Source of the DNA: Amphibalanus amphitrite
Taxonomy: Eukaryota; Arthropoda; Thecostraca; Balanomorpha; Balanidae
DNA: 64,000 bases
Assembly: GCF_019059575.1 (NCBI RefSeq)
Contig: NW_024882206.1
Coordinates: 199,001 to 263,000, forward strand
Reading direction: 5' to 3'
Part shown: piece after piece, positions 1-64,000 of the stretch
Position numbering within the stretch: the stretch's first letter is position 1
How the letters are laid out: every line of letters starts with the position of its first letter
Notes under the pieces: model-generated
The model's database searches: none
Seen by the model: the letters and a program-made list of their open reading frames with translations, nothing else
What the model was told of the DNA's origin: nothing
Made by a program: the position numbers and the translations under genes

Positions 1-1093
1 AGGTCAGGTCACTGACCTTTGGTGACCTCGGTTCACTTTTTCGAGTTTTACATGTTCCCAGGCTAGTTTTTGGAGCTGAATTCGAATTTAGCAACCATTT
101 GAACATTTACGAAGTAGTTTTGGTGCCTTCGTAACATGTTACAAAGCTGTCAGAGGTGGTTGACACGTATTACGAATACCCGTCACCACCCCTTCTGGTT
201 GACCTGACCCGACCTGGTCTAAATGCTTAAAGACATCATCTCTGATCAAAACTAACACGATATTCGTGATCAGCACCCTGAAAAACCCGAAAGCAGCCAC
301 ACTTTACGACTTTCTAATAGGTCCCGATTTTCCCGATTTTCGGGTCATTGACCTGACCGGCTGGAAGGTTACCCAATGACCTAGGACCTTAAAGGAAATA
401 GTTCACTTTCACGAAATTATTTTTTTTTGCAATGGATTTATGATTTTTTATGTTCAAAATGATCAGCAAAGAAAATAAAACCTATTTATAACAAAAGATT
501 ATTTTCTCTATTTTGATATAGGAAGGACTTTTCAGTTTCTGTAAGGCACAGGCGATCCAGTATGAAAAGAGCATGGGTCCCGAAAATTCTTCAGAAACTA
601 GAGAAATTATCGCGGCCACCGGCATTTGGGTGATCTGCTGCTGCTGAATGTCCTTATTGATCAGTACGAGAATTTCTCTAGAGTTCTCGTAGATAATTTC
701 TCTAGTTTCTGAAGAATTTTCGGTACCCATGCTCTTTTCATACTGGATGCGAATATATGCAAGGCACACATCCTCAACGCAAGACACCTTTTTCGGGACG
801 AGAAATAGAATATCTTTGCCTAGGGTGATCGTTGGGCTGTAAAAGCTCCTGATTTATGCTCGTCTCAGCCCAGGCTACGGAACTGCTATTCCAGTTCAAA
901 ACCCATGTTAAAAAGTGAACTATTTCCTTTAAAATTGGATATCATCGGCTTCCTCTCGTGACGGGCAGCACGCTCGTTTTTTTTCCGCGAAGCTCTAGCT
1001 CGATCAGGGGCCAAACGTGAGGTGGGGAAGTCGTACCACCCCCCCCCCCCCTTGTGCCGTCGAAGGACGCAAAATGGCCTGTGCCGGCGAGGG
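1..1093. repeat. AGGTCA-rich dispersed repeat ending in a piggyBac-like terminus
   Basis: No gene is seen here. The stretch is dense in AGGTCA/TGACCT hexamers. Bases 1-150 are repeated at 5763-5878 plus 7417-7460, where a Tc1/mariner-like element interrupts the copy; bases 1-150 are therefore the empty form. The right end at about 1078-1093 (GCCGGCGAGGG followed by TTAA at 1094-1097) matches, in inverse, the end of the TTAA-flanked element at 12180-13074, so this is probably one end of a related element whose other end lies before the window. Confidence 0.5.
393..928. mobile_element. TTAA-flanked MITE with a 55-bp hairpin
   Basis: The inverted ends AGGAAATAGTTCAC and GTGAACTATTTCCT are flanked on both sides by TTAA (389-392 and 929-932), the target duplication typical of piggyBac-like and Kolobok-like elements. 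Inside, 556-610 and 693-747 are inverted repeats of each other with one mismatch, around a loop of about 82 bp, so the element could fold into a long hairpin. It has no credible coding sequence. Confidence 0.6.
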
Positions 1094-3130
1094 TTAAAGT
1101 GATTGATAAGAATAACAGTATGTATAAAAATTTAATCTAGAAATTTTGATATCAGTGACCTAAGATCACGTAAGACTGGCTCAGTTGTTACTGGTTCACT
1201 TGTTTTTCAGTTGTCCACTGGTTCAGTTGTCCCTGGTTCAGTTGTCACTGGTTCAGTTGTCTGCCTAACGTCAAAGGTCATTTGGGTCGTGGTCATAAAA
1301 TTTTCAGGGTATATGTTAAATTGATGAACTCAAGGGTACTTTAAGTTTCGTCATGATAGGCCACTTTCTGCATGATTTCTTCGCGAAAAACTGAAAGGAG
1401 CCGTTCAAACCCTGCAAAAGAGCAAGGGTCAATTACCATGGATTACTTGTTAGTTATCCAATATCCATGGTGAAACCCATGCTTGACTGTCAAATGCCTT
1501 TGACTCCAGCCTCTAGCCAAATGGCATTGACTGGAGAAGGTTACTATTGAGGTTAACCCGCGCATGACTGGGGTATTTTCCGTAACGTGAGTGACTGAGG
1601 GGGGCTCTCCAGGGTCCCTTCCTCTTATCTCCGAAACTTCTGGGCCGATCGTCAAAATTCAAACATAATCTGATAGCCCTGGAAAAACTGTCGAACGAAA
1701 CCTGTTTTCATTGAACTCAAGGTCACCGATCACGTCACAGTTCAGGTCAAAGTAAAGATTATCAGCATTTTTGCTTGTTCACAATTTAGGCTCTGACCGC
1801 CGGCTGACAAGTCCGATCAGGCTCATTTTTGGTTTACGCACTCATTGATATATGCCTTAGATACCCTGAGGATACTTAACTTTTACTTCCAATTTTTTCA
1901 GGTCAAGGCCAGGTCATCCTAGGTCACGAAAATTGTATATCATGTATCGGTCGCGTGACGCATGTTTTATGTTCCATTTTACTCGTAGATTTCGAAAACA
2001 ATGACGTTTGTGTCATTTGGGGTAATGTTCATCTGAATCTACCGGAGGTCAGGTCACTTTCAGGTCAGAAAAGGTCAAATTTTGAAATTGAATTTTTTCC
2101 AACAAAAATGGTGCCTATCAGATGCAGTTGAAGCTCCAGAACACGATGGTGCCATTTATATTGTTGTACGATGTCGAAAACGTACTGAAAGGTTTTGGAA
2201 AATATATAATTGAACAATTTTGACACTAATGTAAATAACTGGACTATTTTTTGAAGATATTGCGCTAAAACTTGCTAGAATAGTTGATCAGTGTGTGTTT
2301 TATCACATATACCTATTCCAGTTTTTGCGAAAAATCAAAAACTTTGAAAAAATATTTTTTTGTAGTTGTAAATCCATATTTTTCAAAATTTTCAAATTTT
2401 TGAAAATTCGAGATAGCAGTTAGATAGCTACGTGTATTTGTAGTCCACTCATGCAAAGAAATTGGATCTAGCCTTAAAACTGAGTTTTTGAGAGCATTTG
2501 CCATAATTCAATATTTTGCATCAAAATCGGCCGACATGATGTCACTCTGACGTCATTTCCGGCAAAACCATGCTAGCTAGAAAATTGAAATTTTAACAAG
2601 AGCTGCCAAATTGATGCCGCTGAAGGTACCAAAAGTTTCGTGTTGATCCGTCAAACGGTTTAGAAGATATTGCAGAAAAACCGGACGGGGGGGGGGCTCT
2701 GCTGTCTGCAGAGCCACCAGTCATGCATGGGTGTAATATACCTACAATTCAGGGGTCAAATTTTGATATATCTTGTTTAAATTTGGCACAGCCATTGCTC
2801 TTACATGGCACAGAGTTATTGCAGTTTATGAACAATTTATGGTAGTTAGTAATAGTAAAGCAGGCATCAGACTTCTATTTGCTACCAAGGAGAGGTGCTG
2901 TGGGTTAGGTTGTACGTTTTAGGTAATATCGCAGATAACAGTAACACTATTGTTATGTGTGGTAGTATGTTTTTGGTTGTAGGTTGTAGATTTTAGGTTG
3001 TAGGTAAGGTTAGGTCAGTCTTTACTTTGGCCAAAACACCTACTTTGCTATACGAGTCACTAGTCAGCTAGGACTACAGCTTTGTCAGCATCTGAGCTTG
3101 CAATTTCGCCGGTTTCAGTGACTTCTTATT
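1094..3130. other. Repeat-derived AT-rich DNA without a recognisable gene
   Basis: This stretch has scattered AGGTCA half-sites, CAGTTGT(C/T)(A/C)CTGGTT short direct repeats near 1190-1260, a poly-G run near 2687 and TTAGGTTGTAG-like low-complexity repeats at 2905-3020. I see no supported reading frame, RNA gene or complete transposon. Confidence 0.4.
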
Positions 3131-4086
3131 GCGCCGGGCCGGGGGGTGTTTGTACACCCCCCCCTGCGATTTTTCGCAGATATCTCAAAAACGGCGGCGC
3201 GGAGCGCCGCCGTTTTTGGCACACCTGTTCGTGCATCTTTTCCGCACATGTTGTGAAAATTTCAGACCCAGGTCACCTTAGGTCAGATCTCCAGGTCTGT
3301 TTCTGTTAAAAAAGCGTCTGTTTTGCACGAACGCTATTCTAGACACTCTCAAACATCGAGATGTAGGTAAAATGGACACACTGAACCGGGAAATGGCAAC
3401 TGTGACCCCTCGTTATGTCCCCGAGGTCATCTCAGGTCACGAACAGAATCTAACAGTTTTTTGCTAATAACTTCTGATAGAGACGTGCTAGAGCGCTGAA
3501 AACGCCTTAGATGTGTTCGGCTCAACGTTGCGGATCGACTGATATGCAACATGACCTTTTCCGGTCAGGTCATGACCTTGACCTGAGGTTTAATTTTCAA
3601 GTTGACCTTTCAAGGTCAAATTATAGTTCATTCGACGCGTCTCGACGAGAGGAACACGATGGTGGCAAAAATAATGTCATGGCTCTTTTGAGTCAAAAGT
3701 TAATGCCGAAAAAGTTTTTTGTAAAAACAGCTATTTTTGGAGTTTTTGCCCTCTGGAGGCTAAAACGTTGACCTGAGGTCAAATCTGAGAACATTACTCA
3801 GAAAGGTCTGTAAAAGGGCTATCGAATGCGCTTTTCCGCGGTGCTGTAGCTCTATCGGTTCCCGAGATAGCCGTTGGCAGTTTCCAAAATGTTGAAATAG
3901 TGAACATTTGACCTTTGGTGACCTCTGGTGACCTGACCTTTCACCTGACCCAAAAAATGACCGAAGTGTTTTCGTCCTTATTTTGGACGTTCTTTCGATT
4001 GCCGCTTACCGCGTGTCGCTACGTGGCCCAGGAGCCGAGTTAGAAGGGGGGGGTGTTCAGACACACACACCCCCCCGGCCCGGTGC
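3131..4086. mobile_element. Candidate non-autonomous element with CRCCGGGCCGGGGGG ends
   Basis: The left end CGCCGGGCCGGGGGG and the right end CCCCCCCGGCCCGGTG form an imperfect terminal inverted repeat extending into GTGT/ACAC-rich sequence on both sides. The interior is AGGTCA-rich and non-coding, with a short GC hairpin near 3190-3220. I could not find a convincing target duplication, so the exact boundaries are uncertain. Confidence 0.35.
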
Positions 4087-5199
4087 GGAAGCTCAGAGCA
4101 CCTGCCCACCGCTGGTTAAGTAAATAAAAAAGGTAAGGAAGGAACTTCGTAAAGATTAGATGAAGTATGCAACTTTTTGGCCGAACATGACACAAAATCT
4201 GTGATAAGTCATAACTCAAAAAGTTTTTTGCCAAATTTACAAAGACCAAAACTTCAACAGATGATGCAAAGGTGATGCAGAAGAAGCTTAATCAAATAGC
4301 TTCTTTGCCATTACCAGCAAAGTATGTGCCTCATGTATGTGCTTCTGTATATATGTATGTGCTTACATACACATACATAAAGTATGTGCTTCCGGCCTGT
4401 GCACCATGCAGTAGGAACAAGTCACAAAGCATCTAACCAACCATGCAAGCATAAAAATGCAGTACGTTGCCAGTACAGTGCCTGGACTTGCATCATGATT
4501 GTAAACGGCACCATTGAAAAAAATAGTCAATATTCCATTTTACTTACACTCTGACTTACACCGAAGCTCCCGCTAAACGGCGCCGCTTCTTTTTTCAACA
4601 AATCATAATTGGGCGCCAGAAATAAATAGTATATTGAAAACCCATGAAGCATCCTGAATCTGTTCAAAAAATATTTGACTGCTATTTGAATACCTAAGTT
4701 ACCTAGCAACTTGCTTCTCAAGCTCCAAATGAATTGGTGTTGCCTAGCAACTGAACTCCTTTAGAATTATCGAACAGTATCTTGGTGTTGTAAATGTCGC
4801 AAGTTCGTCACTTAGTATATAAAACGCCGCAGTCAAATTAAAATATGTGTTCAGATACAGGATGTGGATGTATCTCATGAGATACCTGTAAGTATTTGTT
4901 GATATGATATAATGATTGTCAAAGGTTTGTCATTTACAACTTAAAAGTCTCTAAAAGTAATTGCCTATTTTTGCTTTGTACTGGCCAAAACACTTAGATA
5001 AAGCAATCTTAATGAAAGATCATACATACAAGCATCCATACAAGATTGAATTTGTTATTCACACACAAGTACTTTTACTGCGTCTCTTTCTGACAAGTTT
5101 GATTTTGCGAACATATTCTACATGCCACAAAATATATTAGGCTCTTTAAATATTATAAATAGTTTTTGAGAACGCATGCAATTCAACGCATGTTTTATA
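4087..5199. other. AT-rich DNA with no gene seen
   Basis: Only simple-sequence patches are visible, such as the TATG/CATA tract at 4320-4390. The end of the stretch, up to 5199, is the left flank of the composite element that follows. Confidence 0.4.
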
Positions 5200-5879
5200 C
5201 ACGGACACGCATATTTACGTCTGGACAACGAGTTGCGGCCTGGCGTATTTACAAATTGCAACCGAGCTCCGCCGTAGGGTATTTTATTTCCGCCGTAGTG
5301 TATTTCATTTGGGGTATTTTCTACCATACATCTGCCTGAGCTTGGGGTAATTGCAATTTGTCGGCGACGTTAAAAAATGATGCACCTTTTTTCGCAGTAT
5401 AGGTTATTGCATGTGCATATTTTTGCCTTTTGGTTGCGCTTTTCCCTCGCTCGTATAGGGGGAGGAGTTGAACGGACCCCATCGGTTTTTCGTGAGTAAC
5501 TCGCGTAAAAACAGTCCGATCGCGACGAAACTTTCAATACCCCTAATTTTATCGATTTTACATCTACCCTGAAAATTTCATGACCCTGACCCAAATCACC
5601 TTTGACCTGTGACCTATTTCTCGAGACCATGTTTGGCCCGAATCGCGATTCGGCGTATGTCGGCTCGCATTAGCCGCGCGTTTGCAGTCTTTACGTGGTT
5701 TCAAGCGTTGAAACATGTGATATGATGCTGGTCCCATGCATTAGGGTGGGTATCAAGGTCACCTGAAGGTCAGGTCAGCTCAATGACCTTTGATGACCTC
5801 GGCTCACTTTTTCGAGTTTTACATGTTTCTAGGCTAGTTTTTGGAGCTGATTTCGAATTTAGCAACCATTTGAACATTA

Positions 5880-7416
5880 CAGGGGGTGTAACGAAATTAT
5901 CCGGACACCTTTCTTCCCGCTGTAATTAAAAAGCAAAACATTCTGGTACTTTTTCTTTTAACTGAGCATGTAGCCACCTTTCATAAAAACACAGTGGCGA
6001 ATGTTCTGGAGCATTTCAGCCACTGGATTCTCCAGCACATTAGCTTTGATGCGGACCAACGCCCTCTAAACCTGTGCCTGCGGTTGGGCGGTGCTTGTGA
6101 CGGGCGTCTCTTCAGTCACCTGCTGAACAAGAGCCCACAGGTTTTCGATTGAATTGGGATCGCGACTTTTTCCAAGTCATAAGCGTTAGCCCAGGATGAT
6201 TGAAGGTTCTATCGGCATCACTTCCCGTTCTTTTAGGGACTTTTAAGTAGCGCGCCGCCCCGCATGAAGACAGCGTGGCTTGAATCAGGCACCAGCGCGC
6301 GTTCAGACTTCAGAAGCCGAGTCCTCCTATACCGTCTGGTTGAGCGTCTCCAACTATTCATTGGCCAGTATGTGGCTCCGGTAATACTTGACGTTGGTGG
6401 CGGTATTTTATGACACCATGTCCTATTGGAGCATCGCTAGGCAGCTGATCATGCTCCAATTCTGAATATTGTCCGGATGTTTGACGGCGGCGAAGGCCAG
6501 CAAGTTCGAGCGGCTGGCCGCCCATACATGGCCGATTTGACGGTTCAAAGGATAATACAGCTCGAACGGCTACCCATCCAACCAGACCACCTCACCCTTA
6601 TCTTTCTTCAACCACTTGGACGCGATCTGGCGTGAGGCGAAAGGTGGTGAACTGGTTATTTTCCCGTCAGTTTCGTTGTATTTTTTTTCAGTTTGAAGGG
6701 CACTAGAACCAAGTTAGAGGGCGGGTAGCAGTAAACCATGATATGGGATCTCCTATTATCTGACTTGGTAAGAATTCGAGTCAATATGCGGATTGATTGG
6801 TGCCGTTTTCTTGCCGCTATCTTGATGACTCTCCTCACCACTTGACAAAGGGCGGCTTTTGTGGTCGCGACCGGGCTGAGTCTGCCATAGGCGGCGGAAC
6901 GGGGAGGGCACCGGGGCACCGTGCCCCCCTTTGATTTTGGCATTTTAACATTAGCCCTATGGGCGTTGCATGGAAAGAATGGGACCAAAAGTCGGCAGTG
7001 CCCCCCCCCCTTTAATTGAAGGCGTTCCGCCGCTACTGGAGTCTGCCATCGAAGTCCCAGCTTATTACGCCTCAGGCAGATGTGCAATTGGCTGCTGCTG
7101 ATGTCCAGCTGCTGCCAGACCAGCTCCTGGCTCATGACGCCGTGGATGCCGCCATGCAATTTTACCACGAAAGGAGAGATTGTATCCCTTTCTCGCAACT
7201 GCCTTGGACGAAATCTACCATGTGAACCCGTCTGTGAATCGACTCCTACTCAGAGCAACAGTCACATGACAAGGTCAGGTCACTGCTGAGTTGAAAAACC
7301 AATAGCAGAGTCATGTATTCATCCAATATTCCCACTTCTAACATCAGAAAGGATTAGGAAACTGCAGAAACAGATATGGCGAAAAATAGATGCCCGGATA
7401 ATTTCGTTACACCCTG
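5880..7416 (-). mobile_element. Degenerate Tc1/mariner-like element
   Basis: The inverted ends (CAGGGGGTGTAACGAAATTATCCGG on the left, shortened by two G on the right) are flanked by TA at 5878-5879 and 7417-7418; an unoccupied copy of the same site is present at about 105-115. On the minus strand, broken frames read as pieces of a DDE transposase, including a WLKKDKGEVVWLDG segment near 6570-6620 and a RDPNSIENLWALVQQ segment near 6130-6175, like the SPDLNPIENLW motif of Tc1/mariner transposases. Stops and frameshifts separate them, and the MITE at 6889-7041 interrupts the N-terminal part. The copy is dead. A 3-prime fragment of the same insertion is in U' at 43143-43618, so it entered before U was duplicated. 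Confidence 0.8.
6889..7041. mobile_element. hAT-like MITE inside the Tc1/mariner-like copy
   Basis: The 153-bp insert is flanked by the 8-bp duplication TCTGCCAT (6881-6888 and 7042-7049). GCGGAACG near the left end pairs with CGTTCCGC near the right end. The interior resembles the MITE at 25806-25953, with poly-C/poly-G flanks around a TTTTAACATTA(G/C) core. Confidence 0.65.
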
Positions 7417-7436
7417 TACTGAAGTAGTTTTGGTGC

Positions 7437-7456
7437 CTTCGTAACATGTTACGAAG
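7437..7456. repeat. Perfect 20-bp palindrome
   Basis: CTTCGTAACATGTTACGAAG is its own reverse complement. The related copy at 129-148 has one mismatch. It lies in the AGGTCA-rich family just outside the Tc1/mariner-like insertion; any protein binding is unknown. Confidence 0.8.
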
Positions 7457-8089
7457 CTGTCACGAGAAAAAATAGCGTTCTGCCCCTCCAACTTTTGCTG
7501 ATTTGTAGAACTTCGTTGCTTAGCAAACCACTATGTTGTTCGCATTGAGGAGCTTTGAAATGTCTGTGTAATGCAAAATGTTAGTTCTGTAATTAAAAGA
7601 ATTGATTCAGTGTTGCACATAATCTAACTTAACAACCGAGCATTGCAGGTTTGACGGCTTTTTGCCCCACCACCTTCCCTGGAAAAGCTCCACCCTTGCA
7701 TATGGGGCAAAACATAAGGGACAAAAACACAAAACAAGACAGATAAAAAACAAAACAAAATGAACTCAATACCTAATGAAGTTCAGTCTGGAGCAAAAAC
7801 ATAGGTAATAGGTATCTATGTCAAATTAGAATGAAAGATTAAATTAAAATCAACCTGACCAGGCCTTACGGTCTGACCTGGTCCTAACCGCCTTACTTCA
7901 CACTTAACCCAATTCAACCTAAGCTACCACAACACCTCCAGAGGTATCTTCCTGGAAAATTACGCCCAGGGAGGTGTCCAACTTATTGGAATATTACCAT
8001 AATTGTTTTTGTTGTTTTTGTTTTGTTGTTTTTGCGTAGGCCCTCTGCGCATTAGGTACCTATTGTGTACACTGCCATGTGCACCTTAA

Positions 8090-8757
8090 ACGCAGTTCAC
8101 ACTTGCCCGTAAGGTCTGCCGGTGACGGGCCCGACACCGTCAAAACGGCCGAATCTGACGGAGCGACGGCCGTCAGGTCGACGGGCATGTGTGAACCGGC
8201 AGCGTTTGACGGTCGGCAACAGCTGACTGCGCCGGCGCCGGACCTGACGGCCGTCGCTTTGGAAAGTTCAGCAATGTTCAACTTTTGACGGTGACGGGCC
8301 CGTCGGTTTGAATATCTGCGTGTTGGAGGAAGAGGAAAAGGAACGTTCTCATGCAGCATTAAGCTTATATGCATTTTTAAGAGTATTAATACCAATTTCC
8401 ATCCATTTTTTAGATGAAAGTGTTTATTACGGCACGATATCTTGAGATTCGATCCCTGATTTAAATCAGCGAACCTATGTGTCTTTCATTTAAATAAAAT
8501 TTCAGCAATATTTGACATAAAAATGTAAATGCGTGGTATTTTATTTCTGTAATTCAAATAATATTTTAACCTCTCGGCCTCCCCATCCCCTTCCCCCATC
8601 TGCGTCAATCTCGAAAATGGTGCGCCATTTCTGTCACAATATATGGCAGCCAATGGGAGCTACCAAATCTCAACTTTCGTTCGACGGGCTGCCGGCCGTC
8701 AGGTCGACGGTGACGGGCCCGACACCGACAGACTGACGGTCAAGTGTGAACTGCGTT
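8090..8757. mobile_element. TTAA-flanked MITE with CGCAGTTCACACTTG ends
   Basis: The inverted ends ACGCAGTTCACACTTG and CAAGTGTGAACTGCGT are bordered by TTAA. The inverted copy U' near 33035 reads straight through the site with a single TTTA, confirming an insertion. Subterminal GACGGGCCCGACACCG and CCGTCAGGTCGACGG motifs recur at both ends. There is no coding sequence. The TTAA target suggests piggyBac or Kolobok mobilisation. Confidence 0.7.
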
Positions 8758-10439
8758 TTAAGGGAAAAAAGTGACTGGTGGTACATGACAAAGGGTTGTG
8801 CAACTGTGAAGTTCATGCCCTTGGTCTTGCTGGTGCCAAATGCCTATAGCTATAGCAGGTTCAGTGAGGATTGTAGACATGCTACATACACTGTGCATTG
8901 AAGATATTGGCACAAAGTTCATCCATAATTACTATGCTTAATACCTAATGTAAGAAGCAACATAAATACCCAGATGATACAGCTCTCTGGTCAACATCAC
9001 ACAAATTTATTGACATATTTTGCAGGTACATATTTACATTCATAACAAATACTTTTGATTTGATTCAATAATTAGGTGCTAGTAAGCTTGTAAATGACCA
9101 TATATTAAATCATAAAAGAACCTTCTCGTGGCATTCATCAGTCATCACACACCTTTTTACCGAACAAGTACCTATCTAGTATCTACCATGCAATGATTCT
9201 AAATTTTGTCCGCAATCCACCTATAGCTCAATCAACTGACAAATTGAAATTGACATACCCTAACAAAACCTAGAACTGTACATAAGAAAAATGCAATACT
9301 ACAACAACCAGGGTTGGCAAAGTTGCCGCTGATTGGTGTCTCCAGACACTGAGAAATTTTGTACTCAGTACTCATTACTGGAAAATAATGATTATTTTGT
9401 TCTCACTTTTCAGGAAATCTACAAGACATCACCAATGAAAACAGCAGTAATACCTAATATAAAGAACAAAGAAAAGAAGCCTTAGCACCGATATGAAGAG
9501 TAATAGGATTTACCGTTCCTTGATATTTCATTTTTTGAGCGGTATGATGCTGAAGTGTGAATGCATTGTAATGAGTGGTGACTGGTGACTCTGACTTGTG
9601 AAATGTTAATTGAAATCAAATACAAATATATTCATAACTGGAAGCTACGTTGCATGAATAAAGAGGTTTTAAATGGTCATAAAAGTAATCACTCAGTATG
9701 GCGTAGGTACCAGCCAAATAATCCATGAATTATAATTGGTAGGTAGGAACCTCAATCTGAATCACAAATGAGCAATGGCAGACGATATCTAAGTTAGATA
9801 AAATCACCAGTAGTACCAGCCACTGAATTAGTAGGTTAAAACAAGAATAAGCATTAGCAACCATCAAAACTTACCAAAAGTAAAAACTTGCAATCACTAG
9901 CATTAGACGGAGCCTACCACACACTATAAAATTACCATTACCACGCGTCCACAAAACTTTCGAGACAAATACCTAAGATCTGCGTCGTAAATGCCTTGGT
10001 GAGATTTCGCCTAGTTGGCAAAATTGACGTTCTTGGGGTCGGAGCCTAAAACCGAGCAATTTTGAGAGTTCATCTTATTCAACAAATTATGAATGTTTAG
10101 ACAGTAACATGTAACAAAATTGTCAAAAATCAAATCTTCAAAGCCCTAACTAATCATCTTTGGCATTTTATACCCTTTGAAAAAGAAATTGTAGCAAAAT
10201 TTTCGGTTTTAAAATATCTATTTTTTCACGGTCACAACTTATTCAAACTCCAAAAAAATTTTGAAAACGAAATTAGTTTTTTTTATTTTTTTTACTGAAA
10301 TTCAAAGCAAATTCTTTGTAGATTTAGCACACGGCGTTTTGATGTCATTGTATGCATGGTTGATGAGAAAACGTATACTGAGATGGGATCTTCAAATATT
10401 TTTGCGCCTCTCCAAATGAAGTCCTTAATTTAGCAGCCG

Positions 10440-10685
10440 CATCTAGCTTGTATCAGGGCATGAGCCCGCGACCGCCAGGGAAAGAGCGAGGCGAGTACAA
10501 GTAAAGGGAGAGGACAGAGGGTGGGGAGCCTGAGGCTCGGCCCGAGGCCAAAGCCCGAGGATATGGAAGCATGGAAGCGACGCAAACAAGCCGGCGCCGG
10601 GGGAGGGACACCCCCGCCAGCGAGGGTTCTTTGTCTTGCTGCCGGCGTCGCTCGACCATCATTGCTGAGTGATTTGTTCATTGTT
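10440..10685 (+). other. GC-rich candidate leader exon with a GTAAGT donor
   Basis: This GC-rich island in AT-rich surroundings ends at a consensus donor (GTAAGT at 10686). It could be the first non-coding exon of the transposase-USP gene, or its promoter. An ATG at 10563 opens a frame of 41 codons to the donor in phase 0, so a coding first exon is an alternative. Transcript data would decide. Confidence 0.3.
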
Positions 10686-11253
10686 GTAAGTACCTAACTT
10701 ACCTTGCAGTATGTAGGATATAGGTACCTACGATTTATGAAATCGAAAAGTTGCAATCTCATCCAGTTCGGGTTGGTGTGCAATGTGCTTACATGTAAAC
10801 CTCGCGACCTGAGAAGGCTAGGATTTGCATGATTTTTAATTCTGACATGTCTTTGTGTTTGTTGTCTGTAATGGTGAACACAGAACGGACATCGGCATCA
10901 TGATCCATGGGCATCGTTTTCTATAGGCTTGGTAGGGCGCCAGTGCTACCAATAACAATAATTTCAGAATTTTAACATTGACATTAATCTTATGACAGTG
11001 CATGGCAATTGGCAAGAATGGCTTTGCTAGACGCTATCCTAAAATTAATAATTAATCTTGCGTACAAATTTGAAAAGTGATGTGATGCCCATGCCATGCT
11101 ATCTAGTATCTTTGTGTTACTTTATGCCAGACTTACCAAACCAAAACATTCAGGACCACAACCAGTGCTCTTACGCCCTCCCACCCACCCTGTGTTTATA
11201 GGGCTACAGATGCAGGGCAAGGTGGCAGCCCAACAACCTCAGCATCAGCAGTA

Positions 11254-11265
11254 ATGAGTCAAAAC
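11254..11265 (+). other. Candidate start exon of the transposase-USP gene
   Basis: ATG AGT CAA AAC is followed by GTAAGT at 11266. It ends in phase 0, and the long frame resumes in phase 0 directly after the acceptor CAG at 13287-13289. Joining them gives a protein starting MSQN then VHDDERP. An upstream ATG after a possible acceptor (CTACAG) opens a 12-codon frame ending in TAATG, overlapping this start. The intron, about 2 kb, contains the piggyBac-like MITE. Confidence 0.45.
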
Positions 11266-12179
11266 GTAAGTTTGTTTCCATGATTCTGATAAGCATTATT
11301 GACTTTTATGAATGCTATTAGACATTTCCATAGCAAAATGAAATACAAATATGTGGGTCTCAAATTTTTTTCCTCTTTGGATGTCCGGAATTGTATGTTC
11401 TCAATTTCTTGGTGTTTTTGTTTATCCAGATAGACTACTGGATCAAGTGTCATTGTTTGTGTTGTGAAAATCAGTAGGTACCTACCTTTTGGTGCTGCTT
11501 TTGTAGACGATAATGAAATAGGTACCACTGGGCACCACTCGGTATGAAATTGAGGTGCACTTAATGCTTTTATCAGTTTTATGTGAAATTTGAAAGTTGT
11601 TTAGTCTCACATAAATAAGATTTTACTTCACTTTTCCCTTGCAGAGAATCCCATGTGAAATCATCATTGAGTTGTAAGTGATTGCATGTGATGGTAATGA
11701 TGCCATGATAATTGGGCTTTTTATGATGGTTGGTGGCAGGTTGACATTTGACAGCTGGTGTCAGGTTTGTGTTTCTACTTTATAGCTGGGCTGCAAACAT
11801 TTATTTGATGCATGTGCTTACTCACTCCTTAAAGTGACCATCCCACCTTAACATAAGATTTGAGTTGAGACAGTGTTTCAAAATTTGTTGATTTGGGTGG
11901 GAAGCAACATCCAAATGAAAATTATTTTGCACTCTCACCTACAGTTTTTAAGAACAATTTTGCACTCTCAATTAAACAGAAAAAAGTATTTGCGTGGATG
12001 GTCGCTGTTTATCCTGCATTAACACATTTGTATAGAAATGAATGTTATCAATATTAATTATTTGTTCATTCTTTTTGGGCCTATCTGACCAGCGGTTTTC
12101 CACCCTCATCCCCGTTTTTTTTAGAGGAATTTCTAACTTCCTATCCCTTTAAATATTTTGATATGAAAACTAGCTTTAA

Positions 12180-13074
12180 CCCTCGCCCGCACATGCCATT
12201 TTCCCATCCTAGAACGCACATGGGGGGGTGTGGTTGCCACCCCCCCCCCCCCCGCGCCATTTCGTTCCTGTTGGAGATAGAGCTTCACGGTAAAGATCAA
12301 AAAGATTCTTTGGGAAGAGACGAATCCAATGATACCCAGTTTTACCTTCTCAGGTCAGTCATTGACCTTCCAGGTCAGGTCAAACTAAAAAATGTTGCTG
12401 TTTTGGGTCACCGTTGGATATCAAGTGCGCTGCTTATCAAATACCGATGACGATGCTGTTTTCTGGTGCCAGGCCAGCTAGAACCTCTTTGTCACACTAT
12501 CCGACCAGGTTTTTGCTGCTGAGGTCATTTCAGGTCAAGTTAGGTCAAGGTCAATTATATGTGTTGTATGTCTGTGTGTGTCTGTGTGTATACTGATGTG
12601 TGCACCGATTGTTTAGGTGTCCATATTACATGAGATCATGAAATGAGAAGCTTTTACCAAAAATACAGTCAAAGAAACTTAACAAAAGTAAATTCAGCTT
12701 GCCTAAAACGCAATATTCTTAGATGACCTAGGTTGACCTTGACCCTGACCTTGACATCTGACATCGTCGAACAACATGTTTCATGATAGGTGGGAGGTAA
12801 GACTGGCAAAAAAGGCCGAAATCAAGGTGTCAAAAGCTCACAAGACCCATAGCCAACGCAAGATATTGGGTATTTGTCATTTGGGTCATGACATGACCTG
12901 AAGAACAAGGTCATATCTCCGAAACCAAAAACCACAGAAACTTGAAATTTTCAGTGGACATCAAGAAAGGATAGGGGAGCAGCTACAGGCTTCTAGCTCT
13001 AAAAATGTTGAGTGCAGAGCAGAAAAACTACCTGGGGGGGGGGGGGGTGGCAACCCCCCATGTGCGGGCGAGGG
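12180..13074. mobile_element. piggyBac-like MITE in the first intron
   Basis: The ends CCCTCGCCCGCACATG and CATGTGCGGGCGAGGG are bordered by TTAA (12176-12179 and 13075-13078). The CCC termini and TTAA target match piggyBac elements. Poly-C and poly-G runs sit just inside both ends, and the interior is rich in AGGTCA direct and inverted half-sites. No transposase is present. Confidence 0.75.
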
Positions 13075-13289
13075 TTAAGGGGCATTGTTGTGGTTCTCTG
13101 CTTATTCGACGCTGAGCAGAGGTTGTTGAGTAGACACCACCCCTGCAGTGCCCTGCCCCCCCCCCCACCACCAAACCTTTACGCAGTTGGTTGACCCCCC
13201 CCCCCCATTAGGTGTATATAAAACATTAGTGGATAAGGGGTAAGTGTTAACTTTCTTTTGCAGTAAAACAAAGTACTTTTTCTTTTCAG

Positions 13290-16200
13290 GTGCATGACGA
13301 TGAACGTCCGAGACCTGTCGTCAAGAGTAAGGCTAGTAGGAAGTCTTCTGAACGAATACGGTTCGCTACACGCTCACATGTTAAAGGAACAGTAACATGT
13401 CATTTATGCCCTAAGTCAATTTCAACAAAGAATTTCCCACGTCATGTGAAATCGAAACATAGAGAAGCTTACTTAGATGCTATGAGAAAAAATCCCCGTG
13501 GTGTTACTGGCTATCTCATAGAGAAGGCTATTGTAAAATCTCGTTCTACAAGGGAAAACGATGACAATGAGCCAGTCACTGTCATTATCACTGACAACGA
13601 GCCTGACATTACTGCCAATGCCGAAACACCGTTGGGACAGGGATCCCCTAGTGTACTGATACATACTATCGCAAGTGAGAGAAACGATGTCATGACAACT
13701 GAGAGAGACTCCGTTCAATCATCATACCACGAGCACCCATCTCCGGATCGAATTAATCAAGTCTGTGATAATTATCCCGGCCGCACGAGCCCCCCCGTAA
13801 CTGTGACAGATACCACACAAGAACGGGACACAGCGCAGAGCACGTCGACACCGACCGTACGGCTGCAGCAGGCTGAGTGTATAAGTGAAGGTGGTGCTCA
13901 GCAGCCAGGTGTCATGGGTGACGATTTGGTTGAATCCCAGATGTTACGAGACATACTGTGTGAAATTCGTATGCTATCTAGGAAAATCGATAGTCACGAC
14001 TCTGAATTTGTTTCGCGCGCCTCTCTCAGGAAAGAGATGACTGAGCTTGAGAAAAAAATTTCTCCAGGAGCAGCAAAGGCACGAAGTGCTGACACTGCCA
14101 AACAGTTTCCATGGCTTCTCACTCGGGGTACAGGCTCAGAGGAATTAGGATTTTGTTCAACGTGCATTGCTAATAAGGCAACTGTTTCGGCCATGCGAGG
14201 CCAGCATAAAGCACTGCGTTGGACAACGGAAGGCGTTTCGCTAAAAAAGAATAGACTTGAAATTATCGCTAGGCATGCAGCCACTGCTGTTCATAAGGCA
14301 TGCATGCAGGTGCCTGAAGAGCGTGACAGAATACAAAGCCTGTTTGGTTTACAGTGCGAGAAGCATAAACGGCTAGATGATAATCTGACAAGGGACATGC
14401 TGATGGCTGCATATCATAACCTGCTATTGGGGCATTCTTATGCTGCATTTGAGTCACTTATGAATAGATTGTTCTCAAATATGATGTCTACAAAAGAAAC
14501 ATTCTCACACATTGATTGGAACACAAGTCGTAAGGCTGCTGCCTCTGCAATAGACGTTATATATGAAGTGCTTCGAAAGTCACATTGCAGTTTTTTAAAA
14601 TCTGTAAATCCGACAACAGGACGTCTAAGACACTTCCACATTAGTGCTGACAAAGTCACGGCTGAAAGAACGTCAAGACAGGTAGTTAATATAAGGTTTA
14701 TTGACGTGGATGGTGCTCCCAAGGTAACAAACTTGTCAGTCGATGTTATCAGAAATAGGGCTTCGGAGGCTGACGCAGCGGAAGGTGTCACGCACGAGTC
14801 GGACGCTGTTGGCTGTCTAGAACACATATGTGATGTCCTGACAAAATCAGTCCTAGATCTTTCGCCTCGGAGTGTCGGTACAATGTGCTTCTCCATGAGC
14901 TCTGATAAAGAAGCTGTTTATGCAGGACAACAGTCCGGTGTAGCGGTAAGATGGCGTGAAAGATTCAATAACAACGCATTTCTGCATTTGCTTGACAGAG
15001 CCCATAAGGTAGAATTATGGACTGACAGTGTTTTTAGAAAAGACGAATTTCAGTGGGCAAGAGTCTTCATCAGATCAAATGTTGATAAAGTGGTAGGGGC
15101 AATTAATCGGTCATCAAAACTTATGCGATTGGCTCGAAGGATCGATCCCACATTTACTGTTCTCTATAGAAATGTTGACACGAGATTTATTGAGTACACT
15201 GTACTAGCGATTAATTCAATTATCAAACAGTATGGGAATGTAGTTATGACGATAGAGAATGATGGGCGCCGTGATAACGATCCAGATAAACTTCAAGCCC
15301 TAGATGTCTTGTGCGATATCGATTTCATTCCTACCGCCCTGGTGCTGTTATATGTCTTAGATATTGTCAAGAAAGTCAGTAAAGCTGCACAGAAAGCTAC
15401 TTATTCTTTGTGGGATGATCGTAAAGCGATAGATGCGTGTCGTCTTGCTCTCCAAGAAGCTTGCGACGGCAAATCCAATCCTCTGATACGGAAACACGGT
15501 AAAGAGTTCCGTAAAGGACGGTTCAACGGATTCGACTTCGAAAACGTGAGCTTATTAGTCACTTCTCATAAACGGAGTACTAGAATCGGTAGCAGTTACC
15601 ATTCAACACTCAAAGACGCCCTCAAACGAGCTATGGAAAGGCAGGCTCAGCTAGCCCAAGCTCTTCTTGATGAACTTGACGCCTTTTTGGACGTTACAGA
15701 GGTTGAAGATAAAATGATGAAAATTTTCGATATTCCCACATTTCCTTTGCACGACAAGTTGGCTTTGAAACAATTCAGGAATAAGGAGCTTCGCGAAGTA
15801 GTCAAGTTCTTCTGTACTCACAGTAACATACGTTTTCCAGGGAAACATAGTTCCATGTGCCGGCACGAAAAAGAATGCAGGTGCGTTGAAGACCAGTATA
15901 TCGTTTTTAAGAACCGCGTATCTGGTCAAATTCAGTTACGTGCTGAATGGTATGCAGACGACAATGGTGTAAAGATATTGTCGGTCGGATTCATTCTACA
16001 TGATTTTCTAAGGCCCTCGAGTCAGCTGCACGTCAGTATTCCAGATGTTATTGAATTGATGGAAATAGCAGTGTTGCTATGTCGATCACAGTCTGATACG
16101 GAAAGAACAGGTAAATTAGTCAAGGATCTTTCGGAAAACAGATTCGGTGGCAAGTTTAATGAACTGAAACCGCTGGAGAAGGACAGGTGTGCTAAAGAAG

Positions 16201-17198
16201 TTTACATCCGTGAGCTAGGACTTGAATTACATGATCTACCAATTGATGCCATTAAAGAGGAGTGGTCAAAGTTTCATTATGGTGTACTTAAAAAACGAGG
16301 CAAGAAAACCCCTGCTTACCTTCGTAAGCATCAACCATCGAAAGTGAAATTTATGACATCTTACCATTTGGACCAACAGCCCAGAGAAGCAGGTACCACG
16401 TCAGATGATGTTACGCAAGAGGATCGTAGCGTGGGCTCCCCCGTGCTGACATCAGATAACAATGAAGGTCTTGCGGGTGATAGTACAGTGAACACAGATT
16501 CGAATCTCCGTACAGATGTTGTCCACGCTTCTAGTGATGTACACGCTCATAGTTCTTCAGGTGAAGATCATATGTCGCAGAGCATTGGTGAAACTGCCTC
16601 TGAACATGCTGATGTTGCGTCAGATGATAATGCTATGGAAGTTGATGATTTTGTTCAGGCTCGAGCGCAAACTGACAAAGAGGTGTCATTTGAACAAAGT
16701 GAACCACAGCAACTACGATCTCAACGACAGGTAGATGTTAATGACTCAGATAACGACCCAGATGATTTAGATTCGCCAATTGCATCTGGGCATTCAGTGG
16801 AACTAGCAGCAGTGACAAAGTGGAAGCAGAGTTCGATCCTCACGTTTATAAAAAGCAAGCAGAACGTTTCTAAACCCCCGAAAGAGCCTGAAGCTGCCAA
16901 ATCACCACTGATTGATTTAAGGCATGAGAAGGAGCACAACGAAATAGAGCTTCGTGATAAGCGCAATGAAAGTGGACGTAGTGTTGGATCACCGACTTCC
17001 CAGGCCCGGCCATCGGAAATGTTTGCTGTTGAAGACGACACACGTTTTTCCGAGATGAGTACTACTAATATGTCTCCAGGTGGCGATGACAATGATAATG
17101 CTGAACAGCAGGGATGCGGAGCCGGAGCCGGAGTCGGAGCCGGAGCCGCCGGAGCCGGCATATTTTGCCCGGAGCCGGAGCCGGAGCCGGAGCCGTGA
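13290..17198 (+). CDS. hAT-family transposase, N-terminal part of a transposase-USP fusion, C-terminus now supplied by a MITE
   Basis: This long open frame starts at the acceptor CAG|GTG (13287-13290) and needs an upstream start, probably the exon at 11254. Residues 37-57 form a C-x2-C-x11-H-x4-H zinc finger, as in BED/C2H2 DNA-binding ends of hAT transposases. An RNase-H-like core follows: Asp454 in a SADKVT context, Asp539 in FSMSSDKEAVYAG, then SGVAVRW and DRAHKVELWTD, which parallels the SGVA...HCxAHRLEL block of ZNF862/DUF4371-type hAT proteins. Residues about 917-975 (IPDVIELMEIAVLL then QSDTER) resemble the hATC dimerisation region. An acidic, Ser/Asp-rich linker occupies about 1030-1270. 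At 17109 the frame enters a MITE and ends after 29 foreign residues, Gly/Ala then Pro-Glu repeats. Before that insertion it ran on into the USP domain at 17975. The catalytic Glu is not assigned with certainty. Confidence 0.75.
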   Translation: MHDDERPRPVVKSKASRKSSERIRFATRSHVKGTVTCHLCPKSISTKNFPRHVKSKHREAYLDAMRKNPRGVTGYLIEKAIVKSRSTRENDDNEPVTVIITDNEPDITANAETPLGQGSPSVLIHTIASERNDVMTTERDSVQSSYHEHPSPDRINQVCDNYPGRTSPPVTVTDTTQERDTAQSTSTPTVRLQQAECISEGGAQQPGVMGDDLVESQMLRDILCEIRMLSRKIDSHDSEFVSRASLRKEMTELEKKISPGAAKARSADTAKQFPWLLTRGTGSEELGFCSTCIANKATVSAMRGQHKALRWTTEGVSLKKNRLEIIARHAATAVHKACMQVPEERDRIQSLFGLQCEKHKRLDDNLTRDMLMAAYHNLLLGHSYAAFESLMNRLFSNMMSTKETFSHIDWNTSRKAAASAIDVIYEVLRKSHCSFLKSVNPTTGRLRHFHISADKVTAERTSRQVVNIRFIDVDGAPKVTNLSVDVIRNRASEADAAEGVTHESDAVGCLEHICDVLTKSVLDLSPRSVGTMCFSMSSDKEAVYAGQQSGVAVRWRERFNNNAFLHLLDRAHKVELWTDSVFRKDEFQWARVFIRSNVDKVVGAINRSSKLMRLARRIDPTFTVLYRNVDTRFIEYTVLAINSIIKQYGNVVMTIENDGRRDNDPDKLQALDVLCDIDFIPTALVLLYVLDIVKKVSKAAQKATYSLWDDRKAIDACRLALQEACDGKSNPLIRKHGKEFRKGRFNGFDFENVSLLVTSHKRSTRIGSSYHSTLKDALKRAMERQAQLAQALLDELDAFLDVTEVEDKMMKIFDIPTFPLHDKLALKQFRNKELREVVKFFCTHSNIRFPGKHSSMCRHEKECRCVEDQYIVFKNRVSGQIQLRAEWYADDNGVKILSVGFILHDFLRPSSQLHVSIPDVIELMEIAVLLCRSQSDTERTGKLVKDLSENRFGGKFNELKPLEKDRCAKEVYIRELGLELHDLPIDAIKEEWSKFHYGVLKKRGKKTPAYLRKHQPSKVKFMTSYHLDQQPREAGTTSDDVTQEDRSVGSPVLTSDNNEGLAGDSTVNTDSNLRTDVVHASSDVHAHSSSGEDHMSQSIGETASEHADVASDDNAMEVDDFVQARAQTDKEVSFEQSEPQQLRSQRQVDVNDSDNDPDDLDSPIASGHSVELAAVTKWKQSSILTFIKSKQNVSKPPKEPEAAKSPLIDLRHEKEHNEIELRDKRNESGRSVGSPTSQARPSEMFAVEDDTRFSEMSTTNMSPGGDDNDNAEQQGCGAGAGVGAGAAGAGIFCPEPEPEPEP

Positions 17199-17966
17199 AA
17201 CAATATAGCCCGGAGCCGGAGCCGGAGCCGGAGCCGCCAAAAAAGGGGGCGACTCCGGCTCCTTTTTATTTTTTGAAGAGGAAAAAAAATAATTGACCTA
17301 GTTCGGTTTGACAGTACAAGGCAAAACATATGGTACTTACGTCATGGGCCATCAAGTGAATGGCCCCAGTATCCCACAGTACGCAAACAACTTCCTGTTT
17401 GCTCTCCCCCCCCCCCCCACGTCTACTGCATCCCCAGAACATGAGGACCAGTCATCAGGTGACGGCCATTGTTTTCAAACCAGTGCAGTGGACTGCGACT
17501 CCCAGCACCGTCTCATCCCACACACCCCCCACCCCTCACCCCCCAATGCAGCCGAGACGGGTGTCAGCTTACGATGGTTCACTGAACTCCGATTCGCGGC
17601 GACTGCGTTTCCAATGCCATCGCTTCCTAGCCCTTTGTTCTGCCAGTTCTCTCCGAGGCTCCGAGGTGCGTTTGCGCGGGGCCGGGGACGCGGTGAGCCG
17701 GTCATGGCAAAGAGTAACGCGTATAACCAATCCAATTTTTCTTCCACCCGTATTTAATTGATTGCGTAGGGGATGTACTGAGTCGGAGCCGGAGCCGCCG
17801 GAGCCGGAGCCGCCGGAGCCGGACCATTTTACTCGGAGCCGGAGCCGGAGCCGGAGCCGCCATAACATTTCACCCGGAGCCGGAGCCGGAGCCGGAGCCG
17901 ATTTTTTTCTCCGGAGCCGGAGCCGGAGCCGGAGCCGTCTGAAATTTCCACGGCTCCGCATCCCTG
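17109..17966. mobile_element. hAT-like MITE splitting the transposase-USP gene
   Basis: The 16-bp ends CAGGGATGCGGAGCCG are inverted at both termini, with the 8-bp duplication CTGAACAG at 17101-17108 and 17967-17974. It holds blocks of GGAGCC hexamers in both orientations' reading (Glu-Pro or Gly-Ala or Ser-Arg repeats in the three frames). Removing it with one duplication copy restores a continuous frame (GCT GAA CAG then TAT TCC TTT), which is strong evidence that the two reading frames were once one gene. Confidence 0.85.
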
Positions 17967-17974
17967 CTGAACAG

Positions 17975-18832
17975 TATTCCTTTTCGGATGCCGTTCTTTT
18001 TCATGCGCAACAAACTCCCAGGGGAATGATCAACCGCCGTAACGACTGCTATCTTATAACTGTTCTCCAAATTCTTCCTTTGTTGAGGATAAAAAGAGGT
18101 GGCTCGGGCCATGATCATTATGCAAATTTATTGATAAACAATTTGCGTGATTGCTATAATTCCGAAATATGTTCCGATCCAGGAACCATCAAGGGTATCC
18201 TTGCAAAAAAGTTTGAGATATTCCATAATGACGAACAACAGGACTCGTCGGAGGCGCTAGAATGCATTTTTAAGGTATTCCTAGAAGGCGGAATGAATAT
18301 CGACAGCGCTAGAATAGATACAACAACAACATTGAAGTGCAGACATTGCTCATACTCATCAGACAAACATGTAAATCAGCATCAGTTACATCTTTGGTGC
18401 AATAAAAGAAGTACCGTGTATGAATGTTTGAGTGATTACTGCTCAGCAACAATTTTAGACGACTTCAGTTGTGGCAACGATGAATGTTCTGGGCGTGGAG
18501 GGGCACACACGACATCCATCTCTTGTGAGCCTGAAGTCATGGTACTGAATATGCAACGTCCGGATTATGACAGGCGTCAAAAAATTGCACTTGATTGTCC
18601 TCTAGAGGGACTTCGTATACCAGGCGGAAATAAAGCTTATCATTTGGTAGGTGCCATATTACATTGGGGAACGAGGGAGCATGGACATTACCAATGCCTG
18701 ATAAGAAGAGGCGAGTTTTTTTTCAAATGTGATGACGAAAAAGTGAGCAATGTTAATCAAGAAACAGTTAAGGAACTACTTTCTTATAACGCATGCATCC
18801 TAATCTATCGTATGATGCAGTCTTGGCGCTGA
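17975..18832 (+). CDS. Ubiquitin-specific protease (C19) domain, C-terminal part of the split fusion
   Basis: 285 codons with the landmarks of a USP catalytic core. Cys box: GMINRRNDCYLITVLQIL, with catalytic Cys at 18047-18049. QQD box: NDEQQDSSEALECIF near 18227-18270. Zinc-binding pairs: CRHC near 18340 and CGNDEC near 18472. His box: REHGHYQCLIRRG, with His at 18686-18688, then KCDDEKV with Asp at 18731-18736. The known role of the family is to cleave ubiquitin or ubiquitin-like proteins from substrates. At about 285 residues it is near the minimum for a USP core. It has no start of its own in a normal context; a frame running in from the MITE begins at about 17762. Whether it is now expressed separately is unknown. 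All catalytic residues being kept suggests selection until recently. Confidence 0.85.
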   Translation, partial: YSFSDAVLFHAQQTPRGMINRRNDCYLITVLQILPLLRIKRGGSGHDHYANLLINNLRDCYNSEICSDPGTIKGILAKKFEIFHNDEQQDSSEALECIFKVFLEGGMNIDSARIDTTTTLKCRHCSYSSDKHVNQHQLHLWCNKRSTVYECLSDYCSATILDDFSCGNDECSGRGGAHTTSISCEPEVMVLNMQRPDYDRRQKIALDCPLEGLRIPGGNKAYHLVGAILHWGTREHGHYQCLIRRGEFFFKCDDEKVSNVNQETVKELLSYNACILIYRMMQSWR

Positions 18833-18924
18833 CAGGAAGTGCAAACATACCTCCTAGCAGTGACATATTACCGGTATTTGTCATTCGGGATCCGAGTCAG
18901 CAGAAATGGCCGTTACTGTCAAGT

Positions 18925-19440
18925 AACTACATCCGGATCGGACGTTAGTACTTACGACTGCATTTTTCTACAATACCCATGACGTATTATCGTCTGGCGG
19001 GTGTAGAATACATCGGGATCAGACGTGAATAATAATGACAGCTTCAGTGTCTACAATACCCATGACGTATAATCGTCTGGCGGGCGTAGACTACGTCTGG
19101 ATCAGACGTGAATAATCATGACAGCTTCAGTGTCTACAATACCCATGACGTATAATCGTCTGGCGGGCGTAGACTACGTCTGGATCAGACGTGAATAATC
19201 ATGACAGCTTCAGTGTCTACAATACCCATGACGTATAATCGTCTGGCGGGCGTAGAATACATCGGGATCGGACGTGAATAATCATAACAGCTTCAGTATC
19301 CAGTTCCACAATACCCATGACGTATAATCGTCTTGCGGGCGTAGACTACGTCTGGATCAGACGTGAATAATCATGACAGTTTCAGTATCTACAATACCCA
19401 TGACGTATTATCGTCTTGCGGGCGTAGAATACATCCGAAT
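18925..19440. repeat. Tandem array of six 83-bp repeats with internal dyads
   Basis: Copies of CTACAATACCCATGACGTA start at 18968, 19051, 19134, 19217, 19307 and 19389, a period of 83 bp (one unit 90). Each unit carries a dyad of the type ACGTCTGGATCAGACGT. The array lies between the USP stop and the SGNH-like gene and may hold transposase- or regulator-binding sites; that function is inferred. A GT/TG simple tract follows at 19460-19500. Confidence 0.8.
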
Positions 19441-20245
19441 AAGATGTGCATTGTCATACTCGTGTGTGTGTCTTGTTTGTGTGTGTGTTGTGTACATGCT
19501 GGTGTTGTATGCTGGAAAGGGCGGTGGCAGATTGGAGGAGGGCATGTGAGTGATGCATGCAGGTGCGTTACTGTACTTCACTTGTTAGGGTCATGATGCT
19601 GTGTCACTTTCAGCATGTCTGCCTGTTCGTGTGAATGTGTGTGGCGTAATGTGTTACCCTTGTTCACTGCATTGGTCATTGTTCATTCGTATTGTCCGTC
19701 TTTTGGACGGGCTCTAGACGTAGCTTTTGCGTTAATTTTTTTTTTTTAGTAACGGTGCAGCAAATGGGCATCAATAATTTCTCTACGGAATAAGAATAAG
19801 CTGCGTCTAGTGCGGGCAGCGTGGTACATGAATGTATCTCTTGGAGCAACCTCCACAGATATACCGCTTTCATCGCCCTTGATAGGTACATTCATGTATC
19901 ATTCCATCCGGCTCCTCGCGCCGCTGCCTGGGGTGGCTGATTTTGCCCGCCACGCTGAGAGATGGAAACATGTGAGGAAACGTTTTTGATGTGCCTCAAT
20001 CCGCCGACATCTCCCCTTCAACGGCTAAAAAATAACAAATGCGATAAGTATGATCTATGACTGACTCTACTGCACTTGGCGAAGAATACTGAGTAAAACC
20101 TTAACCATGTGCTATGGTATGATTATCGATTCCCTCATCCCAATGTAGCATGAACCTTAACACCAGACCCGATATTCCTCGACGTGTTTCTAACTGATTA
20201 TTTTCCAGAGGTTTCAACCTTTGTGTCTTGTTTTGACGTTTCCAG

Positions 20246-21791
20246 GACGGGGGGCGGCCTCGGGATCGGTCGCTGGTTCTGCGTACCGGCAGAGAGCCCT
20301 ACCGGAGCCGGCGCGGAGGCCACCGGCCAACACGGCAGCCGGCGCTGTGCGCGGAGGTGCGGGTGGCCGTGTTTGGTAACTCACACGCCATCCGCGCCTT
20401 CGTGCACCCGATCGCCGAGGACGCTTCCCGGCACATCGGGCGGCACCGTCTCGACGTCAAGTGGGTGCGGCCGGACGGCGGCACGATCGGTGGCCTCGGT
20501 GGCGGCTCCAGCGAGGACTGGCGTCGTCTGGACGCCGCCACCCATGCTCTGGACGGGGTCTGGCCCTCCTTCGCAGTCATCTGCGTTGGCGGGCCGGCCC
20601 TCGTCCCGAGGCGGGGTGACCGCGTCCAGGGAGCACCAGTGCCTCTGCTCGAGGACGCCGCCGGGGCCGCCGCTCGCGTCGTCTCCGGCATGGAGCACTG
20701 GCTCAGCACCCTGGAGCTGGTGATCCCAGGCACCCGCGCCGTCATCCTAAGCGTCCTGCCGGAGAGGGACCTGTCGGCGGAGGCCCTGGACATGTTCCGG
20801 GGCCTCAGCCTGACCCTCTGGCAGGTCGCCAGGCAGCGCGGGGCAGCCTTCCTGGACGTCGAGGCGGTCCTGCGCCGGGATGTCGCCGGCATGGCTCCAA
20901 GCTCCGCCACCGCCACCCCGGACCCGGCCGTGCTCCAGGGTGTCACGCCCGGCCACGCCTCCTCCCGCCCCGCCACCGACGACACGGCCCCGGGGCGCGG
21001 CACCAGCCGAGCGGCCCTCCAAGCCGCCATAGGCCACCTACAGCTGGTGAGTGTCGAAGAAGTGATGAAGTCTCAGTCATTTATGCATTGTGAATTAAAA
21101 AAGAAAGGAATATAATGTACCGAATATGTGCAGTGCAATGTCACACAAATTTGAAAAAAAAACCGGAATAGATGAAATGTATGAAATGTATGCATGAAAT
21201 GTATTTATGTATGTATGAAATGTAATTTATGTAAATGTATGTATGCCATGAAATGTATGTGCTTGTCGTACTTATCAGTAAGCTTGCTGACAATGTTCAA
21301 TATTTTCCACTTACCATAACATATTTAAGTTTTGATTTAGCACTGTTTATGTGGGCGGTGGGCCGCAAATTAACGTAGTGGGATATTGCTTTTGACTTTT
21401 CCATGAGTGCATAAAGTTTCTGTATTCTGCAAGTTAAAAACCAACCCTGTTCTGTCATCTACACCAGGAGGCTGAGGAGGGCCTGCTACCCAACCGGCTA
21501 CTCACGGCCTCGCGGGCCGTGGCGTCCGTCGCCACCGAGGTCCTGGAGGAGGCGGAGAGGGCGGCGAGGGAGGTGGCAGCGTGCCGAGCTGCCCTCGCCG
21601 AGGCCCAGCGCGCGCCGGTCCCGGACGTCGCCTGGGCCACGGGGTGGGTTCCCGGACGCCCGCCGCCGCCGGACGCCAACGCCGCTCCACCGGTCTCGGC
21701 GTTGTATGATGATGACGGCGTCCACCTGACGCCGTCAGCATACAGCGCCATCAGGCGCGAGCTGGTGAGGCTGTGCCTCACCAGCGAGTAG
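20246..21791 (+). CDS. SGNH/GDSL hydrolase-like protein, two visible exons, 5-prime end missing
   Basis: Exon 20246-21046 (acceptor TTTCCAG, donor GTGAGT) and exon 21468-21791 (acceptor CACCAG, stop TAG) join in phase 0, giving about 374 residues. The first has VAVFGNSHAIRAF, with a block-I-like G-x-S-H Ser at 20381; the second ends with DDDGVHLTPSAYSAIRREL, the D-x-x-H block V of SGNH hydrolases (Asp 21714, His 21723). The usual G-x-N-D block III is not conserved (GGPAL). The family contains esterases and lipases; the substrate here is unknown. There is no ATG before the GNSH motif in this frame, so an upstream exon must exist. Its base composition is far richer in GC than the transposase frame and resembles the host genes at 56-63 kb, which suggests capture from the host. 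AATAAA at 22867 is a possible poly-A signal. Confidence 0.6.
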
Positions 21792-21904
21792 GCCAGCGCA
21801 GTGCTGGCCTGTAGCCACGTGTCAAGTGTTTAGCTTTATGTTTATTTAATCTTTCTCTAGCTTTATGTAGTCCAGATATGGTCCATTCTGCTGATATCAG
21901 GGAT

Positions 21905-22166
21905 TAGAGATGTCAATCAGATACCAATTTTTTGGTATAACGATACCAACCGATACCGACTTGGTATTTGGTATTTCAATCCAAATGTGTTTGGTATTTT
22001 TGTTTGTATCATGGATCCTCGCTAATGTGAAAGGGGCTGTGAATTTGGTTAAAAGGTTGTATTTCCATCATATTTCCTAGTTGGTTCGGTCTCAGTATTT
22101 TCCTACGGTTTTGGTTGGTATTTGGTTTGGTATCGGTATTCAGATTTTCTGTAACTGACATCACTA
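21905..22166. mobile_element. 262-bp hAT-like MITE downstream of the SGNH-like gene
   Basis: The ends TAGAGATGTCA and TGACATCACTA are inverted with one mismatch, flanked by the 8-bp duplication TCAGGGAT (21897-21904 and 22167-22174). The interior is full of GGTAT/ATACC motifs. Confidence 0.8.
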
Positions 22167-22600
22167 TCAGGGATACCTTCTAGAACAGATGGTCTTCATG
22201 CTAGTCCTTGGTTCCTTATGACAAGTACAAATCATATGAGGCGAAGGCTGTGATGAGTAGTTGATGTTCGTCATATTTTCTCCAGGAGCGTAGGTAAACA
22301 TATTTCTGCTCAGGCGTATTAATTTGGGATCTAAGTAGTTTCTCCTGCGTTTTCTTTTTTATAATCATAACGTGATCTTCTAATGTCGTGTTATGGGCGC
22401 CGATGACCACTGCAGTCCGGACGCCCAAAAACCTCAAACCATCGCCGTCATCATCATCATCATCATCATCATGGCTTCTTATTCTCAGTGGCATTTATGA
22501 TGGGACCTTTCGTTCAGCTGATGGCTGACCGCCCGGTGACGACCGTTTGTGTAGTGTTGTGCGACTTTGTGAGCCGGCGGTGGCTGTTTTTTATGGTGTA

Positions 22601-22784
22601 AAGGTTGAAACAGACTCTCCGCAGTCAGGAAATCGCATGCGAGATCCTATTCAAATGCATTAAATCACGCTCGCATCAATCGTACGCACCTCCCGCATAC
22701 GAATGATGCGGGAAGGATTTTAATGCATTTGAATAGGCTCTCGCGTGCGATTTCCTGACTGCGGAAAGAGTCTGTTTCAGCTTT
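22601..22784. mobile_element. Palindromic TA-flanked MITE
   Basis: Long inverted arms (GAAACAGACTCTCCGCAGTCAG and its near-perfect inverse) surround a short loop, with TA on both sides. The 2-bp TA target suggests Tc1/mariner mobilisation. It is non-coding. Confidence 0.6.
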
Positions 22785-23975
22785 TATTGAGCTTAGCTGC
22801 CCGACGGCGACCGTTTTTGTAGTAGGTACACTGTGGCTGGCTGCCCGATGGCGACCTTTTTTGCTAATAAAGATAAAAAAGAGTTCGTGTCTCAGTATAT
22901 ATTATTATTCGCAATATATACCAGCAGAAGCAACGCAAAGAAGCAATGATTGAAACACGGATCCATCAGGGTACGACGCGATCGTGAGCACTGGCGCAGC
23001 GCTGCCTCGCGACTGGACGGCAGCTATCTTATGTCGGCCATAGTTACATAAATCAACCATAGAGTATTACGAAAACTCGGCGTTCGTTGATTAGCTGGAT
23101 TAAATGTTATAAAGGGTCGTCTTGGTCAGAAGTCCGCATTCGTGGCTCTCAGTCTCTTCTCTTGTTTTCCTGGCTAGATGGCGCTGGTCGGCAGTCTCGT
23201 GAGGAATAGTATAGATGTCGCCCGAAGTCAATGCCATGTTCTTTTCTGAAAGAGAGGCAAAGGCTGTCAAGCGTTCGGTGATTAAAGCTAAACAAGTTTA
23301 TCAAGTTTCCATGGAAACCGAAAGCGCTTTTTATGTTAGTGAGCGCTACTAGCGCGCAGTGAAAGAGAACCCATACCCCTCATGCTCCTCAATGGCGCAT
23401 TGGCCGCTGTTCAGTGAAGGCGGTGGAACTACAGGCAAAGTGCTCTTCAAAAGGCAGGCGCGTGGTGTTGGTGTGAGGCGCGGGCACGTAAGGCGTATTG
23501 GTCGTGTGAAATCAATCAACCACTGCACGTAATTGCCGGTAGGTGCAGTGCTACGTGCGAAACGTCGACGATCAGAAATGTATTCTTTGTGTGTGTGTGT
23601 GTAACAAAGAGCAACTTGTTCTGAATTGATTCACGTGAGGCTTCGGCACCTGCTGAGTGCTCGCTGCTCGCTCACTTGCGGACGATTGACTGCTGCCTAC
23701 TGAGGAATATCTATTTTTATTATTAATCAAATACCTTGTTTTCGCTATCATGTTCATCCAGCTGACCAACTTGTCTTTTATGGGCAAATTCTCAGTAGTG
23801 TTGTCAGTAGTGTTTGCAGTGCTGAATTTGTCCTTTTTTATCATACTTAGGTACATCACTTTGAATCATCACTTTTAATATTTGATATGCCGTGACTGCA
23901 TCATGAAATTTTGTACTCACTTCCCCGAAAATTTGTACTCAGACACCAAGAAAAAAAAAGAGAATTCCCACCCTG
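22785..23975. other. Right subterminal region of the 14.7-kb element
   Basis: No gene is supported. It holds duplicated GCCCGA(C/T)GGCGACC motifs near 22800 and 22845, a GT tract at 23588-23602 and the right end with TTTGTACTCA-like motifs at 23910-23940. Confidence 0.4.
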
Positions 23976-24427
23976 ACAACAACTATGAAGTTCTGAAGTT
24001 ATTCTCACATGCTGGAATGTTGAAACTCCACTTTTGTCGTCCATTTCCAAGTTTGATGATTGAGCCATCATAATATTGAACTGTTTTCGCTCTTCAGTCA
24101 TAAGCTTTTGCACAAATCTTGAATTTTTACACATCATCTTGAACCATGCTCCAATCTTTCCAACAAGGTACTATGGAACATCAAAGCAATTTTGATTTGT
24201 TACAGCAGCTTCAGATCATGATAGGCTTGAAGGTTCAGTTTGTTACACCATTTGCCAGACAAACCTCTACAAAATGTGTATCAATTCCCAAACTAAGCAA
24301 TTGATTATATCAGTATTTGCAGTTTCCACACAATGATTCATAATATTATTCGATTTTTATATCAAGAAACTCAAATAATCCACAAATTGTTATTGAAACA
24401 CTCCCTCTTCAAGAGCTCACAGCAATA

Positions 24428-25122
24428 CGCAACCGAAGTGTGACGTCATGACTAGTGGCTGGGGCATAATCAGCTGACGGCCCTGTGTTAAAGCAATGGG
24501 ACGAAATTTTATCGGTATTTTTAGAAAACACTGGACCTAGTTAGATAGTTTGGGGGCCAGTTTCTAAGTAAACTGAGTATATTCTATTTTTCTACGCCTA
24601 AAAAATGCTATGTTTTAAAGCGGAAAGGGCCGAACTTCGCGAATTTGTTACGGGCGGCGAACTTGACGCACCAAATACATGACCTTGAAGACGCGAACTG
24701 CGACCACGTTGTAGGATTTTGGTGCGAAAGGTTTGACATATTTGAGTTTGAGCTGATTTAATATTTTTTATTTGTAAAAAGCAAAGGAGAAAATTTACCA
24801 TATTAGTTATTTCGTAAATCTTTTTTATTTTTTATCTATGATTTTAAACCTCTTGATTGGAAATGTTTTGTATTTCTGCGTCAACTTCGCCGCAAATTAG
24901 GTTTTCACCAAATTTTGTGCTTTGCGATATTAGATTTTGCAATATTTTTCCATAGAAAAATAGACCATACATCGTTGTCCTAAATCCAGCTACTAAAACT
25001 ATCTAACTAGGTCCAGTTTTTTTTAGGAAAGATCGGCAAAGTATTGCCCCATTGCTTTAACACGGGGCCGTCAGCTGATTATGCCCCAGCCACTTATCGT
25101 GACGTCACGACTTCGGTTGCGT
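24428..25122. mobile_element. Foldback MITE with long inverted ends
   Basis: The arms start CGCAACCGAAG and extend about 70 bp through TGACGTCA and GGGGCATAATCAGCTGACGG on both sides. The inverted copy U' (near 30954-30963) has the uninterrupted site with a single ATA, against ATA on each side here. The interior is AT-rich and non-coding. Confidence 0.75.
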
Positions 25123-25400
25123 ATAACAATACAAGCAGGGTTACCAACGGGAATTTTTCTAAATCCCAAGATCGCCGCGCGAATTTCCCAAAATCGAGCT
25201 CCATATCCCAAGGTCGACAGGATCAAAGCCCAGTGTGCATCCCAAGGTCTATAGAAACCAAATATAGAGCAAATAAAGTGTATTTGACGTATTTTCAAAT
25301 CTTTGGTTGACTAAATAAATCAATATCGTTAACATAACTTGCATTCGGCACAGTTACACACGCAGGCATAGGTACAGAGACACAGCAAGTTATCTGTCTG

Positions 25401-25768
25401 CAGGGGCGTCGACGCGTAAGGAAAACTGGTCCGACTTTTTCTCGGGGGGCCCCCACCGGTGGGGGCCCCCAGGGGCCCCCGTGGCCGCAGCAGGGCCCCC
25501 GAGAGCCCCAACAGGGGCCCCCCGCGGCCGCAGAAGGGGACCCCGCGGGCCGCAGCAGGGCCCCGCGGTGTCTAGCAGGGCCCCAGAGGCGCAGCAGGGC
25601 CCCCGCGGTCTCTAGCAGGGCCCCCCGAGCCGCAGTAGGGCCCCCGCGGTCTGCAGCAGGGGCCCCCGCGGTCTGCAGCAGGGGCCCCCGCGAGCCACAG
25701 CAGGGCACCGCCTAGTCGAAAAAGTGGTCCGACTATTCGGAAAAGTCGGACTGGTGTCGACGCCCCTG
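25401..25768. mobile_element. 368-bp hAT-like MITE with GC-rich 21-bp repeats
   Basis: The ends CAGGGGCGTCGAC and GTCGACGCCCCTG are perfect inverses, flanked by TCTGTCTG (25393-25400 and 25769-25776). The middle, 25449-25710, is a GCAGCAGGGCCCCCGCGGTCT-type minisatellite. Open frames there are an artefact of stop-free GC repeats. Confidence 0.85.
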
Positions 25769-25805
25769 TCTGTCTGGGTTTTACGAGTTGAAGCATGATC
25801 CGTCG

Positions 25806-25953
25806 CAGTGGCGGATCAAAGGGGGGGGGGCAAAATGGGCATTTGCCCCCCCCAAACGGCATAATTTTAACATTACGCCTATGGACGATGCATGGAAAAA
25901 ATCGATAAATTTTATGGTTTGCCCCCCAAAACTCTGAGCTGGATCCGCCTCCG
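25806..25953. mobile_element. 148-bp hAT-like MITE
   Basis: The ends CAGTGGCGGATC and GGATCCGCCTCCG are inverted, flanked by ATCCGTCG (25798-25805 and 25954-25961). The interior has poly-G and poly-C runs around a TTTTAACATTACGCC core, like the MITE at 6889-7041. Confidence 0.8.
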
Positions 25954-26007
25954 ATCCGTCGGGCGTCACAATTCGCAAACAGGCGGCCAGGCCGGGTGTT
26001 AATCGAC

Positions 26008-27669
26008 CAGGGGCGGATCCAAGGGGGGGGGGTCACATGGGTCATGCCCCCCCCCCTTGAGGCCCGGGGGCCCAAAGACCCGCCAGGGGCACCACCGGCC
26101 TATCAGGGGTATCACAGTCCTGACAGGGGCACCACAGGACCGCCAGGGGCACCACAGGCCTAGCAGGGACACCACGGGCCTGGTGCCCCTGGGCCCTGAC
26201 AGGACTGTAACGCCCCTGACAAGCCTGAAGTGTCCCCGGCAGGCACGTGGTGCCCCTGACAGGCCTGAGGCGCCCCTGCAAGGCCGGTGGTGCCCCTGGC
26301 AGGCCTGTGGTATCCATGGCAGGCCTGTGGTGCCCTTGCTAGGCCTCTGGTGCCCCTGACAGGCTTGTAATGCCCCTGGAAGGACTGTGGTGCCCCTGGG
26401 CCCTGACAAGCCTGAGGTGCCCCTGACAGGCCCGTGGTGCCCTTGTTAGGCCTGTGGTGCCCCTGACAGGCCTCTGGTGCCCTTGCTAGGCCGCTGGTGC
26501 CCCTGGCAGGCCTCTGGTGCCCTTGCTAGGCCGCTGGTACCCCTGCGCCCGGAGAGGACTGTTGCCCCTGAAAAGTCTGAAGTGCCCCTCGGCAGGCCCG
26601 TGGTGCCCCTGACAGGCCCAAGGTGCCCCTGCGAGGCCGGTGGTGCCCCTGGCAGACCTCTGGTGCCCCTGGCAGGTCTGTGGCGCCCCTGGCAGACCTG
26701 TGTTGACTGGTGCCCCTGCTAGGTCGCTTGTGCCCCTCACAGACCTGTGGTGCCCCTGGGCCCTGACAAGCCTGAGATGCCTGGCTGTGACAGGCTCGTG
26801 GTGCCCCTGATAGACCAGTGGTGCCCTTGCTAGGCCTGTAGTGCCCCTGGCAGGCCTCTGGTGCCCCTGCTACCCCTGCGTCCGGAGAGGACTATGGTGC
26901 CCCTGAAAAGCCTGAAGTGCCTCTCGACAGGCCCGTGGTGCCCCTGGGCCCTGACAGGCCCAAGTTACCCCTGCGAGGTCGGTGGTGCTCCTGGCAGGCC
27001 TCTGGTGCCCCTGGCAGGTCTGTGGTGCCCCTGGCAGGCCTGTGTTGATTGGTGCCCCTGCTAGGCCGCTGGTGCCCCTCACAGGCCTGCGGTGCCCCTG
27101 GAAGGACTGTGGTGCCCCTGCCCCTAGGGGTGCTCATGGGCCCAACAGGCCCGTTGTGCCCCTGACAGGCCTGTCGTGTATACTTGCTAGACCTGTGGTG
27201 CCCCTGCTTCCTGGCAGGCCTGTGGTGCCCCTGGCGGGCCTGTGGCGCCCCTACAAGGCCGTAGGTGCCCCTGACAGGTTTGTGGTGTACCTGGAAGGAC
27301 TTTGGTGCCCCTGACAAGCCTGAAGTGTCGAGGACAGACGCTTTAGACGCCAGGGTCAAGTTCGTCGGACTGACAACGATTTGCTTACCTGATAACGTTC
27401 CTGGTAAGTACTCACTACTCAGCGTCCACAACATATATACACATAGCACATTCATATATACTTGCTTACAAGTTACAATTGGTAAATGTGGTTGTTGCTA
27501 AGAGTTAAGATACTGACTAAAAATAAAAAATAAAAAGAAAAAAACTGAAAATGGGGGCACCACCAAAATGAAGTGGACGAAATCCGTTGAGTTTTTAATT
27601 TTGGGTATAGGTAGGGGCACCACTTCGATTCATGACCCTCCCCTTGGAGTTTTCCTGGATCCGCCCCTG
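26008..27669. mobile_element. 1.66-kb hAT-like element filled by a 21-bp minisatellite
   Basis: The ends CAGGGGCGGATCC and GGATCCGCCCCTG are perfect inverses, flanked by TAATCGAC (26000-26007 and 27670-27677). The ends belong to the same family as the 148-bp MITE just upstream. About 1.25 kb of the interior is minisatellite. Confidence 0.85.
26070..27330. repeat. GGTGCCCCTG-type 21-bp minisatellite
   Basis: About sixty diverged units of the form GGTGCCCCTGACAGGCCTG(T)G, with occasional unit-length changes. Because 21 is a multiple of three and the units lack stops, frames on both strands stay open; they are not genes. Confidence 0.85.
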
Positions 27670-28240
27670 TAATCGACGCGGAAGCCACTGGGTATTTCGC
27701 TAAATGCCTCACTTGAGAGCTGAGACGGGAGAAACAAAGTGAAGACGCGTCAAATAAGGATAACTTATTCGTGCTTCATTGGTTGCTTGGTAAGGTACAG
27801 TGAAACCAAACGAAAGAACGCTCGGTTGTGTTCGTCCAAAAAGGACGGTTTACAAAAAAACAAACAATTAAGTTGTGTTAGATGTGTTCCTGATTCCTTT
27901 GTTTGGTCTTTATTAATACTTTTCCTTTTTCCAATGATTAAAAAAATGTGCTTAAATTAGCGGGAGTCGTAAGCTCGGGACAAATCCCAAGGTTTGCTGT
28001 TGAATCCCAAGGTCCCAAGGTCGGGTTCAATATCCCAAGATCTTGGGACAAATCCCAAGCTTTGGTAACCCTGAATACAAGTTCAGAAGCAAACAAACAT
28101 TGCGCCAGATTTCGTATGAAACGCGCCATCATCCTGAAGTTTCTACCACAGACGGTAGTTCAACCGCAGCCGTAGTGCAAAAACCCCTGCCCACCTTACC
28201 CCACGGCGGAGCTCGGTTGCAATTTGTAAATACGCCGCTG

Positions 28241-30772
28241 GTTGCGGGGAAAAGTGCTGATTTTGTCGCAGTTTTAGGAGCCGGTGATTCGGCTGGATTT
28301 TTAGGCTACTTTTTCGTTCCGATTCCTGTATTTCATAGTGTTTAGCTTTTAAATATTTTAGTTCTCTCAGAAAAATATTACTTGCCTTATAGATTTGGTT
28401 AAATTGTTTCATTTTTATAAGCCGACCGCTAGAGTCATAAAACAATACATCAGCACTACAATTATTGTAAACAAACAAATCAAAATGGAGCACCGCTTGG
28501 CTCTGTTCCAAGGCCTGTTTCAAGTTCATCTGGTGTTTTCGTACTCGTGTACGTCGTTTTGTTGGAAGTTTCGGATCCCTTGTGATTGAATTATATCATA
28601 TTTAAGAAACATGTTGACTGAAAACAATTCCAAGTATCCAGGAGGCTAAGGCTCCAGGGTCCTGACTCCTGAGCCCTGAGCAATATTGATATCAAGTTGA
28701 ATTTAGGACATGTTGGTTGATAAACGCAAGTTGGTCTGGCTCACTTATCAGCAAGAAAAAGTAAAATTAAAAGAGCTTATTGGACAAAAACAAGTATACT
28801 ATTGCAGGAGATCATGAAGAGCCCGCTGAGCAATACCAAGCCAGAAAATGCTGGCTGATGAACGCATATTTATGTATTGGTGTGAATATTGAATTATAAC
28901 TTACAACAGCAAGATTAATTTGTGCTAACTATCAAGTGAAAAAAATCTAGAATGAATGAACTCGGGCAGCTTTACTTTGCAGAATGGTAATGTCGTAATG
29001 TGCATTACTCAGTGTCTGACAAATGAAACACACAATCATTCCATTGCTACTGGAGGAGTCAGCTTGCCGCTTGGATCACTAAATCAGCTTAATGTTAAAT
29101 GTGATGTTCATAATTACTTTGCATTTTTTTTAAAAAGGATTTTAGAAGAATTGTCAAAGTGACAAATACAATCCATGCAACGATGTGATCATATGATGTG
29201 TTCATAGTCATGAGTGATTGTTGGTCCAATATACAATAGCAAAGCTGTCAGCATTTCTTTCTGTGGATGGCCAGAAATGACTCAGAACATAGAAGTATTA
29301 ATTTTCTTCACAGGACTGGGATAAAAAGTACTGAGGGTAATCTTCCAGCAAGGAACTTAATAGTTTATTTTGACTTGGTATGAGATGTAGGCACAAGTAC
29401 GTAGGTACTTAGTCATATAGCTAGTAGTTGTGGTTAGTTGGGTGCTCTTAAATTAGGTTGTAGTTTTTAAATTGCCTAGTGTCCATAAAAATGTGACCTG
29501 AGGGCTGAGCATACCTGACTAACCTGACCTAACCTCAATCATCATTCATCACACATATTTGCAACCTACCCAAGACCTGCATAGCAGTAGCACTCAGTTA
29601 TAGGTAGGTACTTACTCACCCTAGCTCCATCTCACCTGCTAACCTTCAACTTGCCAACAGTTAGCTCACCTTGCCAAGCTGTATCCAACTATCCAGGGAA
29701 ACAGTCAAATGAGGAACTGGCTCATTGGGTGGCTGGTGAGAGTCTGTGCGATTAAAGTGTCTCTTCTCTGAAGCTGCTCAGCACTACAGTGTATGCCATG
29801 TTAGATGCTCAGAAAAATGTGGGAAATGATAACTAGGCTACTTTAGTGCTTTGTTCATGCTCAAGACATCAACAAGTACAAATCCTGTGGGGTAAAGCTA
29901 TGAGCTGGATGAGTAATGAGTATGCCAGGTGAGTGTGCTGTTGGACTGTAGTAAATATACAAACAAACACAGGGTCACAGTTATATTCAATCTCCACAAA
30001 AACATACAACAAATAGCTAAGCCTTGCAGTCACAAAAACGCTTTGATTTACAAGATAGGTATACAATATATCCTCTGTCCTTGGGGATCTTCCTGCCAAG
30101 TTGAAGTAAGATGACTGAACTTCAGGATTGATCAACCTTTTCTTCTTAGCCACAGCTTATATACGAGAAAGACTAAATGCTTGGTTGATTAACTGCCTTG
30201 AAAATTTTATGATCCATCTTCAATTCTGATATGAAGGCACGAAGAAAATAGTTCCCTCTCCTCTTGGAATACACAAAACAAAATATGTAATATTTAATAA
30301 CTTCTTAGTGGATGGACAAGAGCAATTATAGCTTCCCCTCAAGTAAACCTCTGGCACTGACGAACTACACTGACACCTCTGATCCAAGATAAACTTGAAA
30401 TGTGTGAATCTGTCTAGTCAATCATGCACCGGATGGAACTTGAGGTCAATATGATATTTTGCGATACAACGTTACTTTAGAACATTTTTGCATGTTTGCT
30501 TCATATTTTGTAACAAACGCGCAAGAACTGCAATATCACAGCACTATATGCTTCTGGACAAAATGCAATGGTAGTGAAAACTTAGCGCTGATGGTATTCA
30601 TTCTTGGCCAAACGTAATCACAAAATGTTTTTGTAGTAACTATTAAATTCCAGCCAAAAACAGTGCACGACTTCAAAAAGAATCATTCCAATGACGGTCC
30701 ATTCTTGCGGTCCTGAAATCGCCACTATTTCCGGCCTCTCCAACGCAACTCGTTGTCCAGACGTAAATATGC
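28241..30772 (-). mobile_element. Body of E3, inverted near-copy of E1
   Basis: This is the E3 body that follows the nested U. It is nearly identical, in inverse orientation, to 46741-49295. The short frame at 29869-30153 (minus) is identical to 47360-47644 in E1, and the frames at 28395-28589 and 28956-29162 have counterparts with no or few changes. None resembles a known protein. Confidence 0.8.
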
Positions 30773-31664
30773 CACGGACACAGGGGAGGAGCGCGTATTT
30801 ACAAATTGCAACCGAGCTCCGCCGTGGGGTAAGGTGGGCAGGGGTTTTCGCACTACGGCTGCGGTTGAACTACCGTCTGTGGTAGAAACTTCAGGACGAT
30901 GGCGCGTTTCATACGAAATCTGGCGCAATGTTTGTTTGCTTCTGAACTTGTACTGTTATTGCTGTGAATTCTTGAAGTGGGACTTGCGAGTGTTTCAATA
31001 ACAGTTTGTGGATTATTTGAGTTTCTTTATATAAACATAGAATAGTATTATGAAACATTGTGTGGAAACTGCAAATACTGATATGATCAATTGTTTAGTT
31101 TGGGAATTGATACATATTTTGTAGAGATTTGTCTGGCAAATGGTGTAACAAACCTCAAGCCTGTCATGATTGTGATCTGAAGCTGTTGTAGCAAATCAAA
31201 ATTGCTTTGATGTTACATAGTACCTTGTTGGAAAGACTGGAGCATGGTTCAAGATGATGTGTAAAAATTCAAGATTTGTGCGAAAGCTTGTGAGTGAAGA
31301 ACGAAAACAGTTGTATATGAGGGCTCAATCAAACGTAGAAATGGACGACAAAAGTAGAGTTTCAACATTCCAGCATGTGAGAATAACTTCAGAAATTCAT
31401 AGTTCTTGTAGCATTGCATTCTTCTTATGTACAGTTATAGGTTTTGTCAGGGTATTTCAAATTCATTGTGTCAGTTGAGATATAGATGTATTGCGGACAA
31501 ATTTTAGAATCATTGCATGGTAGCTAGGACGCTAGGTACTTGTTCGGTAAAAAGGTATGTGATGAATGCCATGAGAAGGTTTTTATGATTTAATATATGG
31601 TCGTTGTTGTACCTACAAAAATGCAAGCTTACTAGCAACTAGTTTCTGAATCAAATGGAAAGTA

Positions 31665-32741
31665 CTAGGGTGACCCGCGTGCTCCGCAACGCGAAAAGGG
31701 GGTATTTTCGATTGACGGGTGTTTGGTTGTTCTTGTGTCGGTTTGGTTATCCATCCATTTCGGTCGATTGCTTTTTGATGGCTAAATGATTTGGTTTGGA
31801 AAGAATATCTATCGGATCGAGGTGCCCGTGTCTGATAAGCATGCTTTCTACTCCAGAACCTGTCAATAGTTCAGTGAACCTGTCAAATGTGTTTTATAAT
31901 TCAGGTGCGTAGTTTAATGACAAATGAAAGGCGTAGATAATTTTCACTAAAAATCGTTTTGCAGAGGTTTGAAACATTTATATTTTTAAGAATACTGTTG
32001 CTTGTAATGCAAACGTGATGATTGGATCTTGGAGAGAATTGAATGCTCTTTCCAATGATAGCATTTTCAATTGTCAAGCGTATCAGGTTAAGCAGCAAAC
32101 CCCGTGTAATTATTTAGTGCCACAATATGGGCAAATGCCATTTTCTCCAGCGATTTGTTCCACCTTGTTTTTGATCAATTAGCTTTTCACAATTTTATCA
32201 TGAGAGGCGGTACATTTCTCCTGCAAATAGGCGTTGTTTTGACTCATTCATTCTGACGGTCACGTGAAAATAAAATAAAATCCAAAATCCATTTAAAACG
32301 GCACTTTTTGAAATAAAATTGCCCTCACGTGTGCACGTGGCGCGTGCCATCCTCCGCACCGCACACCATTCGATAGCCCGTTCGATTCTCTACACGATGG
32401 TGTTTTCCCCGTGCCAATCGGGCCCACGGTTACCGAGATATTGCACGGAAACCGGACCCGTGTCGGGCAAATTTAGCCATTTTCGCCCGTTTTTGCCAGC
32501 CGATTAATACATGTAAAGTCTATGACGCGAATTTGCACTTTTTGGGCACGCGCCACGCGCTCGCTATCGATCCGATCGAGCCGAGACCGCTCAAAGGCAC
32601 GTTGTCCATCCTTGTTCTATGAGTTGCGCAAACTTCAGCGCGGTAGGTGCAACGGTGTGACCTGTAACCCGCGCTACGTAGCACCATGTCGCGACCTTCG
32701 TTATAGACAGAAACTACGCCCTCCTCAAATAGTAATATAGA
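31665..32741 (-). mobile_element. Non-autonomous Helitron
   Basis: On the minus strand the element starts TCTATATTAC and ends CACCCTAG, the TC...CTRR ends of Helitrons. It sits between A and T (plus-strand flanks AGTA and TTTG), and U shows the joined site AGTATTTG. A short hairpin (CGCGT and ACGCG, 31676-31680 and 31689-31693) lies 7 to 11 bases inside the 3-prime end, as in this class. There is no target duplication and no Rep/helicase sequence. Confidence 0.8.
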
Positions 32742-33093
32742 TTTGCCATGCATGTAAATATGTACCTGCAAAGTATGTCAATAAATTTGTGTGATGTTGA
32801 CCAGAGAGCTTTATCATCTGGGCTATGTCGCTTCTTACATTAGGTGTTAAGCATAGTAATTACGGATGAACTTTGTGCCAGTATCTTCAATGCACAATGT
32901 ATGTAGCAACTAGCATGTCTACAACCCTCACTGATCCTGCTATAGCTATAGGCATTTGGCACCAGCAAGACCAAGGGCATGAACTTCACAGTTGCACAAG
33001 CTTTTGTCATGTACCACCAGTCACTTTTTTACTAAAGGTGCACATAGCAGTGCACACAACAATGTGCAGAGGGCCTACACAAAAACAACATGA

Positions 33094-36000
33094 TTAGTGT
33101 GCACTACGCACAGCTTGTACCCTGATTATTTGAATATTTTGATCACTCAACAGTCAACAGTCAGGAGATATACCCACATGTTTGTGGTTGTCGGGTGAAC
33201 CAAAAAATAAATAAATAATAAAATAATTATTGAATATCACATTTATTTAATTATCCATTTGAGTAGGATTGCGGGTTTTTTGAAGTGCTCAGTTTTTGCA
33301 GCGAGCTTTTTCTCTTAGGGCTTGCGAGATAGCTGCGTACACACATATCTCTTCAGCATTAGACGATAACAAGGAATGCGGCTGATTCACGTGCGATTGT
33401 GAGTGAGGTACCCTCAGTTTGAAGATTCGGCTGTAGAATATGTAGTTTTAAATACGTAGTTTGACGTATTCTCGGAAAAGTGAGATACGGCCAGGAATGA
33501 ATGTGGGTACCTCCGTCCTGAAGATTCTGATCGGCGCCGATTGAAATAATTCGCCGTGCATATCTCGGCTTATTGACGACCGATTGACACGGGACAAACA
33601 CCGATCGATACCAAATGGCTCTGGGGGGGGGGGGGGATAGAGTGGCAAGTTTTCCTACCCGACGAACCCGGAATTATCCCGAGGGGGTAGGGGTGGGAGT
33701 AGAGTCGGGGGAACGGGGGGGGGGGCGAGTGCAAGTACCAAGTACTTTCGCAAGTACCAAGCAAGTACCAAGTACTTTTACAAGTACCAAGCAAGTACCA
33801 AGTACTTATGCAAATACCAAGCAAGTACCAAGTACTTTGGCAAATACCGAGTACTTATGCAAATACCAAGCAAGTACCAAGTACTTTGGCAAGTACCGAG
33901 TGCAAGTACCAAGTACTTTTGCAAGTTCAGCAAGTTTTCGCCAATATCGAAGCTTCTAGACGTCCGATCGTCACCGGAAAAACACCATTCGATCCCAAAT
34001 TTTCTCCTTAATCTTTTTATGGCCAAAGCGACGCGGAGCGAGCCAAGATATCTTGTTTATATATCCATTTGAGTAGGATTTCGGGTTTTTTGAAACGCTC
34101 AGTTTTTGCAGCGAGCTTTTTCTCTTAGGGCTTGCGAGATAGCTGCGTGCACACATATCTCTTCAGCATTGCGCGCCTCACAGGAATGCGGCTGATTCAC
34201 GTGACAAACTCGGTGGCGGTCCCTCCGTTGCGGAGATTCGCCGCCGACCGCCCGACGACGGGAAAAACTGCCGAGTCTGCCGGCAGCTGCTGCCACCTGG
34301 ACCGCAGTTGGGGCGGCCGGACCGGTGGCTGCTGCCACCTAGCGGTACAACCGCAGTCTGGCGCATACAAGACCGCAGCGTACACTTATCAAAGCATACA
34401 TGGAAGTCGTAACATACAACGTTCAAAACATACAAAACAGACCAGGTAGTCGAAACATACAAAAGTGCAGTACCAAGTACATTTGCGAATACCAAGCACT
34501 TTCGCAAGTACCAAGCAAGTACCAAGTACTTTTACAAGTACCAAGCAAGTACCAAGTACTTATGCAAATACCAAGCAAGTACCAAGTACTTTGGCAAATA
34601 CCGAGTACTTATGCAAATACCAAGCAAGTACCAAGTACTTTGGCAAGTACCGAGTACTTTGGCAAGTACCAAGCAAGTACCAAGTACTTTTGCAAGTTCA
34701 AGTTTTTCGCCAATATCGAAGCTTCTAGACGTCCGATCGTCACCGGAAAAACACCATTCGATCCCAAATTTTCTCCCGAATCTTTTTATGGCCAAAGCGA
34801 CGCGGAGCGAGCCAAGATATCTTGTTTAATTATCCATTTGAGTAGGATTGCGGGTTTTTTGAAGTGCTCAGTTTTTGCAGCGAGCTTTTTCTCTTAGGGC
34901 TTGCGAGATAGCTGCGTACACACATATCTCTTCAGCATTAGACGATAACAAGGAATGCGGCTGATTCACGTGCGATTGTGAGTGAGGTACCCTCAGTTTG
35001 AAGATTCGGCTGTAGAATATGTAGTTTTAAATACGTAGTTTGACGTATTCTCGGAAAAGTGAGATACGGCCAGGAATGAATGTGGGTACCTCCGTCCTGA
35101 AGATTCTGATCGGCGCCGATTGAAATAATTCGCCGTGCATATCTCGGCTTATTGACGACCGATTGACACGGGACAAACACCGATCGATACCAAATGGCTC
35201 TGGGGGGGGGGGGATAGAGTGGCAAGTTTTCCTACCCGACGAACCCGGAATTATCCCGAGGGGGTAGGGGTGGGAGTAGAGTCGGGGGAACGGGGGGGGG
35301 GCGAGTGCAAGTACCAAGTACTTTCGCAAGTACCAAGCAAGTACCAAGTACTTTTACAAGTACCAAGCAAGTACCAAGTACTTATGCAAATACCAAGCAA
35401 GTACCAAGTACTTTGGCAAATACCGAGTACTTATGCAAATACCAAGCAAGTACCAAGTACTTTGGCAAGTACCGAGTGCAAGTACCAAGTACTTTTGCAA
35501 GTTCAGCAAGTTTTCGCCAATATCGAAGCTTCTAGACGTCCGATCGTCACCGGAAAAACACCATTCGATCCCAAATTTTCTCCTTAATCTTTTTATGGCC
35601 AAAGCGACGCGGAGCGAGCCAAGATATCTTGTTTAAATATCCATTTGAGTAGGATTTCGGGTTTTTTGAAACGCTCAGTTTTTGCAGCGAGCTTTTCCTG
35701 TTAGGGCTTGCGAGATAGCTGCGTACACACATATCTCTTCAGCATTAGACGATAACAAGGAATGCGGCTGATTCACGTGCTTTTGTGAGCGAGGTGCTTC
35801 CCTCCGGGAGAAATTCGCCGTCCCCATATGCTTAACACAGAGCCGAGCGGCGGCTGACAGGTGGCCGGCTCTCGGGAGATCGGCAGCCGACACTCGAAAA
35901 ATCGACAAGCCGCCGCTGAATGCGCGTGCGGCAGTGCTGAGCCGAGTCGTTCCCACGGTCTGAGGTACCCCCAGTTTGAAGATTCGGCTGTAGAATATGT

Positions 36001-39000
36001 AGTTTTAAATACGTAGTTTGACGTACATCTCGGAAAAGTGAGATACGGCCAGAAATGAGTGTGGGTCCCTCCGTTCTGAAGATTCTGATCGACGCCGATT
36101 GAAATAATTCGCCGTGCATATCTCGGCTTATTGACGACCGATTGACACGGGATCAACACCGATCGATACCAAATGGCTCTGTGGGGGGGGGGGAGTAGAG
36201 TGGCAAGTTTTCCTACCCGACGAACCCGGAATTATCCCGAGGGGGTAGGTGTGGGAGTAGAGTCGGGGGAACGGGGGGGGGGGGGGCGAGTGCAAGTACC
36301 AAGTACTTTCGCAAGTACCAAGCAAGTACCAAGTACTTTTACAAGTACCAAGCAAGTACCAAGTACTTATGGAAATACCAAGCAAGTACCAAGTACTTTG
36401 GCAAATACAGAGTACTTATGCAAATACCAAGCAAGTACCAAGTACTTTGGCAAGTACCGAGTACTTTTGCAAGTACCAAGCAAGTACCAAGTACTTTTGC
36501 AAGTTCAGCAAGTTTTTCGCCAATATCGAAGCTTCTAGACGTCCGATCGTCACCGGGAAAACACCATTCGATCCCAAATTTTCTCCCGAATCTTTATATG
36601 GCCAAAGCGACGCGGAGCGAGCCAAGATATCTTGTTTAATTATCCATTTGAGTAGGATTGCGGGTTTTTTGAAGTGCTCAGTTTTTGCAGCGAGCTTTTC
36701 CTGTTAGGGCTTGCGAGATAGCTGCGTACACACATATCTCTTCAGCATTGCGCGCCACACAGGAATGCGGCTGATTCACGTGCTTTTGTGAGCGAGGTGC
36801 TTCCCTCCGGGAGAAATTCGCCGTCCCCATATGCTTAACACAGAGCCGAGCGGCGGCTGACAGGTGGCCGGCTCTCGGGAGATCGGCAGCCGACACTCGA
36901 AAAATTGACAAGCCGCCGCTGAATGCGCGTGCGGCAGTGCTGAGCCGAGTCGTTCCCACGGTCTGAGGTACCCCCAGTTTGAAGATTCGGCTGTAGAATA
37001 TGTAGTTTTAAATACGTAGTTTGACGTACATCTCGGAAAAGTGAGATACGGCCAGAAATAAGTGTGGGTCCCTCCGTTCTGAAGATTCTGATCGACGCCG
37101 ATTGAAATAATTCGCCGTGCATATCTCGGCTTATTGACGACCGATTGACACGGGATAAACACCGATCGATACCAAATGGCTCTGTGGGGGGGGGGGAGTA
37201 GAGTGGCAAGTTTTCCTACCCGACGAACCCGGAATTATCCCGAGGGGGTAGGTGTGGGAGTAGAGTCGGGGGAACGGGGGGGGGCGAGTGCAAGTACCAA
37301 GTACTTTCGCAAGTACCAAGCAAGTACCAAGTACTTTTACAAGTACCAAGCAAGTACCAAGTACTTATGGAAATACCAAGCAAGTACCAAGTACTTTGGC
37401 AAATACCGAGTACTTATGCAAATACCAAGCAAGTACCAAGTACTTTGGCAAGTACCGAGTACTTTGGCAAGTACCAAGCAAGTACCAAGTACTTTTGCAA
37501 GTTCAGCAAGTTTTTCGCCAATATCGAAGCTTCTAGACGTCCGATCGTCACCGGAAAAACACCATTCGATCCCAAATTTTCTCCGAAATCTTTTCATGGC
37601 CAAAGCGACGCGGAGCGAGCCAAGATATCTTGTTTAAATATCCATTTGACTAGGATTTGGCGTTATTTGAAACGCTCAGTTTTTGCAGCGAGCTTTTCCT
37701 GTTAGGGCCTGCGAGATACCCGCGGAAACACATATCTCTTCAGCATTGCGCGCCACACAGGAATGCGGCTGATTCACGTGCTTTTGTGAGCGAGGTGCTT
37801 CCCTCCGGGAGAAATTCGCCGTCCCCATATGCTTAACACAGAGCCGAGCGGCGGCTGACAGGTGGCCGGCTCTCGGGAGATCGGCAGCCGACACTCGAAA
37901 AATCGACAACCCGCCGCTGAATGCGCGTGCGGCAGTGCTGAGCCGAGTCGTTCCCACGGTCTGAGGTACCCCCAGTTTGAAGATTCGGCCTTAGAATATG
38001 TAGTTTTAAATACGTAGTTTGACGTACATCTCGGAAAAGTGAGATACGGCCAGAAATGAGTGTGGGTCCCTCCGTTCTGAAGATTCTGATCGACGCCGAT
38101 TGAAATAATTCGCCGTGCATATCTCGGCTTATTGACGACCGATTGACACGGGATAAACACCGATCGATACCAAATGGCTCTGTGTGTGTGTGGGGGGGGG
38201 GAGGGGGTAGAGTGGCAAGTTTTCCTACCCGACGAACCCGGAATTATCCCGAGGGGGTAGGTGTGGGAGTAGAGTCGGGGGAACGGGGGGGGGCGAGTGC
38301 AAGTACCAAGTACTTTCGCAAGTACCAAGCAAGTACCAAGTACTTTTACAAGTACCAAGCAAGTACCAAGTACTTATGCAAATACCAAGCAAGTACCAAG
38401 TACTTTGGCAAATACCGAGTACTTATGCAAATACCAAGCAAGTACCAAGTACTTTGGCAAGTACCGAGTACTTTGGCAAGTACCAAGCAAGTACCAAGTA
38501 CTTTTGCAAGTTCAACAAGTTTTTCGTGAATATCTAAGCTTCTAGACGTCCGATTAACACGGGACGAACACCAATCGATCCCAAATTTTCTCCCTCATAC
38601 TTTGATTGCCAAAGCGACGCGGAGCGAGCCAAGATATCTTGTTTAAATATCCATTTGAGTAGGATTTCGGGTTTTTTGAAACGCTCAGTTTTTGCAGCGA
38701 GCTTTTCCTGTTAGGGCTTGCGAGATAGCTGCGTACACACATATCTCTTCAGCATTAGACGATAACAAGGAATGCGGCTGATTCACGTGCTTTTGTGAGC
38801 GAGGTGCTTCCCTCCGGGAGAAATTCGCCGTCCCCATATGCTTAACACAGAGCCGAGCGGCGGCTGACAGGTGGCCGGCTCTCGGGAGATCGGCAGCCGA
38901 CACTCGAAAAATCGACAAGCCGCCGCTGAATGCGCGTGCGGCAGTGCTGAGCCGAGTCGTTCCCACGGTCTGAGGTACCCCCAGTTGGAAGATTCGGCTG

Positions 39001-41591
39001 TAGAATATGTAGTTTTAAATACGTAGTTTGACGTACATCTCGGAAAAGTGAGATACGGCCAGAAATGAGTGTGGGTCCCTCCGTTCTGAAGATTCTGATC
39101 GACGCCGATTGAAATAATTCGCCGTGCATATCTCGGCTTATTGACGACCGATTGACACGGGATAAACACCGATCGATACCAAATGGCTCTGTGGGGGGGG
39201 GGGGGGGGGAGTAGAGTGGCAAGTTTTCCTACCCGACGAACCCGGAATTATCCCGAGGGGTAGGTGTGGGAGTAGAGTCGGGGGAACGGGGGGGGGGGGG
39301 GCGAGTGCAAGTACCAAGTACTTTCGCAAGTACCAAGCAAGTACCAAGTACTTTTACAAGTACCAAGCAAGTACCAAGTACTTATGGAAATACCAAGCAA
39401 GTACCAAGTACTTTGGCAAGTACCGAGTACTTTGGCAAGTACCAAGCAAGTACCAAGTACTTTTGCAACTTCAGCAAGTTTTTCGCCAATATCGAAGCTT
39501 CTAGACGTCCGATCGTCACCGGAAAAACACCATTTGATCCCAAATTTTCTCCCGAATCTTTTTATGGCCAAAGCGACGCGGAGCGAGCCAAGATATCTTG
39601 ATTTGACTAGGATTCCGGTTTTTTGAAACGCTCAGTTTTCGCAGCGAGCTTTTCCTGTTAGGGCTTGCGAGATAGCTGCGTACACACATATCTCTTCAGC
39701 ATTGCGCGTTACATGGAATGCGGCTGAATTCACGTGCGATTGTGAGCGAGGTGCTTCCCTCCGGGAGAAATTCGCCGTCCCCATATGCTTAACACAGAGC
39801 CGAGCGGCGGCTGACAGGTGGCCGGCTCTCGGGAGATTGGCAGCCGACACTCGAAAAATCGACAACCCGCCGCTGAATGCGCGTGCGGCAGTGCTGAGCC
39901 GAGTCGTTCCCACGGTCTGAGGTACCCCCAGTTTGAAGATTCGGCTGTAGAATATGTAGTTTTAAATACGTAGTTTGACGTACATCTCGGAACAGTGAGA
40001 TACGGCCAGAAATGAGTGTGGGTCCCTCCGTTCTGAAGATTCTGATCGACGCCGATTGAAATAATTCGCCGTGCATATCTCGGCTTATTGACGATCGATT
40101 CACACGGGATAAACACCGATCGATACCAAATGGCTCTGTGGGGAGGGGGGAGTAGAGTGGCAAGTTTTCCTACCCGACGAACCCGGAATTATCCCGACGG
40201 GGTAGGTGTGGGAGTAGAGTCGGGGGAACGGGGGGGGCGAGTGCAAGTACCAAGTACTTTCGCAAGTACCAAGCAAGTACCAAGTACTTTTACAAGTACC
40301 AAGCAAGTACCAAGTACTTATGGAAATACCAAGCAAGTACCAAGTACTTTGGCAAATACCGAGTACTTATGCAAATACCAAGCAAGTACCAAGTACTTTG
40401 GCAAGTACCGAGTACTTTGGCAAGTACCAAGCAAGTACCAAGTACTTTTGCAAGTTCAGCAAGTTTTTCGCCAATATCGAAGCTTCTAGACGTCCGATCG
40501 TCACCGGAAAAACACCATTTGATCCCAAATTTTCTCCCGAATCTTTTTATGGCCAAAGCGACGCGGAGCGAGCCAAGATATCTTGTTTAAATATCCATTT
40601 GAGTAGGATTGCGGGTTTTTTGAAGTGCTCAGTTTTTGCAGCGAGCTTTTCCTGTTAGGGCTTGCGAGATAGCTGCGTACACACATATCTCTTCAGCATT
40701 AGACGATAACAAGGAATGCGGCTGATTCACGTGCTTTTGTGAGCGAGGTGCTTCCCTCCGGGAGAAATTCGCCGTCCCCATATGCTTAACACAGAGCCGA
40801 GCGGCGGCTGACAGGTGGCCGGCTCTCGGGAGATCGGCAGCCGACACTCGAAAAATCGACAAGCCGCCGCTGAATGCGCGTGCGGCAGTGCTGAGCCGAG
40901 TCGTTCCCACGGTCTGAGGTACCCCCAGTTGGAAGATTCGGCTGTAGAATATGTAGTTTTAAATACGTAGTTTGACGTACATCTCGGAAAAGTGAGATAC
41001 GGCCAGAAATGAGTGTGGGTCCCTCCGTTCTGAAGATTCTGATCGACGCCGATTGAAATAATTCGCCGTGCATATCTCGGCTTATTGACGACCGATTGAC
41101 ACGGGATCAACACCGATCGATACCAAATGGCTCTGTGGGGGGGGGGGAGTAGAGTGGCAAGTTTTCCTACCCGACGAACCCGGAATTATCCCGAGGGGGT
41201 AGGTGTGGGAGTAGAGTCGGGGGAACGGGGGGGGCGAGTGCAAGTACCAAGTACTTTCGCAAGTACCAAGCAAGTACCAAATACCAAGCAAGTACCAAGT
41301 ACTTTGGCAAATACCGAGTACTTATGCAAATACCAAGCAAGTACCAAGTACTTTGGCAAGTACCGAGTACTTTGGCAAGTACCAAGCAAGTACCAAGTAC
41401 TTTTGCAAGTTCAGCAAGTTTTTCGCCAATATCGAAGCTTCTAGACGTCCGATCGTCACCGGAAAAACACCCATCGATCCCAAATTTTCTCCCTCATACT
41501 TTGATTGCCAAAGCGACGCGGAGCGAGCCAAGATATCTTGTTATACATCACTTGTCAAACAAGAGCATGATGACACACATTTTGACAAGCA
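33094..41591. mobile_element. 8.5-kb insertion in U' containing the satellite array
   Basis: U reads through this position near 8010-8030, so everything between about 33094 and 41591 is extra in U'. The boundary sequences (CATGATTAGTG on the left, CAATCATG on the right) share only CATGATT in inverse, and no target duplication could be fixed, so the class is open. Bases 33094-33252 are AT-rich flank. Confidence 0.45.
33253..41541. repeat. Satellite array, nine units of 0.77-1.01 kb
   Basis: Units begin ATCCATTTGAGTAGGATT at 33253, 34063, 34832, 35639, 36642, 37640, 38649, about 39601 and 40593, and each ends in AGCCAAGATATCTTG. Two types exist: short units (1 and 3, about 0.81 kb, nearly identical) and long units (4-9, about 1.0 kb) that have an extra segment with CTTTTGTGAGCGAGG and GGTACCCCCAG. 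Unit 2 has a different, GC-rich middle. Each unit has two poly-G runs and an inner minisatellite of AAGTACCAAGCAAGTACC motifs. Reading frames of up to 194 codons recur in each long unit, but overlap on both strands and cross the minisatellite; I do not call them genes. Confidence 0.9.
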
Positions 41592-41839
41592 ATCATGGTA
41601 TTATTCCAATAAGTTGGACAGTCACCTCCCTGGGCGTCATTTTTCCAGGAAGGTAGGTACCTCTGCACTCTGCAGGTGTTGTGGTAGGCTAGGTTGAATT
41701 GGGTTTAGTTAGGCGAAGTAAGGTGGTTAGGACCAGGTCAGACCGTAAGGCCTGGTCAAGTTGATTTTAATCTTTCATTCTAATTTGACATAGATACCTA
41801 TTACCTATGTTTTTTCTCCAGCCTGAATTTCATTAGGTA

Positions 41840-43030
41840 GGGGAGAGTGGGGTAAGATGCCCAGGGTGGGAAAGACGCCCCACCCCCTCTAGCGGGGAAA
41901 CAAAGAATCGAACCTGGAAATTAATGTTCTTAGCGTAAAGCGGAAGCCTGCCTTGTTAACTGCACAAAAATTTGCGAAGCTCAGTTGGGCAACGGCTGGC
42001 TGGTGATTGCATGTTTTTTTATTTGCTGCTTTCAAAAAATATTTTAGCGTCAAAACATTGTAAATATCAAAGAAGGTAGATAATTTTTGCGTCCCTTGCT
42101 ATAATGCTATAGTCGTGATACATTAACATGCGTGTACTGTGTCCCAAACAGTTTGTTTCAGGGTGTAGTTTTATGGCTAACAAATTGTGCTGATTTAATG
42201 TTACTTCGGTAGTGGTACCTTGGGGTAAGATGCCCCCTGTCCTGATGGGGAAAGACGCCCCCCTAAATCCGTAGGCTGTCCTTCAAGCAGCCCGTCAAAT
42301 CATTTATTACATACTTGTGATGAGAGACAAAAGCCGATCTGGGACTATTGAGAGTCCGGTACGGTCGGGTGCTCCCCATGCCGGTCTCTCGGCCCACACA
42401 GCGACTTTTTGGGCGGCATCTGACTCTGAGAGCCCTCACGACGGCCTCTGTGGGCCCCATTATTGGTTCCAGGGCCCCTCACGACATCCTTTGAGGGCTC
42501 CCACGTTGGCTCCACGGGCCGCGCTGGCATCTGAGGTCCCCACGATGGGCTCGAGGGCCCTCAAGCATCATGAAGACCTATAAGGGCCCCACAGTGGTCT
42601 CCGAACGCCACCACGGAGGCTTGTTTGGCCACGCTGGACTATGATGGCCCTAACGATGACCTCTGAAGCCCCTTACGACTACTTTTGAGGGCCCTTACGA
42701 TGACGTTTGGTGTCTACTGCAGGCTCGAAGGGACTACTGATTCGTTCAGGCGATTCACGTGCCTATTTATGTCACTTATAGTGCAGGGGGCATCTTACCC
42801 AACGCCAGGGGGCGTCTTTTCCACCCTGTGGGGTAAGATGCCCCCTTTCACTTCTTCAGGAAAATGCTTAATAGCAAAAAAAGTTATCATTTTTCAGGCA
42901 CGAAAGTGTGATATTTTTGGAGAAAAATGATGTCGGCTTTCGTTGAAACTCCAAGTTTTGGCTTTCCGATCGTCATTTTCGAATAATATATGACATAGTC
43001 AAACCCTGGGCATCTTTCCCCACTCTCCCC
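41840..43030. mobile_element. TA-flanked element with GGGGAGAGTGGGG ends
   Basis: The ends GGGGAGAGTGGGGTAAGATG and CATCTTTCCCCACTCTCCCC (one mismatch) are bordered by TA at 41838-41839 and 43031-43032. U has the site with a single TA. GGGGTAAGATGCCCC(C) recurs inside at about 42222-42240 and 42829-42845. The middle, 42360-42720, is a decayed GGGCCC-rich minisatellite. It is non-coding. Confidence 0.8.
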
Positions 43031-43142
43031 TAATGAGTTAATTTTGCTTTGTTTTTATCTGTCTTGTTTTGTGTTTTTGTCCCTTATGTATTTTGCCCCA
43101 TAGGCAAGGGTGGAGCTTTTCCAGGGAAGGTGGTGGAGCATG

Positions 43143-43618
43143 ATTGGAGGCGCTCAACCAGACGGCATAGGAGGGCACGGTTTCTGAACGCGCACTGATG
43201 TCTGATTCAAGCCGCGCTGTCTTCATGCGGGGCAGCGCGCTACTTAGAAGTCCCTAAAAGAACGGGAAGTGATGCCGATAGAACCTTCGATCATTCTGGG
43301 CTAACGCTTATGACTTGGAAAAAGTCGCGATCCCAATTCAATCGAAAACCTGTGGGCTCTTGTTCAGCAGGAGGTGTATGAAGAGCCACCCGCCATAAGC
43401 ACTGCTCAACCGCAGGCACAGGTTTAAACGGCGTTGGCCCGCATTAAAGCCAGTGTGCTGGAGAATCCATAGGCTGAAATGCTCCAGAACATTCGCCACT
43501 GTGTTTTTATGAAAGGCGGCTACAACTACAAGCTCAGTTAAAAGAAAAAGTACCAGATTGTTTTGCTTTTTAAATACAGCGGGAAGAAAGGTGTCCGGAT
43601 AATTTCGTTACACCCCCT
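43143..43618 (+). pseudogene. 3-prime fragment of a Tc1/mariner-like element
   Basis: It matches the inverse of 5880-6375 and ends with the same terminal repeat and TA. Translation in pieces gives the SRDPNSIENLWALVQQ motif of the DDE transposase, with stops and shifts. It is an old insertion shared with U and truncated here. Confidence 0.75.
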
Positions 43619-44236
43619 GTAATGTTCAAATGGTTGCTAAATTCGAAATCAGCTCCAAAAACTAGCCTAGAAACATGTAAAACTCGAAAAAGTGAACCGA
43701 GGTCATCAAAGGTCATTGAGCTGACATGACCTTCAGCCTTCAGGTGACCTTGACACCCACCCTAATGCATGGGACCAGCATCATATCACATGTTTAAGCG
43801 CTTGAAACCACGTGAAGACTGCAACCGCGCGGCTAATGCGAGCCGACATACGCCAAATCGCGATTCGGGCCAAACATGGTCTCGAGAAATAGGTCACAGG
43901 TCAAAGGTCATTTGGGTCAGAGTCATGAAATTTTCAGGGTAGGTGTAAAATTGATAAAATCGGGGGTATTGAAAGTTTCGTCGCGATCGGACGGTTTTTA
44001 CGCGAGTTACTCACGAAAAACCGATAAAGCGCACCCAAAAAGGCAGAAATATGCACATGCGATATCCTATACTGCGAAAAAAGGTGCATCATTTTTGAAC
44101 GTCGCCGACAAATTGTAATTACCCTAAGCTCAGGCAGATGTATGGTAGAAAATCCCCCAAGTGAAATACACTACGGCAGAAATAAAATACCCTACGGCGG
44201 AGCTCGGTTGCAATTTGTAAATACGCCAGGGGAGCA

Positions 44237-46720
44237 GCATATTTACGTCTGGACAACGAGTTGCGTTGGAGAGGCCGGAAATAGTGGCGATTTCTGGACC
44301 GCAAGAATGGACCGTCATTGGAATGATTCTTTTTCAAACCGTGCACTGTTTTTAGCCGGAATTTAATAGTTACTACAAAATATTTTTGTCATTACATTTG
44401 GCTAAGAATGAATGCCATCAGGGAAGGTTTTACTGCCGCTGCATTTTGTCCAGAAACATATAGTGCTGTTATATTGCAGTTTTTGCGCTTTTGTTACAAA
44501 ATATGAAGCGAACATGCATCAGGCTCTCGTCCATCCACTAAGAAGCTATTAAATATTTTGTTTTGTGTATTCCAAGAGGAGAGGAAACTATTTTATTTGT
44601 GCCTTCATTGAGAATTGAAGATCGATCATTAAATTTTCAAGGCAGTTAATCAATCAAACCAAGCATTTAGTCATTCTCGTATAGCAGTGGCTATAAGAAG
44701 AAAAGGTTGATAAATACTGAAGTTCAGTCATCTTACTTCAACTTGGCAGCAAGATCCCAGAGGATAAAGGATATAAAAAGTATACCTATCCTGTAAATCA
44801 AAGCATTTTGGTGCCTGCAAAGGCTTGCGTTATTTGTGGTGTGCTCGCGGAGTGAGGCTTTGGGCGTTTTTGTTGTGTTTATGTGGAGATTGAATATAAC
44901 TGTGACCCTGTGTTTGTTTGTGTATTTACTACAGTCAAACATCACATTCACATAAAATACTCACCTAGCTCATAGGTGTACCCTGCAGAATTTGTACTTG
45001 TTGATGTCTGGAGCATGAACAAAGCACTAAAGTATCTCAATTATCATTTCCCACATTTTCTGAGCATCTAACATGGCAATACAGCAGTGCAGAGCAGCTT
45101 CAGAGAAGAAACACTTTCAATGCACAGACTGACACCAGCCACCCAATGAGCCAGTTCCTCATTTGGCTGTTTCCATGGATGCGGCATGGCAAAGGTGAGC
45201 TAACTTGGCAACGGCTTGACGCGAGCTGTTTTTAAGTTGTTAGCAGGTAAGATTGAGTCATGGTGAGTATCTATCATATAACTGGGTGCTTCTGCTATGA
45301 GTAGATTGCAAATATGTGTGATGATTGAGGTTAGGTTAGGTTAGTCAGGGCCCTGTTTCACCAGTGATAGCAGCACGCTGCTTATACACGTGTCAAATTG
45401 GGTTTCCATGGAAACATCAACAGGCCCATTGCTCCAACACTACCACAAGTGTGACGTCAGTTCGTGCAATTGGATAGCAGCGTGGTAGCAGCATCCCGTG
45501 AAACACCGCCCTGGTCACATTTTTTATGGACACCTGGCAAATTAACTAAAAACTAGCATAACCTAATCTAACCTGACCAAACTAAACCTACACAACTACT
45601 AACTATAGGCACTAAGCACCTAAGTTCTTGTGCCTACATCTCATACCAACTCAAAATAAAGTTCCTTGCTGGAAGATAACCCTCCAGTACATTTTATAAC
45701 ATCCCTGTGAAGAAGACTAATACTTCTAAATCCTGAGTCACACTTCTGGCCATCCACAGAAAGAAGCGCTGAGAGCTTTGCTATTGTATATTGGACCAAA
45801 GATCATTGTCACGAATGACTATTAACACGTATTATATGATCATATCGTTGCATGGCTTGTCACATTCACAATTTTACTGAAATCCTTTTTCAAGAAATGC
45901 AAAGTTTCATTTGCCAGACACTTGAGTAATGCACATTACCATCTGCATAGCAAAGTAAAGCTGCCTGAGTTCGCTCATTCTAGATTTTTTCACTTCATAG
46001 TCAGCGCTTCATAGTTATAATCTTGCTGTTATAAGTTATAATTAATTATTCATCCCAATACATCAATAGACAATATGCAATCATCATCAGCAAACATTTT
46101 CTGGCTTGATACTGCTCGGCGTACTCTTCAGTATTGATCTCCTGCAATAATATGGCTTGTTTTTAGCCAATAAGCTCTTTTAATTTTACTTTTATTGCTG
46201 ATAAGTGAGCCAGATCAACCTGCGTTTATCAACCAACATTTCATAACTTCAACTTGATCTTGCTCAGGACGATCAGGACCTCTCTTAGCCTCCTCCTGGA
46301 TACTTGGGATTGTTTTCAGTCAACATGCTTCTTTAATATGCTATAAGTCAATCACAAGAGATTTAAGACATCCAACAAAACGTACACGAGTACACGAGTA
46401 CGAAAACCTCCAGATGAACTCGAAAAAGGCCTTGGAACAGAGCCAAGTGGTGCTCCGTTTGTTTGTTTACAATAATAGTAGTACTGATGTATTGTTTTAG
46501 GACTCTAACGTTCGGCTTATAAAAATTGAAACATTTTTACAAAATCTGTAAGGCAAGTAATATTTCTCTGAAAGAACTAAAATATTCAAAAGCCAAACAC
46601 TATGAAATACAGGAATCGGAGCGAAAAAGTAACCCAAAAAACCAGCCTAATCACCGACTCCTAAAACTGCGACAAAATCAGCACTTTTCCCCGCAACTCG
46701 TTGTCCAGACGTAAATATGC
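44237..46720 (+). mobile_element. Element E2 (9-bp-TSD family)
   Basis: Perfect 29-bp inverted ends (GCATATTTACGTCTGG...) with AGGGGAGCA on both sides (44228-44236 and 46721-46729). The body is a diverged relative of E1 and E3. It contains a CAGGGC-ended MITE at 45346-45513. No transposase is recognised. Confidence 0.85.
45346..45513. mobile_element. 168-bp hAT-like MITE inside E2
   Basis: The ends CAGGGCCCTGTTTCAC and GTGAAACACCGCCCTG are near-inverses. E1 (near 47993-48020) lacks the sequence. No clear 8-bp duplication remains. Confidence 0.55.
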
Positions 46721-46740
46721 AGGGGAGCAATGCCGCTTCA

Positions 46741-49295
46741 GCATATTTACGTCTGGACAACGAGTTGCGTTGGAGAGGCCGGAAATAGTGGCGATTTCAG
46801 GACCGCAAGAATGGACCGTCATTGGAATGATTCTTTTTGAACTCGTGCACTGTTTTTGGCTGGAATTTAATAGTTACTACAAAAACATTTTGTGATTACG
46901 TTTGGCCAAGAATGAATACCATCAGCGCTAAGTTTTCACTACCATTGCATTTTGTCCAGAAGCATATAGTGCTGTGATATTGCAGTTCTTGCGCGTTTGT
47001 TACAAAATATGAAGCAAACATGCAAAAATGTTCTAAAGTAACGTTGTATCGCAAAATATCATATTGACCTCAAGTTCCATCCGGTGCATGATTGACTAGA
47101 CAGATTCACACATTTCAAGTTTATCTTGGATCAGAGGTGTCAGTGTAGTTCGTCAGTGCCAGAGGTTTACTTGAGGGGAAGCTATAATTGCTCTTGTCCA
47201 TCCACTAAGAAGTTATTAAATATTACATATTTTGTTTTGTGTATTCCAAGAGGAGAGGGAACTATTTTCTTCGTGCCTTCATATCAGAATTGAAGATGGA
47301 TCATAAAATTTTCAAGGCAGTTAATCAACCAAGCATTTAGTCTTTCTCGTATATAAGCTGTGGCTAAGAAGAAAAGGTTGATCAATCCTGAAGTTCAGTC
47401 ATCTTACTTCAACTTGGCAGGAAGATCCCCAAGGACAGAGGATATATTGTATACCTATCTTGTAAATCAAAGCGTTTTTGTGACTGCAAGGCTTAGCTAT
47501 TTGTTGTATGTTTTTGTGGAGATTGAATATAACTGTGACCCTGTGTTTGTTTGTATATTTACTACAGTCCAACAGCACACTCACCTGGCATACTCATTAC
47601 TCATCCAGCTCATAGCTTTACCCCACAGGATTTGTACTTGTTGATGTCTTGAGCATGAACAAAGCACTAAAGTAGCCTAGTTATCATTTCCCACATTTTT
47701 CTGAGCATCTAACATGGCATACACTGTAGTGCTGAGCAGCTTCAGAGAAGAGACACTTTAATCGCACAGACTCTCACCAGCCACCCAATGAGCCAGTTCC
47801 TCATTTGACTGTTTCCCTGGATAGTTGGATACAGCTTGGCAAGGTGAGCTAACTGTTGGCAAGTTGAAGGTTAGCAGGTGAGATGGAGCTAGGGTGAGTA
47901 AGTACCTACCTATAACTGAGTGCTACTGCTATGCAGGTCTTGGGTAGGTTGCAAATATGTGTGATGAATGATGATTGAGGTTAGGTCAGGTTAGTCAGGT
48001 ATGCTCAGCCCTCAGGTCACATTTTTATGGACACTAGGCAATTTAAAAACTACAACCTAATTTAAGAGCACCCAACTAACCACAACTACTAGCTATATGA
48101 CTAAGTACCTACGTACTTGTGCCTACATCTCATACCAAGTCAAAATAAACTATTAAGTTCCTTGCTGGAAGATTACCCTCAGTACTTTTTATCCCAGTCC
48201 TGTGAAGAAAATTAATACTTCTATGTTCTGAGTCATTTCTGGCCATCCACAGAAAGAAATGCTGACAGCTTTGCTATTGTATATTGGACCAACAATCACT
48301 CATGACTATGAACACATCATATGATCACATCGTTGCATGGATTGTATTTGTCACTTTGACAATTCTTCTAAAATCCTTTTTAAAAAAAATGCAAAGTAAT
48401 TATGAACATCACATTTAACATTAAGCTGATTTAGTGATCTAAGCGGCAAGCTGACTCCTCCAGTAGCAATGGAATGATTGTGTGTTTCATTTGCCAGACA
48501 CTGAGTAATGCACATTACGACATTACCATTCTGCAAAGTAAAGCTGCCCGAGTTCATTCATTCTAGATTTTTTTCACTTGATAGTTAGCACAAATTAATC
48601 TTGCTGTTGTAAGTTATAATTCAATATTCACACCAATACATAAATATGCGTTCATCAGCCAGCATTTTCTGGCTTGGTATTGCTCAGCGGGCTCTTCATG
48701 ATCTCCTGCAATAGTATACTTGTTTTTGTCCAATAAGCTCTTTTAATTTTACTTTTTCTTGCTGATAAGTGAGCCAGACCAACTTGCGTTTATCAACCAA
48801 CATGTCCTAAATTCAACTTGATATCAATATTGCTCAGGGCTCAGGAGTCAGGACCCTGGAGCCTTAGCCTCCTGGATACTTGGAATTGTTTTCAGTCAAC
48901 ATGTTTCTTAAATATGATATAATTCAATCACAAGGGATCCGAAACTTCCAACAAAACGACGTACACGAGTACGAAAACACCAGATGAACTTGAAACAGGC
49001 CTTGGAACAGAGCCAAGCGGTGCTCCATTTTGATTTGTTTGTTTACAATAATTGTAGTGCTGATGTATTGTTTTATGACTCTAGCGGTCGGCTTATAAAA
49101 ATGAAACAATTTAACCAAATCTATAAGGCAAGTAATATTTTTCTGAGAGAACTAAAATATTTAAAAGCTAAACACTATGAAATACAGGAATCGGAACGAA
49201 AAAGTAGCCTAAAAATCCAGCCGAATCACCGGCTCCTAAAACTGCGACAAAATCAGCACTTTTCCCCGCAACTCGTTGTCCAGACGTAAATATGC
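46741..49295 (+). mobile_element. Element E1 (9-bp-TSD family)
   Basis: Perfect 29-bp inverted ends with GCCGCTTCA on both sides (46732-46740 and 49296-49304). The 2,555-bp body is nearly identical to the E3 body. Small open frames (47360-47644, 94 codons; 48984-49289, 101 codons, running into the right terminal repeat) show no recognisable domain. It is probably non-autonomous. Confidence 0.85.
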
Positions 49296-49311
49296 GCCGC
49301 TTCAACCCTAT

Positions 49312-50402
49312 TGGCCGTAGTGTCTAACGGTGGCGGCCATATTGCGCAGACCAGAAACCGGCTGCCGCCTGTGTTGAGGAATAGGGAATTCGGGACCTCG
49401 ATTTACGTTTGCGGCCGCCGTATCCGTTACGTTCAAGTTACGTAGATACGGAACCCGGCATCTTACGCAGAATTGAGTGGGGAACACGATCGTATCTTCA
49501 GAATTCCTCAAATTCACTCGCCTGACCTACATTTGCCCCGGCCGAGGGGGTTGATTGAACCCACCTCGCTAATGCACCGCTAATTAAACTAGAATTAAGC
49601 GGTAAAGTGGTCGTATGCGGCAAAGTATAATGCAGAGTGACTGGTAGGAACCAGCTGTAAGGGTCTCAGGTCAACCGGTGACTTCTGAGGTCAGGTCAAG
49701 TGATCTAAGGCACGGGTTCGGTTTTTGGTAAATAACTTCGCCAAAAATGGCCGTAGAGCCGCGATTTTGGCATCATCGTGTTCAGCTAGCTCAGGCGCAT
49801 CGAGTGATATACTTTTTGTTCGGGTCAGGTCAACTTAGGGTGTTGACCTCAGGTCAAGGTCAGGTCAGCACCCCCAGGTCACGAAGTTGGTCGAAACAGG
49901 TCATGTCGCATATCATTCGATTCGGCAGGTCTTCCTGAGTCCATTGGTGGCTTTCCCGACTCGCTAGCTCAATTTGATCGGGAGTTATTGAAGAAAAATG
50001 GTGACCCTTGTGACGTCACAAATGACGTCACGCAAGGGCAACAATGCAAATATGAAGCATAGAACCTTGCAAAGAGTGCATGAAATCATGATTTTATATG
50101 CTTGAGATAGTTTCAGATCATTCTCAGATTATTTTAATAACAATTTTCATATTTCCCCATTGACTTATAAGGGTTTAACGTATTAGTTCCTTATAGCTGA
50201 TGATTTTTTAGGATTTCATCTTGTTCTCCACTCAATTCTGCGTAAGATGCCGGGTTCCGTGTCCACATAGCTTGAGCGTAACGGATGCAGCGACCGCAAA
50301 CGTAAATCGAGGTCCCGAATTCCCTATTCCCCAGCACAGGCGGCGGCCGCTTTCTGGTCTGCGCAACATGGCGGCACCGTTGGACACCATTTGGCGGCCG
50401 AT
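49312..50402. mobile_element. Foldback element with about 175-bp inverted arms
   Basis: The arms at about 49312-49490 and 50222-50402 are inverses, with matching stretches such as ACGCAGAATTGAGTGG and GGTCCCGAATTCCCTATTCC. The interior, 49640-49920, is AGGTCA-rich; a TGACGTCA pair lies near 50012-50030. Target duplication is not resolved. Confidence 0.6.
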
Positions 50403-50430
50403 GCGCATTCTACATTATAGAGTTCAGTTA

Positions 50431-50579
50431 CCGGGGTTACATGAGCAAGTAAATGCGTATCAGGAGCGGATTTTCCTATTCGCTCACCATTGTAGTCCGT
50501 TTGTAATGCGTATTAACTCTGCTCATGTAACCCCGAGCAATGTACACGGATCATAGAATGATCCGTTCTATGATCCGTG
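50431..50579. repeat. Two adjacent hairpins
   Basis: CGGGGTTACATGAGC near 50433 pairs with GCTCATGTAACCCCG near 50522 across about 70 bp. ACACGGATCATAGAA at about 50543-50557 pairs perfectly with TTCTATGATCCGTGT after a 7-base loop. These are possibly small MITEs. Confidence 0.65.
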
Positions 50580-50776
50580 TTTTATAAAATGCATGCGTTA
50601 GCCTCTGTTCTATTTTTATTGCCAATAGCAAAAATATTTCCACGTTTACAAAGCACGCAGGCTGGTTGCCTAGCAACAAGCGATTGTCATCAAGTGATGA
50701 AAAGGGCTGTGAGGATTTTGAACACTTTTGGCCATGAAAATGCTCGATGTGTGCGATGAAGAAGGCTGAGGCGCGC

Positions 50777-53469
50777 ACGGTCGTCAAGTTAGATGTAAGT
50801 GAATCCTAATCTATAATCTAAGATTCGGAATCAGGTGAGCCCCTACGATTTGGACCAAACTTGGTCAGTGAATAGTACGTAACGTCCTGATTACGATGCA
50901 CCCAAAATCTAAGCTCGGCCCGCCATATTTACGAAGTTACGGATGTTTGAATTTCAAGGTCATTCGGGAGAGCCCCTGCGATTTCCGTCAAAATTTGTGT
51001 ACGGACACTCTAGATGCTCCTCATTACGAATATCACAAAATTTAAGCTCGGCCCGCCATATTTACGAAGTTACGGAGGTTTGAATTTCAAGGTCATTTGG
51101 GTGAGCCCCTGCGATTTCCGTCAAAATTGGTATACGGACATATTACATCCTCCTCATTACAAATATCATAAAAGTTAAGCTCGGCCCGCCATATTTTTCA
51201 AGTTACGGAGTCACAAAGTTACGGAATTTCAAGGTCATTCGGAGAGCCCCTCCGATTTTCGTCAAAATTTGTATGCGGACACATTACATGCTCCTCAATA
51301 CGAATATCGTAAAAGCTAAGCTCGGCCCGCACTATTTCAAAAGTTACTGACGTTTGAAACTCACTGAAATTCAAACAGCTCTAACTTTTGAAATAGTGCG
51401 GGCCGAGCTTAGCTTTTACGATATTCGTAATAAGGAGCATGTAGTGTGTCCGCATACAAATTTTGACGAAAATCGGAGGGGCTCTCCGAATGACCTTGAA
51501 ATTCCGTAACTTTGTGACTCCGTAACTTGAAAAATACGGCGGGCCGAGCTTAACTTTTATGATATTTGTAATGAGGAGGATGTAATATGTCCGTATACCA
51601 ATTTTGACGGAAATCGCAGGGGCTCACCCAAATGACCTTGAAATTCAAACCTCCGTAACTTCGTAAATATGGCGGGCCGAGCTTAAATTTTGTGATATTC
51701 GTAATGAGGAGCATCTAGAGTGTCCGTACACAAATTTTGACGGAAATCGCAGGGGCTCTCCCGAATGACCTTGAAATTCAAACATCCGTAACTTCGTAAA
51801 TATGGCGGGCCGAGCTTAGATTTTGGGTGCATCCAAGGCTATATAAACCAGGTAGAACGTTCCCGACGAAAAAGTGGTGACAAGCGATAATTAGTAGCCG
51901 CGACCCTCACTTGTTCAAAACTATATCCGCAAGCAGCATTTACAGGCTAGCGGAAATCGACCAATCGGCGTTCGGCAATACTCGACGCTGATTGGCCCGA
52001 TGCTCGTGACGAAATTGCGGGGGACTGTAGCTATTCCCCTATGGCGTTTAATAGACTTACGGCTTTTGAAGGGGATTTATACCAGTTTTTGTTGGGTTTG
52101 AGGCCATTTTTGAGCTTGGATATTCTTTCTGTGACTTTTGACTGTGTAATAACGACATTTAATCATGACATTCTATATACTACCGGTGTCACATCGGCCA
52201 AAAAGACCGTAAGTACATGGGATAGACGGACCACTGCTGATTGGGCCACACATGTCGGCGTGTGGTCATCGGAGGTCCGTGAGGGTTCGACATAGACCCT
52301 TCATGGGTCGGTATAGGCCCGGTGGGTCCAGTGTGCAAGCCTATCGGGGGCCGGTGCTGACCCAACAGGGCCCAGTGGCATATAATGTAAGGCTGTCTAG
52401 GCCGACGTTGAGGGCTCATGGGGGCCATATAGGACCAATAGGGACCACATCAGTCAATCAGGGGCCATTTAGGCCAATAAAGGCACTTCAGGGGACTTGA
52501 AAAGGTCATTCAAGAGCTGTGGTGGGCCCATGAGGGGACGGCATTGGTCCAGCAGGTGCAGTCAGGGGATGTTGTACGGGTTTCTCAGTGGCCCATTTGG
52601 GCATATCAGTGACCAATTTGGACCCAGCAGAGGGCTTTGTAGACCTATCAGGGGCTGGTGATGGTTCATCAGGGGCCAGCGTTAGTCCATCGGGGCACGG
52701 CATATGCCCATCAGAGGTAATTGCGAGCCCACGCTGAACAATGATGGCCCTTCAACGGCCCCTAATGGATCTACATTGACCCATGGGCCATGATGTGTCA
52801 TGTATGCCCCTATGACAGGCCTACTCAGACCCCTGATGGACATTCCCGGCCTCTGATGACCCTATACTGAATGTTAAAGGGGCTCTAAGTTTCTCCAATA
52901 ACCCTTCGTCAACCCATTATTACCATACGCTGGCACTAGGGGCCCCACATCAGCCGCAGGGCAGTCCGTGCCATGACAGCATGTCTTTTCGGCCGATATT
53001 ACATCGGTAATATTTATTAAAATCATGATTTTATGGTGTCATTATATAGCTAACAGTCATAAGAAATATATTTCAACTCGAAAACAGCTCCAAACAGCAT
53101 ATAATTTTAAAGAAACTCCTCCGAAATCCAAAAGCCTATTCGGGTCCATAGAGAATAACTGCGGTCCCCCGCAATTTCGTCACGAGCGTCGGACCAATCA
53201 GCGTCGAGTACTGCCGAGCGCTGATTGGTGAATTTTCCGCTAGCGTGTAAGTACTGCTCGCGGAACAAGAGTTCGTCGACAATCCTCCACAAACGTCTGT
53301 CACCATTTTTCGTAATGCTAAACAGCCGGAGCGTACCCCCCTGGGTGCATCGTAATCAAGACGTTACGTACTATCCACTGACCAAGTTTGGTCCGAATCG
53401 TAGGGGCTCACCTGATTCCGAATCTTAGATTATAGATTAGGATTCACTTACATCTAACTTGACGACCGT
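50777..53469. mobile_element. Foldback element with 9-bp duplication GAGGCGCGC
   Basis: The ends ACGGTCGTCAAGTTAG and its inverse are flanked by GAGGCGCGC (50768-50776 and 53470-53478). Long arms run about 50777-50892 plus 51840-52060 on the left and 53110-53469 on the right; the left arm is split by the inverted array at 50893-51835. The loop, about 52190-53000, is a decayed GGCCC-rich minisatellite. No transposase is seen. Confidence 0.8.
50893..51835. repeat. Inverted array of about 133-bp units
   Basis: AAGCTCGGCCCGCC recurs at 50911, 51044, 51177 and 51318, then the whole block is mirrored about a spacer at 51347-51381. The two arms of about 455 bp are nearly perfect inverses, so this can form a very stable hairpin. 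Confidence 0.85.
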
Positions 53470-53617
53470 GAGGCGCGCAGGGTGTAAACAACAAGAGCTG
53501 AAGTGGCAGCAGTCGATACCAATTAATATTTTCATTTCATTTTTTGCCTGATTGATTTGACAATTGCCTCATCTGTCTGTAAAAAGGTGAGGTTGTTTGA
53601 CATCTTAAAGCGTCAAG

Positions 53618-54312
53618 CATCTGTGATCCTCGGCCTCCGTGAAATTGTACCTGTGTCGTATACTATCTGTTTTTTTTTTAAGTGTTGTTTTATATGTTTT
53701 TTGTTTTTATATGTATATGTTCGTTACTCCATCTACGCTGGAGTACGAAAAACATTATCTCTCACTATCTGGTTTTGTGTTATCAATGTTAAACAATGTG
53801 CAGACAATATTTATAACCTAAGGGCATTGCATATCTGCATACGCTAGTCCTGTGGCTTTAGACTGGAAAAAATACATGCTATGCTGAAAATGTCTGGCAT
53901 TATGGCGGGATTGTGCTGACAATTTCAGTAAGTACGGCGTAACTGCATGCGCCAAATACAGTGCACATCTGTGATCCTCGGCCTCCGTGAAATTGTACCT
54001 GTGTCGTATACTATCTGTTTTTTTTTAAGTGTTGTTTTATATGTTTTTTGTTTTTATATGTATATGTTCGTTACTCCATCTACGCTGGAGTACGAAAAAC
54101 ATTATCTCTCACTATCTGGTTTTGTGTTATCAATGTTAAACAATGTGCAGACAATATTTATAACCTAAGGGCATTGCATATCTGCATACGCTAGTCCTGT
54201 GGCTTTAGACTGGAAAAAATACATGCTATGCTGAAAATGTCTGGCATTATGGCGGGATTGTGCTGACAATTTCAGTAAGTACGGCGTAACTGCATGCGCC
54301 AAATACAGTGCA
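53618..54312. repeat. Tandem duplication of a 348-bp segment
   Basis: 53618-53965 and 53966-54312 are almost identical (one T fewer in the second poly-T). The near-identity suggests a recent duplication. No gene is supported. Confidence 0.85.
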
Positions 54313-54599
54313 TGGCGGCAGCCAAATTTTTTGGCGCAAGGCGGCTGCAGAATTTTTTGGCAAAAGATGGTCACCGAAATAAACCACCACGCTGGTGCTG
54401 GTCAATCTAGCAGCAGATTTGCCCTGCGGAAGGCTCTGTAGATGTTTTGGGACGAGGTCCCAGCCCTGGTTGTTGCGTGCTTGAACCGGCCAAGGTATTT
54501 AAAAGAACTGGCGAGCCGCCCTGAGTCTCCTCAGCGGAGTGGCCACCCAGGTGAGGCCTCAACTCTCGGCATGGAGATAGGTATGGAAGACCTTATTGA

Positions 54600-55100
54600 A
54601 CAATGCTGAGCGTTGTTAAGTTCATTTTGCAGCCTCGCATCAATGGTGCAACAACTGGTCCGAGTCACTATTCAAGCCGCTCCTCTGGAGCACGCCACCG
54701 CTCCCTATATCTGCTATCCGGAGAGGACCGAGATGACGCCGTTTCGGTGCACCAGATACGGGTAGGGCACTGGGGTTCTCGCTCCAGTATGTGCACCGAA
54801 TCGGCTTTCTCCACTCCGCGGTGTGCCAGCCAGACAAGCTGTGCCCCTCGGCGCCCTGCGCCGTGTGCCGGGAAGAGGCTGATGTGCCAGAGCACGTGCT
54901 GCTCCGCTGCCCGAACACACCGCTCCGCCGATTGTTTTTGGCCCCGGAACTACCGGCTCCGGCCTATTTTCACGGCACGATGCTACAGTGCGCTAGGCGT
55001 GTTGAGGCATTGGGTTTCCGTGGAAATAAAAAACTTTTCGGACGCTCAAACATGGGAGAGCGTCCAAGGCCCCGGAACGTTTTGTCTGGTTGATAGAGCC
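54600..55100 (+). pseudogene. Remnant of a LINE pol gene, C-terminal end
   Basis: Pieces in two frames read HQIRVGHWG and then CAVCREEADVPEHVLLRCP, the C-x2-C-x8-H-x4-C zinc knuckle that follows the RT/RNase H part of Jockey/R1-type non-LTR retrotransposons. Frameshifts separate the pieces, so it is a dead 3-prime fragment. The clade is uncertain. Confidence 0.6.
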
Positions 55101-56054
55101 TTGATCGGTAGATGTGTACTGTGTATGAGCTTGAGTGTATTTAGTAAGTAAGCTTGAGTGTACTTAGTAAGTAAGGTAGTGTGCCAGCTTTCTTGGACCG
55201 TATGGAGTTAATGGCCCAGATAAGGAGAACCGGATTTTTAGAACTTATCCATACCTTCAAAACTCATGGAAACGTCTTAAATTCTTCAAATTTTGAGTAC
55301 CCCAGTGCGAAATTCGCCCCGACGGGTTGTCGGTCGTACCCCAACCACATTTCACACCACTATGAACAATAAATGCACACACTGAAATCGCTATTACCGA
55401 TATGCTCATCCAATCAAGTTTCGATAAACCCGTTCATCATCATCTCCTGCGGTTTCGAACACGCCTGTTAGTTGGCTTCTGATGCTCGTCGAGGTCGGAA
55501 TTTCCAAATACGCGTGGTGCGTCGGGCCGCGCGCTCTGACTTCGGCCAAGAAAAATGCGTCAGCTGATCATTGTCATTTCTGCCACTTGCGTGTGGTGAA
55601 ATGGGGTCATAACTTATAAGACGGCTTTTTCATATCAATTATTTTACATAAAATCATATTTCAAACCATAAATAATGTTCGACAGCCAAATAAAAGAAAC
55701 AATACCAATACGGGCTTACAGTTTAAGGCTAGACATTGTGTTGTCTACGATTAGACAGCTGATAACTCATTCCCGTACATCTTATGGTCGTAACACTATA
55801 ATGACCTTTGCTTATTGTCACAAGTGCGCCGCATTCGCGATTGTTGCCCGACGCCTGTTTGCAGGTGAGCCCACTACAGTTGTTATACATATCTAAAAAC
55901 CGAAAAACTTTTAGGCGAAAAAGGCACTATTCCAGGCCCATTTTTGATTTTTTTTGCGATATTAGGTAAAAACAGAAGCTTCTTATCCTAGGAAAAATAA
56001 AATGGGAAATCTTTCAAAGGTGGCACACTACCTTTAAATTATGCATGGAGTGTT
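55101..56054. other. Intergenic DNA upstream of DDX51
   Basis: No gene is seen. A short repeated GTAAGTAAGCTTGAGTGTA motif occurs at 55143-55175. This stretch should contain the promoter and any 5-prime untranslated exon of the helicase gene. Confidence 0.4.
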
Positions 56055-58043
56055 ATGTCGCTGTCAAAACTACAGACACAAATCAATTTTGTTATGTCTT
56101 GCATTGCAGCTTTTGATAATATGGCATTAGAGGATAATGATGATGTCAGCGAGCGCCTCAAGCAAGAGGCAGAGATCCTACAGCGTCTCAATGCCAGAAA
56201 AGGAAGACGCTCACTGCAAGATGTTTCTGCAAAGAGTCCAGCAGTTACTAAACAGAGGACCAAAGACCCAGTCTCTGCTGCAAAAGCCGTGGTGAAGCCA
56301 CCTTCGCCCGACACTGCTGATGAAGCTGAATCCTCGGCGAGCGACGCCGAGATGGCCGACCTGGCGGAGCGCACGGCGGCCGCCGCCGTCGCCAGCGACG
56401 ACGACAGTGAGGGCCGCTCCGACTCGGACGGAGACGCCGCCGCCGCCGCCGCTGACGACTTCACCGTGCTGGACGAGGTGGAGCGCTCGGGCCGGCGGAC
56501 CGTGCACCGCGTGCTGCCCGACTGGCTGGCGCACCCGCAGCCGATCGGCGACCGGCGGCCGGCGCTGGCCGAGCTGCCCGCGCTCTGTCCCGAACTGCGC
56601 GCCCGGCTGGCCGCCGAGGGCATCGAGCGGCTGTTCCCGGTGCAGGCGGCCGTGCTGCCCGAGCTGCTGGCGGCCGCCGAGTCGCCGCTGCCGCCGGCCG
56701 ACCTCTGCGTCTCGGCGCCGACCGGCAGTGGCAAGACGCTAGCGTTTGTTCTGCCGCTGGTGCAGGCGCTGCGCGGCGCCGTGGTGCGCCGGGTGCGCGC
56801 GCTGGCCGTGCTGCCCACACAGGCGCTGGCCGCTCAGGTGGCCGCCGTGTTCCGACAGTACGCCGCCGACACGCCGCTCTGCGTCCGGCTGCTGGGCGGA
56901 GACACGGTGGCACGGGAGCGACGCAAACTGGTGGCGGCGGGGCCGCGCGGCCCGCTCTCGCTGGCCGATATCGTGGTCAGCACTCCCGGCCGGCTGATGG
57001 ACCACATCAACAGCACCGAGGGCTTCTCGCTGGCGCACCTGCGCTACCTCGTGATCGACGAGGCCGACCGGGTGATTGAGATGGCCGAGACGGGCTGGCT
57101 GAAGGCGGTGGAGCGCGCGGCAGCGGCCGCCGACGGTCCGCCGCGCCGCGCCGCCGGCCCGCTGACGGCCGCCGCCGTCTGCGCGCCCCACCTGCCGCTG
57201 CAGAAGCTGCTGTTCTCGGCCACCCTGTCGCAAAACCCGGAGAAGCTGGAGCGTCTGTCACTGTTCCAGCCGCGGCTGATGGTGGCCGGCACGGCGGCCG
57301 CCGCCGCACTGCCCGGCCAGTTCGTCGGCAAGTTCACTACGCCGGCCGAGCTGAGCGAGTCCTTCAGCGTGGTGGCGCCGCAGCTGAAGCCGCTGCTGCT
57401 GCACCACCTGTTGCGACAGCCCGACTGGGAGCGCGCGCTCGTATTCGTCAATTCGAACGAGGCGGCGCACCGGCTGGCGCTGCTGCTATCGGCGCTAGGC
57501 GCGCGCGTAGCCGAGTTCTCCGGGGCGGTGCCGGCCGGCCGGCGGCGGCGCGCGCTGGCTGAGCTGGCCGCCGGCCGGCTGGCGGCGCTCGTCTGCTCGG
57601 ACGCTATGGCGCGCGGTATGGACGTGGACGCCGTGGACGCGGTCGTGTCATACGACATCCCGGCGCTGGTGAAGACATACGTCCACCGCGTGGGTCGGAC
57701 GGCGCGCGCCGGCCGGCCCGGCCAGGCGGTGACGCTGCTGCTGGAGCGCCAGCGCGGCCACTTCCAGCGGCTGATGGCGCAGGCGGGCAAGGCGGACGGC
57801 CAGGTGCGTGAGACTCCGGCGCCGCTGGACGAGCTGCGCCAGTATGAGGCCACCTACGTGGCGGCGCTGGAGCAGGTGCAGACCACAGTGGAGACGGAGA
57901 GGGAGGAGGCCGCCGCCAAGCTGCGCGGACGGCCCGCCGGCGACGCGCAGAAGAGAAAAACCGACGAGGACGGGTCCGCCAAGAAGAAGAAAAAGCGGGT
58001 CCGAAAACGGAAGCCGTCCGCAGCGAAGATGGAGACGGAATGA
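56055..58043 (+). CDS. DDX51: DEAD-box RNA helicase DDX51 (Dbp6/Dbp73D family)
   Basis: An intronless frame of 662 codons, very GC-rich. Acidic low-complexity N-terminus to about residue 135. Core motifs: APTGSGKT (221-228), LPTQALA, TPGRL, DEAD (335-338), SAT (388-390) and HRVGRTARAG (544-553). QKLLFSATLSQNPEKLERL, ADIVVSTPGRLMDHI and TYVHRVGRTARAG match the DDX51/Dbp6 group rather than other DEAD-box families. A Lys/Arg-rich C-terminus (KKKKKRVRKRK) suits nucleolar import. The known role of the family is large ribosomal subunit assembly in the nucleolus. An acceptor-like TTGCATTGCAG ends at 56109, so the true start may be the ATG at 56121 (640 residues) after a leader intron. Confidence 0.9.
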   Translation: MSLSKLQTQINFVMSCIAAFDNMALEDNDDVSERLKQEAEILQRLNARKGRRSLQDVSAKSPAVTKQRTKDPVSAAKAVVKPPSPDTADEAESSASDAEMADLAERTAAAAVASDDDSEGRSDSDGDAAAAAADDFTVLDEVERSGRRTVHRVLPDWLAHPQPIGDRRPALAELPALCPELRARLAAEGIERLFPVQAAVLPELLAAAESPLPPADLCVSAPTGSGKTLAFVLPLVQALRGAVVRRVRALAVLPTQALAAQVAAVFRQYAADTPLCVRLLGGDTVARERRKLVAAGPRGPLSLADIVVSTPGRLMDHINSTEGFSLAHLRYLVIDEADRVIEMAETGWLKAVERAAAAADGPPRRAAGPLTAAAVCAPHLPLQKLLFSATLSQNPEKLERLSLFQPRLMVAGTAAAAALPGQFVGKFTTPAELSESFSVVAPQLKPLLLHHLLRQPDWERALVFVNSNEAAHRLALLLSALGARVAEFSGAVPAGRRRRALAELAAGRLAALVCSDAMARGMDVDAVDAVVSYDIPALVKTYVHRVGRTARAGRPGQAVTLLLERQRGHFQRLMAQAGKADGQVRETPAPLDELRQYEATYVAALEQVQTTVETEREEAAAKLRGRPAGDAQKRKTDEDGSAKKKKKRVRKRKPSAAKMETE

Positions 58044-58439
58044 TCGGGTTTGCTGTGTCTACGGGACTTTGACAAATGTGGATCGCTTTTGTGACTTACA
58101 TGCGGAAGGTATTTTGCAATACATACAGAGTATTGAGTCGCTTCTTTTCCCGGCTCGAGAGCTGTAGAGGACAGTCGAAGTGGGCACTGAGTTAATTGAA
58201 CAACACAAACGGGAAACTGACTGTTAGGTTAGGCTATTTTCATTATTCAGCGACATTTTTAAACCTATTCGTTTTTCATGCCTATAGTTGAACGTTATTA
58301 TCGACGGATTGTGTACTTCACCAACGCGAATAATGTAAACGTGTTCACTGTTCCAACGTAACTTTGTTTACTTACACCGCTGGCTTTATTGAACCACACA
58401 AAAACACATTGCAGACTCAAATACCCATCTTCCCGGTAC

Positions 58440-58580
58440 GACGTCACTCATGACGGCCGCTGTGTGACGTCACAGTAACGTCAGTGGTGTGACGTCACAG
58501 TGACGGCCGCTGTGTGACGTCACGTCACGTATGACGTCACAGTGATGTCAGTAGTGTGACGTCACAGTGACGTCGGTGGT
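58440..58580. promoter_or_regulatory. Cluster of TGACGTCA (CRE/ATF) sites upstream of MEA1
   Basis: Five full TGACGTCA palindromes plus several half or one-mismatch copies lie in about 140 bp, in diverged direct repeats with a period of about 30-50 bp (CAGTGACGGCCGCTGTG occurs in both halves). It ends about 20 bp before the MEA1 start codon. CREB/ATF-family factors bind this site; use here is inferred. Confidence 0.65.
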
Positions 58581-58597
58581 GTGTCCTGCGCAGCGGG

Positions 58598-59901
58598 ATG
58601 CCGCCGGAGCCGCCGCGGCCGCTGTCCCCCGTTGACGATGACGGCGATGACGGGATGACGCCGCCGTCACCGGAGAGGGACGGCTACCGGCTGTTGGACG
58701 CCGCCGGCCGCGCAGAGGACGGCGCGCTGCCCGTGCCCGACGGCCTCAGCTCAGACGTGAGTGGCTCGGTGGGAGGGACGGGGACGGGGGAAATCTGAGA
58801 GAGAGAGAGGATAGCTGAGGAAAAGCGAGGAGAGGCACCGTCAGGGTCGAGTCAGGACTGTTTTGAGATGTGAAGGGTTGGAGAGAGGATGAGCACAATG
58901 TTGTGTTGATAAGCTGTTTGTGGGGAGAGCAAACACTCTGAAAGATGCGATCACTTTCAAATTTCGACGCTGATCGACCTCTTTTCTATCGTTAAAAATT
59001 GTGATCATACGATGCAGTTTCCCTCCTCTGACGGAATGTTTGCGGTTGATTCCGACGTTCCGACACGATCCATCCTCACGAGTCACCACCACTTCGTTCA
59101 GGATGACGCCAGTGACGCCGACGCTGCCGATGATGACGACGAGCCTCAGTCGGTGGCTGACCTGATGGCGGCCCTGGAGCGGCACGGGGTCAACACCGTG
59201 GAGACGACCGATGACCCGGCTGGTGACCTGCCCGACCCCTGCGCTGACCTGGTCAGTGAGGGCGCTCCGGCCGCTGCCGCCCCCAGGACCAAGGAGTCCG
59301 ACCCCAGCCAGTGGCCCGAGGAAGCGATGGAGGTGAGATACCGGGCGAACCGTCAGTTTGGAGGGAGGGAGAAATGTGAGGATGAAGTCTGAAGAAATGA
59401 AACTCTTTTATTATTGTACAGACGGAAGAGAGACATTGTCTCATAACTCGTTTTACTCAAGCTATAGAAATCAACTGAGGTGAACATGCAAGGTTTTCAC
59501 CTCTCTGAAGTACATCACTCACTTGCGTGCGATCATTACGTGCAATCTTTCTGTGTTCGTCAATCTGGTGCTAGCCGCGATATCTGACTGTATCCGCTCC
59601 CGGTCAGGCGGAGCGGCAGCGGCAGAAGCAGGCGGCCCAGGAGCGGCTGGCCCTGTTCTCCACCCCACCCCGCTCCGGCCGCTCGGACGGCCCGCTCGGA
59701 GCCGACCAGGCCGAGGCCGTGCGGCGGGCCATGCGCTCGGTGCGTCTGCCGGGGGCCGAGCGGTGGGCCAGCGGCCTGTCCGACCAGCAGTGGCGCCGGG
59801 AGCTGGACAGGGTGCTCGGACGGACGGACGGGGACGGCGCGGCGGCGTGCGGTGAGGGCGAGGGGACAGGGGAGGGCCGGGAGGACGAGCGGGGGTCGTG
59901 A
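58598..59901 (+). CDS. MEA1: Male-enhanced antigen 1 homologue
   Basis: Three exons, 58598-58756, 59102-59332 and 59608-59901, all joined in phase 0 with GT-AG borders, give 227 residues. The C-terminal segment AEAVRRAMRSVRLPG...WASGLSDQQWRRELDRVL matches the conserved end of MEA1 (VKRTMAGVSLP...WAREISDAQW in mammals, from memory), and GYRLLD near the N-terminus matches its GYxPL motif. The middle is acidic and disordered. The function of MEA1 is poorly known. A possible acceptor CAG ends at 58593, so an upstream untranslated exon may exist; otherwise the CRE cluster is its core promoter. The tail after DRVL is Gly/Glu-rich and probably lineage-specific. Confidence 0.75.
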
Positions 59902-61684
59902 CCGGAGGACGTGGTGGGGGTGGTGATTGGGGAGGGGGACTGTATTAAACTGCGTGTTAAGACGTTTGCTAACTGCTGACGGCTGCGGCTGGTCGTCTGA
60001 GGTCGGAGGGTGAAGACTGAAGAGAGAAGGAGTAGGGAAAGGGAAGAAAAAACATCGAGAATTCGGAGCAGGGGTGTTGATGGGTGGGAGACAAGACCGA
60101 GACGATCGTGTAATATCCGCCTATCGGAGCTGATATTGATACTGCTATTCATGTAAGTAATGTCATTATTCGTTCCCAAGATGGCTAATGTGATAAGGAC
60201 GTTTCTTTTCTATGTTCGTCTGTAAATCGGACGCCCCATCTAGCGTCTACTGTAATAGACCGTTCTGCGGGCGGGATGTCGTTCCAAGGCGACAAAGTTG
60301 GTTATCGGCTTAGGGAAGGTCATATCCACAGATAACAGAAGTACTACTGTTATCTGTGTCATATCTTATAAATATAACCTCGCTTTGCATAGATCATTCT
60401 TAGAAAGTGTTTCTGATACACATAAACACGCCATTATCTGCATTTCGAAGCCATTTTATTACAACATATAGGACAAGAGCGTAAAAAATGCGAAGTCTCG
60501 CGCTGAAAGTGAAATTCATAGTCCACGTTTGATACGCACGGTGAAAAACAACATTGTACAGGAAGCAGCTCACAACTCAGTCACTCTGAGGTGAAGCGAT
60601 AAGGGAAAGCAGTTAGGAGCTAACATTCAGGATGTCAAACAAATCTTTTGATACAACGGATGAGTTTGTGTCAAACCCGTGTCAACTGATTGTTGCGAAA
60701 GACGTTCAACTTTTGGTGAATCGCGTCTTCTTCAATGCTCCTTCTAAATGCGAAACTGCATAAACAGGTTTCATTAGCAAAACATAGTTATTAGCACAGT
60801 AGCCACTGAAGAATACGTGCAGAAAAGGAGACATATCTTCTAGGAATAAAAAACGACACATCGATGGGAATGAGAATCTTGCAATGACCATCGCACCCTC
60901 AGTCAGCAAATCACAGCTCTACATTGAAACGCGCGGTGCCCGGCGCGCTATCCGAGCGCTCCGGGCGCGCCCGAAGCTCGTCGCGAGGCGCCCTCCGCCT
61001 CACTGGCCGTCGGGGGGCGGGGTGAGGAGCGAACCGAGCCCCGTAACCCGTGGTACCCGGCCCGACCCGCCGGCGTCCGAGCGGACTGTACAGATCGACA
61101 ACACCTCACGACAGTGTCCACATCACAGCGTCGCCAGTCGAACGGGTGGCGGTTAGGAACCTCCAGAACCGAGCGCTAGGCTCCATGTCGACGTCAGCCA
61201 CTTCACAGTCATCGCGCCTTGGCAACTGCTCCCTGGGAAAACTCACATCAAGGCTCCAGCCGCGTGTGACCATACGAACATCAGCGCCCACTGCGCTGAA
61301 TCTCCACCGCACCGAGCCATCCTCGCCCACTGCACTGAATCTCCACAGCGTCCACCACAGCTTGTCACTCACCGGCGGCCGCGACCATCCACTGCCGTCA
61401 GCTCCACATCGGCACCAAACGGAATGTCTCACTCGTCCTGGCAGGCCGCCTAGTCGGGAGTCTTCTCTTCCACCGAGCAGCGGCTCACCCGTCCACTCCA
61501 CAGTGAAGCGAGAACTATCCTCAGTGGTCGGCGCCACGACAGGTTATCAGGGACCCTCCTTAGCTATCCGGCTCTCACCAGTTCGCCAAAGATTCTTTCC
61601 GGGCAGTGTCTACCATGAATCCTCTCCCGGCAGTGTCTGCTCTCACCGATTCACCGCGGATCCTCCTGGCGCCCTGTCGACACC
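59902..61684. other. Convergent 3-prime region between MEA1 and the VRK-family gene
   Basis: It has no supported coding sequence and probably holds both 3-prime untranslated regions. AATAAA occurs on the plus strand near 60843 and on the minus strand near 60454-60459. A perfect 12-bp hairpin (CACAGATAACAG, loop of 8) lies at 60327-60358. Confidence 0.45.
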
Positions 61685-64000
61685 TCACCACAGTTCCGGC
61701 GACAGGTCGGCGCCGCGGATGGCCCGGCGGGGCTGCGCCAGCGGGCTGAGGGCTCCACTACCGCTCAGTCGGCCGCTGCGCCGCGGGGCCGGCGCGCCCG
61801 ACGGCGTGTGGAAGCTGTCTTCGCTGTCCCCGTTGGTATCGGGGACGGCCGGCCGGCCGGCGCGGCCCCGGCCCGGCGAGGCCACCCGCCGGCCGGCCGC
61901 CCGGCCCGAGGGGGAGTCGGCAGCCACCGCCGCGGCCCGGCCCTTCGCCGCCCGACTGCAAACGGGACGGGGAGTCAGACCGGGTACCGGTACTCTACCG
62001 AAATACATCAGCATGAAGCATTGACCAAGTACTTAAATTGCACAGAAAATGACGGCCGTAGCACCTGCTTATGAAGCAGAATGTTCATTTCTTAGTCCTT
62101 CCTTAGTCTTAAAACACATTTCAATTTTCACTTCTCAACAAAGCAAACTGATTTGGCCAAGCACATTATTAACTCCGGCACAAACAAAAAATAACCTCAT
62201 GGAAAGGCTCATTCGTATCTAAAACAGGCGTAACACGCTGACATCTGGAAAACACTCATAGCGATCATGACTGAAAACATCTTTATACATAACTTCCAAT
62301 AATTTCATTCCATCGTCACTCAAGCACCTCAAGCGACATACCTGGCGGCGGAAGTTGCAGCCGACGACTTCAGTTTCGACTTGGCCACTGACTGCTTTGG
62401 CTTGGCCTTGGCCTTTTCGGCGGCCTTGGCCCTCTTGTCGAGCACCTCCTGCATGGCCGGGTTGATGTTGTCGTAGATGGAGCCGGTGCTGGAGGAGTTG
62501 GCACTGGACTTGGCCGAGTCCGCCTGCGGGCAACGGCGCCGATTTGGCAATTAAGGCGGTATGGATGCGCTAATATACGATATGGCTGTGTGTCAATTCC
62601 GATAGTGTGCTGTCATGCGTGAGTGTTACTACACAATTATTCTTACAAGAGGTGAATTAGAGCATATTTAGGGTCTGCCGTCAATCGTCAATTAACACAG
62701 GTCTGTTGATCACGATCCCTCCCCTCCTCTCCCAGTCCCCTTACCTTGCCGTTCACCCTGGCCTTCTTCCCGGCGCCGTTGCTGCGTCCGGGCGCCGCCC
62801 CGTTCTCCTCCGGACTCTCCTCAGACGCCCTCTTCTTCCCGCGCGCGCCTCCCTTCGCGCCCTTTCCTCCGCCGCGACCGTTCACCAGCGGCTGAGGGGG
62901 CGGCTCCTCCTCCTCTTCCTCCTCTCCCTCGGAGGAAGAGTGTGAGGACACGGCGGCGGCGCGGCCGCGTCCCCGTCCTCCTCTCTTGGCGGCGGCGGCC
63001 GGCCGGCGGCGAGACGAGGCCGGCTCCTGGTCCGTGTGCAGCGGAGAGCGGTCCCGGGCGGCGCGGCCCGACGACCGCGGGCTCGACATGTCCTGGAGCG
63101 GGGAGGAGATAGGGGCGGTCAGGGCAGCCAAGGGACGACTGGTGCACATTGGAATGTATTTCAGACAGCAGCAATAAGCATGGTACGTCTCCTGCACATT
63201 CTAGGAAAAATGCTTGATTTATTACGATGATCACACCGCATAAATATTGCTCACCCATGATCTAATAGCTTCATAAAACACCACACGCCCAAACAAACCA
63301 TCAATCCATCCATCAGACACCTTCGTAAAACACTCTTCGAATGGAGGGAAGTTGTGCAGGATTTTCTCACCGAGTCGGCTACGAAGACCAGCCGGGCGGG
63401 CGGGTTTCCCAGCGACTTGAGCCCGGCGTGCAGAACGCCGCGCAGTGCGGAGTAGTTGGGCTGCTCGTCGAACTTCAGAGCGGCAACGGCCGCCAGGAAC
63501 CGCTGCAGAGTGTCTGGGACGGAACGCAAGGGTGAAACGGTGAGCGAGTGGGCGAGTCGGTGACCGTGGTCACTGGTCATAGGGGATGTTGTATACATGA
63601 CATGACCCTGATTGTGTTATTGTTATTGTGCCTTCGGCTCACCGGAAAGAGAAAACATCCTAATTCGAATTCTGAGGTTCTTATGAAAATGTGACAAAAG
63701 TGACAATGCAATTCGCTGAAGCAGTGGCAATAAAGATCACGAAACTGTCCAATAAAGCTGAGTTATATTGTAAAAAAGATATATTTAATACCGATCAAGA
63801 TAAGGCGATGAAGCAGCGAATAATAATTACATGGACATTGGACGGACAGGCTGCTACAGGACATCTTGCCACTTGGCTGGTTACAGCCAACTAGCAGTGT
63901 AACGTCCTACACTACCCCCACAGTCCAGCGTCCACCCTCATCTCCCTTCACCTCCCTCCCATCGCCCTGTGCCCAGCGCAGTCTCCCCGATCACTCACCG
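61685..64000 (-). CDS. VRK-family protein kinase, C-terminal portion (gene continues past the window)
   Basis: Minus-strand exons: 63999-64000 (last two bases, donor GTGAGT), 63371-63513, 62745-63092, 62342-62523 and 61685-61955, all with GT-AG borders and matching phases; stop TGA at 61685-61687. The first full exon reads DTLQRFLAAVAALKFDEQPN then YSALRGVLHAGLKSLG, the last helices of a CK1/VRK kinase lobe; the GLKSLG ending fits VRK best. The rest, about 265 residues, is a disordered tail: RSSGRAARDRSPL, Lys/Arg/Gly and Glu-rich blocks, then IYDNINPAMQEVLDKRAKAAEK. The catalytic part lies outside the window. VRKs are mostly chromatin-associated Ser/Thr kinases acting on histones and BAF. 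Family assignment rests on one exon. Confidence 0.65.

Follow-up and report, generated by a model that had tools for sequence, protein, structure and literature searches.

Structure of the locus

The window, a stretch of 64,000 nucleotides from the genome of Amphibalanus amphitrite, contains a whole mobile element that encodes a transposase, an acidic linker and a C19 domain of the ubiquitin-specific protease (USP) type. Its features are the following.

9301..9308: left target-site duplication ACAACAAC, 8 bp
9309..23975 (+): mobile element from end to end, 14,667 bp (14.67 kb), counting the 858-bp MITE and the 8 bp that its insertion added
9309..9322 (+): left terminus CAGGGTTGGCAAAG, identical in C747, C431, C1445, C2292 and C433
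9353..9367 (+): subterminal 15-mer, occurring again at 23905-23919 (blastn, right ends against window)
11254..11265 (+): putative initial coding exon, ATGAGTCAAAAC, followed by GTAAGT (MSQN), ATG at 11254, phase-compatible with the acceptor at 13288-13289
12176..13078: MITE within the putative intron; its perfect terminal repeats are 20 bp long and begin with TTAA
13290..16355 (+): transposase part; core, with a conserved C-terminal block to KFM at 16347-16355
from 13398 (+): zinc finger CHLC...H...H in the transposase part
from about 14154 (+): second zinc finger in the transposase part
16356..17108 (+): acidic linker rich in Ser, Thr and Pro; 249 aa long as read in C747, with 52 D/E versus 22 K/R
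17109..17966: 858-bp MITE of CGGAGC repeats with ends CAGGGATGCGGAG; duplication CTGAACAG at 17101-17108 and 17967-17974
17975..18832 (+): C19/USP domain and stop codon (Pfam UCH; PDB sequence match)
18967..19435: tandem array downstream of the USP, 5.6 units of 83 bp
20246..21046 (+): putative exon belonging to a second gene; VAVFGNSHA and ICVGG look SGNH-like by eye
21468..21792 (+): putative following exon of that gene, DDDGVHLTPSAY followed by a stop codon
23962..23975 (-): right terminus; the reverse complement opens with CAGGGTGGGAATTC, agreeing with the left end at 8 of its first 9 positions
23976..23983: right target-site duplication ACAACAAC, 8 bp

The element is thus larger than the segment 13290-18832 to which the original prediction had confined it. 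Its ends are of hAT type (CAGGGTTGG.../...CCCACCCTG), and the terminal inverted repeats are short and CAGGG-like (CAGGGTTGG versus CAGGGTGGG), diverging beyond. Inside the left end, a 16-base stretch starting at 9353 is found again at 23927-23942 with one mismatch (blastn, right ends against window). Scanning the window for 9-of-12 inverted ends next to an 8-bp duplication did not reveal the element, because its two ends agree over about nine bases only, and it was exposed by its copies. The bounds rest on the sharp left end seen at six places, on the right end with its own duplications in three other copies, and on empty sites. Inverted repeats at 5239-6307 and 43183-44230 were rejected as element ends since they lie outside the block common to the copies. 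The MITE at 12176..13078 falls within stretches common to L025, L026 and L027, and the presumed second gene had no Pfam match above the cut-off.

Copies and recent spread

The left terminus was found, 100% identical, at six places including the window (40 of 3,078 candidates scored). Elsewhere in the assembly lie three further complete copies (C747, C431 and C1445), flanked by perfect 8-bp duplications that differ from copy to copy (CATTCACG, TGGATTGG and TATAGGTA), so that the four complete copies have four different duplications; the version in C747, free of the 858-bp MITE, measures 13,805 bp. The two further left-end places, C2292 and C433, have no USP match, the former matching transposase residues 1-448 only and the latter none. 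Probes taken 8-18 kb outside the three further copies were all without match to the window (6/6). Moreover, 12 paralogous empty sites with a single target copy each were identified: among 39 other places, 12 also listed a piece of the left flank, and in 12/12 the overlap of both pieces is precisely the 8-bp target.

The four complete copies are 4-6 substitutions apart over the 8.3-9.8 kb compared, and are 99.6-100% identical in long stretches, leaving aside insertions, deletions and the tandem-repeat region. In contrast, C1229, the probable other haplotype of the window's left flank, is 88-92% identical over the main pieces, a difference that makes the spread of the element look recent. The possibility that the four copies are haplotigs of one locus was rejected, as they share the element, each with its own duplication, and it is C1229 that matches the left flank.

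The transposase-USP frame

As originally proposed, the transposase frame runs without a stop to 17108 (it is open from 13251 to 17198 on the forward strand), and the 858-bp MITE with its 8-bp duplication CTGAACAG splits it at 17109-17966. This MITE is missing from the fusion point in C747, C431 and C1445. In C747, a single frame of 1,571 codons between stops contains transposase and USP, in the order zinc finger, transposase, acidic linker and complete C19/USP domain, the last matching Pfam UCH at residues 1303-1564 (E 2.5e-19) with catalytic residues present. Thirteen of these codons precede the splice acceptor, which leaves a coding part of about 1,560 residues, the length predicted. C747 is therefore the kind of copy that was to be sought, uninterrupted, with both domains in frame and an 8-bp duplication, and the fusion is confirmed as genuine and as part of a bona fide transposon. 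Two observations that were said to speak against it turned out otherwise, which supports the original interpretation: all four copies with both ends carry the USP, none stopping before it, and USP homologues do sit beside this transposase, since 4 of the 16 genome matches to the USP are near-identical and belong to the four copies, the other 12 being weaker and on other contigs.

The fusion gene is disrupted by insertions or frameshifts in three of the four full copies, including that of the window with its MITE; as two left-end places show no USP, C747 is the sole fusion-capable copy found. The proposed start exon proved phase-compatible at ATG 11254 but not unique, an alternative start at ATG 10563 making two such choices in all. 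We infer that translation starts in a short 5' exon joined by splicing and, likewise, that the fused protein has a function.

The translation of 17969-18829 (P0002; stop at 18830-18832) matches Pfam UCH over model positions 2-254 of 254 (E 4.7e-21; 76 bits against a cut-off of 23.9) and USP12 among PDB sequences (2.4e-6). Read beside the USP12 alignment, N22, Cys27 (18047-18049), His240 and Asp255/256 are present, which we take to be the oxyanion Asn and the catalytic Cys, His and Asp; the C19 domain with Cys, His and Asp boxes announced beyond the MITE is thus in place, and is expected to deubiquitinate. It is mostly 21-28% identical to the other USPs compared, with values reaching 35% in segments of 66-131 residues. 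That so diverged a domain has kept its frame and catalytic residues argues for long selection.

Affiliation of the transposase

CAGGG ends and an 8-bp duplication are traits of hAT elements, including those with a zf-C17orf113-type finger. Both are seen here, the duplication in four copies and in 12/12 checkable empty sites, beside the short CAGGG-type terminal inverted repeats. A similar finger may occur in relatives of the transposase: L052 matches it below the cut-off (E 0.0028), and 6 of the 14 genome matches at E <= 0.1 are at relatives, one of them (C277) being over the cut-off, as is C570; the window protein itself gave no match. At C763 and C1223, a sub-threshold finger (E 0.09) seems to share a frame with Dimer_Tnp_hAT, as length, strand and place agree. 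By eye, the block SDKEAVYAGQQSGV...RAHKVEL presumably corresponds to the second-Asp region of ZMYM/DUF4371-type hATs. All three aligned sequences share Asp454, Asp539 and the ER pair 938-939, whose catalytic role is a guess.

Pfam, NCBIfam and PDB sequence searches gave no match for the transposase. The hAT core motifs reported originally were a reading by eye that no Pfam hAT model reproduces; of the domains proposed for an HMM search, UCH was found in full length, but Dimer_Tnp_hAT and the BED finger were undetected in the transposase. In Pfam, Dimer_Tnp_hAT had no match at E <= 10 in the window protein P0001, L051 or L052, and its genome matches listed (149; 150 of 554 candidates scored) include no transposase relative, a test of detectability that may leave the domain below threshold, hence the wording hAT-like. 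This label comes from the ends, the duplication and the indirect zinc-finger link. A search of viral_contigs with alignment A2 gave 60 pattern matches, none confirmed.

Relatives and other USPs in the same genome

Two related transposases, L051 and L052 (31% identical), differ from the window fusion in that they stop before any USP, at the position corresponding to 16355, just ahead of the linker. Linker and USP therefore look like an addition specific to this lineage and the transposase family needs no USP. Among other relatives, C569 is 44% identical with a frame seemingly broken by an insertion before the point of interest, and C26 is 78% identical but has nine stops and covers residues 1-585 only. 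L022/L023 is a decaying related USP next to which no transposase can be recognised.

A USP domain lies C-terminal to the reverse transcriptase in 8 of the 11 long reverse-transcriptase frames scanned in this genome, and USP capture may thus be recurrent among mobile elements. We give an even chance to independent capture of host USPs by unrelated elements (the hAT-like transposon and several reverse-transcriptase families, with different USP subtypes). Such captures would mark a shared ubiquitin-based step of host defence or repair that mobile elements must overcome, testable with native enzymes.

Interpretation

We consider it probable (about 0.78) that the locus holds a hAT-like cut-and-paste transposon of about 13.8 kb that was active recently, and that a linker and a complete USP were added to the 3' end of its transposase gene, which thus encodes one polypeptide. 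Observed directly are a mobile unit, its independent insertions flanked by 8-bp duplications, the empty sites, a single uninterrupted frame and a full USP with catalytic residues. A host chimeric gene, in which a domesticated transposase beside a USP was multiplied by segmental duplication, would fit the 99.6-100% identity and the presence of a presumed intron and a second gene; it is barely credible, being contradicted already by the sharp ends that the copies have in common, by perfect 8-bp duplications that differ in 4/4 copies, by differing flanks and by the 12 empty sites with one target copy. The fusion might also belong to another superfamily with 8-bp duplications, such as P and KDZ/Zisupton, or to an undescribed one. 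No hAT model matches, and nTnnnnAn, the hAT target preference, is absent from the six flanking 8-mers, but the CAGGG...CCCTG ends, the finger of the relatives, its two coincidences with Dimer_Tnp_hAT and the second-Asp-like block make such an owner quite improbable. Hardly more probable is a passenger USP, a trapped gene piece joined in frame by chance and without role in transposition. The element seems to hold a second gene, two relatives manage without a USP and the gene is broken in 3/4 full copies; however, the join runs in frame through an open 249-aa linker into a complete domain, and at such divergence unselected drift should have broken it.

For the hAT-like element with its fused USP, the likeliest mechanism, though tentative, is self-protection: the USP would strip ubiquitin from the transposase itself and from partners bound to the element ends, and this large transposase would escape removal by the proteasome or a segregase in the interval from synapsis to strand transfer. 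Second in rank is a possible role at the donor or target site, where the substrates would be ubiquitinated proteins of chromatin (H2A/H2B) or of repair (PCNA). A narrower version, in which the USP acts mainly on ubiquitinated PCNA or histones and steers excision-gap repair, recruited by the linker, appears unlikely. The linker holds one PIP-box-like stretch, KWKQSSILTFIKSK, the single match to the relaxed pattern Q..[ILMV]..[FY][FYIWLM] in 1,571 aa (0.18 expected in shuffles), with basic flanks that we liken to those of p21; yet its second aromatic residue is missing, the strict PIP-box has no match in the fusion, and none of the eight reverse-transcriptase-USP proteins has such a stretch. The fusion suggests an element that fights or exploits the protein-tagging system of its host.

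Comparison with known systems

Ginger1 elements have a 4-bp target duplication. The window element, with no integrase match in Pfam and an 8-bp duplication, thus falls outside Ginger1. As described by Bao, Kapitonov and Jurka (2010; PMC2836005), Ginger1 DNA transposons likewise join a cut-and-paste transposase to a C-terminal cysteine protease in one protein, and it is suggested there that the ubiquitin pathway takes part in transposition; they differ by a Gypsy-integrase-like DDE core, an OTU or Ulp1 protease instead of C19/USP, and a size of 2.6-7.1 kb versus about 13.8 kb. Closer in its protease is XP_001314237.1 of Trichomonas vaginalis, reported in the same work to combine transposase_11 with Peptidase C19, but this protist protein, of another transposase family, is presented there by its domain pairing and not by ends, copies or duplications (PMC2836005). 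Mutator-like elements are also mentioned as carrying a protease of ubiquitin-like modifiers, with a Mutator transposase and an Ulp1 domain (PMC2836005). NeSL and Utopia-1_TSP, as portrayed in PMC4640811, are mobile elements with an Ulp1-class cysteine protease as well, but they are retrotransposons with this protease at the N-terminus, whereas the reverse-transcriptase frames found here have a C-terminal USP.

Deubiquitinases on transposases were thus known before; among the papers listed by our literature search, no case came up in a hAT-like element for which recent copies are proven. With both activities in one frame, near-identical mapped copies and USP-less relatives in the same genome, the window element allows ubiquitin control of transposase life span or of excision repair to be addressed directly in animals. 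That reverse-transcriptase frames carry USPs in parallel suggests a pressure that may be general in this host.

A transposase and a ubiquitin-specific protease in one frame

The original prediction, that a hAT transposase frame is broken by a MITE and then runs on into a ubiquitin-specific protease (USP) domain, was borne out in the window and, without interruption, in a second copy on contig C747 of the same assembly. In the window no stop interrupts the plus-strand frame between 13251 and 17198, the frame carrying the USP stops at 18832, and the insert at 17109-17966 is flanked on both sides by the duplication CTGAACAG. This MITE is made of CGGAGC repeats, ends in the hAT-type sequences CAGGGATGCGGAG, is flanked by an 8-bp duplication and sits in the transposon's own gene.

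A search of the assembly (807.55 Mb, 2,644 contigs) with the USP query gave 16 matches (38 candidates scored), four of them 100% identical: the window itself (C709:199001-263000), C747, C1445 and C431. In C747, the 1,571 codons between two stops read as a single open frame that holds both transposase and USP, with UCH at residues 1303-1564, so that the joined frame needs no discounting of the MITE. C431 retains a 1,174-aa frame comprising the later transposase part, the linker and the USP, and C1445 a 797-aa frame of the same make-up, both broken farther upstream by insertions or indels. One of the four full-length copies (C747) is thus intact as read. Other insertions lie at different places in C1445 and C431. 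C2292 has the left end of the element and transposase residues 1-448 with one stop; neither it nor C433, in which the left end is also present, matched the USP query in the assembly search, and C433 had no match in that with the transposase protein.

Mobility of the element

The element is a transposon. Its left end starts at 9309 with CAGGGTTGGCAAAG and is preceded by the octamer ACAACAAC, which recurs at 23976, right after a right end finishing in AATTCCCACCCTG; a subterminal 15-mer is common to both ends. Duplications in the other full copies were read from pieces taken at both ends.

Full copies elsewhere in the assembly
C747, 203806 to 190002 (13,805 bp), CATTCACG on both sides
C431, 281031 to 295485, TGGATTGG on both sides
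C1445, 131563 to 117644, TATAGGTA on both sides

When window 6300-10400 was used as a DNA query (40 of 3,078 candidates scored), C747, C431, C2292, C1445 and C433 were 100% identical to the window from 9309 on, the identity of C433 beginning two bases earlier. The window copy sits within a dispersed repeat: its right flank matches 39 other places, 12 of which are also among the left-flank matches listed (40 of 3,078 candidates scored). In each of these 12, the flank pieces overlap by exactly the eight target bases. Six of six probes taken 8-18 kb beyond the termini of C747, C1445 and C431 had no match to the window. Over window 10374-21120, the four copies show 4-6 substitutions in 8,286-9,789 aligned bases; in locus piece L027, two of these border a deletion. 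The left flank, by contrast, has 88-92% identity to its probable other haplotype, C1229, over the main pieces of the latter. Transposition is therefore recent.

Other contents of the element
10563 or 11254 (ATG; MSQN at 11254), two phase-compatible 5' exons of the transposase-USP gene, with the 3' splice site at 13288-13289
12176-13078, TTAA-ended MITE in the presumed intron
18967-19435, 83-bp tandem repeats
20246-21046 and 21468-21792, exons of a presumed second gene

By eye, the blocks VAVFGNSHA, ICVGG and DGVHLTPSAY of the second gene look SGNH-like, a reading without a Pfam match above cut-off. Its first exon has 21 genome matches, 100% identical in the four full copies and weaker in the other 17 (33-71% identity; best by E-value 46%).

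Superfamily

The CAGGG ends and the 8-bp duplications agree with a hAT element. The transposase has no match in Pfam, Dimer_Tnp_hAT included, or in NCBIfam; a three-sequence transposase profile had none among solved structures. Among 38 protein matches to the transposase in the assembly, relatives on C595 (L051, from about residue 375) and C697 (L052, from about residue 250) are 31% identical to it, and both end at KFMF(C), which corresponds to window 16355, before the linker. L052 has a sub-threshold match to zf-C17orf113 (E 0.0028). Across the whole assembly this finger gave 14 matches at E <= 0.1, two over cut-off, and six lie on the N-terminal side of relatives (C277, over cut-off, C16, C915, C902, C595 and C697). 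At C763 (frame of 983 aa) and C1223 (904 aa) it matches below cut-off (E 0.09) and is probably in one frame with Dimer_Tnp_hAT, since strand, frame length and place agree. From the finger in relatives, the CAGGG ends and the duplications, we consider the element hAT-like with a probability of about 0.85. Two points speak against this: the relatives are hit by none of the 149 Dimer_Tnp_hAT matches listed (150 of 554 candidates scored), and the flanking 8-mers lack the nTnnnnAn pattern.

The USP domain and its relatives

The claimed USP domain was confirmed: the translation of 17969-18829 is a full-length Pfam UCH (E 4.7e-21, 76 bits, cut-off 23.9). In a sequence comparison with solved structures it also matches 16 distinct chains at E <= 0.01 (best 2.4e-6), including USP12, USP8, Ubp6, USP46 and USP21. 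This translation has the Cys box (N22, C27), the QQD box, the Cys pairs, and the GHY (H240) and DD (D255/256) motifs. A linker of 249 aa, acidic and Ser/Thr/Pro-rich, precedes it. Judged from sequence, the USP is a module added to the transposase, because two relatives stop before the linker and no contig listed with a more distant transposase relative carries any of the 16 USP matches.

A decaying related USP on C594 and C938 (99.9% identical to each other) is 28% identical to that of the window over 276 columns, and its frame as shown contains four stops; no transposase was recognised in the 3.4 kb around it. Of the intact USPs compared, the one closest to the window's lies in a reverse-transcriptase (RT) frame, L028 (21% identical, E 4.8e-12), followed by L039 (25% over 161 columns), whose frame may be a host gene.

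The UCH model had at least 111 matches in the assembly (111 of 449 candidates scored). In a biased sample of 11 frames picked by length, eight join RVT_1 and UCH in 1,442-1,933 aa; the others are the hAT-like fusion, L040, which looks like host USP5/13, and L042, part of an L032-type copy.

Frames with RT and a C-terminal USP
L028:1835-6160, minus strand
L032:1696-7494, plus strand
L033:2235-6908, minus strand
L034:2059-7176, minus strand
L035:2020-7308, minus strand
L036:867-6374, plus strand
L037:737-5266, plus strand
L038:1510-6291, minus strand

An N-terminal PHD finger occurs in five of the eight (over cut-off in L033 and L036), and lengths of 1,933 aa and 1,594 aa each recur five times among the UCH matches listed. 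In some, the stretch from RT to USP shows by eye a Cys/His knuckle and a block RPDG...WD, which suggests restriction-like-endonuclease retrotransposons. The Cys boxes differ between families and L032 has a zf-UBP, suggesting that USPs were captured several times. On C589, four USP matches of the RT-USP type (209373, 215362, 221350 and 227339) follow one another in tandem every ~5,989 bases, L028 spanning the first two.

Possible role and known systems

USPs are enzymes that take off ubiquitin, and hAT transposases work as multimers at element ends. The USP would be carried with the transposase to the element ends and target, where it could strip ubiquitin off the transposase and neighbouring proteins. 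We favour self-protection of the transposase, because a protein of ~1,560 aa has to remain bound from excision to integration; a second reason is that RT elements of the same genome, of quite different chemistry, also carry USPs. The main alternative is that the USP acts on PCNA or histones; the linker does contain one PIP-box-like stretch, KWKQSSILTFIKSK, but it is a weak lead, since 0.18 relaxed matches are expected by shuffling and there is no strict match.

Ginger1 transposases carry an OTU or Ulp1 protease at the C-terminus, Ulp1 occurs in some Mutator elements and OTU in some Helitrons, one Trichomonas protein combines transposase_11 with Peptidase C19, and the ubiquitin pathway has been proposed to play a role in transposition (PMC2836005). 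NeSL and Utopia-1_TSP have an Ulp1-like protease at the N-terminus (PMC4640811). Among the best-ranked open-access papers (at most 20 per search), neither a hAT element nor a retrotransposon was seen to carry a USP. Within the scope of these searches, the present case is the first USP fusion from a hAT-like element, and one with proven recent copies.

Other features of the window
28241-30772 and 46741-49272, perfect inverted repeat of 2.5 kb
33125-41480, array with units of about 0.75-1 kb
56001-58043, GC-rich (69%) frame of 680 aa, DEAD-box helicase-like by eye
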